The notes under the pieces were generated by a model. The model was not told the origin of the DNA, ran no database searches, and was given only the letters and a program-made list of their open reading frames with translations. Below, piece after piece: positions 1 to 32,446 of a stretch of 32,446 bases of DNA. Positions within the stretch are counted from its first letter, which is position 1. Every line of letters begins with the position of its first letter. The stretch comes from a virus. The position numbers and the translations under genes were made by a program. The DNA is taken from positions 1 through 32,446 of IMG/VR virus record IMGVR_UViG_3300037189_012531. One strand, written 5' to 3'.

Positions 1-517
1 AGATAGGAGCAGTCCATCCAGCAATACGCATATGAGCAACCATTTCTTCGTTCGTGGCGAGAACTCCGTCCACGAATTCATTAACCATGTGTTCGTAGTA
101 TCCCATCCATTTCGCCATACCCCAAACATGAACGAAATCATCAGGATCAATGGACTGAGCAAGACAGCGAACATAAATGCGAGGCCTGTGATTACTATTG
201 ATTTGATTAAGAATATATGGAAGCGATTCGATTCCGGGCTGAAACATATCCTCAAAGTAGATAACATCTTCACTATTAATTTCCCCAGCTTTCATCATTT
301 TAACTAAGTTCATCATCTGACTCATGCCAAAGTATGAACGACCATGTGCATCAAGAACTTGCCCAGTTACAATAGCCTGATCATTGCTTAGTGTTTCACC
401 TGGCACCATAACATATTTGATTTTTCTACGATCAAATACTTCACGATTCCATTCTTGCAATTGAAGTGTATATCTAGCCTTGTATGGCTCTAAGCCCATA
501 TAATATAATTTACGCAT
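1..517 (-). CDS. Partial glycosyltransferase-like protein (N-terminal 172 residues)
   Basis: The start codon is the ATG at 517-515, and the frame stays open to the window edge, so only the N-terminal 172 residues are seen. It begins MRKLYYMGLEPYKARYT and overlaps the end of the upstream gene by 8 bases, which suggests translational coupling. Visible traits are a mixed alpha/beta pattern with a segment VIYFEDMFQPGIE near residue 90 and RIYVRCLAQS near residue 115, and a tail of the kind VDGVLATNEEMVAHM. This alternation of strands and helices, with late text resembling the 'it is watching/standing there' loop of GT-B enzymes, recalls phage GT4-type glycosyltransferases. The neighbour is a sugar-nucleotide-type fusion enzyme, which fits. 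Family assignment is by eye and moderate; the catalytic C-terminal half lies outside the window. Confidence 0.55.
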   Translation of the reverse strand, partial: MRKLYYMGLEPYKARYTLQLQEWNREVFDRRKIKYVMVPGETLSNDQAIVTGQVLDAHGRSYFGMSQMMNLVKMMKAGEINSEDVIYFEDMFQPGIESLPYILNQINSNHRPRIYVRCLAQSIDPDDFVHVWGMAKWMGYYEHMVNEFVDGVLATNEEMVAHMRIAGWTAPI

Positions 518-1280
518 TTTTTCTCTCTATGTCTTCCTCGTTGCACCTCTCACCATACTGAACTTCTAGTATATGGCAATGTGTGTCATAGTTGTTTTGA
601 CCTTGATGCCATACTTCTTTTTCAATGATATATGTGTCATGTTCAGCCTTGTGAACTAACATTGTATCACCGTTGTACTCAGTTGCAACATCGCATTTAC
701 CCTTTAGTATGTACCAATGCTCAGACCTATGAAAATGCCTTTGCATGGATAACTTCTTACCAGGTTCTATGACTAGCTCTTTAACCTTATAATCAAGTTT
801 TTCGTCTAATACTCTATACCATCCCCATGGGCGTATAGTCTTAGGATTCTTCCATTCTTCAAGAATCCAACTACTAGAATTTCTTTTGTTAGTGCCACCT
901 ACTCCAAACTGAAATATCAGATTAGGGTCAGAATGTTCCATTTCAGGAATATTCTTTTCGGTTCTATCTCCACCGTTTGCAAATACAATCTCTGAATCTG
1001 GGTAGAGTTGTCTAACATTTTTGATAGCTTCAATACTAGAGTTATCATCGTCATTGAATAGAATACAATGATCCACCATACTAAGGTTCTCTACTACCGA
1101 AATACGTTCTGTAAATGGCATAAAAGGTCGGCCCTTCTTACGGGCCAACCAACTATCACTATTTAAACCTACCACTAGTTTGTCCCCTAGTGATCTTGCT
1201 GACTTAAAATACTCAATGTGACCGGAGTGTATAGGATCAAATCCTCCGGTCACAAGTACTACTTTATACTGGTTTTGCAT
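510..1280 (-). CDS. Cytidylyltransferase-like / cupin fusion (sugar-nucleotide enzyme)
   Basis: Two domains are visible in 256 residues. Residues 6-120 carry the HIGH-type nucleotidyltransferase signature GGFDPIHSGHIEYF (HSGH at about 18-21), as in RfaE/HldE C-terminal domains, which couple NTP to a sugar phosphate. Residues about 150-250 form a cupin of the mannose-6-phosphate isomerase/ManC C-terminal type: RPWGWY, then KELVIEPGKKLSMQRH and HRSEHWYILKG, with His and Glu metal ligands. Both modules act on sugar (phosphates/nucleotides) in known families, but their fusion in one chain is unusual. The start at 1280 lies 17 bases inside the preceding gene, with a GGGAACTAG ribosome-site-like stretch. 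It is followed directly by a glycosyltransferase-like gene, so it probably supplies an activated sugar. Substrate unknown. Confidence 0.8.
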   Translation of the reverse strand: MQNQYKVVLVTGGFDPIHSGHIEYFKSARSLGDKLVVGLNSDSWLARKKGRPFMPFTERISVVENLSMVDHCILFNDDDNSSIEAIKNVRQLYPDSEIVFANGGDRTEKNIPEMEHSDPNLIFQFGVGGTNKRNSSSWILEEWKNPKTIRPWGWYRVLDEKLDYKVKELVIEPGKKLSMQRHFHRSEHWYILKGKCDVATEYNGDTMLVHKAEHDTYIIEKEVWHQGQNNYDTHCHILEVQYGERCNEEDIERKNA

Positions 1281-1473
1281 CTAGTTCCCACATATCTTTC
1301 GCTATTTTCCCCGAAAGATATTTAGTGAACTGACGATATGCGAAACTTTTATTGCTGTACAAATCACCTTCGTCAAACTTATATCCATGAGACTGGCAGA
1401 AGTCTAGATACTTTTCCAGATCATCAAAGATTTGACGGACACGGGGATTGGGTTTAAATTCGAATTTTGCCAT
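1264..1473 (-). CDS. Small conserved-looking phage protein, unknown function
   Basis: A 69-residue protein, mainly helical, rich in Lys, Asp and aromatic residues (FEFKPNPRVRQIFDDLEKYL near the start, KDMWELDAKPV at the end). The start is well supported: AAAGGAAAT lies a few bases upstream of the ATG at 1473. No motif, signal peptide or membrane segment is recognisable. It sits between the QueD-like gene and the nucleotidyltransferase-cupin gene and overlaps the latter by 17 bases, so it is translated as part of the same operon. I do not recognise a function. Confidence 0.7.
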   Translation of the reverse strand: MAKFEFKPNPRVRQIFDDLEKYLDFCQSHGYKFDEGDLYSNKSFAYRQFTKYLSGKIAKDMWELDAKPV

Positions 1474-1484
1474 TTTTATTTCCT

Positions 1485-1943
1485 TTAAATAGCGAGTTGT
1501 TGAATAGGTTGATGTGTTTTATAAGAAATTGTGGCACCATTCTCACCATCTTCACTAACAGTGATTTCAATGTCACGCCCTGGGTAACGATCAGCGATCT
1601 TATCGTAAAGGTCATCGCTAATCATTTCGCAGCTTTTGTAGTCTAACGACAAAACATTTTGTGCGCTAGAATACATCCCTTCAAGCCATCGCTTGAATTG
1701 GATAAATTCGATATCTCGGTCGTTGTGAAAGACTTGGATAGCCACATTAAAATGAAAAATATGGCGATGAGGGAAGCCCAAAAACGAAACGTCATAATTA
1801 TCTCCTGTTTTAAGTGCTGGATCTTCGGCAGCCGCCGGATACTTGTGGATACCTTCTTTTTGAAAGGTTACCCAAACCATTCGCCTTGCTTTATTGGCAA
1901 TGCGATCTCTTTTTAGTTTTAGTTCAACTTCATGACTACTCAT
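1485..1943 (-). CDS. QueD / 6-pyruvoyl-tetrahydropterin-synthase-like protein
   Basis: A 152-residue protein whose layout follows the T-fold QueD/PTPS family. The segment FPHRHIFHFNVAIQV resembles the family's HGHxYxVxVxV zinc-ligand strand. IEFIQFKRWLEGMY resembles the DFxxLK helix that follows, and CEMISDDLYDKI then EITVSEDGENGATISY resembles the C-terminal T-A/S-E-N helix plus final strand. QueD makes 6-carboxy-tetrahydropterin, an early intermediate on the route to 7-deazaguanines. However, the classical catalytic Cys and the first His ligand are not obvious at the N-terminus, so the protein may be a diverged or non-catalytic T-fold. The nearby DpdA-like gene makes a deazaguanine role attractive. 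The assignment is by pattern only. Confidence 0.5.
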   Translation of the reverse strand: MSSHEVELKLKRDRIANKARRMVWVTFQKEGIHKYPAAAEDPALKTGDNYDVSFLGFPHRHIFHFNVAIQVFHNDRDIEFIQFKRWLEGMYSSAQNVLSLDYKSCEMISDDLYDKIADRYPGRDIEITVSEDGENGATISYKTHQPIQQLAI

Positions 1944-1952
1944 TGTTAGCTC

Positions 1953-2792
1953 TCACTCAAAAAAATGTTGATCTTCTAGAAAGGGTAACATAACTTCGTT
2001 AACCCATAATTTATGTCCTAATCCATTCGGATGCGGATTTCCATATGCTACATATAGCTCAGGTCTGGGGCCTAAATATTCATACATACCTTGCATAGAT
2101 ATTACAGTAGACTGATCAAGGTCATCGTACAGATACTTAACTGCTTGATGATCCTTGAGTGCTTTAAAATCGTCTATTACGTTATCCATAAAAAATTGAT
2201 GATATAGTTTGATTCCCTTCGACTTACAGAGATATTGTAGCATAAGAATATTCTCTAGACTAGTGTTAATGGGTCCCGGGGATACTATTGCATTTGCCGT
2301 CATGAAAAAATCCTTCATGAACGGCAAACCATCTTTAACATGGACTGATGTTATATACCATCCACCATTCGTATTATAGGTAATGGTATTGTTTAGGGTA
2401 GCAGCAGACTGTATTTTATTTGGGTATGATAATTCATTTTTCAAGTCAGCAAATTGCAGGTGCCATCCTTGTTGAGATTGTTTCCAATTCTCTACCACAT
2501 CATTAATCATATCTGGATTATCGATATAAAATGACCGGCGATCATTTGATGACCACATTACAATAACGGCAATCTCTTCGGGTTTATACCCTGTATGCAA
2601 AGCCTCATATATAGCATGAGATGCTTTCTTTTGGATAAGCTCTTGACCCTGACTACTTAGTCCTCTATGATCAAACTTTACATTAGGATCTATATTAGTT
2701 TTAATATAGTTTTCTAAATGATTAGGCCAAGTGTATGCTGTCATAGCCTCACTAAAACTACACCCAGAAGTTATTACCTTTCTGAGGTTCAT
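1953..2792 (-). CDS. SGNH/GDSL-type hydrolase-like protein
   Basis: A 279-residue protein with the block order of phage SGNH hydrolases. An N-terminal GCSFSEAMTAYTWP supplies the nucleophile-type Ser near residue 12. VMWSSNDRR about one third of the way in is the G/S-x-N-D oxyanion block, and NPHPNGLGHKLW near the C-terminus provides the D/N-x-x-H catalytic block. Members hydrolyse esters on sugars or lipids, or act as O-acetyl-transferases/esterases. No signal peptide is present, so it probably acts in the cytoplasm or on virions. The ATG overlaps the stop of the upstream gene (ATGA). Its place among glycosyltransferase and sugar-nucleotide genes suggests processing of a glycan; the substrate is not evident. 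Confidence 0.65.
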   Translation of the reverse strand: MNLRKVITSGCSFSEAMTAYTWPNHLENYIKTNIDPNVKFDHRGLSSQGQELIQKKASHAIYEALHTGYKPEEIAVIVMWSSNDRRSFYIDNPDMINDVVENWKQSQQGWHLQFADLKNELSYPNKIQSAATLNNTITYNTNGGWYITSVHVKDGLPFMKDFFMTANAIVSPGPINTSLENILMLQYLCKSKGIKLYHQFFMDNVIDDFKALKDHQAVKYLYDDLDQSTVISMQGMYEYLGPRPELYVAYGNPHPNGLGHKLWVNEVMLPFLEDQHFFE

Positions 2793-3001
2793 CGATCATC
2801 ATCCAAATGCACACGCTCATGGTCTTCTTCCCATTGAAGGCGTATTAATCGTCTAATTTCATTTAGATACTCTGTTTTCTTCTCTCTCAAGTTTTCAATT
2901 TTATTTTTATCAGGATTGTCCTCCTTCTCCATTTGAAATACTTGATTATCTAGTTGAAGATACGAATCTTCTAGTGCTTTAATCTTAGTAGTATATGACA
3001 T
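2789..3001 (-). CDS. Small charged coiled-coil protein, unknown
   Basis: 70 residues, almost wholly helical and highly charged, with heptad-like spacing of Leu/Ile (KIKALEDSYLQLDNQVFQME, then KIENLREKKTEYLNEIRRL), so a coiled coil or helical hairpin is likely. It ends with an acidic DDDR. It begins just after the DpdA-like stop (TAAAATG) and ends in an ATGA overlap with the SGNH gene, so it is an internal operon member. No catalytic motif is seen. It may be a partner or regulator of a neighbour, but that is inference. Confidence 0.65.
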   Translation of the reverse strand: MSYTTKIKALEDSYLQLDNQVFQMEKEDNPDKNKIENLREKKTEYLNEIRRLIRLQWEEDHERVHLDDDR

Positions 3002-3002
3002 T

Positions 3003-4559
3003 TTATTCTCCTATCAATGCTTCAATAATACTGTCATCACCCTCTTCATATTCGGTGATATCTTCTACAGGTTCTGAATCGGTAGCTGCTTCGAATAATT
3101 GATCAAACATAGTCAGTGCATTGACAGTTTTCTTTCCACTAAAGCCTTGACTACCAGAACGCATCTGCATCCAGAATCTATCGTACTTATCAATTAAGTC
3201 TAAACTTTTTTGTCTATCCTTTAATGAAAAAATCTCATCTACTAATTCACTGAAGCGAATGCGCTCAAAGGTGTCGTTCATCACCATCTTAGGGATAACA
3301 CCCTGTTCATAATAACGATTGGCTTCTTGTACGGCATGAATGTGCTGATACACATTATGTGCTTGCAACAATGTATAGCTTAGTGTATCCCAGCTTGTCT
3401 TTGTCTCTTTACCATGAGCACCAATAAATCCTTGACCACGATAGCAAAGATCACGAACCATCATACGGTCAGTGATAGGACTATTAGCAAATAATTTGTG
3501 TATGCCGTCAGCTAGTACCGCATCTCTGAACTTGCGACTGTCGGTAGCATAGTCTTTGTTCTCCGCAGTCTTTTCCATCGAATAAGACCACTTTTTATTG
3601 TGTTCAATGTTTGTGTTGAAGTAAGCCAAACCCTTAGCCGCAGAGTAGAAAGGGCTAGCGCAATCGAACGTAATTTGTAATTTCGGATTGTGGTATTTAC
3701 GAACGGCTTTTTGTATGTCAGTGAATAAGACTGCGTATTCCAAGATGCTCGTGCCCAAGCAGTGAATGAGGTCATGTTTTCCTTCTTCCAATAATCCATC
3801 ATGGATGATATTAACGATTCTCTTTAATGTAAGGTGAATATCAATTTTAGTTTGACCACCGAACGCCCAACCATTAAAGTGATTGTCAGGATATACCTTG
3901 GAATCACAATACTTCTTCATTTCCTGGTACCAGTTCTCACTATCAGTATGAGTAAGACCTTGCATCACGTTTAAAAACTTACACTTACCAGTACGGTTGT
4001 TGATAAAGTATTCGTTATTAATATGCGTGGCTTTAATTGCATCTCCTAGATTGGCGATCTTATGTTGAGCAAATGCTTTAGTGTTTCTGTAAGATTCGCT
4101 AGGAACATCTAGACACATACCATAATCCATGTACGTATCCATCCAAGTCAATACTTCTTTACGTTTAGCTAGTGCTTTAGGGCAGTTAGGATCTTTCCAG
4201 TCAGCAGGCCATTGACCCTTTAGAATCTGAAATCCACCGCTATCACCTAACATGAATGTACCGTTCTCGCGCTTACGGATGATGCTTTCTGCAGGGTCAT
4301 TCTTAGTAGGATCTAAGTTAGCATGTCCTGCACTGTACAATCCCCACTTGTAAGTGTAGAGACCTTCCTTGCTATTAAGAAAATTCAAGCATTCAACATC
4401 ACCGTTGAACCCTACTGGTATGCGAGACTTTTCAAAATATTCTTCACCCTCACGCTGCTTGCCTAGTCCGGTAATGAAGAAGCTAGACACTGCTGGTAAG
4501 AACAGTGCCCAGTCTGGCTTTTGATTAGCTGATAAATTAACTGGTTCCAACTTGATCAT
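3003..4559 (-). CDS. dpdA: DpdA-like tRNA-guanine-transglycosylase-family protein
   Basis: A 518-residue protein that keeps several TGT-barrel signatures in order. GDSGGFQ is at 105-111 (TGT has D-x-G-G-F-Q). MCLDVPSES is near 148-155 (TGT MxLDxC) and VMQG near 198-201. WAFGGQTK is near 231-238 (TGT LGGLSVGE region), HCLGT is at 266-270, and FDCASP is at 298-303 (nucleophile Asp, here D299, as in TGT DCVxPT). The CxCxxC zinc site of canonical tRNA-TGT is not seen, and the chain is longer than bacterial Tgt; both features fit the DpdA group, which exchanges guanine in DNA for 7-deazaguanine derivatives. The start overlaps the clamp stop (ATGA), so it is expressed with the replication genes. 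The modification product and whether DNA or RNA is the substrate are not shown by sequence. Confidence 0.75.
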   Translation of the reverse strand: MIKLEPVNLSANQKPDWALFLPAVSSFFITGLGKQREGEEYFEKSRIPVGFNGDVECLNFLNSKEGLYTYKWGLYSAGHANLDPTKNDPAESIIRKRENGTFMLGDSGGFQILKGQWPADWKDPNCPKALAKRKEVLTWMDTYMDYGMCLDVPSESYRNTKAFAQHKIANLGDAIKATHINNEYFINNRTGKCKFLNVMQGLTHTDSENWYQEMKKYCDSKVYPDNHFNGWAFGGQTKIDIHLTLKRIVNIIHDGLLEEGKHDLIHCLGTSILEYAVLFTDIQKAVRKYHNPKLQITFDCASPFYSAAKGLAYFNTNIEHNKKWSYSMEKTAENKDYATDSRKFRDAVLADGIHKLFANSPITDRMMVRDLCYRGQGFIGAHGKETKTSWDTLSYTLLQAHNVYQHIHAVQEANRYYEQGVIPKMVMNDTFERIRFSELVDEIFSLKDRQKSLDLIDKYDRFWMQMRSGSQGFSGKKTVNALTMFDQLFEAATDSEPVEDITEYEEGDDSIIEALIGE

Positions 4560-5287
4560 TTTGATTGAGCAGGCAATAGATAGCGATATGTAGCATATGG
4601 GCTATTAACTGTAATCTCAGTAGCACCTTGATCTGCAATCTTGATAGTCTTTTCACCAGGAAGATCCATGATAGCCAAGAATACCTTTACGGGCCACTTC
4701 CATGCTTGCGTTAGCTTACCAGTAATCCCTGCTTGGAAAACAAAATTACCGTTGTGGGTAGAGGGGTCACCGAAATTAATCTTAAGATCAGTTCCTGAAG
4801 TGCTGATAGTAAAATGTTCTTCTTCACTGTTTGCACTTGCTTGTTTCTTAAGACGAAGGATACCTGCGACAGTAGGTTCAAACGTCACATTCCAGTTCGC
4901 ACCCTTAAAGACAAAGTTGCGTACTTTTTCTTCAACAATAGACTTGGGCATCAAGCGATAATCATTGATGAAGTCACCAGTCTTAGTCTCAAAGTGAATA
5001 TTAGTAGGAACATCTTCATTATCCTTCTTAGTACGATTAACATTGATTTTAGCAGTGTCATCATACTCATCAAAGCTAACGATTGTTTTAAGCTTCGCAA
5101 GATTAGGCATACCAAAGATGCCTACGAAATCGGGAAGCACAGTATTGAATGTGCCATTTACAACAACGCTCTTGTTTTCAGCGATTGCTGAAATTTGTGT
5201 TTCTTTATTGGTACCGACCACCTTAATAAGGTCTACGCATCCCAATCCATGCGTATGTTGAATAAGGTCAAGTAAATTATCTTTCAT
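4556..5287 (-). CDS. 45: DNA polymerase sliding clamp (T4 gp45-like)
   Basis: A 243-residue protein near the length of T4 gp45 (228 residues), placed directly downstream of the gp43-like polymerase. The chain alternates strand-rich segments typical of clamp domains, for example KSVVVNGTFNTVLPDFVGIFG near residue 40 and a C-terminal TEITVNSPYATYRYLLPA. The central FVFKGANWNVTFEPTVAGILRL looks like an interdomain clamp repeat. The role inferred is a trimeric ring that tethers polymerase to DNA and, in T4, also activates late transcription. It has its own host-type promoter in the gap after the polymerase gene and a clear AAAGGAAAAA ribosome site. The call rests on position and overall pattern more than on a signature motif. 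Confidence 0.75.
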   Translation of the reverse strand: MKDNLLDLIQHTHGLGCVDLIKVVGTNKETQISAIAENKSVVVNGTFNTVLPDFVGIFGMPNLAKLKTIVSFDEYDDTAKINVNRTKKDNEDVPTNIHFETKTGDFINDYRLMPKSIVEEKVRNFVFKGANWNVTFEPTVAGILRLKKQASANSEEEHFTISTSGTDLKINFGDPSTHNGNFVFQAGITGKLTQAWKWPVKVFLAIMDLPGEKTIKIADQGATEITVNSPYATYRYLLPAQSK

Positions 5288-5308
5288 GTTTTTCCTTTGT
5301 GTCTGAGA

Positions 5309-5316
5309 TATTTAGG
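5309..5316 (-). promoter_or_regulatory. Possible late-type box CCTAAATA upstream of the clamp gene
   Basis: CCTAAATA lies between the sigma-70 -10 element and the clamp ATG, giving a leader of about 15 nt that still holds the AAAGGAAAAA ribosome site. It resembles the T4/cyanophage late box (TATAAATA/CTAAATA). A single short match, so weak alone. Confidence 0.3.
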
Positions 5317-5330
5317 CTATATCAATGTGT

Positions 5331-5359
5331 AATATAGTGGATTTCTTTGTGTTTGTCAA
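5331..5359 (-). promoter_or_regulatory. Sigma-70-type promoter for the sliding clamp gene
   Basis: On the minus strand TTGACA (5359-5354), a spacer of exactly 17 bases and TATATT (5336-5331) form a near-consensus host promoter. It lies in the 79-base gap between polymerase stop and clamp start, which gives a leader of about 37 nt containing AAAGGAAAAA before the ATG. Confidence 0.85.
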
Positions 5360-5366
5360 CAGCAAT

Positions 5367-8072
5367 TTAACCAAATGAGAACAAATCGTCAAATGTGCTA
5401 TTAGTCATAGTATTACTTCGCAAGTCCCAATTAAGAACTCCTAGCAAGTTTTCAACCTTTTCATCTACTAGTGTGCGTTCCATTGCATTATCATCGAATG
5501 GTAGTTCAATGAACCATTGAGGCAGTCTTAGTTCATCTGTGGGATATGCGATACTAGTAAAGCCTAATGGATTATCCCTAAGTTTACATACAATGACCTT
5601 CATCCCATCAACGATCTTCATAGAATAGTTGTCTGAATTTACCCTACGCAGATAGTTATAGTTGATAGCTGCCATTGCATGACCCACACCACACTTACCT
5701 GTCTTTTCCCAAGTCTCAGTGTGTCTAGTTAGGTTGTTCACACTCTTAGGTGATCCCTTTGTCCAAGAATCTTGTGCGGCTAACACTCGCTTGAAATCCT
5801 TGATAGTTTCAATGACTTCTTCTCTGTTCTTACCTTCTTGCAATACCATCTTTAATACTTGCATCAAGAACTCTTGAACATACTTAGGAGTGTCTGCACG
5901 TTTCAAGTCAAGTCCCATAGCCTTGATATCACCTAAGTTACCATCTTTATCCTTTCGCTTGCCTTCTTTATCATAGATATTGATTGCATAACGTTTCTTT
6001 GTGATAAAAATGCTACGATCACCAATCAGTTCTCTACCTGCTTTAATAATCTCACCGTTCTTACGCGGTGCGTGAAATGCACGTTCCATGAACGCCGGGA
6101 AAGTAGCATTAGCCTGCTCTGCAATACCGTCATACAACCCTATGCACACGTCCTTATTCCATTCTAAATCGCTACTGTCTATTTGTGACTTAAGAATAGG
6201 ATATGCGCTAAAGTAACAACTGTCAGTATCGCCATATACGATTGCAGGACCTTCGTGATTATAGTCACCGGTGACAGTTTCATTGATCGTACTCATCATG
6301 TGTCGCACAATCTGTCGGCCCGACAATGTAACTGATTGACCAATACGCTTGTCATAGAAACGGCAGTGTTCATTAAGCAATGCACCATATGCACTATTAA
6401 GCAAAATCTTACGTACAAGCTGTCGCTTGTCATAGTAATCGTACATGTCAGTCCCGTATGCTTCTTTTGCTTGCTTTTGAATTGATTTACGTTCTGTATA
6501 CCAACGTGTGAGCAATCCTGGAATCACACCTTCTTGGTCGCTTCTAAATATAGTACCATTTGCACTTATGATATATGGATTATGATTATCGAAAATCAAT
6601 TTCCATACCTCAGCGGCAGACATTTCTTCGCTCCTGCCATCAGCATAATCAAGCGTAAGCATGGTGCCACGTTCTTGATTCATGATAGCAGTATATTCTA
6701 ATGCACCAAACAAACCTTCCCACAAGATGCTGCCAGTGACCTCGTCATCACCTTCCTTGTAACGCTTCTTTTCAGAGGCTAATCTTAGCCCCTTTTCTCT
6801 CATGTAGTTGTTTGTAATAGTTTGTCGGACTTGGGCAACGATTGTTTCCGGTGCCATGTTAAGAGCGCGGATCGCTGACGGGTAGAGACTGTTGATATCG
6901 ACTGCTCCCACCCATTCGTGGATGCCCCTTTTGGGCGTAGCAACATAGGCACCTGCCGCTTGTTGTTCATCATTGTGTGTATCCTTTCGTTTTTTATCTG
7001 GAACTACCAAACCTCTTTCATGAGCCTCATTCATGATTGCCATTTCAATCATTGCAACAGACCCCATGACCGTGGGCAACAGCACTGTATTTTCATGAGC
7101 CAGTGCGTTTGCCAAATCTAAAAACTTAAGCTTATTGTGAATCTTAACCAATAGCATTGTATCCTGACGATTGTATTCAATGAACTTTCTAAAGTCCTTG
7201 TTATACAACTGATCCAGAGTACCTTCGTATTGAGTCTTGTTCTCACCTACTTCCATCTCACCAATGAAGTCTAGTTTGTATGAGTGACGGGATTCATAGT
7301 TATACTTCTTGTATAATTGAAGGTAGTCCATATGAACACGCCCTACTAGATCGTAAGTAACTTCTTCTTTACCAAAGCGTTCATATGTACGCTGTTTAGG
7401 AAGCTGACCTAGCAGACAAAATTTACGTGTGTCATCCTTACTCATTACTCTAGTGACACGATTAACCATATATGGTATATCATATCCCTCAGAGTTCCAT
7501 CCTGTCAAAATATCCGCATCATCGATAAGTTGAAAAAATGTCTCAAACATCTCAGTTTCACTACGAAACAACATTGTATTTGGCATCTCTCTGACAAGAT
7601 CCCATGCTGTCTCATCGGTCATCCCCTTAGGTGGGATACAGAGAGTTATAAGTTGATCCATCCAATCCAAATACATACTAATCGCAGTCACTGGGTTGAA
7701 TGGATCACTAGTAGGGCTAAAGCCTTTATCCGGATCAAAGTCAACCTCAATATCAAAGAAGCATGTATGCAGCTTCGGTGGTTCAACCTTCAGATAGTTT
7801 TCTGAAAGGCAACGGAATACTACGTTGATATCACTCTCAAACAGTTTTTTGTTTGCATGGATTCGTCGTTCCTTTTCAAATTCAGCACGTTTTCTAGAGC
7901 TAAACTTGCTTACAGGATCACCATACAGGCTACGATACTTACCTTTACTATCACTATAGTATAGTGTATAGTTCGCAGGATATTCCTGATAGGTTCTCTT
8001 GCCTTCAGGATTCCTCTCTACTACAAAAATGCGATCGGTATCACGATCATGGATAGCATCAATATAACTCAT
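5367..8072 (-). CDS. 43: Family B DNA polymerase (T4 gp43-like)
   Basis: 901 residues, about the length of T4 gp43. The N-terminal 3'-5' exonuclease is intact: FFDIEVDFDP (ExoI, D107/E109), GWNSEGYDIPYM (ExoII) and YNRQDTMLL (ExoIII). The palm motifs are DINSLYPSAIR (motif A), KILLNSAYGAL (motif B) and YGDTDSCYFS (motif C, both Asp present); KKRYAINIYD is the later KKRY motif. It therefore looks like an active replicative, proofreading polymerase. It starts immediately after the stop of the glycosyltransferase-like gene with no clear ribosome site (TAGATG), implying translational coupling. It is presumably transcribed from the promoter upstream of the dsbA-like gene. Confidence 0.97.
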   Translation of the reverse strand: MSYIDAIHDRDTDRIFVVERNPEGKRTYQEYPANYTLYYSDSKGKYRSLYGDPVSKFSSRKRAEFEKERRIHANKKLFESDINVVFRCLSENYLKVEPPKLHTCFFDIEVDFDPDKGFSPTSDPFNPVTAISMYLDWMDQLITLCIPPKGMTDETAWDLVREMPNTMLFRSETEMFETFFQLIDDADILTGWNSEGYDIPYMVNRVTRVMSKDDTRKFCLLGQLPKQRTYERFGKEEVTYDLVGRVHMDYLQLYKKYNYESRHSYKLDFIGEMEVGENKTQYEGTLDQLYNKDFRKFIEYNRQDTMLLVKIHNKLKFLDLANALAHENTVLLPTVMGSVAMIEMAIMNEAHERGLVVPDKKRKDTHNDEQQAAGAYVATPKRGIHEWVGAVDINSLYPSAIRALNMAPETIVAQVRQTITNNYMREKGLRLASEKKRYKEGDDEVTGSILWEGLFGALEYTAIMNQERGTMLTLDYADGRSEEMSAAEVWKLIFDNHNPYIISANGTIFRSDQEGVIPGLLTRWYTERKSIQKQAKEAYGTDMYDYYDKRQLVRKILLNSAYGALLNEHCRFYDKRIGQSVTLSGRQIVRHMMSTINETVTGDYNHEGPAIVYGDTDSCYFSAYPILKSQIDSSDLEWNKDVCIGLYDGIAEQANATFPAFMERAFHAPRKNGEIIKAGRELIGDRSIFITKKRYAINIYDKEGKRKDKDGNLGDIKAMGLDLKRADTPKYVQEFLMQVLKMVLQEGKNREEVIETIKDFKRVLAAQDSWTKGSPKSVNNLTRHTETWEKTGKCGVGHAMAAINYNYLRRVNSDNYSMKIVDGMKVIVCKLRDNPLGFTSIAYPTDELRLPQWFIELPFDDNAMERTLVDEKVENLLGVLNWDLRSNTMTNSTFDDLFSFG

Positions 8073-9203
8073 CTAGTGTAACCAATTTAATTTTTTTAAG
8101 TTTTTTTGAATCTTGTCATATAATGAGTCATACGACTTTGCAAAAAATACATTTCTGTTATAATCTAAAATATGTTTATCCCGTAAATATAAATCGTGTA
8201 CTTCAGTCACTGAAAGTGTCGCTACTTTCCTGATACTATTAAAATAAGCATTTAATCTATCATCAAAGTTTATCACATTATCATATGAATAGTCAATCCA
8301 ATCAGGGAACTTGAATCCATAATATTTTTTTAAGTTACTAATAGTAAAAGGACTAGAAAATATTAAGGGGAAATTTCCTTTTATCAAAGGATCGAAATAT
8401 TTTTCTGACGGGGAAAAGAAGGTATCAAAATCTGTCGGTGTATCACAATGACTTTCTATACACACAGATACATAAGAATTATTATAATAATAGTTTGCTA
8501 TAGGAACCCAAGGAATATGCTTAATGTGATCAGGTAGAACCTGATTAAAGTAACCATTTGCACGTAGATATGTTCCATTGACTGCAAAAGGATTACCATA
8601 GTAATAAGTTGTCTCACTAAGAGTAGTCTTTAAAAAACTGTCAAGTTTTATCTTGATATCATTGTGAAAGTATTGTCTGTCATACCTAATCCTATTAGGT
8701 ATTAAGAACAGTCTAGTGTTAGAAGTGTGGCTCTTGCGTATTTCTGCTAAACTAAATGCTTCCTTTTTAACACCCTTTGACCAAAAATGAGTTTTTAAGC
8801 TATCCGTGTAGTCGGTGTAAAATAATTTGTGCCGATTAAACATTATATCATAAAAAATATACTGCAAATCGTTGCCCCCCGCGTCGGTACTTATGAAAAT
8901 AGTTTTTTTATGCTTATTGGAAATTTTTCCTATAGTATCTTTGCTGATGGCAACTGAAGATTCTAATAGCATTACTACTAAAATCTGATTTTCGTCCAAT
9001 AACTCAGAAAAATCATTAATACCATTGACACCGTGAACAAATTCATTGGGGTGTACAAAAACTATATCAGCATCCTGAAGATTATTTACAAAAACCCACT
9101 TGTCTGCATCCAATAAAAAATGAGACTTAAAATAAGTTTTTACCCTACCATAGAATTGAAATTCTATTGAGTGATCAGTATTGGGAGGGGCATATAACTT
9201 CAT
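8073..9203 (-). CDS. Glycosyltransferase-like protein (GT10-type C-terminal motif)
   Basis: A 376-residue protein. The C-terminal half has the stretch FSPSEKYFDPLIKGNFPLIF followed by ISNLKKYYGFKFPDWIDYSYD and a later DDRLNAYF. This resembles the 'TEKxxxxIxxxxPFI...LxxLGFxTF' block of fucosyltransferase-like (GT10-related) phage proteins, where the E and K contact nucleotide-sugar. The N-terminal half is alpha/beta with a predicted Rossmann-like pattern (DADIVFVHPNEFVHG near residue 45). It is sandwiched between an FkbM methyltransferase and the DNA polymerase and has an AAAGAG ribosome site. It probably moves a sugar onto a phage glycan or modified base. A more distant version of the same block occurs in the protein coded at 10935-12110. 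Confidence 0.55.
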   Translation of the reverse strand: MKLYAPPNTDHSIEFQFYGRVKTYFKSHFLLDADKWVFVNNLQDADIVFVHPNEFVHGVNGINDFSELLDENQILVVMLLESSVAISKDTIGKISNKHKKTIFISTDAGGNDLQYIFYDIMFNRHKLFYTDYTDSLKTHFWSKGVKKEAFSLAEIRKSHTSNTRLFLIPNRIRYDRQYFHNDIKIKLDSFLKTTLSETTYYYGNPFAVNGTYLRANGYFNQVLPDHIKHIPWVPIANYYYNNSYVSVCIESHCDTPTDFDTFFSPSEKYFDPLIKGNFPLIFSSPFTISNLKKYYGFKFPDWIDYSYDNVINFDDRLNAYFNSIRKVATLSVTEVHDLYLRDKHILDYNRNVFFAKSYDSLYDKIQKNLKKLNWLH

Positions 9204-9204
9204 G

Positions 9205-9987
9205 TCACTCTTTTAGTAGGTAAAAGTCATCCCATTGGGAAATATTTGCCAAAACTCTTTCGTATCCTTTTGACACCATTAGGTTGTAAATCTTTTGTCG
9301 ATTGACTTCTTTGGAGTTGTGTTCAATAGAAAAAAATTTTACCTTATATTGGTTAAAGTCAAATCCAGTCAGTATGTCAAACTCACTACCTTCCGTATCC
9401 ATAGATATGAAGTCAATATTTTTAGGCGCATTATATTTTGCAAGAAGGTCTAGCAAAGATATACTATCAACCTCATAGATTTCTTTAGTGCCACCCCTGA
9501 ATAATTCAATGTCACTATTGTAGTCCATGTAAATCTCGGCAGTAGACGCATCAGGTCTGATATTACCTTCGTTGAACATAACCTTTTCGTTAGACCTAGG
9601 CCAAACGCAATTAAAGTCTATGTTACATGATCTGTTGTTTGGTAGCTTATCGTGCCAATGCCTAGCAGGTTCAGCTAATATACCTGACCAACCAAATTCT
9701 TTTTCTAGCAGATATGTGTTACTGATATCATACCCATCAGTTGCACCAAACTCTACAAAGTAACCATCATGCTTCCAGCCTAAGTACATCTGAACAACCA
9801 AATCCTGATATACTTGACCGTGTGCTTTGTAAAAGTATTCTGCTAGTTTCTCTCTATGATTTACTGACTCGGGGTATGATTCAATAAAAATCTTGAAAAG
9901 AACAGCCACGTTGTCAGGTCTACTCATATTGAGTGGGTTGTAGGTATTTACCTCTGCCCAGTAGTCATCAATATGTCTAGCTGTCAT
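9205..9987 (-). CDS. FkbM-family methyltransferase
   Basis: A 260-residue protein with a clear FkbM SAM-dependent O-methyltransferase core. FVEFGATDGYDISNTYLLEKE (about residues 75-95) has the family's FVEIGAxDG...SNTxxLE pattern, then GWSGILAEP follows. IDFISMDTEGSEFDIL near residues 195-210 is the D-x-E-G-x-E block. Family members methylate sugar hydroxyls in polysaccharides and antibiotics. The ATG overlaps the stop of the dsbA-like gene (ATGA), so it is the second gene of that operon, followed by a glycosyltransferase-like gene. A methylated sugar on a virion glycan or on modified DNA is plausible; the acceptor is unknown. Confidence 0.85.
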   Translation of the reverse strand: MTARHIDDYWAEVNTYNPLNMSRPDNVAVLFKIFIESYPESVNHREKLAEYFYKAHGQVYQDLVVQMYLGWKHDGYFVEFGATDGYDISNTYLLEKEFGWSGILAEPARHWHDKLPNNRSCNIDFNCVWPRSNEKVMFNEGNIRPDASTAEIYMDYNSDIELFRGGTKEIYEVDSISLLDLLAKYNAPKNIDFISMDTEGSEFDILTGFDFNQYKVKFFSIEHNSKEVNRQKIYNLMVSKGYERVLANISQWDDFYLLKE

Positions 9988-10250
9988 AGGGTTTTGCCTA
10001 CAGTCTCCAGAATAGTATTCAGGTCTTCGTGTTCTTGGTTAGCCTGTGTCAAGCTTGCCTTATGTGCAATACGAATTGCTTTTTTAAGCACACTTGGTTT
10101 GACTTCTAGTTCTTCGGCTACTGCTTTAATAGTATCGGTTAATCCACCGTTCAATGTGTCAATTTCATGCATGGTGGCCATGCCTTCGTTGATAAGTTGG
10201 GTGAGCTTGATCTTTTGATCGCCGCTAAAAGTTTTGGGTGTAGTACTCAT
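9984..10250 (-). CDS. dsbA: DsbA-like phage double-stranded-DNA-binding / transcription protein
   Basis: 88 residues, close to T4 DsbA (89). The arrangement LTQLINEGMATMHEIDTLN, then TIKAVAEELEVKPSVLKKAIRIAHK, then an acidic C-terminal helix, follows the pattern of the Phage_DsbA family: a helical protein that binds DNA near late promoters and assists gp55-dependent transcription. It is the first gene after a strong sigma-70-type promoter, with TAGGAG as ribosome site. An early-expressed DsbA matches the GATAAATA boxes seen elsewhere in the window. The match is by pattern and length; sequence divergence is considerable. Confidence 0.6.
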   Translation of the reverse strand: MSTTPKTFSGDQKIKLTQLINEGMATMHEIDTLNGGLTDTIKAVAEELEVKPSVLKKAIRIAHKASLTQANQEHEDLNTILETVGKTL

Positions 10251-10272
10251 GTAATCTCCTATAAAGTATCTA

Positions 10273-10301
10273 AGTATATATTGTTTAAGTCAGCAAGTCA
10301 A
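10273..10301 (-). promoter_or_regulatory. Sigma-70-type promoter for the dsbA-FkbM-GT-polymerase operon
   Basis: TTGACT (10301-10296), a 17-base spacer and TATACT (10278-10273) on the minus strand. The predicted leader of about 16 nt includes the TAGGAG ribosome site of the dsbA-like gene. The -35 overlaps the 3' end of the tilS-like gene. Confidence 0.8.
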
Positions 10302-10903
10302 CGATTTTTTTCTTCTAGTTGTCCGAGCAAGATTTTTTTAACCACCGTGTGCAAACCTGGGTTAACTTTCAATGCATGCGGCATCATTTCATGCCTGATG
10401 TAGTTTCGGACATAGCAAGTGTCATCATTACTGGTATCATGGTACCAATCTACGTTCTTGCGTAGACACCAATCTACAAATTCGCTTTTACGTGTAGTAA
10501 GAAAAGGCCGGATAACATTCCCTCTATGAAACGGAATAACTTTGGGAGTACCATGCAAGCAACCCCAAAGATATGTTTCGACACAATCATCTAGGTGATG
10601 ACACGTGACGACAGGTCCTAGTTCGCTTAGGAAGTCATATCTTTCTCTTCGCCAGTATTCCTCCATAGATTCATCTTTGCCCCTCTCGCTTCGGCATGTG
10701 CCAAAGATGACCGGTAACCTACGTTCAGTGCAAAATTTGGCTACAAATTCCATAGCCCGTTCACCGTTCTCTGTCTTATGATGGAAGTATGCACACGTTA
10801 CATCGTGTTTTTTACTAAGAAAGTCTACGACGGCTACACTATCGACACCACCACTAAATGCAATAGTAATTTGTTTGGGTAGAGGAAACAATAATTTTAG
10901 CAT
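10298..10903 (-). CDS. tilS: TilS-like PP-loop tRNA(Ile)-lysidine synthetase, short form
   Basis: 201 residues covering only the catalytic N-domain of TilS (bacterial enzymes are usually over 300). SGGVDS at 17-22 is the PP-loop ATP-binding motif. CHHLDDCVETYLW is the TilS HHxDDxxET block, and DTSNDDTCYVRNYIRHEMMP matches the conserved D-x-SN....YxRNxIRxxxxP stretch. TilS converts the wobble C of the tRNA-Ile CAU anticodon to lysidine so that it reads AUA. The C-terminal tRNA-binding domains are missing, so a different target or a partner is possible. It has its own promoter, whose predicted start falls on the ATG. Confidence 0.8.
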   Translation of the reverse strand: MLKLLFPLPKQITIAFSGGVDSVAVVDFLSKKHDVTCAYFHHKTENGERAMEFVAKFCTERRLPVIFGTCRSERGKDESMEEYWRRERYDFLSELGPVVTCHHLDDCVETYLWGCLHGTPKVIPFHRGNVIRPFLTTRKSEFVDWCLRKNVDWYHDTSNDDTCYVRNYIRHEMMPHALKVNPGLHTVVKKILLGQLEEKNR

Positions 10904-10909
10904 TTCTCT

Positions 10910-10938
10910 ATAATAGCAGAAAGCTTAAATTAAATCAA
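10910..10938 (-). promoter_or_regulatory. Sigma-70-type promoter giving a leaderless tilS transcript
   Basis: TTGATT (10938-10933), a 17-base spacer and TATTAT (10915-10910) on the minus strand. Counting seven bases from the -10 puts the start of transcription at the A of the tilS ATG (10903), and no ribosome site lies between. Confidence 0.75.
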
Positions 10939-12110
10939 GTTGTGTGGGTAGGAGCCCAAAAATTAGTAATAGTTGGCCAAACCATATGAACAAATTTTAC
11001 TAAGTCCAAATTAAAATCTGGGTTATCTGTTTGATCTATTCCTAGTATCGTGTGTAGTTTGTTAGCTTCATCATTTGCATTACGTACAAATAAATTGTAA
11101 TTATGTTCAACGTCATTATTAATAGCATCAATGTGGTTTCTTGATGTTTCTGCAAACGATTCAATATTTTTAATTGTAGCACTTAAGCGTTCTTGTTGAT
11201 CAACTATGTCATTGTATTCGGGTATCAACATGTATTCTTTAAATGTTCTATACCCTTTAGATTCCATCATTGACAGAAATCCTCTATGCCAGGATAAAAT
11301 GAACGGATGCATGTTGATTATAGCTCTATAACTCTTTTCAGTAAGTTTAGGCAAAAACCTAATCTCAGAATCTATGGATATTGCAAAATCAGATTCTGTT
11401 AATAAACTGAACAATGTTTTTTCGTACATGGTATGATCATAAGGATAACCTACGTATACAAAATCATCATTGCCAGCTACTGGTTTTAAATCTAGCGTAC
11501 TAGAAGTCTCTGTCATGAATTTTTGAAATTTGTCATCACTGTAATCAGAAAAAAATTCATTTTTGATGAAGTCTACGTGTTTTTTACTATAGTGACATGA
11601 CCACATCAATCTATTCAACGAATTGTTTTCCCATAGTCTACGCATAACCATAGCTCTATTGAACCTATTCATATTGCCGGGAGTGAATAGTCCTGATCTA
11701 GTTTGACTATTCCATTGAGTGTTTCTTTTTTGGTTGATGATTACACAACCGTGAACGTAAGTTACTAAGTTTAGATAGTGTACATAAATTATATCACTAG
11801 AGTCCATCCTATAATATTCTAAATGATCACCGTCGCAAATAAACTTATATCTATGTTGTACTTTACTTACTAGAATGGATCTTAATTCCCTAAACCTAGA
11901 TTCTATATCTTTAGTATATACTCTGCCTTCATTTACGTCCATAGCACAAATAAAGGGATCACTGCCGAATTTATTAGCAAATTCTATAATATAATCTATT
12001 GCTGTTGAAAATTGATCAAGATTAGCTAAGTACCCGTCATTCCTACCTACTTGAGTAGTTCCCCCTACTAGATAGGGATGTAGATTAATGTGCCGTATAA
12101 TATGTGACAT
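10935..12110 (-). CDS. Glycosyltransferase-like protein (distant GT10-like block), unknown substrate
   Basis: A 391-residue protein. Around residues 255-295, IRFLPKLTEKSYRAIINMHP, then FLSMMESKGYRTFKEY resemble the TEKxxxAIxxxHPFI...LxxxGYxTF block of phage GT10-related enzymes. The N-terminal half (FICAMDVNEG, YKFICDGDHLEYY) has an alpha/beta pattern and acidic residues but no clear DXD. The C-terminal third is helical. The start forms a TAATG overlap with the metalloprotease gene, so the two are cotranslated. Function as a glycosyltransferase is suggested only by one block; it may instead be a lectin-like or degenerate relative. Confidence 0.45.
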   Translation of the reverse strand: MSHIIRHINLHPYLVGGTTQVGRNDGYLANLDQFSTAIDYIIEFANKFGSDPFICAMDVNEGRVYTKDIESRFRELRSILVSKVQHRYKFICDGDHLEYYRMDSSDIIYVHYLNLVTYVHGCVIINQKRNTQWNSQTRSGLFTPGNMNRFNRAMVMRRLWENNSLNRLMWSCHYSKKHVDFIKNEFFSDYSDDKFQKFMTETSSTLDLKPVAGNDDFVYVGYPYDHTMYEKTLFSLLTESDFAISIDSEIRFLPKLTEKSYRAIINMHPFILSWHRGFLSMMESKGYRTFKEYMLIPEYNDIVDQQERLSATIKNIESFAETSRNHIDAINNDVEHNYNLFVRNANDEANKLHTILGIDQTDNPDFNLDLVKFVHMVWPTITNFWAPTHTT

Positions 12111-12688
12111 TATTGAAAAATGTGATGATTTTTTTCGCCGTAAATTTTAATATACTTACCTGCGAGTTCATCTGCCATTTTTTCTATGGGACTGCCAGGA
12201 TAACTAGAACCAGGTTTAATCAAACCAAGTTCACCTTGCCTTACATGGACCAATTCATGGAATACAGTTCTTAGTATATCAACTAGGTTTCTATTCTTAA
12301 CATATACCCAAACTTTATTAGAACCATCTTGATGACTCCCGGTGTGGTGCTCATCTTGTGCTTCTTTGGTGTCTTGACTTAGCTCTATGTCAGGTTGAGT
12401 TTTAAACTTAAGTATACCTTTAGCCCATTGTACAAACTTTTCTACTTCTTCTTCGACATTCACTTCTGACGAACCCTCTTCATCTAGTTTGTTTTTAATC
12501 CAACTATCTGGAGTGGTATGATAAAGCTTGATGAATTGATTATGCAACAAGTCGCCAGTAATTCTATGTTTTCTAGCTACCTTTTGCATCAATGTATCAA
12601 TCGTATCATAGTTGTGCTTTTCCAGGCTAGGTAAACGTTTGGCTAGCTCTTGTGCGGCAGTTTCTATGATAAAGTCTGTACTATTCAT
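12110..12688 (-). CDS. Capsid-tag-bearing zinc metalloprotease-like protein (HELVH)
   Basis: 192 residues. HELVH at 144-148 is an HExxH zinc-protease motif, and MADELAGKYIK (about 171-181) provides a downstream Glu as expected for the third ligand (E174). The protein starts MNSTDFIIE, with Glu at position 9 in the same pattern as four other proteins in this region, resembling T4 capsid-targeting sequences cut after Glu. The middle part (residues 70-120) is acidic and probably flexible. No signal peptide is seen. A GATAAATA late-type box sits 7 bases before the ATG, so it is probably expressed late. I infer a packaged, injected protease acting in the newly infected cell; the target is unknown. 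Confidence 0.65.
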   Translation of the reverse strand: MNSTDFIIETAAQELAKRLPSLEKHNYDTIDTLMQKVARKHRITGDLLHNQFIKLYHTTPDSWIKNKLDEEGSSEVNVEEEVEKFVQWAKGILKFKTQPDIELSQDTKEAQDEHHTGSHQDGSNKVWVYVKNRNLVDILRTVFHELVHVRQGELGLIKPGSSYPGSPIEKMADELAGKYIKIYGEKNHHIFQ

Positions 12689-12695
12689 GATTAAC

Positions 12696-12703
12696 TATTT
12701 ATC
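12696..12703 (-). promoter_or_regulatory. Late-type promoter box GATAAATA before the metalloprotease gene
   Basis: GATAAATA on the minus strand ends 7 bases before the ATG at 12688 and lies in an 18-base intergenic gap. If it acts like the T4 late TATAAATA box (-13 to -6), transcription would begin at about -2, giving an almost leaderless mRNA. Confidence 0.5.
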
Positions 12704-12706
12704 TCT

Positions 12707-13138
12707 TTAGTTACACCAGCTTTGCTTTGCTTCACCGAAGTAAGGTCTAGCATATCCATTTTTAATTAGCAAATCTCTTAGGCTTTTACCATCCAATACT
12801 ATATCGCCTAAAACACGACCACCGTACTTATCCCAATCCATGATAACTATTTGCCGTTTTGATGCTTGATTTATCACTTGTGATGTAAACTTAGTAGCAG
12901 CCTTTCCTCTCTCATCTTCTGATGCACAGTTAGCACGAAATCCCTTTTCAGGAGTATCAACTCCATATACTCTGATGCTTAGTTCTTTCTTTAATGGATC
13001 AGGTAAGAAATTAGCCTGGAACGCAACTGTGTCCCCGTCTATGATACGTGTGATTGGAAAGTCGTATACTACACCTTGTTTTTGTGCAAGTGCTGGTATT
13101 GAAATTAGTAATAATATCGTTGCTATAATTTTCTTCAT
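12707..13138 (-). CDS. Exported thermonuclease (staphylococcal nuclease family)
   Basis: 143 residues with a typical Sec signal peptide: MKKIIATILLLISIPALAQ, with probable cleavage after ALA. The mature chain follows the SNase fold: ITRIIDGDTVAF (Ca-binding Asp), IRVYGVDTPEKGF (catalytic Arg and Asp), ERGKAATKF (catalytic Glu region), YGGRVLGDI (second catalytic Arg) and SLRDLLIKNGYARPY. The nuclease would act in the periplasm or outside the cell. It follows the GNAT gene by 18 bases in an apparently late operon. Possible uses include breaking down competing or released DNA, or attacking superinfecting DNA in the periplasm; these are guesses. Confidence 0.9.
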   Translation of the reverse strand: MKKIIATILLLISIPALAQKQGVVYDFPITRIIDGDTVAFQANFLPDPLKKELSIRVYGVDTPEKGFRANCASEDERGKAATKFTSQVINQASKRQIVIMDWDKYGGRVLGDIVLDGKSLRDLLIKNGYARPYFGEAKQSWCN

Positions 13139-13156
13139 TTATTTCTCACTTCTTGT

Positions 13157-13882
13157 TTATCCTACCCATTGTGCATACAGGTATAAGAAATCTTCTTCTT
13201 CAGTATCATTGTCATGATATAAGTTTACACCAGGTGCGCCCAACTCGTTCCCGCCGTCCAACGATTCCACCGGAAATGTAAATGGCACCCAATCGTATCG
13301 ATCATACTTACTATAATTTACTAGTGGTTTGGCGCCTAATGATTGGAGTTTTTTTTGATTTGCTTTTGCTTCACGCTGAAAGTACGGGCCGGCACTTTCT
13401 AAATCAAAATTTTTACGTATTATCTTAATAACACCATTAACCCGTACGCCGGGCGTCTGATTAAGTTTTACCCATAGTTTTCGTGCTTGTGATGTTTGTG
13501 ACTCATCTGCAAAAATAACGTAACCAGCTTGTAATAATGTAGTATACATTAATATTCCTATACCCTGACCACGGTATCTAGAATCCAGTACAACATTACT
13601 AACTTGTATTGAATTAGCCAGCCCAGCAATTTTTATTTTTCTAAAACCCATCCATGAAATTAGAGCATAACCCTCTACATTAGCAGCGGATTTGTCATAA
13701 AAATAAACACGAAAATCGGTGCCACCACCCCAGTATCCTTTTTCAATGGCTGCTGATTTTTCTATAACATAAACAAAACGGTTATCGCCGGGTACAGGTT
13801 TCGCCCCTTTGAGCTTTTTATCTCGCTCATCAAATTCAATACCTGCTCCTGCGGGAGCACGTGTCAATTCTTGTATTTTCAT
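13157..13882 (-). CDS. GNAT-family N-acetyltransferase
   Basis: 241 residues. VVLDSRYRGQGIGILMYTTLL (about residues 97-117) is the GNAT motif A with the RGQGIG acetyl-CoA pyrophosphate loop. It is preceded by a beta strand and followed by AGYVIFADESQTSQARKLWVKL (motif B-type helix). The N-terminus MKIQELTRA is similar in length and spacing to the nine-residue tag of neighbouring proteins but lacks the Glu at position 9, so it may be untagged or degenerate. An ACTAAATA box is 5 bases before the ATG. It lies between the kinase/ParB cluster and a secreted nuclease. The substrate (protein, tRNA, small molecule) is unknown. Confidence 0.8.
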   Translation of the reverse strand: MKIQELTRAPAGAGIEFDERDKKLKGAKPVPGDNRFVYVIEKSAAIEKGYWGGGTDFRVYFYDKSAANVEGYALISWMGFRKIKIAGLANSIQVSNVVLDSRYRGQGIGILMYTTLLQAGYVIFADESQTSQARKLWVKLNQTPGVRVNGVIKIIRKNFDLESAGPYFQREAKANQKKLQSLGAKPLVNYSKYDRYDWVPFTFPVESLDGGNELGAPGVNLYHDNDTEEEDFLYLYAQWVG

Positions 13883-13887
13883 AATAG

Positions 13888-13895
13888 TATTTAGT
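13888..13895 (-). promoter_or_regulatory. Late-type box ACTAAATA before the GNAT gene
   Basis: ACTAAATA ends 5 bases before the ATG at 13882. It matches the CTAAATA variant of the T4-like late box. The short distance again predicts a leaderless transcript. Confidence 0.4.
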
Positions 13896-13983
13896 GCTCA
13901 CTTTTGATTTTCTGGTAGCGAATCAGTCGATCAAGCCAGCAGCCGGCTACACCTCGTAACTAAAGTTACGGTCCTAAGGATGT
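13896..13983. other. Structured intergenic segment with 23S-rRNA-helix-69/I-CeuI-like words
   Basis: This 88-base gap is one of the few noncoding stretches in the region and is GC-richer than its surroundings. It contains a perfect hairpin, CGTAAC-TAAA-GTTACG (13955-13970), and the palindrome AGCCGGCT (13941-13948). It also contains ACGGTCCTAAGG (13968-13979) and GGTAGCGAA (13914-13922), which on the plus strand match the two adjacent parts of the conserved 23S rRNA helix-69/I-CeuI region, but in swapped order. On the minus strand it is the 3' UTR of the kinase gene, so it may be a terminator, a processed small RNA or a homing-endonuclease relic. No ribozyme core that I know could be matched. 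Confidence 0.4.
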
Positions 13984-15117
13984 TCATTCGGTTTGCATAT
14001 TAAACCATGGATCAGTGATAACAATCGTATCACCGCGCATCATGGCATTTTCTGTATGCAAGTCCCAACCTATTTTATTAATTCTTCCTTTATGATATAG
14101 TAATGTCATTAGTTTGAATAATACTTCATATTCAAGTAAATCTCTTTCGTCTAATGAATCAAGTGTTTGCAGTATTAATGTGGGATCCATCCCCTCATCA
14201 TAATGCATCCAAGTTTTTTCATCACCTATTATCTGCTGTGCTTGTTGCCAACTCATTGGTTTTGTTGCAAGATCACTGAGTATCCAAACCATAGCCTCTT
14301 GAAAACTACCTACTGGAATAGGTCGCAATCTTTCCATAGTAACCATGACGTATTCTTTACCGTCTACTTCAAATACTTCTACTTCTTGTCCAGAGAAACG
14401 AGGTAAATTTTCCAAATTACGATTTTCTTTGCAGAATTCATAAAATTTCATAAAGGTGTCTCCGGCTAGTCCGGCACCTTGCCCATCGTCTGGCATAATA
14501 ATCTTAGTCACCGGTCCTGATTTCTTAGCCCAAACAGTAGCATCTGCGCCACTACCTAATAACTTATATCCTGCTCTGCGTAGACTTGTTCTTATTTCTT
14601 TACTAGCAGGTGTGTAACTTTCTGCTTCGTCTACTATACCTTCTTCTAGTGCAGATTCGGGTGCAAATAAAGGACCTTCTATAAAATTACCACGTTGACT
14701 GTATAACCCTTGGCTTAACGCTTTAATTATATTATTGGTTAAGTCTCTTCGGCGCATTCCTCCGCGAGGCAATAAATTCACTTGTACAGGATCATCACCT
14801 TTCATCTTAATCCAAACACTCATTCGGTTTCTACCCTCATGGCCAACAATTTTTGCAGCTTCTTCAAATACTCCGTCTTCCCACTCAGGTGGAATTTTTA
14901 TTTCTAAGAACGGATAAGCAATCTTACCTCCCGAACCCATATGTTTTTCTATTTCAGGATTGGTTTCAGAAGATCCTAAAGGTAGTGCTAATTTTAAAAA
15001 TGTGCTAGGCTTCATTTGGACTCTTAAGCCAAAATAATCTATGTCAGTTCCGTTGGGTGTTTGTCCCCAACCACTTGGATCTAGAACTGCTTCAGTGATA
15101 AATTCGTTTGCTCTCAT
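13984..15117 (-). CDS. Capsid-tag-bearing ParB/Srx-like + kinase-like fusion protein
   Basis: 377 residues. It starts MRANEFITE-A, the clearest of the tag sequences (compare T4 internal proteins, FIAE cut before A). Residues about 20-145 form a domain with VGHEGRNRMSVWIKMKGDDP, reminiscent of the E/D-G-R-H-R-x-x-A block of ParB/sulfiredoxin folds. Residues 180-377 are kinase-like: GYKLLGSGADATVW (glycine loop), VTKII (Lys 205), a catalytic WDLHTEN (D352, N357) and ITDPWF (Asp 369 in the DFG position). This is the APH/small-molecule or protein kinase pattern. A short acidic linker with LEEGIVDEAES (about 157-166) could be a second LxE-type cleavage site separating the two domains. It directly follows the ParB-like gene. 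Confidence 0.6.
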   Translation of the reverse strand: MRANEFITEAVLDPSGWGQTPNGTDIDYFGLRVQMKPSTFLKLALPLGSSETNPEIEKHMGSGGKIAYPFLEIKIPPEWEDGVFEEAAKIVGHEGRNRMSVWIKMKGDDPVQVNLLPRGGMRRRDLTNNIIKALSQGLYSQRGNFIEGPLFAPESALEEGIVDEAESYTPASKEIRTSLRRAGYKLLGSGADATVWAKKSGPVTKIIMPDDGQGAGLAGDTFMKFYEFCKENRNLENLPRFSGQEVEVFEVDGKEYVMVTMERLRPIPVGSFQEAMVWILSDLATKPMSWQQAQQIIGDEKTWMHYDEGMDPTLILQTLDSLDERDLLEYEVLFKLMTLLYHKGRINKIGWDLHTENAMMRGDTIVITDPWFNMQTE

Positions 15118-15119
15118 AA

Positions 15120-16331
15120 TTACATCACAAATATTTTACCAACACTATCACCTAACACATCGTTGAATAATAGTTCCATTGTATATGCTAGACTATCTGC
15201 TGCTTGTTTTCTTTCACCCTCATCACGATATTCAGGTTTGATGTTCATATACTTAGTAGGATTGCCGAATACTTTTCTACCATATGTTAAGTTAGTTGGT
15301 AATGGATTTAATGTTACTTTACCTGTACCTAAATATTGAGCAAACAACTCATACAAGAATTCATATGGACGGCGAATCTGACCACTTGTGCTGCTGCGCT
15401 GTGTACCCATAGCATTGAACAGTGCGTTGTATTCTGGTGTCATATCCCATTTAATTTCTGTTCTGTATGTGTTTGCACCACGATAGGCTTTTCCGTAATG
15501 TTCTTCCAATAATGCATTTACAGTTTGAAAGAAATACTTTTCTGCTTCGCCCCATGCAGTCCAGTTCTTATTTCTAGCACCTGCATTTATAGCATGACCA
15601 AAACGATGTGCCATCATCCAGGGTGTTAGCATTACTTTTCTATCACCCTTGTTCCCTACATATACGACAGTGATAGCATCTTCGCTACCATTGATAATTT
15701 CATCAGCATCTTGACCAAACACTTGTCTAATTTGATCTGGACTCATAGGTCCATGTTCACTATACTTACCGGTACCTGAGATATTGCTAAAGAATAATCT
15801 AAAGTCGAAGGGAGTTTGTTCAAAGAATCGTGTAGCCTTTTCTATATTCTTAGGATGTGGTACTAATTTCTTATCTGCTCCTGTGAATGGTCCTGGCTTA
15901 CTAAAGTCACCCATAGTCTTATAGGTTTGTAATGCCATTTCATCTAATTCATCTAAGTCTGCTAGATCAACATAATTGATGGGTACACCCTTCATCGCTG
16001 CTGCTAACGCACGATGATTGCCATCGATGATTCTATCGCCTGAAAGTAGAATTACTTTCTCACTAAGACTAGGATCATTCATGTAACGATGTAATATCTC
16101 TTGTTGATCTTCATCCATCATGTCTAGTATTTCATCTAGATGTTCAACACGATATTGACTCTGTAACATGATTGCCAATTTATATTTTGGCATTATTTTT
16201 ACTTCTAATTCATTGTCAAATTCATCAGGTCTTACCTCGTCCCAGAACGATTCATCACGTTCAGGAAAGTTACCGTCATACAACTTGTTTAATGTTGTTT
16301 TATTTTCGCTTAAAAATTCACAGGCTCTCAT
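15120..16331 (-). CDS. Capsid-tag-bearing ParB-like protein with C-terminal unknown domain
   Basis: I choose the ATG at 16331 (403 residues), not the longer frame from 16346. It forms an ATGA overlap with the upstream kinase-like gene, has GGGGAAGAG upstream, and gives the N-terminus MRACEFLSE that matches the tag family. LLSGDRIIDGNHRALAAAMKG (residues 95-115) is the ParB/Srx nucleotide-binding motif, followed by the strand VPINYVDLADL. The C-terminal two thirds contain MMAHRFGHAINA then WGEAEKYF, which recall a zinc-peptidase helix with HRxGH in place of HExxH, so that part may be a degenerate metalloprotease. Activity could be a CTP/ATP-dependent enzyme as in ParB, Srx or SerK; not provable here. 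Confidence 0.6.
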   Translation of the reverse strand: MRACEFLSENKTTLNKLYDGNFPERDESFWDEVRPDEFDNELEVKIMPKYKLAIMLQSQYRVEHLDEILDMMDEDQQEILHRYMNDPSLSEKVILLSGDRIIDGNHRALAAAMKGVPINYVDLADLDELDEMALQTYKTMGDFSKPGPFTGADKKLVPHPKNIEKATRFFEQTPFDFRLFFSNISGTGKYSEHGPMSPDQIRQVFGQDADEIINGSEDAITVVYVGNKGDRKVMLTPWMMAHRFGHAINAGARNKNWTAWGEAEKYFFQTVNALLEEHYGKAYRGANTYRTEIKWDMTPEYNALFNAMGTQRSSTSGQIRRPYEFLYELFAQYLGTGKVTLNPLPTNLTYGRKVFGNPTKYMNIKPEYRDEGERKQAADSLAYTMELLFNDVLGDSVGKIFVM

Positions 16332-17017
16332 GTACTCTTCCCCCAACCCATGAAGAAAGGATCACTGATAACAGGAGTACCATCACTACCCAGCATAAAG
16401 TTACCTTGATGTAGGTCTAATTTGTAACCATTTTTCTTTGCTACCTTTTTCAACATGACAACTGTATTCCACAACTTTTTTAGTCCTTTTTCACCTACAT
16501 GCATTATGACCTGTTGCATGGTTTCTTGCCTGGTGATACGGCGAACTTGCTGCCATACTGGTAGTTTATGGGAAACAGGAGTAGTAGCAGTAGACCAAAA
16601 TTTATCGAACGTGCTATTTCTTTCTATATCATCTGCCATGTCAGCCAATACCTCATTCCAATTTTTTACACTTCGACTATTAAACTCAAATAATCTTTCC
16701 ATACGTATCTGTAAGTAGGGTTTACCTCCATACATAAATGGTTCATAATCCAGGATCTCGGGTAAAAACTCATTTCCCGGGTCTGCTTTAGAAAGATCAT
16801 AAAATGTCTTGAAACTTTTTTGTGCGTTAGTAAGTTCGCCGGCTCCACCGCTATTACCACGACTTGTACCGAATATTTTTAGTATTAGACCAGATCCAGG
16901 TTCTAGGAATACAACCTGATCGGCACCTTTACCTAATTTTTTATAGCCTTTGCGTAGTAGATGAGAAATTACTCCCTGTCCAACATAGGCTTCGGATATA
17001 AAGTCAGTGGATTTCAT
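16328..17017 (-). CDS. Capsid-tag-bearing kinase-like protein
   Basis: 229 residues beginning MKSTDFISE-A, with Glu 9. The rest is a compact kinase-like fold: GYKKLGKGADQVVFLE (glycine loop 24-39), LILKIFG (Lys 47), YLQIRMERL (hinge region), LDLHQGNFML (catalytic Asp 201 and Asn 206) and VISDPFF (Asp 219 in the DFG position). It shares both ends of the fold with the larger kinase-like protein at 13984-15117 and is probably its paralogue without the N-terminal domain. It overlaps Dps by TAATG on one side and the ParB-like gene by ATGA on the other. As in T4, injected enzymes often modify host targets at once, so host protein or nucleotide phosphorylation is a reasonable guess. Confidence 0.65.
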   Translation of the reverse strand: MKSTDFISEAYVGQGVISHLLRKGYKKLGKGADQVVFLEPGSGLILKIFGTSRGNSGGAGELTNAQKSFKTFYDLSKADPGNEFLPEILDYEPFMYGGKPYLQIRMERLFEFNSRSVKNWNEVLADMADDIERNSTFDKFWSTATTPVSHKLPVWQQVRRITRQETMQQVIMHVGEKGLKKLWNTVVMLKKVAKKNGYKLDLHQGNFMLGSDGTPVISDPFFMGWGKST

Positions 17018-17457
17018 TACTCGCGTTCTACTTTTAATATTGAACGAATAAACCAGGCTTTCTTACCATATAAGTCTTGTAGCTCAGCCATATAGTTAGC
17101 AATGCCTTGTTGTCTTTCTGCTGTTGCTTCATCAAACATAGCGATAACTAGTTCAGACATTTTTTCGCAATCTTGCAATGATTCAGCAAACATTAATTGA
17201 GCGCGTGGAATTTTTACTTGATCTTCTATTATAGTTAATTGCCCATAACGTTGCAAACTACCTGGAGTATAATGACCTAAGATTCTGATATACTCTGCGA
17301 TAGGATCAATCGTCCCACTCACATCACTGTATAATGTATCATAGAATGCATGGTATTGCGGGAAGTTACTACCTTCAACATTCCAGTGAAAGTTTTGACT
17401 TTTGATAGCAAATGACTGAGTACTTGCTAATAGTATTTTTAAGTTATCTGCTAACAT
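17017..17457 (-). CDS. dps: Dps-family ferritin-like protein
   Basis: 146 residues with the Dps pattern. NFHWNVEGSNFPQYHAFYDTLY (22-43) contains the family's HW and H-x3-D ferroxidase residues (H24, H36, D40). TIDPIAEYIRILGHYTPGSL (49-68) contains D51 and E55 of the D-x3-E pair, followed by the typical LG-x-x-x-x-GSL turn. Dps forms twelve-subunit shells that bind and mineralise iron with peroxide and protect or compact DNA. It lies inside the operon of tag-bearing proteins and has AAGGAAAG as its ribosome site. It does not itself carry the nine-residue tag. It might guard packaged or freshly injected DNA from oxidants, or sequester iron in the host. Confidence 0.85.
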   Translation of the reverse strand: MLADNLKILLASTQSFAIKSQNFHWNVEGSNFPQYHAFYDTLYSDVSGTIDPIAEYIRILGHYTPGSLQRYGQLTIIEDQVKIPRAQLMFAESLQDCEKMSELVIAMFDEATAERQQGIANYMAELQDLYGKKAWFIRSILKVERE

Positions 17458-18463
17458 TTTTCTTTCCTTCGAATGCTATCTTCATCGTTCGTTCTTGTCC
17501 CTTACGTTTGAAAGGACCGTATTCTTGTTCGTATGTACCGGGAGAGGGCATACCTAAATTCTCATCCACTAAACCCTTCATGATAGCACTTTCTTTTTTT
17601 TGTTTAATGTCGTTATCAAACTGTTTTTTTGTTGCTTTGACAATGCCACTAAATCTCTTATTACCACGTGCAAAATCTCCAGCTTTATCAGCCGCGCTAG
17701 CATCTGCGCTTGCTGCTTTTTTATACTGCTGTAATTTTTCAGTACTCAATTCATTAAGTTGATCGTCGTGTGCGTAGTTCTCTAGTTGTTTTATAATCTG
17801 ACGTAACATGATGTTTATATCACTAGAACCTAATTCTTCTGCACCTGCATGAAAACCGGCTACATCCATAACTGCGTCACCGACAACCTCATGCCCATAA
17901 CGTGTTACTATATCAGGATAACGCATTTCTAATCTATTGTAAAGAACATCAGCTAGATTTTCTTGACTGATACCTTCACTCATTAGTTCAGTTTCAAACT
18001 GTATGCCTTTGCTGACAGGTTCTTGATCTTTCCATGGCTTCCAATAACCATGCTTATGATTGTCTACATAGTAAACTATAGTGAGATAAGGCTCACCTTC
18101 TTCACTAGGTGGCTTCTTTACTGTATCAACAATTTTCTTAGCACCCCAGTGCAGGTCATTGAATTTGTAAATCTCGTTATCACCTTGGCTAGCCGTCTTT
18201 GATTTTACAACAAACGCACTATTATATCGTTCTCCGTTGGGTGCAACGCCTTCTTTGTTTATCCATTGAACGTCAACTTCTTTTTTATATTTTGCTTGTG
18301 CAGCATCTTGCCTACGATAATGATCATCCATTGGATCATTGGGTTCTTGCATGTCAGGTTCTTGACGCATAGGTTTACGTCTCGCACCAAACATAGCTTC
18401 CCATTCATCGGGATCTTCTGGATAATGGGCTTCGTTAATAATACCTTTTAGAATATTACTCAT
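17444..18463 (-). CDS. Tag-bearing hypothetical protein with basic helical module
   Basis: 339 residues starting MSNILKGIINE-A, so the putative cleavage Glu is at position 11 rather than 9. Residues 25-55 are charged and Pro/Met-rich, probably disordered. The centre (INKEGVAPNGERYNSAFVVK onwards) is alpha/beta. A module near residues 235-285, ELSTEKLQQYKKAASADASA then GDFARGNKRFSGIVKATKKQ, is a lysine/alanine-rich helical repeat of a kind frequent in aquatic phage proteins. Such modules look DNA-binding. The end is basic (KRKGQERTMKIAFEGKK). AGAAGG near the end of the upstream gene serves as ribosome site. No catalytic motif is recognised; a packaged DNA-associated protein is a fair guess. 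Confidence 0.5.
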   Translation of the reverse strand: MSNILKGIINEAHYPEDPDEWEAMFGARRKPMRQEPDMQEPNDPMDDHYRRQDAAQAKYKKEVDVQWINKEGVAPNGERYNSAFVVKSKTASQGDNEIYKFNDLHWGAKKIVDTVKKPPSEEGEPYLTIVYYVDNHKHGYWKPWKDQEPVSKGIQFETELMSEGISQENLADVLYNRLEMRYPDIVTRYGHEVVGDAVMDVAGFHAGAEELGSSDINIMLRQIIKQLENYAHDDQLNELSTEKLQQYKKAASADASAADKAGDFARGNKRFSGIVKATKKQFDNDIKQKKESAIMKGLVDENLGMPSPGTYEQEYGPFKRKGQERTMKIAFEGKKNVSR

Positions 18464-18464
18464 A

Positions 18465-19595
18465 TTAAGCCTTCTTGTTTTTATTGTCTAAATAGCCGCG
18501 CTTGTTAGCAGTAGCCCAGGCAATGTTCTCTGCTTCTTTCTTGGGGTGACCTAATCCACGCTCACTCTTAGCAATATGTTTGACCATGCGATCTACTTTA
18601 GCGCCTTCAGACAAACCAAGATCATCTCCAAAACTATGATAGTAATCATATATGTCTTTGTAGCCATTCTTTTTAGCAGCACGATCTAGAATATCACCAA
18701 TTTTGTGATCAGCAATGCCCTGCTTTCTGAACCATGGAAGTAACCAATCGATCGGGTCACCGTCGGGATATATCTGACCTACAACATCCTCAACTTTACG
18801 CCATACATCACTTAACATTAATTTAGGTGCTGCTGATTTTGTAGCTGCTAATTTAGGAGGCTTATTAGCTTCACGCTCTGCCTTAGCTGCGGTGCGATTA
18901 TCGTATGCTTTCTTCTTAGCCCAATTACGAGGATCATTTGCATTAAATGGATACCCACCTACCATGCCTTCTCCTACACCGCCTCCTGCGATAACACCAC
19001 CTGACATTTCTTGCATACTCTTGCCTTCTAAATATTCGGCAAGCGTGTTCATGTAGTCTGCTGCTTTAATAATTTTTTCTTGTACCCAACCTTCAAGCCC
19101 TTCATCTTCTGATCTGTCTTTGATCAGCATCATAACAGTTTTTGTATTTTTAAAAAGCTGCAATAAATCACTTTTAGCCATTTCAACTTCATGATCTACT
19201 CGGCTTTGACCATGTTGAACAAACCCTGTTTTGCGTTTCACACCTTGCCCGGGTACAAGAATTAAATCTTCTTCGTCTAACTGTGCTTCTTGTACGGGTT
19301 GCTTGGGCTTCTGCTGCATAGACTTACGCATTTCTTCTTTTGATTTGCCATACTTCTTTTTGAAGTCAGCATCATTCAATCCGTCTCTACCGCCTCTCAA
19401 GTCCATAGAAAGGTCTTTCATTTTGCTTTCGCTTAAGCTATTAGCATAAGGTGCTTTTTTCTTTTTAGTTGCACTGCCCACTGGCTGTAGTCCACGAACA
19501 GTAGGTCTCTTTTGTGTTTCACCCATGGGCTTAGCCACTGATGCCACTGAACCGGCTACAGTAGCCATTTCAGATACAAGTTGATTAATTTTCAT
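18465..19595 (-). CDS. Tag-bearing internal-head-protein-like protein with several LxE-type sites
   Basis: 376 residues beginning MKINQLVSE-M, with Glu 9. Much of the first 250 residues is low-complexity and basic, with further possible prohead-protease-like sites such as SLSE-S, PVQE-A and QLDE-E. In T4, internal proteins and scaffold are cut at several L/I-x-E positions. The C-terminal part has two compact modules: a helical one near WLLPWFRKQGIADHKIGDIL, and a terminal one, RMVKHIAKSERGLGHPKKEA then AENIAWATANKRGYLDNKNK, seen in many aquatic phage proteins. The gene follows a GATAAATA box with a 17-nt leader containing GGAAAT. I read it as the first gene of the cargo operon and a possible core or internal head protein. 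Confidence 0.5.
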   Translation of the reverse strand: MKINQLVSEMATVAGSVASVAKPMGETQKRPTVRGLQPVGSATKKKKAPYANSLSESKMKDLSMDLRGGRDGLNDADFKKKYGKSKEEMRKSMQQKPKQPVQEAQLDEEDLILVPGQGVKRKTGFVQHGQSRVDHEVEMAKSDLLQLFKNTKTVMMLIKDRSEDEGLEGWVQEKIIKAADYMNTLAEYLEGKSMQEMSGGVIAGGGVGEGMVGGYPFNANDPRNWAKKKAYDNRTAAKAEREANKPPKLAATKSAAPKLMLSDVWRKVEDVVGQIYPDGDPIDWLLPWFRKQGIADHKIGDILDRAAKKNGYKDIYDYYHSFGDDLGLSEGAKVDRMVKHIAKSERGLGHPKKEAENIAWATANKRGYLDNKNKKA

Positions 19596-19618
19596 AACGG
19601 ATTTCCATTCTATTCTAG

Positions 19619-19626
19619 TATTTATC
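19619..19626 (-). promoter_or_regulatory. Late-type promoter box GATAAATA for the cargo operon
   Basis: GATAAATA on the minus strand lies in the 54-base gap between the LamG gene and the 376-residue gene. It predicts a leader of about 17 nt with a ribosome site, the most conventional of the boxes here. Confidence 0.6.
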
Positions 19627-19649
19627 TAAATCTACTATGAACTAGAAAG

Positions 19650-20372
19650 TTACAATCCAAACGTAGCTCTATTAAAATTATAATTTTGTAGTACTTGGTT
19701 TGCAGAAAGAGAAGTATTGTATGCCCTAAATATAGCCATATCCCCTGAAAAATATGCTCCGCTCCCCAATGATGTTGGACATGCAGCACCTAACATATAA
19801 TATATTGGATTATTTGTTGCTCTAGTATAAGTTCCAGATGCAGCAAACACACCATTAATGTAACCTGTTAGTGTAGTACCGTTCCATGTCATTGTGAATT
19901 GATACCAGTTGTTTAATGTCACTGCTCCGCAATTAAGGTTGTTAGTGGTTGTGCCATTCCAAAATCCTACCCTAAGAGTATTTGTAACTACCTCCATATA
20001 ACTATCAAACCAAGTCGAATTTATCACGGTTGTTCCTTGCTCACATATAACCACACCACTAGCAGTGGGCCTACACCAAACCTCAAAACTAAAACTACTG
20101 GCTAATGCAGTAGTAAAATTAGGGCTTTGCATATACTGTGAACTCGCCGCGGCTAACGTAAATTTACTAGGATTAGTTGCAGTAAAGGTAGGTGATGCTA
20201 TCAAGGTGTAATTGTTTCCAGTGCCGCTCAAATCAGACCAAGTAGTACCGGTACTAGGATAACTGGTTGCTACGCCTGAATCTATATATACTATCAACCC
20301 ATTAGTTACATAGCCTGATCCATTTATAGAAATATTACCTGTAGTTATTCCACCTGAAATAGTTATAGTCAT
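19650..20372 (-). CDS. LamG / concanavalin-A-like fold surface protein
   Basis: 240 residues, rich in Thr, Ser, Asn and Gly and almost free of charge. NGLIVYIDSGVATSYPSTGT then TWSDLSGTGNNYTL at the start, SFSFEVWCRPTASGVVICEQ in the centre, and WYQFTMTWNGTTLTGYINGV near residue 170 followed by MAIFRAYNTSLSANQVLQNY at the end together are the standard Laminin-G/ConA-like jelly-roll layout of phage and bacterial adhesins. It probably decorates tail fibres or the capsid and binds a host polysaccharide. The TTGAGGAG ribosome site is strong, and the gene follows the 535-residue gene by one base. No enzymatic motif is visible. Confidence 0.75.
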   Translation of the reverse strand: MTITISGGITTGNISINGSGYVTNGLIVYIDSGVATSYPSTGTTWSDLSGTGNNYTLIASPTFTATNPSKFTLAAASSQYMQSPNFTTALASSFSFEVWCRPTASGVVICEQGTTVINSTWFDSYMEVVTNTLRVGFWNGTTTNNLNCGAVTLNNWYQFTMTWNGTTLTGYINGVFAASGTYTRATNNPIYYMLGAACPTSLGSGAYFSGDMAIFRAYNTSLSANQVLQNYNFNRATFGL

Positions 20373-20373
20373 A

Positions 20374-21981
20374 TTAACTCCTCAATAAAGGTGGAACACC
20401 GGACCTCTTGACATTAAAACCAAACGCTTTAGTATTCTTTTTTATTGCGTCTGGTTTAACATCTACTGTAAGAGCAGTCTTGAATCGCGGATCATTCTTT
20501 TCTTTTTCGCTCGGGATATATCCGGAGCTTTCACTTATGGGTATGGCCAAATCTCTAGATAATACACGTATTCTGTCAGGTGGTATCGGTGTTGTTATTG
20601 CAATTTCAAAATCAGCCCCATCCGTAACATTGCCATCTAATCCTTCAGTATCAATCTCTAATAATGCAAGAGGTTCATCTTCTTCAAATTCATCACCTAG
20701 CCAATTCATTACTGCATCTTCCATACTGGTTTTATCAGGGAAGCAATAAATTGCAGACTTTTCATCTACCATCTTACTGGATCGGTTCCCCTTTTGAGGT
20801 ATCAATCCTTTAGATAAGATACTATCTAAATTTTCACTAGGAGTAACATGATATATCTTTTTAGGCAACTCATCCTGATCCTCATTAACATTGTATGTAG
20901 GATCAACTTTTTGACGTTTCATCCCTTTTGGTTGATTAGGATCAACAGGGTCTATGTCAGTAGTAGTAAGTCCCAACTTCTTCAATGCGTCAATGTACTT
21001 GTGTTCCTCTTCTTCACGACCAAATGCCATAATGGTGCTCGGTGGTCCTTTACCGAATATCTTAGGGTCTGCTTTGTCTAGATTACTGATATACTGACCT
21101 AGTTTATACCAATCATACACATCACTAACATCTACTCTCACTGTACCTTTAGGCATAGTAGGCTTAAACTCTGGCCCGGGTGGAGGACCATTTGGATAAT
21201 AATCTTCAAACTCTTTTGATAGCTTTTCCTTCAGATTATCTTTCTGTAGCTTAACAGGATTTTTATACATTGTCTCTATAGTCAATGATTCGCTATGTAG
21301 CTTATCTCTAAGGGCATACAGTTTGGTAATATACCCTTGACTACGTAATGCTTTATATGCTAGATTTTCAGGACCAAACTCTCCAAATTTATCCAAGCCT
21401 GCTTGTCTGTACTGTCTAATTTTCTTTATGATATCATTTATTTTTTCTAAATTTTTAAACTTTAGTGCATGTTGAACTAGGGTTAATAACTTTTCATATT
21501 TTACTTTAGTAGCAGTATTATCAAAATTAGCTCTACGTTTGGTAGGTAATCTAAGCCACTTGTCTTGTAATATACTGTATTCTCCTAGACTTACTGCAGG
21601 TTCATTTATATCCTGCACATATAGTTCTACTGGCACATCATGAACTTTGATATCGTGACTATCATTATAGATAGTCTTTTTAGCATTGAAAAGTTCTTTA
21701 TATACTTCATCGTCAGACAAGTCTTTCATGTCGATAAGTATGTGTAAATCTAAATCGCTATGAGGAGTATAACTATATGCTGCATTGCTACCAGATATAG
21801 TAAGGTCTTTCACATCAAGACCACTCACACCTAATTCTTCTAAGAAATCTTCAGCAATTATTTTTAACTGCTTTTTAACTTCAGGGCGAAGGTGATTCCC
21901 GTGCCAAATTTTTGGATTCAGCGCATTGTGAAACTTAACAGCATCGCTTAAGCGAAAAGATTCTAAAGTTTTTATGTCCAT
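20374..21981 (-). CDS. Pol-beta-type nucleotidyltransferase fused to ADP-ribosyltransferase-like domain
   Basis: 535 residues in three parts. Residues 60-125 carry an NTase signature, GSNAAYSYTPHSDLDLHILI (D76 and D78) with a third acidic residue in VELYVQD (E119), so catalysis is plausible. Residues about 280-347 hold a module VRVDVSDVYDWYKLGQYISN ending in LGLTTTDIDPVDP. Residues 375-475 contain KIYHVTPSENLDSILSKGLI, then SAIYCFPD and DGADFEIAITTPIPPDRI, which follows the H-x-T...NL-x-x-IL-x-x-G-L pattern of DarT/KptA-like ADP-ribosyltransferase folds. The protein lacks the N-terminal tag of its neighbours. A GATAAATA box is 4 bases before the ATG. A nucleotide-transferring effector or toxin is likely; the target is unknown. 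Confidence 0.6.
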   Translation of the reverse strand: MDIKTLESFRLSDAVKFHNALNPKIWHGNHLRPEVKKQLKIIAEDFLEELGVSGLDVKDLTISGSNAAYSYTPHSDLDLHILIDMKDLSDDEVYKELFNAKKTIYNDSHDIKVHDVPVELYVQDINEPAVSLGEYSILQDKWLRLPTKRRANFDNTATKVKYEKLLTLVQHALKFKNLEKINDIIKKIRQYRQAGLDKFGEFGPENLAYKALRSQGYITKLYALRDKLHSESLTIETMYKNPVKLQKDNLKEKLSKEFEDYYPNGPPPGPEFKPTMPKGTVRVDVSDVYDWYKLGQYISNLDKADPKIFGKGPPSTIMAFGREEEEHKYIDALKKLGLTTTDIDPVDPNQPKGMKRQKVDPTYNVNEDQDELPKKIYHVTPSENLDSILSKGLIPQKGNRSSKMVDEKSAIYCFPDKTSMEDAVMNWLGDEFEEDEPLALLEIDTEGLDGNVTDGADFEIAITTPIPPDRIRVLSRDLAIPISESSGYIPSEKEKNDPRFKTALTVDVKPDAIKKNTKAFGFNVKRSGVPPLLRS

Positions 21982-21985
21982 ACTA

Positions 21986-21993
21986 TATTTATC
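21986..21993 (-). promoter_or_regulatory. Late-type promoter box GATAAATA before the NTase-ART gene
   Basis: GATAAATA ends 4 bases before the ATG (21981). If used as a late -10 box, the start of transcription falls on the start codon, giving a leaderless mRNA. No ribosome site separates them. Confidence 0.5.
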
Positions 21994-22029
21994 GCTTATG
22001 CCTACCTAGTCCTATTAAACTGCTACTTC

Positions 22030-22037
22030 CATAAATA
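22030..22037 (+). promoter_or_regulatory. Late-type promoter box CATAAATA for the plus-strand membrane pair
   Basis: CATAAATA on the plus strand is followed 10 bases later by a second AATAAATA (22048-22055), with an AGGAG ribosome site at about 22063. It would give a leader of about 37 nt for the gene at 22080. Confidence 0.45.
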
Positions 22038-22079
22038 CCCAAAAATCAATAAATATTATATCAGGAGAATAATAATAAC

Positions 22080-22403
22080 ATGACTGATTTTATAGCAATA
22101 CTTTCAACCAAAGTGGCATCAATGATGGGGGGATTTTTTGGAGGTGCAGCAATACTTACCTTCATAAAACCAAAGACTATCAGTGAAGCATTTCTACGCG
22201 GATCACTATCTACTGGCAGTGCCATGGTATTTGCTCATCCATTAGCAATGATGGCTAAGCTAGACGACAATTGGGAATCTCAACTAATGTCAGGATTTTG
22301 TGTAGGTTTCTTAGCCTACAGTATACTTGGTATGGTTGCAAATTTCTTAAAGAAAAACCAAGATAAAGACATAGTAGAAACAATCAAAGAAATAAAGAAG
22401 TAA
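22080..22403 (+). CDS. Small membrane protein, holin-like
   Basis: 107 residues with hydrophobic segments MMGGFFGGAAILTFI (about 14-28), LSTGSAMVFAHPLAMMA (43-60) and SGFCVGFLAYSILGMVANFL (72-91), followed by a charged Lys-rich C-terminus. Two to three membrane spans with small Gly/Ala-rich faces and a basic tail fit a holin or accessory holin. AGGAG precedes the ATG. It is one of only three plus-strand genes in the window and forms a unit with the next gene, separated by 9 bases. No endolysin is next to it, so the assignment to lysis is tentative. Confidence 0.5.
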   Translation: MTDFIAILSTKVASMMGGFFGGAAILTFIKPKTISEAFLRGSLSTGSAMVFAHPLAMMAKLDDNWESQLMSGFCVGFLAYSILGMVANFLKKNQDKDIVETIKEIKK

Positions 22404-22412
22404 GAGGTAGTA

Positions 22413-22766
22413 ATGATTATAACTAACATAGTTCATTTTTTAAATCAATGGCAAATGCCTATAAATTTTTTAGCGCATTTGATGATATTTGTAGGTGCAT
22501 GTTATGTTGCACTTCATAATAGAAGTTTACCGCAATGGCACGTTACTCCATTATGGTATGTGGGATTAACTAGCGTGTTTACCGCAATGACTATTGTGTG
22601 TCAATGGGTATTTGGTCCTGAATTTGAATTAAGTTACTTTAAAGTGGGATTACTAGGAGAAACTGCATTGAATATATCAATCGCCGCTATAGCTCTGATC
22701 ATGCTTATTGTAACGGTACGCAAAGACATTATAGGAGCCAAGAAAAGAAGAATGGCACAAGAATAA
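22413..22766 (+). CDS. Small membrane protein, three spans
   Basis: 117 residues. Hydrophobic stretches are FLAHLMIFVGACYVALH (about 19-35), LWYVGLTSVFTAMTIVCQWV (47-66) and ALNISIAAIALIMLIVTV (84-101). The C-terminus KDIIGAKKRRMAQE is strongly positive, so it is predicted to face the cytoplasm. It is encoded directly after the other small membrane protein and ends in a terminator hairpin. Pairs like this are common in phage lysis or superinfection-exclusion modules. I recognise no specific family. Confidence 0.5.
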   Translation: MIITNIVHFLNQWQMPINFLAHLMIFVGACYVALHNRSLPQWHVTPLWYVGLTSVFTAMTIVCQWVFGPEFELSYFKVGLLGETALNISIAAIALIMLIVTVRKDIIGAKKRRMAQE

Positions 22767-22784
22767 AGCCCCTTTCGGGGCCTT
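22765..22784. terminator. Bidirectional rho-independent terminator between convergent genes
   Basis: The sequence GCCCC-TTTC-GGGGC with A-rich and T-rich flanks (AAAGCCCC...GGGGCCTTATTATTTTA) forms a stable stem with a run of T/A. It starts within the stop codon of the plus-strand gene and precedes the stop of the minus-strand glycosyltransferase, so it can end both transcripts. Confidence 0.8.
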
Positions 22785-22785
22785 A

Positions 22786-23649
22786 TTATTTTACTTCATT
22801 TCCATCTCTGTCAATCAGCTTCATTCCCTGATTTCGTTTATTTTCTAAGAACATAGGACCAACTGTGTTCAATAAGTGTTCTTGATTCTCCATACAGAAA
22901 ACGTAAGAGCCTGAGTGTCTCAACAGGATACGCTTATCCATATAAATCTTGCCACCTAAGTCACGCCAATTCTCACAGAAAGTCCAATCTTCACTGTAAT
23001 AACGTTGTTGACGAACTGCGGTGTCAAAGTATGTCTTAAGATATTTGTCATACTTAGGATCAAGACCGATATCATTCTTGTATGCTTTTACTGCAGGATG
23101 ACTGTTAAGCTTTTCAAATACATGCTTCTTCATTAGTAAGAAACCGGTACCTGCTTTGCTTACTTCTTGTAATCCATCAGGACCTTCTTCAGCGCCTTCA
23201 AAGCCATTGACTACCCATTTAATAGGCATAGTCTTCATAGGATACAATCCACCGATAACGTCTACATCACGATTCAACAAAACTAGTAAGTGCCATGGTT
23301 CCCACCCAATGTCAGCATCCACAAAGAATAAGTGTGTAGCATCAGGCATGTCTAAAAATTTAGCAGTGAGCGTATTACGTGCGCGACTAATCAAGCTCTC
23401 ATTGACCATTGTTTCCAACGTCCAATCAATATTCAATTGTCTTGCAGTATTAGCCCATTTAATGAAGCTCATGAATGTAGATTCAGTGAGCATTCCACCA
23501 TAGCAGGGCATTGCTATATGAACTTTTGTTGTACGTAGAAAGTCTACGTTAACTTGAACTTGTCCGGGTTGCGGAGCTTGTTGCTCTTGTTTTGCTTGTT
23601 CAGCAATTTCTTCAATTTTTTCTACTGGAACTGTTTTTTCTTCTGACAT
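22786..23649 (-). CDS. GT-A-type glycosyltransferase-like protein
   Basis: 287 residues. After an acidic N-terminal extension (residues 1-38, Glu/Gln-rich and probably disordered) comes VHIAMPCYGGML (the start of a GT2-type Rossmann fold). NESLISRARNTLTAKFLD then HLFFVDADIGWEPW contain the metal-binding D-x-D (D111-A-D113). A central GGLYPMKTMP and late YSEDWTFCENWRDLGGKIYM (E-D-x-x-F-C acceptor-site block) complete the GT2-like pattern. It probably transfers a sugar from an activated donor to a phage component. GAGGATTT is the ribosome site and an AGTAAATA box lies upstream. It is the last gene before the terminator. Confidence 0.75.
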   Translation of the reverse strand: MSEEKTVPVEKIEEIAEQAKQEQQAPQPGQVQVNVDFLRTTKVHIAMPCYGGMLTESTFMSFIKWANTARQLNIDWTLETMVNESLISRARNTLTAKFLDMPDATHLFFVDADIGWEPWHLLVLLNRDVDVIGGLYPMKTMPIKWVVNGFEGAEEGPDGLQEVSKAGTGFLLMKKHVFEKLNSHPAVKAYKNDIGLDPKYDKYLKTYFDTAVRQQRYYSEDWTFCENWRDLGGKIYMDKRILLRHSGSYVFCMENQEHLLNTVGPMFLENKRNQGMKLIDRDGNEVK

Positions 23650-23672
23650 GAAATCCTCATAAATGTTATGAT

Positions 23673-23680
23673 TATTTACT
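23673..23680 (-). promoter_or_regulatory. Possible late-type box AGTAAATA before the glycosyltransferase gene
   Basis: AGTAAATA lies in the 49-base gap upstream of the gene at 23649, with a 23-base distance to the ATG that includes GAGG. It departs from GATAAATA in two bases, so confidence is low. Confidence 0.35.
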
Positions 23681-23698
23681 TGTCGTAGAGAGACTGAA

Positions 23699-24424
23699 TT
23701 AATTTTCTTCTAGGTAATCTGTATTTTCGGCTACCGTTTGAGTAGAGTGATATAGATAGTTTCCTCCTACGTCTTCAGACATTTCTTTTTTACTAATAGC
23801 AATTGCTGCTTGTTGTGCAGGACTACTTGCTTCATTGACTTCACCACCCATACCTATGTCTAGCATTTGTGCTACATTTTGTGCAAGCTTGAGATTTTGC
23901 TGTGTCACAGGATATAGACTCATGACCATTGCAGTCTTTTGTCTATCGTTTAGATTGGGCCATGCATTACGTATTTCAGTTGCACTTCTAATACCAGGAC
24001 CAAACTCCACTGTGGGTAGATATGCGATATATGCGTGTTTGCTGAATGGTTGTAAATTTTTACCTGTCCAGGGTTGGAAATAAGCAGGACTACCGTCTTT
24101 CTTAGTGCCACCTGGTTTAGGTTGTTCTGTTTTATCTTTCTCGCTGCGTACAAATATCAATACATCTTCATTGGGATTATACTGACTTGTAATTTCTTCA
24201 GCCTTGAACGGACTCTTTACTTGAACAAAACGACCAGGAGCAACACCTGCCAATTTAGCTAGTTTTTCTTTTATACTAAAGGGGAAAGGTCTTGCTTTCT
24301 GATCGTTAGTTGCAGCAACATAAACATCGGCATCCGGGAAGGCTTCTACTGCACTCTTGTATAGAGCATAGTGACCCGCATGAAACGGATGAAAGCCTCC
24401 CGGCATGACGACGATTTGTTTCAT
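23699..24424 (-). CDS. Cytidylyltransferase / NadM-like nucleotidyltransferase
   Basis: 241 residues. GGFHPFHAGHYALYKSAVEA (9-28) with HAGH at 15-18 is the HIGH-family nucleotide-binding motif of adenylyl/cytidylyltransferases. A later IRSATEIRNAWPNL carries the family's (I)SxTxxR phosphate-binding block. Such enzymes join a nucleotide to nicotinate mononucleotide, pantetheine phosphate or a sugar/alcohol phosphate. The last 50 residues (from GGEVNEASSPAQQA) are polar and may be a flexible tail; the piece EVNEASS resembles the LxE-type cleavage motif. The gene follows the histone-like gene by TAAATG. A role in NAD or sugar-nucleotide supply during infection is likely, but which one cannot be told. 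Confidence 0.75.
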   Translation of the reverse strand: MKQIVVMPGGFHPFHAGHYALYKSAVEAFPDADVYVAATNDQKARPFPFSIKEKLAKLAGVAPGRFVQVKSPFKAEEITSQYNPNEDVLIFVRSEKDKTEQPKPGGTKKDGSPAYFQPWTGKNLQPFSKHAYIAYLPTVEFGPGIRSATEIRNAWPNLNDRQKTAMVMSLYPVTQQNLKLAQNVAQMLDIGMGGEVNEASSPAQQAAIAISKKEMSEDVGGNYLYHSTQTVAENTDYLEEN

Positions 24425-24625
24425 TTACTTACCTGCTTCTTTTGCTTCTTTTCTAGCATTCTTTTCTGCGGTGACTTCATTACGAATTACTTTACATACT
24501 TTTGCTAGCTCACCTAGTGCTTTGCGGGCACGTGTACCTGCTGCTGAGTTACCTTTAATAAATTTGTCATGCTCTTTCACTGCTGCATCAAACTGCTCTT
24601 TTAATTGATCTACTGAATTACTCAT
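24425..24625 (-). CDS. Histone-H1/Hc1-like small basic protein
   Basis: I prefer the ATG at 24625 (66 residues). It follows AAAGGAAAAT at the right distance and overlaps the stop of the RyR gene by 8 bases, while the longer frame from 24655 has no ribosome site. The protein is helical and basic. DKFIKGNSAAGTRARKALGE then LAKVCKVIRNEVTAEKNARKEA follows the KGNxAAGTRARKALxELxKxxKxxRxE pattern of the histone-H1-like Hc1 proteins found in marine T4-like phages. DNA binding or compaction is the inferred role. It sits between a RyR protein and a nucleotidyltransferase. Confidence 0.75.
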   Translation of the reverse strand: MSNSVDQLKEQFDAAVKEHDKFIKGNSAAGTRARKALGELAKVCKVIRNEVTAEKNARKEAKEAGK

Positions 24626-25067
24626 TATTTTCCTTTTGTTGAGTTGGTTGTTCACCTGTTATTGCCTGAAGCAATGCTCTTGCTACCACTCTGTCTTTTT
24701 CTTTTTCCTCTTCAGGAAGTTGAGCATAAGACTGTTGTGCCAACTTATAACGCTTTGCTTTCTTTTCATCCGGTGTAGGAGAATCTAAATCAAGCTGACC
24801 GTTGTAATCCGCCATTGCTGTTATGTTCCAGCCATCGTGAATTGCATCAGAAATCTTCTCAATATCTTTCTCTCCTGCACTTATTAATTTAGCTGCGGCC
24901 TTAGCTGACTCTAAATTTGCCAACCATCCAAAGTTTTTTCCTGGAGTACTACGACCATAATGATATGCATCATCTAATGCTTTATCGCTTACTTGCGCCA
25001 ACGCATTAATATCCATAGAACTTTCATTTACTATGTTCAATAATTTACGTACTGACTCAACTAACAT
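24618..25067 (-). CDS. RyR-domain protein with tag-like N-terminus
   Basis: 149 residues. Residues 68-136 match the RyR repeat pattern: EKISDAIHDGWN, a hydrophobic-acidic ADYNGQLDLD region, then RYKLAQQSYAQLPEEEKEKDR and VARALLQAI (compare H-x-x-W... P-x-x-x-L-x-x-x-EKxxDR). RyR repeats occur in the eukaryotic ryanodine receptor and in scattered bacterial and phage proteins, where ligand-binding (nucleotide-derived) roles have been proposed. The N-terminus MLVESVRKLLNIVNE-S ends in an L/I-x-x-E piece at position 15, a looser version of the capsid-tag motif. AAGAGGAAA is the ribosome site. The final residues are Gln/Glu-rich. Confidence 0.65.
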   Translation of the reverse strand: MLVESVRKLLNIVNESSMDINALAQVSDKALDDAYHYGRSTPGKNFGWLANLESAKAAAKLISAGEKDIEKISDAIHDGWNITAMADYNGQLDLDSPTPDEKKAKRYKLAQQSYAQLPEEEKEKDRVVARALLQAITGEQPTQQKENNE

Positions 25068-25076
25068 TGTTTCCTC

Positions 25077-25463
25077 TTAATAACTTAACTTGACATATTG
25101 TACTGTACCACCATTGAGGTTTTCTATTTTTGCTCTCATGTAGACAAAATTTCCCTCTATGTTTGTGTAAACTGATGCGTTGCTTGCTAATTGGGGGGCG
25201 GAGTTAGGAGTAGCATTTGCATTTGCCACTAATGTATAAACTCTAAACCAATCGTCATTTGTGGGTGTTGTTGCTAAACTAGCCTCAATCACAATATTAC
25301 CGGTGCAGTTAGAAAGCTTAGTAGCTACTGTCTGCAAATCTCTGTTACCCAAATAATACGCAGCCGCAGGATTAGAGGAGCCCGTAACTGTGTACGGTGC
25401 ACCGTTACCCGGATTCACATACGAAGTCTCGGGTAGTAATATTAATGTTGTTGACTGTGACAT
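25077..25463 (-). CDS. Probable virion-associated beta-rich protein
   Basis: 128 residues, mostly beta strand by pattern, rich in Thr, Ser, Asn and Ala, and ending FVYMRAKIENLNGGTVQYVKLSY. This ending (FVYxRAxIxNxxGGxVxxVxLSY) is typical of phage structural or decoration proteins that form jelly-roll or Ig-like folds. No catalytic residues are visible. It starts in a TAATG overlap with the preceding 55-residue gene, so the two are coupled. Likely a capsid or tail decoration protein, unproven. Confidence 0.55.
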   Translation of the reverse strand: MSQSTTLILLPETSYVNPGNGAPYTVTGSSNPAAAYYLGNRDLQTVATKLSNCTGNIVIEASLATTPTNDDWFRVYTLVANANATPNSAPQLASNASVYTNIEGNFVYMRAKIENLNGGTVQYVKLSY

Positions 25464-25630
25464 TATGCCTCGACCACTTCAACTACGATTGTATCACCAA
25501 CAAGCTCTTGTGCAACTTGCTCTAGGGCGGCTTTAACTTCCTCATTAATCAATCCTGCTTTGTCACTATCACTATCTTTAGCGATTTTACTAAACTTGAT
25601 TACAATTACATCTTCAACAATTTTTGCCAT
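25463..25630 (-). CDS. Small conserved-looking protein, 55 residues
   Basis: A short gene with the translation MAKIVEDVIVIKFSKIAKDS and ending DTIVVEVVEA. It is acidic, begins with two beta-strand-like stretches (VEDVIVIKF, IVVEVVEA) around a helix (NEEVKAALEQVAQELV), and resembles small virion proteins coded next to decoration proteins. A GGAG ribosome site lies upstream, and its stop overlaps the ATG of the next gene (TAATG), which supports that it is real. Confidence 0.8.
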   Translation of the reverse strand: MAKIVEDVIVIKFSKIAKDSDSDKAGLINEEVKAALEQVAQELVGDTIVVEVVEA

Positions 25631-25651
25631 GAAAAATACTCCATTATAAAG

Positions 25652-25659
25652 TATTTATC
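25652..25659 (-). promoter_or_regulatory. Late-type promoter box GATAAATA before the small-protein pair
   Basis: GATAAATA lies 21 bases upstream of the ATG at 25630, leaving room for a leader with GGAG. A TATAAT (25648-25643) with TTATCA 17 bases upstream overlaps it and could be a sigma-70-type alternative, but that would leave no leader for the ribosome site. Confidence 0.55.
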
Positions 25660-25685
25660 ATTAGATGATAACCTTACGGTCGTTT

Positions 25686-26402
25686 TTAAAGCTTATATCT
25701 ACGGCCTAGCAAATCTCCATGCATTAATGCAAGATAGCTTAAGGTTGATTCATCATTGTAGTCTATACAATAAGTAGAACTAAGATACCGCATTCTCCTA
25801 AGTCCGATAGTCTTTTCACTCTTTAACCATTGAGTGAAAGCTTTGCTAGGTTTCAGTTCTTTCTGCCTACCAAACAGTTCTTTAACTTCCGTCATAGTAG
25901 TAGTTTCTACCCGTTTCGATTTCATATATACCCGAAATTTATATTTGGGTTGGCTGACAAAATATTTGACGCCGGCGAACTGGCTCATTTGAACTTCGGT
26001 AAAGTCAATATTCACTGTGGGCAATAGGTCTTTTAATGAATGTAATAGTGGCAGATCGTTGCTAAAAATTGCTAGAGCGTTGTTCTCAATCCTAAAGGTA
26101 ATTTTAGAATTTTTCTTACCTCCATGCGCTCTCCTAAAGTCTAAGTATTTGGAAATCGCATCTTTATTTGTTAAAATTTCGTCACGTAACTCCGGTGTGA
26201 GTCTTCTACTAGAATAGTAACCTCCGCTATTATTAATCCTTCTCAACCATTCGTCAATAGAACATATTCCCCATGTATATCTAATACCTAAAATAGCCAT
26301 TCTTGCTCTATATTTGAATTTCCCCCAATATTCTGTATCTCGGTATTCGTAATAATCGATACCGGGTACATCATCAACTGACTTCAATAATCCCATTGTC
26401 AT
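25686..26402 (-). CDS. Hypothetical protein overlapping the clpA end
   Basis: 238 residues (start 26402, or the second Met at 26396). The N-terminal 29 bases lie in another frame inside the end of the clpA-like gene, so translation is coupled. The sequence is basic and aromatic-rich: YEYRDTEYWGKFKYRARMAI at the start, KYKFRVYMKSKRVETTTMTE in the centre, and TYCIDYNDESTLSYLALMHG then RRYKL at the end. The pattern suggests a mixed alpha/beta protein, possibly nucleic-acid binding, but no motif is recognised. It is coupled to ClpA, so it could be a substrate, adaptor or unrelated late protein. Confidence 0.6.
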   Translation of the reverse strand: MTMGLLKSVDDVPGIDYYEYRDTEYWGKFKYRARMAILGIRYTWGICSIDEWLRRINNSGGYYSSRRLTPELRDEILTNKDAISKYLDFRRAHGGKKNSKITFRIENNALAIFSNDLPLLHSLKDLLPTVNIDFTEVQMSQFAGVKYFVSQPKYKFRVYMKSKRVETTTMTEVKELFGRQKELKPSKAFTQWLKSEKTIGLRRMRYLSSTYCIDYNDESTLSYLALMHGDLLGRRYKL

Positions 26403-28641
26403 TAACCTTTGCAGTCATCTTTAAAGTAACATTAAACACGATTTTAGCATCTTCGTCAACAGTAGCGGTAACATTAGCATTTTTAATTTGCTCAAACAGA
26501 ATCTTCTTACTCAATGGGACTCTAATAAGCTCATCAATCTTACGTGCCAACGGACGGGCTCCCATTTTCTTGTCATATCCTACTTCAGCTAAATGATCAA
26601 TTGCAGATTCAGTCAGGTTAAGAGTGATGTTGTGCTTTTCTAACAGGCTCTTTTTCAAATCTTCAGTGAATTTGATAACAATCTTTTTGATAGAGAGGTT
26701 ATCAAGCTTTGCAAACTTACACACCAAATCTAGTCGATTTCTAAACTCAGGTTTGAAGAAGTCTTTAAGTGCCTTATCATCCTCACCAAGCTTCTCTTGA
26801 TCACCAAATCCAATATTGTTTCGTTCACTATCACTAGAACCTAAGTTACTGGTCATGATGATAACAGTATTCTTACAACTTACCACCTTACCATTGCTTC
26901 CCGTAATTCTACCCTCATCTAGCATCTGCAAGAAGATATTGAAAATATCAGGGTGTGCTTTTTCTACTTCATCAAATAGCATAATACTATGTGGATTCTT
27001 ACTAAGATCACTGATTAGTCGTCCACCCTGAACCTGACTGTCACCGAACCCGACATAACCTGGAGGAGGACCAATCAGACTAGATACTGAATGCTTCTCA
27101 CCATATTCGCTCATATCGTACTTGAGCAGAGGCATATCTAGATTCTTACTCAGCAATTTAGCAAGTTCAGTCTTACCTGTACCAGTAGGGCCCAAGAACA
27201 AGAAGCTTGCTATAGGCTTAGTTTCATTACCGATACCAGCAAAAGAAACATATACACGTTCAAGCACCTTCTCTACAGTGTCATCCTGACCGTATAGTTT
27301 ACCCTTGATGTTAACTTCAAGGTTATTAATACGATCTAGATTGTCACCCTTCAGCTTGTCAGCAGGTACGCCAGTATATTTTTCTACCTGTTCATAGACT
27401 AATTCTTTAGTAATGATTGCATCTTTGTTCCCCAACACACGCTGTTTTGCACATGCAGCATCTAGTAGATCGATTGATTTGTCAGGATTCTTGCGATCAT
27501 GAATATATCTAGATGCACTATCTACAGCAGATGCAATGGCTTCGTCTGTGATGTTTACTTCATGGAAGTCATTCAACCTAGCAGACAACCCAGAAAGGAT
27601 GCGAATGGTAGAGTCGTGAGAAGGCTCATCAATTCCAAGCCTATAGAATCGACGCATCAATGCACGATCTTTTTCAAAGCTTTCGTAGAATTCTTCCCAC
27701 GTGGTGCTAGCAATAACCTTCAGAGTTCCTTTAGTAATCGCAGGTTTGATCAAGTTACTGAAATCAACAGAGCCTGAAGTGGAGCCACCTGCACCTTGCA
27801 TAGTATGTGCTTCATCGATGAACAGGATAGCCTTCTTCTTAGTATTCAGTGCTTCCAATACATGCTTTACTTTTTCTTCAAAGTCCCCGCGGTACTTACT
27901 GCCTGCAAGCAAGCTACCAATTTCCAATGAGTATACTTCGTGACCTTCTAAGAACTCCGGTACTTCATTGTCGATAATTGCTTGTGCAAGACCCTCGGCA
28001 ATGGCAGTCTTACCTACACCAGGATCACCTACCATCAATACATTACTCTTGAATCGTTTTGCAAGTACATTGATGATATCATCAAGTTCTTTTGCTCTTC
28101 CGATCACTGGCTCAAGCTTCTTGTCTTGCGCTAGTTTGGTGAGATTGATAGTGTATTCTTCTAGAATCTCGTCTGCTTGTCCTTCACTGAGGTTATTGTT
28201 GTAGTCTTGTCCTTTGTAATTCTTCTGCCAAAACTGCACAAACTCAACCTTATTGATTCCATACTTAAGTAAGAAATAATGTGCGTGACTGTTACCTTCA
28301 GATGCGATACTAATGAATAGATCAATTGTAGTAACTTGCCTACGTCCAGTGAATAGAACCTGAGTCACTGACCTATTCATCACACGTTCTAAAGAGTTAG
28401 TCTTTCGTGGGACGACTTCTGGGTCCTTTGATTCGATGGCATGTAGGCCTTTTATATATGCTACGATTTCATCGGTCATCGTATCAATATCAGCTCCAAA
28501 ACTAGACAGGCATTTCTTAAATGGCTTATGAGTAACCAATGCCAATAGTAAATGCTCTACTGTGCAATATTGATGTTTATGTTCTTTGGCAAGAGCAATA
28601 GCCTGTTCGATGATGTTTTCAATTTCAGGTGAATGAGTCAC
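26374..28641 (-). CDS. clpA: ClpA-type AAA+ unfoldase
   Basis: 755 residues, matching E. coli ClpA (758). It begins with a GTG codon after AAGGAAAC. An N-terminal Clp repeat domain (1-145) is followed by D1 with GDPGVGKT (205-212), ILFIDEAH (272-279), the pore loop near KYRGDFE and an Arg-finger region ALMRRF. D2 has GPTGTGKT (484-491), IMLFDEVEKAHPD (553-565), the pore GYVGF and FRNRLD. Importantly, NNIGFGD at 608-614 looks like the IGF/IGL loop that docks ClpA on the protease ClpP; ClpB-type disaggregases lack it. No ClpP gene is in the window, so it could pair with host ClpP. It follows a DnaJ gene and overlaps an unknown gene. Confidence 0.93.
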   Translation of the reverse strand: MTHSPEIENIIEQAIALAKEHKHQYCTVEHLLLALVTHKPFKKCLSSFGADIDTMTDEIVAYIKGLHAIESKDPEVVPRKTNSLERVMNRSVTQVLFTGRRQVTTIDLFISIASEGNSHAHYFLLKYGINKVEFVQFWQKNYKGQDYNNNLSEGQADEILEEYTINLTKLAQDKKLEPVIGRAKELDDIINVLAKRFKSNVLMVGDPGVGKTAIAEGLAQAIIDNEVPEFLEGHEVYSLEIGSLLAGSKYRGDFEEKVKHVLEALNTKKKAILFIDEAHTMQGAGGSTSGSVDFSNLIKPAITKGTLKVIASTTWEEFYESFEKDRALMRRFYRLGIDEPSHDSTIRILSGLSARLNDFHEVNITDEAIASAVDSASRYIHDRKNPDKSIDLLDAACAKQRVLGNKDAIITKELVYEQVEKYTGVPADKLKGDNLDRINNLEVNIKGKLYGQDDTVEKVLERVYVSFAGIGNETKPIASFLFLGPTGTGKTELAKLLSKNLDMPLLKYDMSEYGEKHSVSSLIGPPPGYVGFGDSQVQGGRLISDLSKNPHSIMLFDEVEKAHPDIFNIFLQMLDEGRITGSNGKVVSCKNTVIIMTSNLGSSDSERNNIGFGDQEKLGEDDKALKDFFKPEFRNRLDLVCKFAKLDNLSIKKIVIKFTEDLKKSLLEKHNITLNLTESAIDHLAEVGYDKKMGARPLARKIDELIRVPLSKKILFEQIKNANVTATVDEDAKIVFNVTLKMTAKVNDNGIIEVS

Positions 28642-28657
28642 TATGTTTCCTTTTTGG

Positions 28658-28665
28658 TATTTACT
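28658..28665 (-). promoter_or_regulatory. Weak late-type box AGTAAATA before clpA
   Basis: AGTAAATA overlaps the stop codon of the DnaJ gene and lies 16 bases before the GTG of clpA. Because part of it is coding it may be chance. Confidence 0.25.
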
Positions 28666-29455
28666 TAGATATGGAACGCAAAATACTTTCAGTTATTTCG
28701 TTGTCTATGATATCAGGAATGTAGGGTTTTAGCAATATAATTTGGTCTCCGTATTGGGTAGTGCCTTGAATGGGCATACCTTGACCATTAATCTTAAGTT
28801 GCATATATGGTTGCGTTTTAGGAGTTACCGATACCTCTAGCACCTTTCCAGACATTGTAGTGAAGTCAAATTTGGTGCCCACAATCAAATCTAATACGGA
28901 TATTTTGTGATTGCAGTACAAATCATTCCCCCTACGATCAAACTTCAGATGGGGTGCTACCCTAAAATCTACAAGTAAAGTTGCGCCCTCAATTACGTTA
29001 TCATAGCGCATCTGAGAATTTTCCTTCAACCCTTTAGGTATATCGATGTTTATTACCTTCTGTCCTGTAGGTGCTTGAACTTTGAGAATATGAGTAGACC
29101 CACGGTATATATCTTCAAGAGTTACTGATATTTGGGTTCTAAACAGTTGCTGCTGTCTAGGTTGATTGAATGGATTTGCACCTCGCATACCACCGAACAT
29201 CTGACCAAATATATCGTTTATGTCAAACTGGTCTGCATGAAAATGAAAACCACCGGGCCCTTGAGGTTGTGGATTATCGTATTGCTGACGTTTTTGAGGA
29301 TCGCTTAATATTCTATAAGCCTCTTCAATCTTTTGAAACATAGCAGTATCACCACCTTTGTCTGGGTGATGTTGACTTGCTAGTTTTCTATAAGCTTTTT
29401 TTATGTCATCGGGTGTAGCACTCTTGGCTACACCTAACGTTGCGTAATGGTCCAT
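28661..29455 (-). CDS. DnaJ/CbpA-like J-domain co-chaperone
   Basis: 264 residues. The J-domain is complete: MDHYATLGVAKSATPDDIKK, HPD at 30-32 within LASQHHPDKGGD, and IEEAYRILSDPQKRQQYD. A Gly/Pro/Phe-rich linker (GPGGFHFHADQF...MFGGMRG) follows, then C-terminal beta domains (SVTLEDIYRGSTHILKVQAP, DLYCNHKISVLDLIVGTKFD). There is no zinc-finger (no paired CxxC), so it resembles CbpA/type II DnaJ rather than DnaJ itself. The J-domain stimulates host DnaK. Its promoter predicts a leaderless mRNA. It is immediately followed by clpA, giving a small phage chaperone/unfoldase pair. Confidence 0.93.
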   Translation of the reverse strand: MDHYATLGVAKSATPDDIKKAYRKLASQHHPDKGGDTAMFQKIEEAYRILSDPQKRQQYDNPQPQGPGGFHFHADQFDINDIFGQMFGGMRGANPFNQPRQQQLFRTQISVTLEDIYRGSTHILKVQAPTGQKVINIDIPKGLKENSQMRYDNVIEGATLLVDFRVAPHLKFDRRGNDLYCNHKISVLDLIVGTKFDFTTMSGKVLEVSVTPKTQPYMQLKINGQGMPIQGTTQYGDQIILLKPYIPDIIDNEITESILRSISK

Positions 29456-29461
29456 GCATTG

Positions 29462-29490
29462 ATTCTAGCAGAGATTGCTTTCAATGTCAA
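29462..29490 (-). promoter_or_regulatory. Sigma-70-type promoter giving a leaderless dnaJ transcript
   Basis: TTGACA (29490-29485), a 17-base spacer and TAGAAT (29467-29462) on the minus strand. Seven bases after the -10 the start of transcription coincides with the A of the dnaJ ATG (29455); the gap holds no ribosome site. Confidence 0.8.
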
Positions 29491-29493
29491 TAT

Positions 29494-30096
29494 TTAATTC
29501 TTAGTTGCAGCTTCTAGTTTTTCCTTAGTTCTGCCATATGCGGCAATACCTAAGACTGCGCCCATTGCGATATGATACAATCCAGCACCCTGTAATGTAA
29601 GAGGTTGCCACTGCTGTGTTACCGCTCCTTTACTTACCGATTGTAGAATAGACCATAATATAGGGAATATTATAAAATCCATTGTGCAAGTTAACATGTA
29701 TACCCAGCCCATAGCTGGGCGCCACTTTTTATTAATCCAATCAGAATTGTCGTTTGCAACTAATACATCAGCATTGCTAGCTGCATTTGCAGGAGCAGCA
29801 CCTGTTAGTACTGGTTGTTGTCCGATTGATTGGTTGATGTTGGTTGTACTTCCATATCCAGCTGACATTGCGCCTGGGGCAATACTTGCTGTTGATGGAC
29901 TATAACTGCCGGGGTAGCCGTAGCCTCCTGCTGTCGAAGCGCCAAATGCTGTAGGCCCGGGCGATGATAAGTTTGTTCCATTTGTAGCTCCAAATTGTGG
30001 TATTGCAGGATCTGCTACTAACTGTTCATGTGCCTCATCATCAGTAGCAATAGGTATTTCGTTAATTGCTTTTTTTGGTAATATTGTAGTAGCCAT
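29494..30096 (-). CDS. 3TM-family (GTA-type) holin with long low-complexity N-terminus
   Basis: 200 residues. The C-terminal part has NKKWRPAMGWVYMLTCTMDF (122-141), FPILWSILQSV, a PLTLQGAGLYHIAMGAVLGI (166-185) and AYGRTKEK near the end, which match the 3TM phage holin family (RPxxGW...LxxxLG...RTxEK). Three membrane spans are plausible. Residues 30-115 are unusual: a Gly/Ser/Ala/Tyr/Pro-rich, low-complexity stretch with no membrane character. The ribosome site AAAGGAG precedes the ATG. As a holin it would trigger lysis by forming holes in the inner membrane; no endolysin is in the window. The N-terminal stretch could be a regulatory or anchoring domain. Confidence 0.75.
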   Translation of the reverse strand: MATTILPKKAINEIPIATDDEAHEQLVADPAIPQFGATNGTNLSSPGPTAFGASTAGGYGYPGSYSPSTASIAPGAMSAGYGSTTNINQSIGQQPVLTGAAPANAASNADVLVANDNSDWINKKWRPAMGWVYMLTCTMDFIIFPILWSILQSVSKGAVTQQWQPLTLQGAGLYHIAMGAVLGIAAYGRTKEKLEAATKN

Positions 30097-30112
30097 AATA
30101 TGGACTCCTTTA

Positions 30113-30658
30113 TTATAGACCGGCTTTGCTTAAAAAATCTTTTAATTCAGCATCTTTGCTATTGTATATGGGTTTAGTTTTTAAGCCGGCCTGCTCTCGC
30201 ATTTCATTAAGTTCTTCTTCTTTTTCTTGGTCTATCTTATATTCATTAGGATTACAAATGATCACCTGCTTTAATATTTGTTCTTCAGGCTCGTAATCTT
30301 CATCGTCAACTTGAATGGTCCATTCACTTGGCTTCAACGCAGTTAGTGTTTTTAAATCTTTAATTAACTCAATAATTCTACTGGGGACAGTTGACCTACG
30401 ATTTATTTCTACAAATACTAACCACTTACCTACCTCTACTTCGCCCCCACTTACGCTTGCATCTAAAACCCAATCATATCCACGTTCAAACCAATCTACC
30501 AAATCATTACCGGCTGCTTCGGATTTAACAATAAAAGACAAGGTTACGATATCTTTATCTTCGCCCATCTTTGCAGCATACTCATCAACTGTAACTAATG
30601 GTTCTACTTGTCCTTCCATGTCATGGAATTCTAATCCTTCATATATATTCTGTTTCAT
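30113..30658 (-). CDS. Hypothetical acidic protein, possibly virion-related
   Basis: 181 residues, acidic, with alternating strands (DIVTLSFIVKS, KWLVFVEINRR, QILKQVIICNPNEYKI) and charged helices. It ends LKDFLSKAGL after a Lys/Glu-rich stretch. No motif, membrane span or signal is seen. It is expressed with the next-upstream gene (stop and ATG five bases apart, no own ribosome site) in a late-looking operon that ends in a holin, so a structural or assembly role is possible. Function unknown. Confidence 0.55.
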   Translation of the reverse strand: MKQNIYEGLEFHDMEGQVEPLVTVDEYAAKMGEDKDIVTLSFIVKSEAAGNDLVDWFERGYDWVLDASVSGGEVEVGKWLVFVEINRRSTVPSRIIELIKDLKTLTALKPSEWTIQVDDEDYEPEEQILKQVIICNPNEYKIDQEKEEELNEMREQAGLKTKPIYNSKDAELKDFLSKAGL

Positions 30659-30660
30659 AG

Positions 30661-31281
30661 TTACATCGGCGGTTGAGCCGCTCCTCCACCAGGCATTGGT
30701 GCGCCAGGAGCTCCCATGTCAGGGGCCATACCAGGCTGCTCACCACCCTCTTCTTGGGTTGTATTCTCTTTATCTAAATCGTCCTCGTATGCCTCTTCAA
30801 TATCATCCAAGTCGATAGTTTGATCAGCTAAATCAATAGAACCTTCTTTAATTTCATTCATTAAATCTTTAGGTATTTCAATCTGAATCAACCATACTTT
30901 CTTTTCTACACCTTTAGGATATCTAGTACCTTGTACGAAATCTTCGTAGTTCTTTACTTCAATAGGGACTTTAATTTTTGTCTTAGCAAAGGACAAGTTA
31001 CATCCGATATTAGCTAAACGTTTAGCCCCGGATGGATCAGGCATCAATTTGTATGGCCACATAAATGTGCATTTAACTGAATATCTACCAGATTCTGGGC
31101 CTTGCACTAGCTCACCTAGTATCCAATTTTTGAATGCATATAGATCAGCTTCATCTAGTACACGTTCAAAATCCAAAAGAGTAGACATGGTACCATCACT
31201 GGTAAGTACCCCTTTAATATTACTGACGATGCTTACGAAATCAACGTCATCGAAAAAGTTATCTGCGGATTCATGTTTCAT
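30661..31281 (-). CDS. Hypothetical protein with acidic and Gly/Pro/Met-rich tail
   Basis: 206 residues. The first 150 look globular (MKHESADNFFDDVDFVSIVS, SVKCTFMWPYKLMPDPSGAK, VWLIQIEIPKDLMNEI). They are followed by a strongly acidic segment (about 153-172) and a low-complexity tail (GMAPDMGAPGAPMPGGGAAQ). The first gene of a late-looking operon: two GATAAATA boxes precede it, one ending 4 bases before the ATG. I do not recognise the family. The disordered tail is like those of some virion or scaffold-associated proteins. Confidence 0.55.
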   Translation of the reverse strand: MKHESADNFFDDVDFVSIVSNIKGVLTSDGTMSTLLDFERVLDEADLYAFKNWILGELVQGPESGRYSVKCTFMWPYKLMPDPSGAKRLANIGCNLSFAKTKIKVPIEVKNYEDFVQGTRYPKGVEKKVWLIQIEIPKDLMNEIKEGSIDLADQTIDLDDIEEAYEDDLDKENTTQEEGGEQPGMAPDMGAPGAPMPGGGAAQPPM

Positions 31282-31285
31282 CTAG

Positions 31286-31293
31286 TATTTATC
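31286..31293 (-). promoter_or_regulatory. Late-type promoter box GATAAATA (proximal) before the 206-residue gene
   Basis: GATAAATA ends 4 bases before the ATG at 31281; a leaderless transcript would result. Confidence 0.5.
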
Positions 31294-31341
31294 TCTATAA
31301 AGATTATTTGAATAGATTCAAAAGTGTTCCAGTTAGCCTAA

Positions 31342-31349
31342 TATTTATC
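31342..31349 (-). promoter_or_regulatory. Late-type promoter box GATAAATA (distal) before the 206-residue gene
   Basis: A second exact GATAAATA lies 56 bases further upstream in the divergent intergenic gap. It would give a leader of about 55 nt, so the gene may have tandem late starts. Confidence 0.45.
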
Positions 31350-31373
31350 AAATAACTTTGCGTTTTAACAGCT

Positions 31374-31428
31374 AGCTATGTTAGCTACAGGCAACCGTAA
31401 ATACTATTGAATGTTGCAACATTTTTTT
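31374..31428. other. Inverted repeats and T-tract in the phoH leader region
   Basis: The 170-base divergent gap between the 206-residue gene and phoH holds, beyond the minus-strand boxes, AGCTA-TGT-TAGCT (31374-31386), a late-type CGTAAATA on the plus strand (31396-31403) and the palindrome AATGTTGCAACATT (31410-31423), which runs into seven T (31422-31428). These could be an operator or a weak attenuator of phoH. A clear sigma-70 promoter for phoH was not found. Confidence 0.35.
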
Positions 31429-31451
31429 AGCTCTACTAAAGGAGAATAACT

Positions 31452-32237
31452 TTGAGCAAACGCAAAACTAGTGCATTACGCAGTAAAGATAACACATCCA
31501 GATACACACAATTTCCCGCAAATGAGGTTAAGACATTCTACATGAATCAATCAAAAACTATAGATTTCAGTCAAGCACAGGCAAAGGCTAAACCCAGAAA
31601 GCCCGTAGACCTAATCCCCAAATCCCTCAATCAAGAGAAATACATTGTAGCCCTACTAGACGATGAGACCGATATAGTCGTAGTTTCAGGACCAGCAGGC
31701 ACAGGAAAAACGTATTTGGCGATGTTAGCTGCAATCAAAGCACTACGATCCGGTGAATGTAATTCAATAATTCTAACCAGGCCTGCGGTAGGTGTAGATG
31801 ATGAAAAACATGGTTTCTTACCAGGTGACTTGAATGCCAAAATGGAACCATGGACTCGTCCTCTATTAGATGTTTTAAAGGAATATTACACAGTTAAAGA
31901 AATTGCTCAAATGCTAGAAGAACAAACTATTGAAATAGCACCACTAGCATTTTGCCGAGGAAGAAACTTCAAACATAGCTGGATAATCCTAGATGAAGCA
32001 CAAAACGCTACCCCAAGTCAACTAAAAATGATTATGACCAGAATCGGTGTTGGTAGTAAACTAGTTATTACAGGAGACGTAGAACAGACTGATAGAAAAA
32101 CTGCACAAAATGGTCTAATGGACCTTATTGACAGATTAGAACAGTATGAGGTTCCTGGATTAAGCTCTTGCAAATTCGAAGTTAAAGATGTCCAACGACA
32201 TAAAATCATTGAACATGTTCTTAAACTATACAAGTAG
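31452..32237 (+). CDS. phoH: PhoH-type P-loop ATPase
   Basis: 261 residues. It starts with TTG at 31452, supported by AAAGGAG seven bases upstream. The PhoH core is clear: SLNQEKYIVALLDDETDIVV, Walker A GPAGTGKT (80-87), ILTRPAVGVDDEKHGFLPGD, CRGRNFKHSWIILDEAQNAT (Walker B LDEAQ) and ITGDVEQTDR. PhoH proteins are ATPases, in some cases linked to RNA helicase/ribonuclease roles, and are a common gene of aquatic phages, sometimes associated with phosphate stress. The first 50 residues, Lys/Arg/Ser/Thr-rich, are a probably flexible extension. It ends at a terminator shared with a convergent gene. Confidence 0.92.
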   Translation: MSKRKTSALRSKDNTSRYTQFPANEVKTFYMNQSKTIDFSQAQAKAKPRKPVDLIPKSLNQEKYIVALLDDETDIVVVSGPAGTGKTYLAMLAAIKALRSGECNSIILTRPAVGVDDEKHGFLPGDLNAKMEPWTRPLLDVLKEYYTVKEIAQMLEEQTIEIAPLAFCRGRNFKHSWIILDEAQNATPSQLKMIMTRIGVGSKLVITGDVEQTDRKTAQNGLMDLIDRLEQYEVPGLSSCKFEVKDVQRHKIIEHVLKLYK

Positions 32238-32240
32238 TAG

Positions 32241-32260
32241 AAAGGGGCTTATGCCCCTTT
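32241..32260. terminator. Bidirectional terminator between phoH and the convergent last gene
   Basis: AAAGGGGC-TTAT-GCCCCTTT is a perfect 8-bp stem with a 4-base loop, directly after the phoH stop. The stop codon of the minus-strand gene (32249-32251) lies in the loop. Flanking A and T runs suit both directions. Confidence 0.85.
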
Positions 32261-32446
32261 CTTAACCTTACTAGGTGCTTCTGTATTATTTTTTTCTAGT
32301 TGCTCCACTAGATTAGGATAAATCTTTTTATAATAGGTGTGCATTCGGTCCCAATCTGTGTCTACTACTTTACCTTCGATAACACATTTTTCTACTTTCT
32401 TGGCACTATAATCCAAGATTACGTTACACATCTGAGAATCAGAAGG
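32249..32446 (-). CDS. Partial small hypothetical protein
   Basis: The frame is open to the window end (65 visible codons). An ATG at 32431 is possible, but no ribosome site precedes it and the frame continues upstream, so the true start is likely outside. Visible sequence is MCNVILDYSAKKVEKCVIEG, then WDRMHTYYKKIYPNLVEQLE and a Lys-rich end. It is helical and charged. No family recognised. Confidence 0.55.
   Translation of the reverse strand, partial: PSDSQMCNVILDYSAKKVEKCVIEGKVVDTDWDRMHTYYKKIYPNLVEQLEKNNTEAPSKVKKGA

What the first reader, a model, noticed from the sequence alone, without database searches (positions are those of the whole stretch)
1485..4559. DpdA-like base-exchange enzyme with a QueD-like gene in the replication operon
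The 518-residue protein keeps the TGT motifs (GDSGGFQ, FDCASP, HCLGT) but lacks the zinc site of tRNA-TGT, as in DpdA enzymes that insert 7-deazaguanines into DNA. A QueD/T-fold-like gene is three genes downstream. QueC, QueE and FolE are not in this window, so the phage may depend on host or distant genes. Modified guanines would shield it from restriction.
Basis: partly seen in the sequence, partly recalled or inferred. Interest (0 to 1): 0.72.

Follow-up and report, generated by a model that had tools for sequence, protein, structure and literature searches.

The report
Phage 7-deazaguanine DNA cassette with glycosyltransferase
This virus carries the start of a widespread gene set that probably swaps guanines in its DNA for a 7-deazaguanine base made by an unusual route without the enzyme QueC, and a partner sugar-transferase that is almost always present suggests the base may also be sugar-coated to hide the DNA from bacterial defences.

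Summary
The 518-aa protein (3003-4559, -) has the fold of tRNA-guanine transglycosylase (VIA-align Z 20.2) and keeps D106 and D299. It lacks the zinc site, as do all 53 aligned relatives. It is a DpdA, distantly related to the DpdA2 of phage nt-1.

The QueD-like gene (1485-1943, -) has the QueD fold and three candidate zinc histidines. It is not the pathway QueD: relatives carry a separate canonical QueD as well. It replaces QueC. Where the genome was searched, DpdA phages have either this T-fold gene or a full QueC, not both.

FolE, QueD and QueE are missing here only because the contig is cut. Relatives carry them about 4-7 kb beyond DpdA.

The new part is a GT4-like glycosyltransferase, cut off at the window edge (2-517, -). 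T-fold and glycosyltransferase both occur in 87 of 88 DpdA-seeded relatives with 7 kb of downstream sequence. The exception is of the QueC type.

Best reading: a QueC-less 7-deazaguanine DNA-modification cassette. The T-fold enzyme turns 7-carboxy-7-deazaguanine into the base that DpdA inserts (likely 7-deazaguanine, "DpdL", recalled from an unread paper). The glycosyltransferase probably decorates that base. Insertion is well supported; the T-fold chemistry and the glycosylation are inferences from gene association.

The parts
3003..4559 (-). DpdA-type guanine transglycosylase, 518 aa (DpdA2-related, no zinc site)
   Evidence: TGT fold Z 20.2, Foldseek top rows all TGT, invariant D106/D299 and no CxCxxC in 53 relatives, profile match to the nt-1 DpdA2 family prob 93%, E 3e-7
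1485..1943 (-). QueD-like T-fold protein, 152 aa (phrog_17812); predicted 7-carboxy-7-deazaguanine-processing enzyme that replaces QueC (DpdL candidate)
   Evidence: PHROG E 1.6e-36; predicted fold matches E. coli QueD; invariant H33, H59, H61, H73, R76, E79, E131; mutually exclusive with QueC
2..517 (-). N-terminal 172 aa of a GT4-like glycosyltransferase, cut by the window edge
   Evidence: HMM E 4.5e-75 and phmmer E ~1e-104 to L014's 392-aa protein; full-length relatives match PF00534 just above its cut-off; open ORF
510..1280 (-). RfaE-II-like nucleotidyltransferase fused to a mannose-6-phosphate isomerase-type cupin (possible sugar-donor synthesis)
   Evidence: PF01467 E 2.6e-14, PF01050 E 4.2e-25; sits between T-fold and GT in many close relatives
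1953..2792 (-). Protein of unknown function with a GCSFS motif, between DpdA and T-fold in the window; present in only some relatives
   Evidence: weak DUF6071 match; homologues in 51 of 335 loci
4556..5287 (-). Sliding-clamp-like protein, overlaps the DpdA start by 4 bp
   Evidence: homologue annotated sliding clamp in Phosso but 'structural protein' in PA5oct; phrog_12062; found in 310 loci
5367..8072 (-). Family-B DNA polymerase, upstream in the same operon
   Evidence: PF00136/PF03104, phrog_262 E 4e-197

Best explanation
The window holds the front part of a phage operon that modifies phage DNA after replication with a 7-deazaguanine-type base, by a route without QueC. (1) FolE, QueD and QueE, encoded just beyond the contig end, make 7-carboxy-7-deazaguanine (CDG) from GTP [shown as genes in relatives; chemistry known for these families]. 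(2) The T-fold protein at 1485-1943 takes CDG instead of QueC. Most likely it decarboxylates it to 7-deazaguanine, using a zinc site (H33, H59, H61) and invariant H73, R76 and E131 [inferred]. (3) DpdA at 3003-4559 exchanges guanines in DNA for that base through D299 (nucleophile) and D106 [fold and residues shown; DNA as substrate inferred from the family and the operon]. (4) The glycosyltransferase that starts at 517 adds a sugar to the inserted base, with donor chemistry supplied by neighbours such as the 510-1280 nucleotidyltransferase/cupin [inferred from near-obligate linkage only]. The result would shield the DNA from restriction and other DNA-directed defences.
For: TGT fold with intact catalytic aspartates and no zinc site. 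T-fold matches QueD in fold, but relatives encode a separate canonical QueD. FolE in 6 of 7 and QueD in 5 of 7 long relatives; the two shortfalls are contigs cut near the cassette. QueE-like genes lie downstream of DpdA. QueC/T-fold exclusion: 87 of 88 DpdA-seeded relatives with 7 kb downstream have T-fold and GT and no QueC; the exception L256 has QueC and neither. Complete genomes: PA5oct, Phosso, ACP17, X1 and BUCT-ZZ01 have T-fold+GT and no full QueC; 2.275.O, GR7B, nt-1, Moby and pf16 have QueC and neither. Syntenic swap: Moby FolE..QueC-DpdA2-QueE versus X1 FolE..GT-DpdA2-Tfold-QueE. All 207 T-fold/GT pairs share a strand, median gap 261 bp. In Phosso the pair stays together about 172 kb from DpdA, next to FolE and QueE. 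In 50,697 phage records the GT family occurs in DpdA+T-fold phages plus four remote hits. The module recurs with other DpdA lineages in Magnetospirillum, Methylobacterium and Aurantimonas contigs. T-fold and GT distances track DpdA only weakly (0.19 and 0.31, against 0.82 for clamp/polymerase), so they seem to be exchanged and yet always kept.
Against: No chemistry was measured. CDG decarboxylation and the name DpdL come from memory of Cui et al. 2023 (NAR 51:9214), which is not held. 7-deazaguanine has no hydroxyl or other usual glycosyl acceptor, so step 4 needs C-glycosylation, a glycosyl ester of retained CDG, or an unseen step. Some T-fold phages lack both GT and a recognised DpdA (RHph_I1_18, Bakedbeans, Ahp1, phiST, D479). 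D479 also has a partial QueC-like hit. The low distance correlation of the short T-fold may be saturation.
Confidence: 0.55

Rival explanations
1. Same cassette, but the final base is plain 7-deazaguanine (dDG), or CDG itself. The glycosyltransferase acts on something else, such as another base, a virion protein or the host surface.
For: T-fold without GT exists in phiST, RHph_I1_18, Bakedbeans, Ahp1 and D479, so T-fold function does not need GT. 7-deazaguanine lacks a usual acceptor group. Bases dDG and dCDG were reported in phages by Cui et al. 2023 (memory; text not held).
Against: GT is close to T-fold (median gap 261 bp) and on the same strand in all 207 pairs, and 255 of 258 GT hits lie within 6 kb of T-fold. 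It is missing in QueC-type DpdA phages. ACP17, X1 and BUCT-ZZ01 lack any thymidylate-synthase-type hydroxymethylase that could supply hydroxymethylpyrimidine acceptors.
Confidence: 0.3
2. One reading: the T-fold gene is QueD, and the phage relies on host QueC/QueE/FolE to make preQ0 or archaeosine for DpdA.
For: QueD-like fold; hosts often have the queuosine pathway (PMC6884629).
Against: Relatives carry their own FolE, QueD and QueE. A canonical QueD sits beside the T-fold protein in the same genomes, and QueC is consistently absent.
Confidence: 0.06
3. The 518-aa enzyme modifies tRNA (host or phage), not DNA.
For: It has the TGT fold and TGTs act on tRNA.
Against: No zinc site in any of 53 relatives; it lies in the polymerase operon; it is related to phage DpdA2, whose nt-1 member was defined beside a preQ0 gene cluster (PMC6884629).
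Confidence: 0.05

Closest known systems
DpdA2 of Vibrio phage nt-1 (YP_008125322; Hutinet et al. 2019, PMC6884629)
   Same: TGT-related phage enzyme in a 7-deazaguanine operon; profile-profile match prob 93%, E 3e-7 over the catalytic core
   Different: Not found by HMM search of the nt-1 genome with the window family; nt-1 has QueC and no T-fold or GT
DpdA of Enterobacteria phage 9g (dG+ in DNA, experimentally shown; PMC6884629)
   Same: Same predicted reaction type, and also encoded in a polymerase/clamp neighbourhood
   Different: No sequence match; 9g uses Gat-QueC and makes archaeosine
QueD / 6-pyruvoyltetrahydropterin synthase (T-fold)
   Same: Fold (E. coli QueD 4ntk among top matches); three candidate zinc histidines and the late glutamate by motif
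   Different: No cysteine at the QueD catalytic position by motif; relatives also encode a true QueD
DpdL, predicted CDG decarboxylase (Cui et al. 2023 NAR 51:9214; from memory, text not held)
   Same: QueC-less FolE/QueD/QueE context, QueD-like fold
   Different: Sequence identity to DpdL could not be checked; no GT association known to me
T4 alpha/beta-glucosyltransferases acting on 5-hydroxymethylcytosine
   Same: Would be an analogous post-replicative DNA sugar hypermodification
   Different: Different base, a GT4/PF00534-like family, and no hydroxymethylpyrimidine route of the thymidylate-synthase type in ACP17, X1 or BUCT-ZZ01

Membership tests
TGT superfamily | TGT (beta/alpha)8 fold | tested here: met
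   VIA-align Z 20.2, 305 residues aligned; Foldseek top 13 are TGTs
TGT superfamily | Catalytic aspartates (DSGGFQ Asp and FDxxxP Asp) | tested here: met
   D106 and D299 in 53 of 53 relatives; assigned by motif, not by structure superposition
tRNA-TGT | CxCxxC...H zinc site | tested here: not met
   No CxCxxC in 53 relatives; Pfam TGT PF01702 does not match
DpdA (DNA 7-deazaguanine transglycosylase) | Encoded with 7-deazaguanine biosynthesis genes in a phage genome | tested here: met
   FolE, QueD and QueE downstream in relatives
DpdA (DNA 7-deazaguanine transglycosylase) | Inserts a 7-deazaguanine into DNA | not testable with these tools
   Needs LC-MS
DpdA2 subfamily (nt-1) | Sequence homology to nt-1 DpdA2 | tested here: inconclusive
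   Profile-profile prob 93%, E 3e-7, but the HMM search of the nt-1 genome finds nothing: related, probably a separate subfamily
DpdA3 / DpdA4 (Cui 2023) | Sequence homology to named members | not testable with these tools
   Paper and its sequences not held
QueD | T-fold | tested here: met
   pLDDT 93.5 model, top PDB matches QueD/PTPS
QueD | Zinc-binding histidines | tested here: inconclusive
   H33, H59, H61 invariant in 22 relatives; assigned by motif, metal not shown
QueD | Catalytic Cys before HxH and Asp-His pair | tested here: not met
   No conserved Cys before H59 in 22 relatives; C105 lies elsewhere and is Val in some. Motif-level comparison with relatives' QueD; QueD residues from memory
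QueD | Sole 6-carboxytetrahydropterin synthase of the pathway | tested here: not met
   Separate PF01242 QueD in relatives' genomes
DpdL (CDG decarboxylase) | Occurs with FolE/QueD/QueE and without QueC | tested here: met
DpdL (CDG decarboxylase) | Sequence identity to published DpdL; decarboxylase activity | not testable with these tools
   Paper not held; no assay
GT4-type glycosyltransferase | PF00534 match and conserved R/K/E donor-site residues | tested here: met
   L014 relative 26.5 bits against cut-off 26.4, X1 45.5 bits; invariant R207, K212, E299. The window copy itself holds only the N-terminal domain

The most novel reading that the evidence does not exclude
The cassette makes a glycosylated 7-deazaguanine in DNA, a base class I do not know to be described. 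A T-fold enzyme replacing QueC and a dedicated glycosyltransferase act with DpdA. It is found in hundreds of uncultured large phages, in the PA5oct/MIJ3/Paride Pseudomonas jumbo phages, and in some bacterial genome contigs (Magnetospirillum, Methylobacterium, Aurantimonas).
Probability: 0.42. Interest if true: 0.82.

Novelty: new variant of a known kind. Interest (0 to 1): 0.62.

Why it matters
Known phage 7-deazaguanine systems mostly go through QueC. Here a QueC-less branch, with a T-fold enzyme and a glycosyltransferase as near-obligate partners, turns out to be common in large uncultured phages. If the glycosyltransferase acts on the deazaguanine, this would be the guanine counterpart of T4's glucosylated cytosine. 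Cultured phages with the cassette exist (PA5oct, MIJ3, Paride, ACP17, X1, Phosso), so one LC-MS run on existing stocks would settle it. It also gives a function hypothesis for a 'hypothetical protein' set conserved in Pseudomonas jumbo phages, some of them studied for therapy.

Tried and rejected
Family libraries and PDB sequence search for the 518-aa protein: nothing usable. Single-sequence hhalign against 9g DpdA and ACP17 QueD was too weak to use. The 201-aa PP-loop protein at 10298-10903 looked QueC-like (phrog_1550) but is TilS-like (TIGR02432 over cut-off); its relatives in L009 and L051 gave 25-bit false QueC hits. A9 against the PDB: only a bacterial glucosyltransferase, AmGGT (8xsg, E 1e-3), which says nothing on the acceptor. 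TET/JBP search: the controls did not ring, so no conclusion. BUCT-ZZ01 UTS52035 was first taken as DpdA2 and corrected to UTS52034. PA5oct-group papers give no base-modification data; a 2026 review lists MIJ3 among jumbo phages with unusual features including hypermodified DNA, but the MIJ3 paper does not mention modification. Cui et al. 2023 not held. T-fold profile against PDB sequences gave only bacterioferritin noise.
Full report
What was checked. The window is a 32,446-base virus record that holds no more than the window itself, probably a fragment. Pfam, PHROGs, NCBIfam, PADLOC and the PDB sequences do not recognise it. From a 53-sequence alignment AlphaFold2 gave a confident model (mean pLDDT 89.7; only the C-terminal tail 472-518 is poor). 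Foldseek's 13 best PDB rows are all tRNA-guanine transglycosylases. VIA-align gives Z 20.2 to the Thermotoga TGT, 305 residues, rmsd 4.3. D106 (DSGGFQ) and D299 (FDCASP), the positions of TGT's two catalytic aspartates by motif, are invariant in all 53; no relative has CxCxxC. The enzyme core is therefore present and the tRNA-TGT zinc site is absent in the whole family.

Which DpdA. The family profile does not hit the nt-1 or 9g genomes by HMM. It matches the nt-1 DpdA2 family in profile-profile comparison (prob 93%, E 3e-7). I call it DpdA2-related, probably its own subfamily. Whether it is the published DpdA3 or DpdA4 could not be tested because that paper is not held.

The QueD-like gene. 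The 152-aa protein at 1485-1943 (-) belongs to phrog_17812. Its model (pLDDT 93.5) matches E. coli QueD and PTPS structures. H33, H59, H61, H73, R76, E79 and E131 are invariant in 22 relatives; the only conserved cysteine (C105) lies elsewhere and is Val in some. Relatives also encode a separate canonical PTPS/QueD, so this protein does something else.

Biosynthesis genes. The window is cut about 3 kb past DpdA. Longer relatives show FolE (6 of 7) and QueD (5 of 7) downstream, with QueE beside them. One of the two lacking something (L067) keeps only about 4 kb beyond DpdA, and the other (L077) ends just after FolE.

QueC is replaced. No full-length QueC is found in T-fold-bearing relatives, including contigs up to 353 kb (a few partial PP-loop hits, and a partial 33-bit hit in Vibrio phage D479). 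DpdA relatives that have QueC (2.275.O, L256, GR7B) have no T-fold. The swap is visible between syntenic phages: Stenotrophomonas phage Moby has FolE..QueC-DpdA2-QueE, Xanthomonas phage X1 has FolE..GT-DpdA2-Tfold-QueE. Cellulophaga phiST (T-fold, no QueC) and phi38:2 (QueC annotated, no T-fold found by tblastn) show the same split.

The glycosyltransferase. PA5oct, X1, ACP17 and Phosso carry a glycosyltransferase next to T-fold or DpdA. Its first 172 residues are in the window at 2-517 (-), cut by the edge (HMM E 4.5e-75). Of DpdA-seeded unique loci with at least 7 kb downstream, 87 of 88 have T-fold and GT; the other is QueC-type L256. Of all 129 such loci, 124 have both; that total includes loci found with T-fold as query, so the 88 are the fairer count. 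The pair is on one strand in all 207 cases, median gap 261 bp. In Phosso it sits about 172 kb away from DpdA yet beside FolE and QueE. In 50,697 phage records, tblastn with three GT seeds finds the family in DpdA+T-fold phages plus four remote hits, in phages that also gave a remote DpdA hit. Distances of GT and T-fold correlate only weakly with DpdA (0.31, 0.19) whereas clamp and polymerase correlate at 0.82, which suggests exchange with retention; saturation of the short T-fold is a caveat. Frequent companions are a phosphoribosyltransferase (74 of 125 loci), an epimerase (45), an RfaE-like nucleotidyltransferase (33), a cupin (28), an IMPDH-like protein (25) and an unknown 175-aa protein (90). 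Sugar-nucleotide genes fit a dedicated donor; the phosphoribosyltransferase could salvage the guanine that DpdA releases (inference).

Beyond phages. T-fold occurs in 25 bacterial or archaeal contigs. Many are probably phage contigs in MAGs, but Magnetospirillum, Methylobacterium and Aurantimonas contigs carry GT, T-fold and a divergent DpdA; whether these are prophages was not tested.

Mechanism. FolE-QueD-QueE make CDG. The T-fold protein processes CDG, most likely by decarboxylation to 7-deazaguanine. DpdA swaps it into DNA. GT probably adds a sugar. The first and third steps rest on well-understood families; the second on fold, residues and exclusion of QueC; the fourth on linkage alone. 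A chemical objection stands: 7-deazaguanine has no usual acceptor, so a C-glycoside, a glycosyl ester of retained CDG, or another step is needed. ACP17, X1 and BUCT-ZZ01 lack thymidylate-synthase-type hydroxymethylases, which argues against hydroxymethylpyrimidines as acceptor there; a TET route was not excluded.

Novelty. DpdA systems are known (PMC6884629). A QueD-like CDG decarboxylase named DpdL and the bases dDG/dCDG are, from memory, in Cui et al. 2023, which I could not read. In the searched library I found no report of a glycosyltransferase in such cassettes. I rate it a new variant of a known kind.

Noticed in passing
window 10298-10903 (-): 201-aa PP-loop ATPase that looks QueC-like in PHROGs but matches the TilS N-domain model over its cut-off; it produces false QueC hits in relatives L009 and L051.
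   Followed up: partly
window 9205-9987 (-) and 8073-9203 (-): FkbM-type methyltransferase (PF05050 E 2e-12) next to a 376-aa protein without a Pfam match that reads like a glycosyltransferase; variable in relatives, possibly glycan modification.
   Followed up: partly
L333:8762-9283 and 194 other loci hits: Unknown 175-aa family, no Pfam or PDB match, directly after DpdA in 90 of 125 relatives and also in ACP17; conserved LKIDD and NPGVW motifs. A candidate further member of the cassette.
   Followed up: partly
L349, L350, L353, L358 (Magnetospirillum), L351 (Methylobacterium), L352 (Aurantimonas): Bacterial contigs carry GT, T-fold and a divergent DpdA together; could be prophages or a defence island.
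   Followed up: partly
L359, L360, L364 (Methanosarcinales, Paenibacillus polymyxa, Bradyrhizobium): FolE-QueD-QueE with a T-fold relative but no GT or DpdA detected; may be a 7-deazapurine natural-product cluster.
   Followed up: no
window 17017-17457 (-): Dps/ferritin-like protein (PF00210 E 5e-15) encoded by the phage.
   Followed up: no
window 20374-21981 (-): 535-aa protein with a nucleotidyltransferase-like motif (GSNAAYSYTPHSDLDLHI) and a later stretch that reads like an ADP-ribosyltransferase-type domain; no Pfam support.
   Followed up: no
L090 (BUCT-ZZ01): Second glycosyltransferase-like gene (UTS52035) upstream of DpdA2, so two such enzymes flank the T-fold; a second GT of about 445 aa also follows QueE in some relatives (L071, L024).
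   Followed up: partly
MT366760 GR7B, L084:7686-9302: Related TGT-domain protein that keeps a CxCxxC zinc motif, with two QueC genes and no T-fold; an intermediate between TGT and the window family.
   Followed up: partly

Follow-up and report, generated by a model that had tools for sequence, protein, structure and literature searches.

A nine-residue N-terminal tag shared by diverse proteins of a large-phage lineage is probably a dialect of the T4 capsid-targeting propeptide

We describe a nine-residue peptide that stands at the extreme N-terminus of many otherwise dissimilar proteins in an uncultured lineage of large phages, at a frequency far beyond chance. We argue that it is very probably a lineage-specific dialect of the capsid-targeting propeptide of T4, one that would load enzymes into the phage head for injection into the host. 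The principle is known from the T-even phages; what is new is the nine-residue form of the tag and the enzymatic nature of the cargo, and in the open-access literature, outside which most subscription papers lie, we found no report of such a dialect or of kinases or peptidases as tagged cargo. The injected proteins of large phages are mostly unknown because they have no common domain. If the tag logic holds, with dialects particular to each lineage, the injected enzymes of uncultured jumbo phages could be listed from sequence and tested singly, and the tags could act as loading labels for the delivery of proteins by phage heads.

The window, that is, the whole stretch of DNA analyzed here, is a fragmentary virus contig of 32,446 bases. 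Among cultured phages, its DNA polymerase is nearest to those of the jumbo phages Phosso and Atu_ph07 (46-48% identity), and the window is syntenic with a tag-bearing relative of 524,565 bases (G023), whose DNA polymerase is 80% identical. An initial annotation had reported five nine-residue starts, which the open reading frames confirm in place and all on the minus strand, and two looser ones (MSNILKGIINE and MLVESVRKLLNIVNE), which are likewise present. The relevant features are as follows.

12110-12688, minus strand: putative metallopeptidase, 192 aa; tag MNSTDFIIE, then T (12662-12688)
13157-13882, minus strand: GNAT-like protein within the block; start MKIQELTRA resembles the tag, Glu missing
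13984-15117, minus strand: kinase-like protein, 377 aa; tag MRANEFITE, then A (15091-15117)
15120-16331, minus strand: ParB-like two-domain protein, 403 aa; tag MRACEFLSE, then N (16305-16331)
16328-17017, minus strand: kinase-like protein, 229 aa; tag MKSTDFISE, then A (16991-17017)
17017-17457, minus strand: Dps/ferritin-like protein, untagged (Pfam Ferritin, E 5.1e-15)
17444-18463, minus strand: probable tagged cargo, 339 aa; longer dialect MSNILKGIINE, then A (18431-18463)
18465-19595, minus strand: tagged protein, 376 aa; tag MKINQLVSE, then M (19569-19595)
24618-25067, minus strand: possible cut site MLVESVRKLLNIVNE, then SS, ahead of a RyR-like domain (25023-25067)
30113-30658, minus strand: homologue of a virion protein; probable short cut-site start MKQNIYE, then GL (30638-30658)

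Each of the five fully tagged starts is preceded by an in-frame stop 3 to 16 codons upstream, and a further possible start upstream, a TTG, exists for MRACEFLSE alone. The initial annotation had called the five proteins unrelated. The tag does sit on differing proteins, but 13984-15117 and 16328-17017 have a common kinase domain and cluster together, so that the five tags fall on four families. It had also described them as one block, and the tagged genes are indeed grouped, although they are mixed with Dps/ferritin-like, nuclease-like, and GNAT-like genes that lack a full tag. The nuclease-like gene in the block has a start resembling a signal peptide.

We scored the tag as M-[KRNQS]-x2-[EDQN]-[FLIVM]-[ILVM]-x-E at residues 1 to 9, with internal Met positions as the control. 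This pattern matches 5 of the 61 start positions in the window versus 7 of 8974 internal Met positions (P about 2e-9); because it was drawn up after inspection of the window, the real test lies in the relatives. When the non-redundant genes of the window and its relatives are pooled, the tag occurs at 60 of 1931 gene starts, as compared with 7 of 8974 internal Met positions (P 8.5e-38, Fisher test); the tag families are not phylogenetically independent. Eleven tagged genes lie within the sampled portion of an 88-kb contig (G005) and about 10 in G023, and at the locus corresponding to the window block a third relative (G019) carries a row of five genes, four with full tags and one with the looser MRAHIFLYE. 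When the viral collection was scanned at the DNA level for MRAxEFIxE, at least 120 stretches were found, and an in-frame stop lies no more than 30 codons upstream in 80 of the 95 matches listed; the permuted peptide MExIFExAR yielded 11 stretches in the entire collection, of which 4 have such a stop and 2 of those 4 an open frame of at least 60 codons. The consensus of the tag is M-[RK]-[AIS]-x-[EDQ]-[FI]-[ILV]-x-E with a small residue next. Among the 60 tags, residue 6 is Phe in 41 and residue 7 is I in 35, L in 15, V in 9, and M in 1, while the Glu at residue 9 is fixed by the way in which tags were selected.

The likeness to the T4 capsid-targeting sequence, already noticed in the initial annotation, withstood most of the sequence-level tests available to us. 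In T4, the gp21 protease cuts after L/I-X-E, and the first ten residues of IPIII are enough for packaging, with targeting dependent mainly on residues 4 and 7 and processing on residues 8 and 10 (PMC9026906). T-even internal-protein genes have been found via their leader sequence, and T4 Ip1-Ip3 are anti-restriction proteins (PMC12373910). As a control, our motif scan recovers from T4 the internal proteins IPII and IPIII (MKTYQEFIAE) together with gp21 (MNEPQLLIE), gp22 (MLKEQLIAE), and gp24 (MAKINELLRE); the residue after the cut in IPII, IPIII, gp22, and gp24 is A, A, A, and S, respectively. The lineage tag resembles these propeptides in its position at the extreme N-terminus, its hydrophobic pair followed by x-E in keeping with the L/I-x-E rule, the small residue after the predicted cut, its presence on otherwise unrelated proteins, and a gp21 protease encoded, here, in the large relatives of the window. 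It differs in being nine rather than ten residues long, with an R/K-A/I/S head, and in having no aromatic at residue 4, a residue that matters for targeting in T4; the two align upon dropping one residue near position 4, and the Phe at position 7 of IPIII has its equivalent at residue 6 in 41 of the 60 tags. The cargo differs as well: T4 carries small basic inhibitors, the predicted cargo of the lineage consists of enzyme-like proteins of 190-600 aa, and its genomes or contigs have far more tagged genes each than T4.

All 7 of the 7 tag-bearing contigs longer than 150 kb encode both the capsid protein gp23 and a gp21 protease of the S77 type, tag-bearing contigs being the only ones counted. 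The gp21 gene of G023 lies at 353668-354312. The S77 protease profile has no match in the 32-kb window fragment, and a portal profile searched in a first set of relatives matched in the reference phages only. In the large relatives, gp21 itself begins MALYLKE, MALYLRE, MARYLQE, or MKQIQYLRE, and gp23 carries LLAE|SS, LKE|NA, or LAE|SA directly ahead of its conserved core, on the same side as SFLTE|A in T4, although the exact bond cleaved is one that we infer.

We propose that the tag, by binding to the core of the prohead as the head is assembled, would bring its protein in, and that the phage's own gp21-type (S77) protease would cut after Glu9, as it would cut gp23 after L-x-E. The freed kinases, zincin-like peptidase, ParB-like protein, and others would then remain in the head with the DNA until their injection into the host, on which they would act.

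The cargo includes predicted enzymes. In 13984-15117, an N-terminal domain precedes a kinase-like domain (residues ~165-377); this protein and 16328-17017 match PHROG 15752, a T7-type protein kinase (E 5.8e-9 and 1.5e-5, respectively), and Pfam Kinase-PolyVal at E 0.034 only. Their catalytic K47, D201, N206, and D219 (K, D-x-H-x-x-N, D-P) are invariant across 10 members. The T7 gp0.7-type kinase is synthesized after infection; the kinases here are detectably similar to it in sequence but carry a packaging-type tag. The protein at 12110-12688 bears HELVH at residues 144-148, and H144, E145, H148, and E169 are invariant in 11 sequences. A structure model of moderate confidence (pLDDT 70) places helices at residues 135-153 and 167-186, with Glu169 on the following helix, and HExxH with a downstream Glu suggests a zincin-like metallopeptidase, for which the fold match to minigluzincins is weak (best E 0.012). 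The 403-aa protein (15120-16331) combines a ParB-like N-terminal region (RIIDGNHRALAA, recognized by eye) with a conserved C-terminal domain of unassigned fold, and its structure model was unusable (pLDDT 40). No homologue of the 377-aa and 403-aa proteins, or of two further tag-like proteins from relatives, was found in cultured phages, and two other cargo proteins gave short partial matches in cyanophages only. A PADLOC search of the tagged proteins returned no defense-system match.

Our main doubt is whether all of the tagged proteins are injected effectors, for some may be head components. Indeed, the tag might be a docking or propeptide signal for assembly on structural or core proteins, like gp67 and gp22 of T4, that are processed and not injected. 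The lineage's gp21 and genes resembling gp67 that lie beside the portal gene have similar starts (MALYLKE, MKLFEMFDE, and MRYNEFSKE), and gp22, gp24, and gp21 of T4 bear such sites too. The intact catalytic motifs of the cargo (K/D/N/D in the kinases and HExxH with Glu in the peptidase) speak against a core role, however, and cargo content varies among related contigs, unlike that of core components; we consider this explanation unlikely for the tagged set.

Short N-terminal tags with other roles are possible in principle, and the peptide could instead direct proteins to a host or phage compartment, serve as a degron, or mark tail components, a reading that none of our results favors directly. 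We regard any such function outside the head as distinctly improbable, as it would not predict the L/I-x-E match to the gp21 and gp23 that these genomes encode, nor a small residue after Glu9, nor T4-style tags on like domains in cyanophages. Residue 10, which had no role in tag selection, is a small one (A, G, S, or T) in 37 of the 60 proteins with a tag (62%) versus 484 of 1871 others (26%), with a P of 1.5e-8 that is optimistic, family members not being independent; the same comparison at residues 11-13 gave no excess of small residues. S-SM2 and S-SRM01, two cyanophages with a gp21 gene, have ten-residue starts of the form MK[TSN]-x3-F[LI]xE (MKTLKQFLKE, MKSFFQFLSE, and MKNFHQFITE). Two domains of their cargo recur in tag-bearing contigs, the SNPKGFSQKAHC domain behind MRAGEFITE and MRANEFVTE and a cytidylyltransferase-like domain behind MKIKELVE. 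The cyanophages resemble the lineage in tag logic and in two cargo domains and differ in their ten-residue, T4-like dialect, and like domains behind unlike tags are what a separable address label predicts.

That the tag is such a separable label, and not an ancestral N-terminus retained by paralogues, is borne out in the relatives, where, as the initial annotation had anticipated, the tag is common and no domain behind it is. Single-linkage clustering by similarity of the sequence behind the tag places the 60 proteins in 23 families. The codons differ among the five tags of the window, which points to a peptide signal and rules out a DNA-level repeat as their source. Residues 181-319 of the 376-aa protein are N-terminal in G005, where they bear a tag of their own (MKSCEFITE, then A). 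The 403-aa protein has its halves apart in G005 and G019, where each bears a separate tag, and in the relatives either half is found by itself or fused to other sequences, usually behind an N-terminal tag of its own. Distant GNAT homologues in relatives also carry full tags (MRANEFINE, MRAIEFLQE, and MNIKEIITE). Domains move between proteins, and the tag does not travel along. Although the two kinases are related, common ancestry of the whole tagged set is contradicted by the 23 families without detectable similarity behind the tag, by the differing tag codons, and by domains with an internal position in one phage that, in another, stand at the N-terminus and bear their own tag, and we give it very little credence. 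Chance or miscalled starts, despite isolated matches such as the ClpP-like starts MSLVPMVIE in G023, which we set aside as spurious hits to the looser motif, are refuted by the enrichment at starts, the near absence of alternative upstream starts (one TTG), and the permuted control.

Within families, it is the predicted cut site that persists. All 11 starts among metallopeptidase homologues keep [ILV]-x-E while the remaining letters of the tag are altered (MNSTDFIIE, MKANDFVNE, MKLQTIINE, MNIDRLVSE, MRIGEVLSE, MRANQFITE, MKPLNYISE, MKLNDLSE, and MKSIELYE). The motif is mostly kept in homologues of the remaining tagged families as well, homologues that were not selected for the site. Untagged families of the window have nearly all zero or near zero such starts among their homologues (0 of 15 for DNA polymerase and 0 of 10 for Dps), with sporadic instances in a few others. 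Homologues of 17444-18463 preserve its longer dialect and the small residue that follows (MSRILKGLTE then A, MSKILKGLLNE then A, MSNILRGLKE then G, and MSNILRGLTE then S). For the RyR-like domain that follows MLVESVRKLLNIVNE, the evidence is weak: the domain is internal in G023, where REVKE and then GAS precede it at the matching place.

The nine-residue dialect is scarce in the cultured relatives (2 of 1318 start positions in Atu_ph07 and 1 of 977 in Phosso). Evidence from virions is indirect and comes from Atu_ph07, whose virion has been analyzed by mass spectrometry and in which CDS 284-329 form one of three virion-protein clusters (PMC6102473). The homologues of the window genes at 30113 and 30661 are gp305 and gp306 of Atu_ph07, which lie in that cluster and are annotated as virion structural proteins. 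Several relatives keep the site at the start of the 30113 homologue (MNKKQVINE, MSKVIINE, or MKQYLRE, each then GL). According to published accounts, the giant phage SPN3US sends many head proteins into its host, several of them matured by the prohead protease (PMC7411985, PMC10052503); it resembles our proposal in its large ejected set, belongs to a separate lineage, and is likened here by description only.

The cargo recalls the polyvalent proteins of Iyer et al. (2017), whose effector domains are delivered with the DNA by phages and plasmids (PMC5512222) and likewise include zincins, T7-like kinases, GNATs, ParB-like domains, and nucleotidyltransferases (PMC5512222). Polyvalent proteins join several domains in one long polypeptide; the tagged proteins of the window, however, are 192-403 aa long with 1-2 domains, and most domains there stand alone as proteins that bear a tag of their own. 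Long fusions occur in some relatives only, such as a 1087-aa protein with NTase, zincin, and kinase regions (G025, 67037-70300). It is possible, if somewhat doubtful, that one interchangeable nine-residue label loads separate effector enzymes and that L-x-E at domain joints frees single domains; were this so, the label alone would list the injected effectors of a phage.

Two further scans bear on the ends and upstream regions of these genes. A search for C-terminal tags obtained a motif mostly confined to one protein family, and a box resembling a late promoter is weakly enriched upstream of tagged genes (15 of 60 versus 268 of 1871 others, P 0.04).

A conserved gene of ~200 aa adjoining the probable small-terminase gene starts with a ten-residue tag of the T4 kind (MISLKTYIAE, MKTFAQYLTE) in four of the viral contigs compared with the window, and both tag dialects, this one and the nine-residue form ending [ILV]-x-E, are therefore present in the same genomes. 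The positions of this gene are as follows:
G001, 47301
G007, 115169
G019, 85033
G025, 260443

A possible tag also lies at the opposite end of a second group of proteins. The C-terminal motif DYL[DE]E[KN] is conserved among proteins led by a nucleotidyltransferase domain, and the domains that precede the motif differ:
window, 23699-24424
G023 (the 524-kb syntenic relative), 4404-5573 and 186027-187502
G005, 69239-70663
G001, 69852
This ending is a possible packaging or cleavage tag, for which the C-terminal processing of T4 Alt offers a comparison. A long fusion of 805 aa in another contig (G015, 65507-67924), its parts identified by eye alone, includes a nucleotidyltransferase domain together with regions that resemble a SpoT-type HD hydrolase and an ART; at its domain joints, a small residue comes after [LIV]-x-E.

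In the window itself, the GNAT-like protein at 13157-13882 retains a tag-like head, MKIQEL, with a site that lacks Glu, and its distant homologues in relatives bear complete tags. Because T4 packaging is still possible after a change at the cut residue (PMC9026906), this protein may, by analogy, be uncut cargo. The untagged 535-aa protein at 20374-21981 has an N-terminal region assigned to PHROG 36119 (nucleotidyltransferase-like) and a weak C-terminal match to KptA/DarT; relatives keep its N-terminus, M[DN][IL][KN]-x-L-[ED]. Two small plus-strand genes (22080-22403 and 22413-22766) encode hydrophobic segments, and no homologues of either were found in any relative compared. Within the cargo block, the nuclease-like protein at 12707-13138 (SNase-like by eye) has a signal-peptide-like start, MKKIIATILLLISIPALA; it has homologues in nine relatives, and the starts are likewise hydrophobic in all six compared.

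The metallopeptidase homologue of a further contig (L012, 12318-13013) bears the tag MRATEFLIE and, in addition, an inserted basic, glycine-rich stretch, with a second site-like sequence, MYE|SA (bar, inferred cut), where the old tag stood.

What the first reader, a model, noticed from the sequence alone, without database searches (positions are those of the whole stretch)
13984..17017. Two kinase-like proteins flank a ParB/Srx-like protein, and one kinase carries its own ParB/Srx-like domain
The 229- and 377-residue proteins both have a glycine loop, an invariant Lys, D-L-H-x-x-N and a DPF/DPW in place of DFG. The 377-residue protein adds an HEGRNRM block that resembles ParB/Srx. Between them is a ParB-like protein with IIDGNHRALAAA. 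Kinase, nucleotide-binding ParB fold and tag are mixed and matched like modules. ParB folds include CTPases and small-molecule kinases (SerK), so a common chemistry is plausible. All three carry the capsid tag.
Basis: partly seen in the sequence, partly recalled or inferred. Interest (0 to 1): 0.72.

Follow-up and report, generated by a model that had tools for sequence, protein, structure and literature searches.

The report
Capsid-tagged phage kinases with shuffled modules
A large T4-related virus of bacteria appears to load two small protein kinases and a two-domain ParB-like protein into its head behind the same short address tag that phage T4 uses for its internal proteins, so that they can be delivered into the bacterium with the DNA at the moment of infection.

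Summary
K229 and K377 are mini-kinases of the T7 gp0.7 kind. All 25 relatives scanned hit the PHROG of T7 gp0.7, 7 of 25 hit Pfam Kinase-PolyVal, the K377 model aligns to protein kinases, and the catalytic residues are invariant in about 85 sequences. The chain stops a few residues after DPW/DPF, the same loss of the late C-lobe reported for polyvalent-protein kinases. The middle protein has two domains: a ParB/Srx-like N-domain and a zincin-like C-domain with HRxGH in place of HExxH. K377's N-domain (HEGRNRM) is a separate family, ParB/Srx-like in layout only. Across 227 fetched loci the modules are found in at least six combinations. All three proteins begin with M[RK]xxEF[IL]xE. A profile of this tag picks T4 IPII and IPIII first out of 103 T4 ORFs; half of the large related records carry T4-type gp21 protease, and the gp23 prodomains read there end in the same kind of site. 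Best reading: virion-packaged, protease-processed effector kinases delivered at injection to rewire the host. Packaging, injection and kinase activity are inferred, not shown. A shared ParB/kinase chemistry is not supported. New variant of a known kind.

The parts
16328..17017 (-). K229: tagged stand-alone mini-kinase (229 aa), DPF subfamily
   Evidence: (PHROG 15752 = T7 gp0.7 kinase, E 1.5e-5), alignment, motif positions (K47, D201, N205, D219)
16991..17017 (-). Capsid-targeting-like tag of K229, MKSTDFISE followed by A
   Evidence: [I/L]xE prohead-protease site
15120..16331 (-). Two-domain protein (403 aa from the ATG; 408 aa from the TTG at 16346): tag, ParB/Srx-like N-domain, zincin-like C-domain
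16305..16331 (-). Tag of the middle protein, MRACEFLSE followed by N
15948..16304 (-). PBN module: ParB/sulfiredoxin-like domain with IIDGNHRALAAA
   Evidence: model residues 43-128 match ParB-CTP Z 5.8, Srx Z 4.4, BrxU Z 2.5; alignment; also fused to kinase and to KN elsewhere
15123..15947 (-). PBC module: widespread domain with invariant HR[FI]GH and YExxAQY, weak zincin-like fold match
   Evidence: alignment (21 sequences, 58-89% identity to the window sequence), (zincin metallopeptidases, Z up to 4.0 only; Foldseek: nothing significant)
13984..15117 (-). K377: tag + KN domain + mini-kinase (377 aa), DPW subfamily
   Evidence: (PHROG 15752 E 5.8e-9, residues 170-370), model pLDDT 83.7, kinase matches Z up to 9.5 over residues 171-377
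15091..15117 (-). Tag of K377, MRANEFITE followed by A
14662..15075 (-). KN module with invariant HxGRxR (HEGRNRM), ParB/Srx-like layout, family otherwise unknown
   Evidence: (34 diverse sequences), secondary structure, top hit name; negative:
14002..14607 (-). Kinase module of K377 (K205, D352, N356, D369)
12110..12688 (-). Neighbouring protein with a weaker tag (MNSTDFIIE|T) and a HELVH metallopeptidase-like motif
   Evidence: sequence; tag score 10.1
18465..19595 (-). Neighbouring protein with a weaker tag (MKINQLVSE|M)
   Evidence: Tag score 7.5

Best explanation
The three genes encode virion-packaged effectors of a T4-superfamily phage. In the late phase the short N-terminal tag M[RK]xxEF[IL]xE carries each protein into the prohead core. 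The phage's gp21-type protease then cuts after the Glu, freeing the mature protein inside the head (inferred from sequence). On infection the proteins enter the cell with the DNA (inferred by analogy with T4 IPs and Alt). K229 and K377 are gp0.7-type protein Ser/Thr mini-kinases that most likely phosphorylate host gene-expression proteins before any phage gene is expressed (family by profile; substrate inferred from T7 gp0.7). The ParB/Srx-like PBN, the KN domain and the zincin-like PBC are exchangeable partner modules; binding of nucleotide, DNA or protein to direct the kinases or act on their own is the likeliest role (inferred). Shown here: fold and family of the kinases, invariance of their catalytic residues, modular reshuffling, the tag and its match to T4's capsid targeting sequence, and co-occurrence with gp21/gp23 in related records. 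Not shown: packaging, cleavage, injection, phosphorylation.
For: Kinase family: all 25 members hit PHROG 15752 (T7 gp0.7), best E 1.5e-14; a family profile finds T7 gp0.7 collinearly at 27.6 bits; Pfam Kinase-PolyVal in 7 of 25, best 4.7e-4. Structure: K377 residues 171-377 align to protein kinases, Z up to 9.5; viral hits include many T7-like 'protein kinases'. Catalytic residues invariant. Reshuffling: kin alone, KN-kin, PBN-kin, KN-PBC, PBN-PBC, PBN-KN. Tag: 57/205 versus 0/262; a tag profile ranks T4 IPII and IPIII first of 103 T4 ORFs, 15.3 against 5.7 for the next; no ORF of jumbo phages CBB or RaK2 reaches 8. T4's CTS is the first 10 residues of IPIII, residues 4 and 7 drive targeting, 8 and 10 processing (PMC9026906); MKTYQEFIAE aligns so that F7, I8 and E10 match the conserved F6, I/L7 and E9 here. 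T4 gp21 cuts after L/I-x-E. Of 18 large records carrying the modules, 9 have gp21 and 11 a gp23 match; the gp23 prodomains in the seven records read from this lineage end in an [I/L]-x-E-like site before SxxxG. Fusion partners (GNAT, NTase, KptA-like, zeta-toxin-type AAA, chitinase/cell-wall hydrolase, nucleotidase) match the polyvalent-protein repertoire (PMC5512222).
Against: No member of this lineage was found among isolated phages: tblastn of the three proteins and of two relatives gave no match in 50,697 phage records, so there is no virion proteome. The window and its closest long relative (G001, 124.8 kb) have no gp21 or gp23 hit; that evidence comes from other records with the same modules. 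Not every relative is tagged: 36 of 61 complete stand-alone kinases score at least 5, the other 25 lower. Untagged kinase-like proteins of jumbo phage CBB (CBB_444, CBB_445) are not in its virion mass-spectrometry table, so kinases of this broad kind need not be virion proteins. No invariant alpha-C Glu, so catalysis is not guaranteed. The tag could also mark proteins acting inside the prohead.
Confidence: 0.68

Rival explanations
1. The kinases are packaged, or at least core-targeted, but work during head morphogenesis: they phosphorylate scaffold or shell proteins in the prohead and have no role in the next host.
For: The tag would place them in the core with gp21/gp22-type proteins; T4 IPIII itself affects head assembly (PMC9026906).
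Against: The tag also precedes many unrelated enzyme domains (GNAT, chitinase, amidoligase, GGACT), a mixture hard to reconcile with assembly and usual for injected effectors (PMC5512222); different phages of the group carry different kinase and partner combinations.
Confidence: 0.12
2. The kinases are made and act inside the infected cell like T7 gp0.7, and the N-terminal motif is a short conserved leader without packaging function.
For: T7 gp0.7 is an early expressed, not packaged, protein (PMC4858673); untagged relatives exist in the same lineage and in CBB/RaK2.
Against: The same 9-residue motif precedes many unrelated protein families, matches T4's experimentally mapped CTS, and carries the gp21-type site also seen at the gp23 prodomain of these phages.
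Confidence: 0.12
3. The kinase domains phosphorylate small molecules (APH-like or SerK-like) rather than proteins.
For: The best Foldseek PDB matches are APH(2'') aminoglycoside phosphotransferases, and the DLHxxN catalytic loop resembles APH.
Against: Sequence profiles point to gp0.7 and polyvalent protein kinases; the structural re-alignment ranks protein kinases first; the chain stops right after DPW/DPF, so the C-terminal helices that hold aminoglycoside substrates in APH (from general knowledge) are absent.
Confidence: 0.06

Closest known systems
Phage T7 gp0.7 protein kinase (PHROG 15752)
   Same: Collinear mini-kinase: GFKMLGNG, VIKV, FDMHSGNIMF, YITDP; all 25 members hit its PHROG. The 30 kDa N-terminal domain is an active Ser/Thr kinase on RNAP beta', RNase III, RNase E (PMC4858673)
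   Different: gp0.7 is expressed early, has a C-terminal transcription shut-off domain and no capsid tag; here there is a tag, two paralogues per genome and exchangeable N-terminal modules
Kinase-PolyVal (PF18762) of polyvalent proteins, Iyer et al. 2017
   Same: Loss of the late C-terminal kinase subdomain, fusion to ParB/Srx-like, peptidase, GNAT, NTase and ART-type domains, proposed injection (PMC5512222); 7 of 25 members hit the Pfam model
   Different: Mostly separate short tagged proteins rather than one giant polypeptide; the Pfam hit seen in full (L213) is below the curated cut-off; T4-superfamily phages rather than prophages of Verrucomicrobia/Bacteroidetes
T4 internal proteins IPI-III and Alt (capsid targeting sequence, gp21 processing)
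   Same: N-terminal tag almost identical to IPII/IPIII (MKTYQEFIAE|A); L/I-x-E site
   Different: The mature proteins are kinases and ParB-like/zincin-like modules, not IPs or an ADP-ribosyltransferase; packaging untested
ParB/sulfiredoxin superfamily, including phage P1 DdrB-like ParB
   Same: PBN: GNHR motif and fold matches to ParB-CTP, Srx-ATP and GmrSD. P1 DdrB is also a processed head protein (PMC5512222)
   Different: No Pfam or NCBIfam ParB hit; Z at most 5.8; KN not detectably related to PBN

Membership tests
T7 gp0.7-type protein kinase | Profile similarity over the catalytic core | tested here: met
   25/25 members hit PHROG 15752, best E 1.5e-14; reverse search 27.6 bits
T7 gp0.7-type protein kinase | Invariant catalytic Lys, Asp, Asn and Mg-binding Asp | tested here: met
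   84/84, 85/85, 85/85, 85/85
T7 gp0.7-type protein kinase | C-terminal host-transcription shut-off domain | tested here: not met
   K229 and K377 end a few residues after DPF/DPW
T7 gp0.7-type protein kinase | Ser/Thr phosphotransfer to host proteins | not testable with these tools
   Needs protein
Kinase-PolyVal (PF18762) | Pfam model match | tested here: inconclusive
   7/25 members, best E 4.7e-4; the window kinases themselves do not match
[quoted passage not shown]
   Alignment, model, conservation
T4-type capsid targeting sequence | About 10-residue N-terminal propeptide ending in L/I-x-E | tested here: met
   definition from PMC9026906
T4-type capsid targeting sequence | gp21-type prohead protease with L/I-x-E specificity in the same virus | tested here: inconclusive
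   Present in 9 of 18 large related records with [I/L]-x-E-like gp23 prodomain ends; not found in G001; the window is a 32-kb fragment
T4-type capsid targeting sequence | Protein found processed in the virion | not testable with these tools
   No cultured member
ParB/Srx superfamily (PBN) | ParB/Srx fold with the GxHR-type motif | tested here: inconclusive
   Motif invariant but for one G-N to G-Q change; coherent fold matches but Z at most 5.8; no family-library hit
ParB/Srx superfamily (KN, HEGRNRM) | ParB/Srx fold | tested here: inconclusive
   Strand/helix order compatible, best viral hit named ParB/Sulfiredoxin; no profile link; domain not searched alone
Zincin metallopeptidase (PBC) | HExxH zinc motif | tested here: not met
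   Invariant HR[FI]GH instead, 21 of 21 sequences
Zincin metallopeptidase (PBC) | Zincin fold | tested here: inconclusive
   Best re-alignments over 133-399 are largely zincins but Z at most 4.0; nothing significant in Foldseek

The most novel reading that the evidence does not exclude
A group of uncultured T4-superfamily phages has turned the T4 capsid targeting sequence into a general cargo system: a shared address tag placed before a library of exchangeable effector modules (two kinase subfamilies, two ParB/Srx-like domains, a zincin-like module, GNATs, hydrolases). A pre-made kinase cocktail is then delivered at injection, with the ParB-like modules tying some of it to nucleotides or to the incoming DNA. 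This would be a split-up, capsid-delivered form of polyvalent proteins and the first virion-packaged phage protein kinases known to me.
Probability: 0.45. Interest if true: 0.78.

Novelty: new variant of a known kind. Interest (0 to 1): 0.62.

Why it matters
T4 injects an ADP-ribosyltransferase and T7 makes a kinase early in infection; a phage group that ships kinases ready-made in the head would join both strategies. The shared tag makes the whole injected arsenal readable from sequence: any ORF starting M[RK]xxEF[IL]xE in this lineage becomes a candidate injected effector, which gives direct access to unknown host-takeover and anti-defence proteins. It also makes testable the suggestion that the CTS is an evolutionary device for packaging new cargo (PMC9026906).

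Tried and rejected
Pfam on the three proteins: nothing. tblastn against 50,697 phage records: nothing. Solved-structure sequence searches: no significant hit (for the kinase profile the best was 0.017, an NleH1 effector kinase fragment). KN against PBN by hhalign: no similarity, so 'two copies of one ParB domain' is rejected. KN and PBN against Pfam, NCBIfam and (KN only) PHROG: only scattered chance-level hits. Foldseek on the middle protein: nothing significant; the best-ranked lactate dehydrogenases are noise. A first alignment for folding misplaced the KN-only rows on the kinase and was replaced. RaK2, CBB, Atu_ph07 and Phosso, among the nearest by DNA polymerase, have no relative of these kinases by profile search; weak kinase-like genes in CBB and RaK2 lack the tag. 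One scan of 84,980 bacterial and archaeal genomes (one conserved peptide pattern) found no relative of the kinase. Considered and rejected: pseudokinases, since the catalytic residues never vary.
Full report
WHAT IS THERE. The window is a 32-kb fragment of a virus record, a large T4-superfamily myophage by gene content and by its DNA polymerase, whose nearest isolated relatives (about 41-48% identity) are jumbo phages such as Sinorhizobium Phosso, Agrobacterium Atu_ph07 and the RaK2/CBB group. The three ORFs of the finding are real, consecutive, same-strand and nearly overlapping, preceded by a Dps/ferritin-like gene. The closest long relative (G001, 124.8 kb; loci L002, L055-L061) keeps the kinases and the middle protein in the same order.

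KINASES. K229 and the C-terminal 200 residues of K377 are homologous (31% identity, E 8e-12). Both hit PHROG 15752, the T7 gp0.7 protein kinase family (E 1.5e-5 and 5.8e-9), as do all 25 diverse relatives tested. The reverse search finds T7 gp0.7 collinearly at 27.6 bits (single-target E-value, so quote bits). Pfam Kinase-PolyVal is found in 7 of 25 members. The AlphaFold2 model of K377 (pLDDT 83.7) aligns to protein kinases over 171-377 with Z up to 9.5; Foldseek gives APH(2'') first at about 1e-4 and, among viral models, many T7-like 'protein kinases' at 1e-7 to 1e-4. In about 85 sequences the glycine loop, Lys, hinge Glu, catalytic Asp, Asn and DP are invariant; an alpha-C Glu is not. The chain stops after DPW/DPF, the loss of the late C-lobe that Iyer et al. 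describe for polyvalent kinases (PMC5512222). Two subfamilies (WDLHTENAM..DPW and LDLHxGNFML..DPF) occur in the same neighbourhood in several phages (L001, L002, L008, L011), which argues for different substrates.

PARTNER MODULES. The middle protein has two parts. Residues 43-128 match ParB-CTP, sulfiredoxin-ATP and the GmrSD-type BrxU: weak Z, but a coherent list. Residues 133-403 form a conserved module (58-89% identity to the window sequence among 20 relatives) with invariant HR[FI]GH and YExxAQY; its best, weak matches are largely zincins (Z at most 4.0), and the HExxH glutamate is replaced by Arg in every sequence, so it is probably not a classical protease. The HEGRNRM domain of K377 is a separate, abundant family (more than 60 ORFs). 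Its predicted order strand-helix-helix-strand-helix-strand-motif-helix-strand fits a ParB/Srx core and the top viral hit to K377 is named ParB/Sulfiredoxin, but profile comparison with the other ParB-like domain is negative. So 'ParB-like' is likely for PBN and open for KN.

SHUFFLING. In 227 loci I found kinase alone, KN-kinase, PBN-kinase, KN-PBC, PBN-PBC, PBN-KN and the single modules. Longer fusions add GNAT, nucleotidyltransferase, KptA-like, zeta-toxin-type AAA, 5'-nucleotidase, chitinase or cell-wall hydrolase domains, and other tagged ORFs add chitinase, GGACT, amidoligase and GNAT domains, close to the known polyvalent repertoire.

TAG. The N-terminal motif is M[RK]xxEF[IL]xE (75 unique examples under a slightly looser pattern). 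It is N-terminal only (57/205 versus 0/262) and stands before 133 further ORFs in 36 sequence clusters. Scored on 103 T4 ORFs, the tag profile ranks IPII and IPIII (MKTYQEFIAE|A) first, far above the next. In T4, the first 10 residues of IPIII suffice for capsid targeting; residues 4 and 7 matter for targeting, 8 and 10 for processing (PMC9026906). F7, I8 and E10 correspond to the conserved F6, I/L7 and E9 here. Of 18 large records with these modules, 9 carry a gp21 protease and 11 a gp23 match. In the lineage's gp23 sequences that I could read, the prodomain ends YIAE|S, LLAE|S, QLSE|S, SLME|S, YLSE|S, NIME|S or YLAE|S (cut positions inferred by alignment with T4); the more T4-like G027 was not clear. 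The protease site in the tag and at the capsid protein is thus of one kind.

MECHANISM. Most likely: core targeting by the tag, cleavage after Glu by gp21, retention in the head, injection, and phosphorylation of host proteins before phage expression. Family, motifs, tag and co-occurrence are shown; packaging, cleavage, injection, substrates and timing are inferred. T7 gp0.7 gives the best guess for targets: RNAP beta', RNase III, RNase E, translation factors (PMC4858673).

LIMITS. No cultured member is known in the collections searched, so no virion proteome exists. The window and G001 are fragments; G001 has no gp21 or gp23 hit. Many kinases of the lineage score low for the tag, and distant kinase-like proteins of CBB are untagged and absent from its virion table, so packaging is a property of the tagged members only, if at all. 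Two literature searches turned up no packaged phage protein kinase, but the library is partial.

Noticed in passing
window 20374-21981 (-): 535-aa protein with a nucleotidyltransferase-like N-domain and a weak KptA-like stretch (PHROG 36119 E 2.7e-38); a similar N-terminal style (Mxx-K-L-SF-DAVK) heads proteins L116 and L213 that carry PBN-KN or kinase modules.
   Followed up: partly
window 12707-13138 (-): Protein with a signal-peptide-like start (MKKIIATILLLISIPALAQ) and a thermonuclease-like IIDGDT motif, by eye; a relative lies in G001 at 79629-80063. A secreted nuclease next to injected-effector genes would be odd.
   Followed up: no
window 3003-4559 (-): GDSGGFQ motif, by eye like queuine/archaeosine tRNA-guanine transglycosylases (DpdA-type); suggests 7-deazaguanine DNA modification.
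   Followed up: no
window 12110-12688 (-): Tagged protein with an intact HELVH metallopeptidase motif; a relative (MKANDFVNE) is in G001 at 80080-80655.
   Followed up: partly
window 13157-13882 (-): GNAT-like protein (PHROG 15502 E 7.4e-10, weak Pfam Acetyltransf_7) starting MKIQELTRAP, perhaps a decayed tag.
   Followed up: no
window 17017-17457 (-): Dps/ferritin-like DNA-binding protein directly upstream of K229 and overlapping its start (Pfam Ferritin 5.1e-15), untagged.
   Followed up: no
L269 3205-3789 and 3808-4314 (CBB_444, CBB_445); L270 2616-3200 (RaK2 ORF356): Unannotated kinase-like proteins (GEGSSRRVY / GKGCSRMVY / GRGSSRTVF loops) in jumbo phages CBB and RaK2, surfaced as viral structural hits to K377; untagged, and the CBB pair is absent from the CBB virion table.
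   Followed up: partly
L214 and L213: Proteins with two or more kinase-domain hits in one chain (827 and 1220 aa).
   Followed up: no
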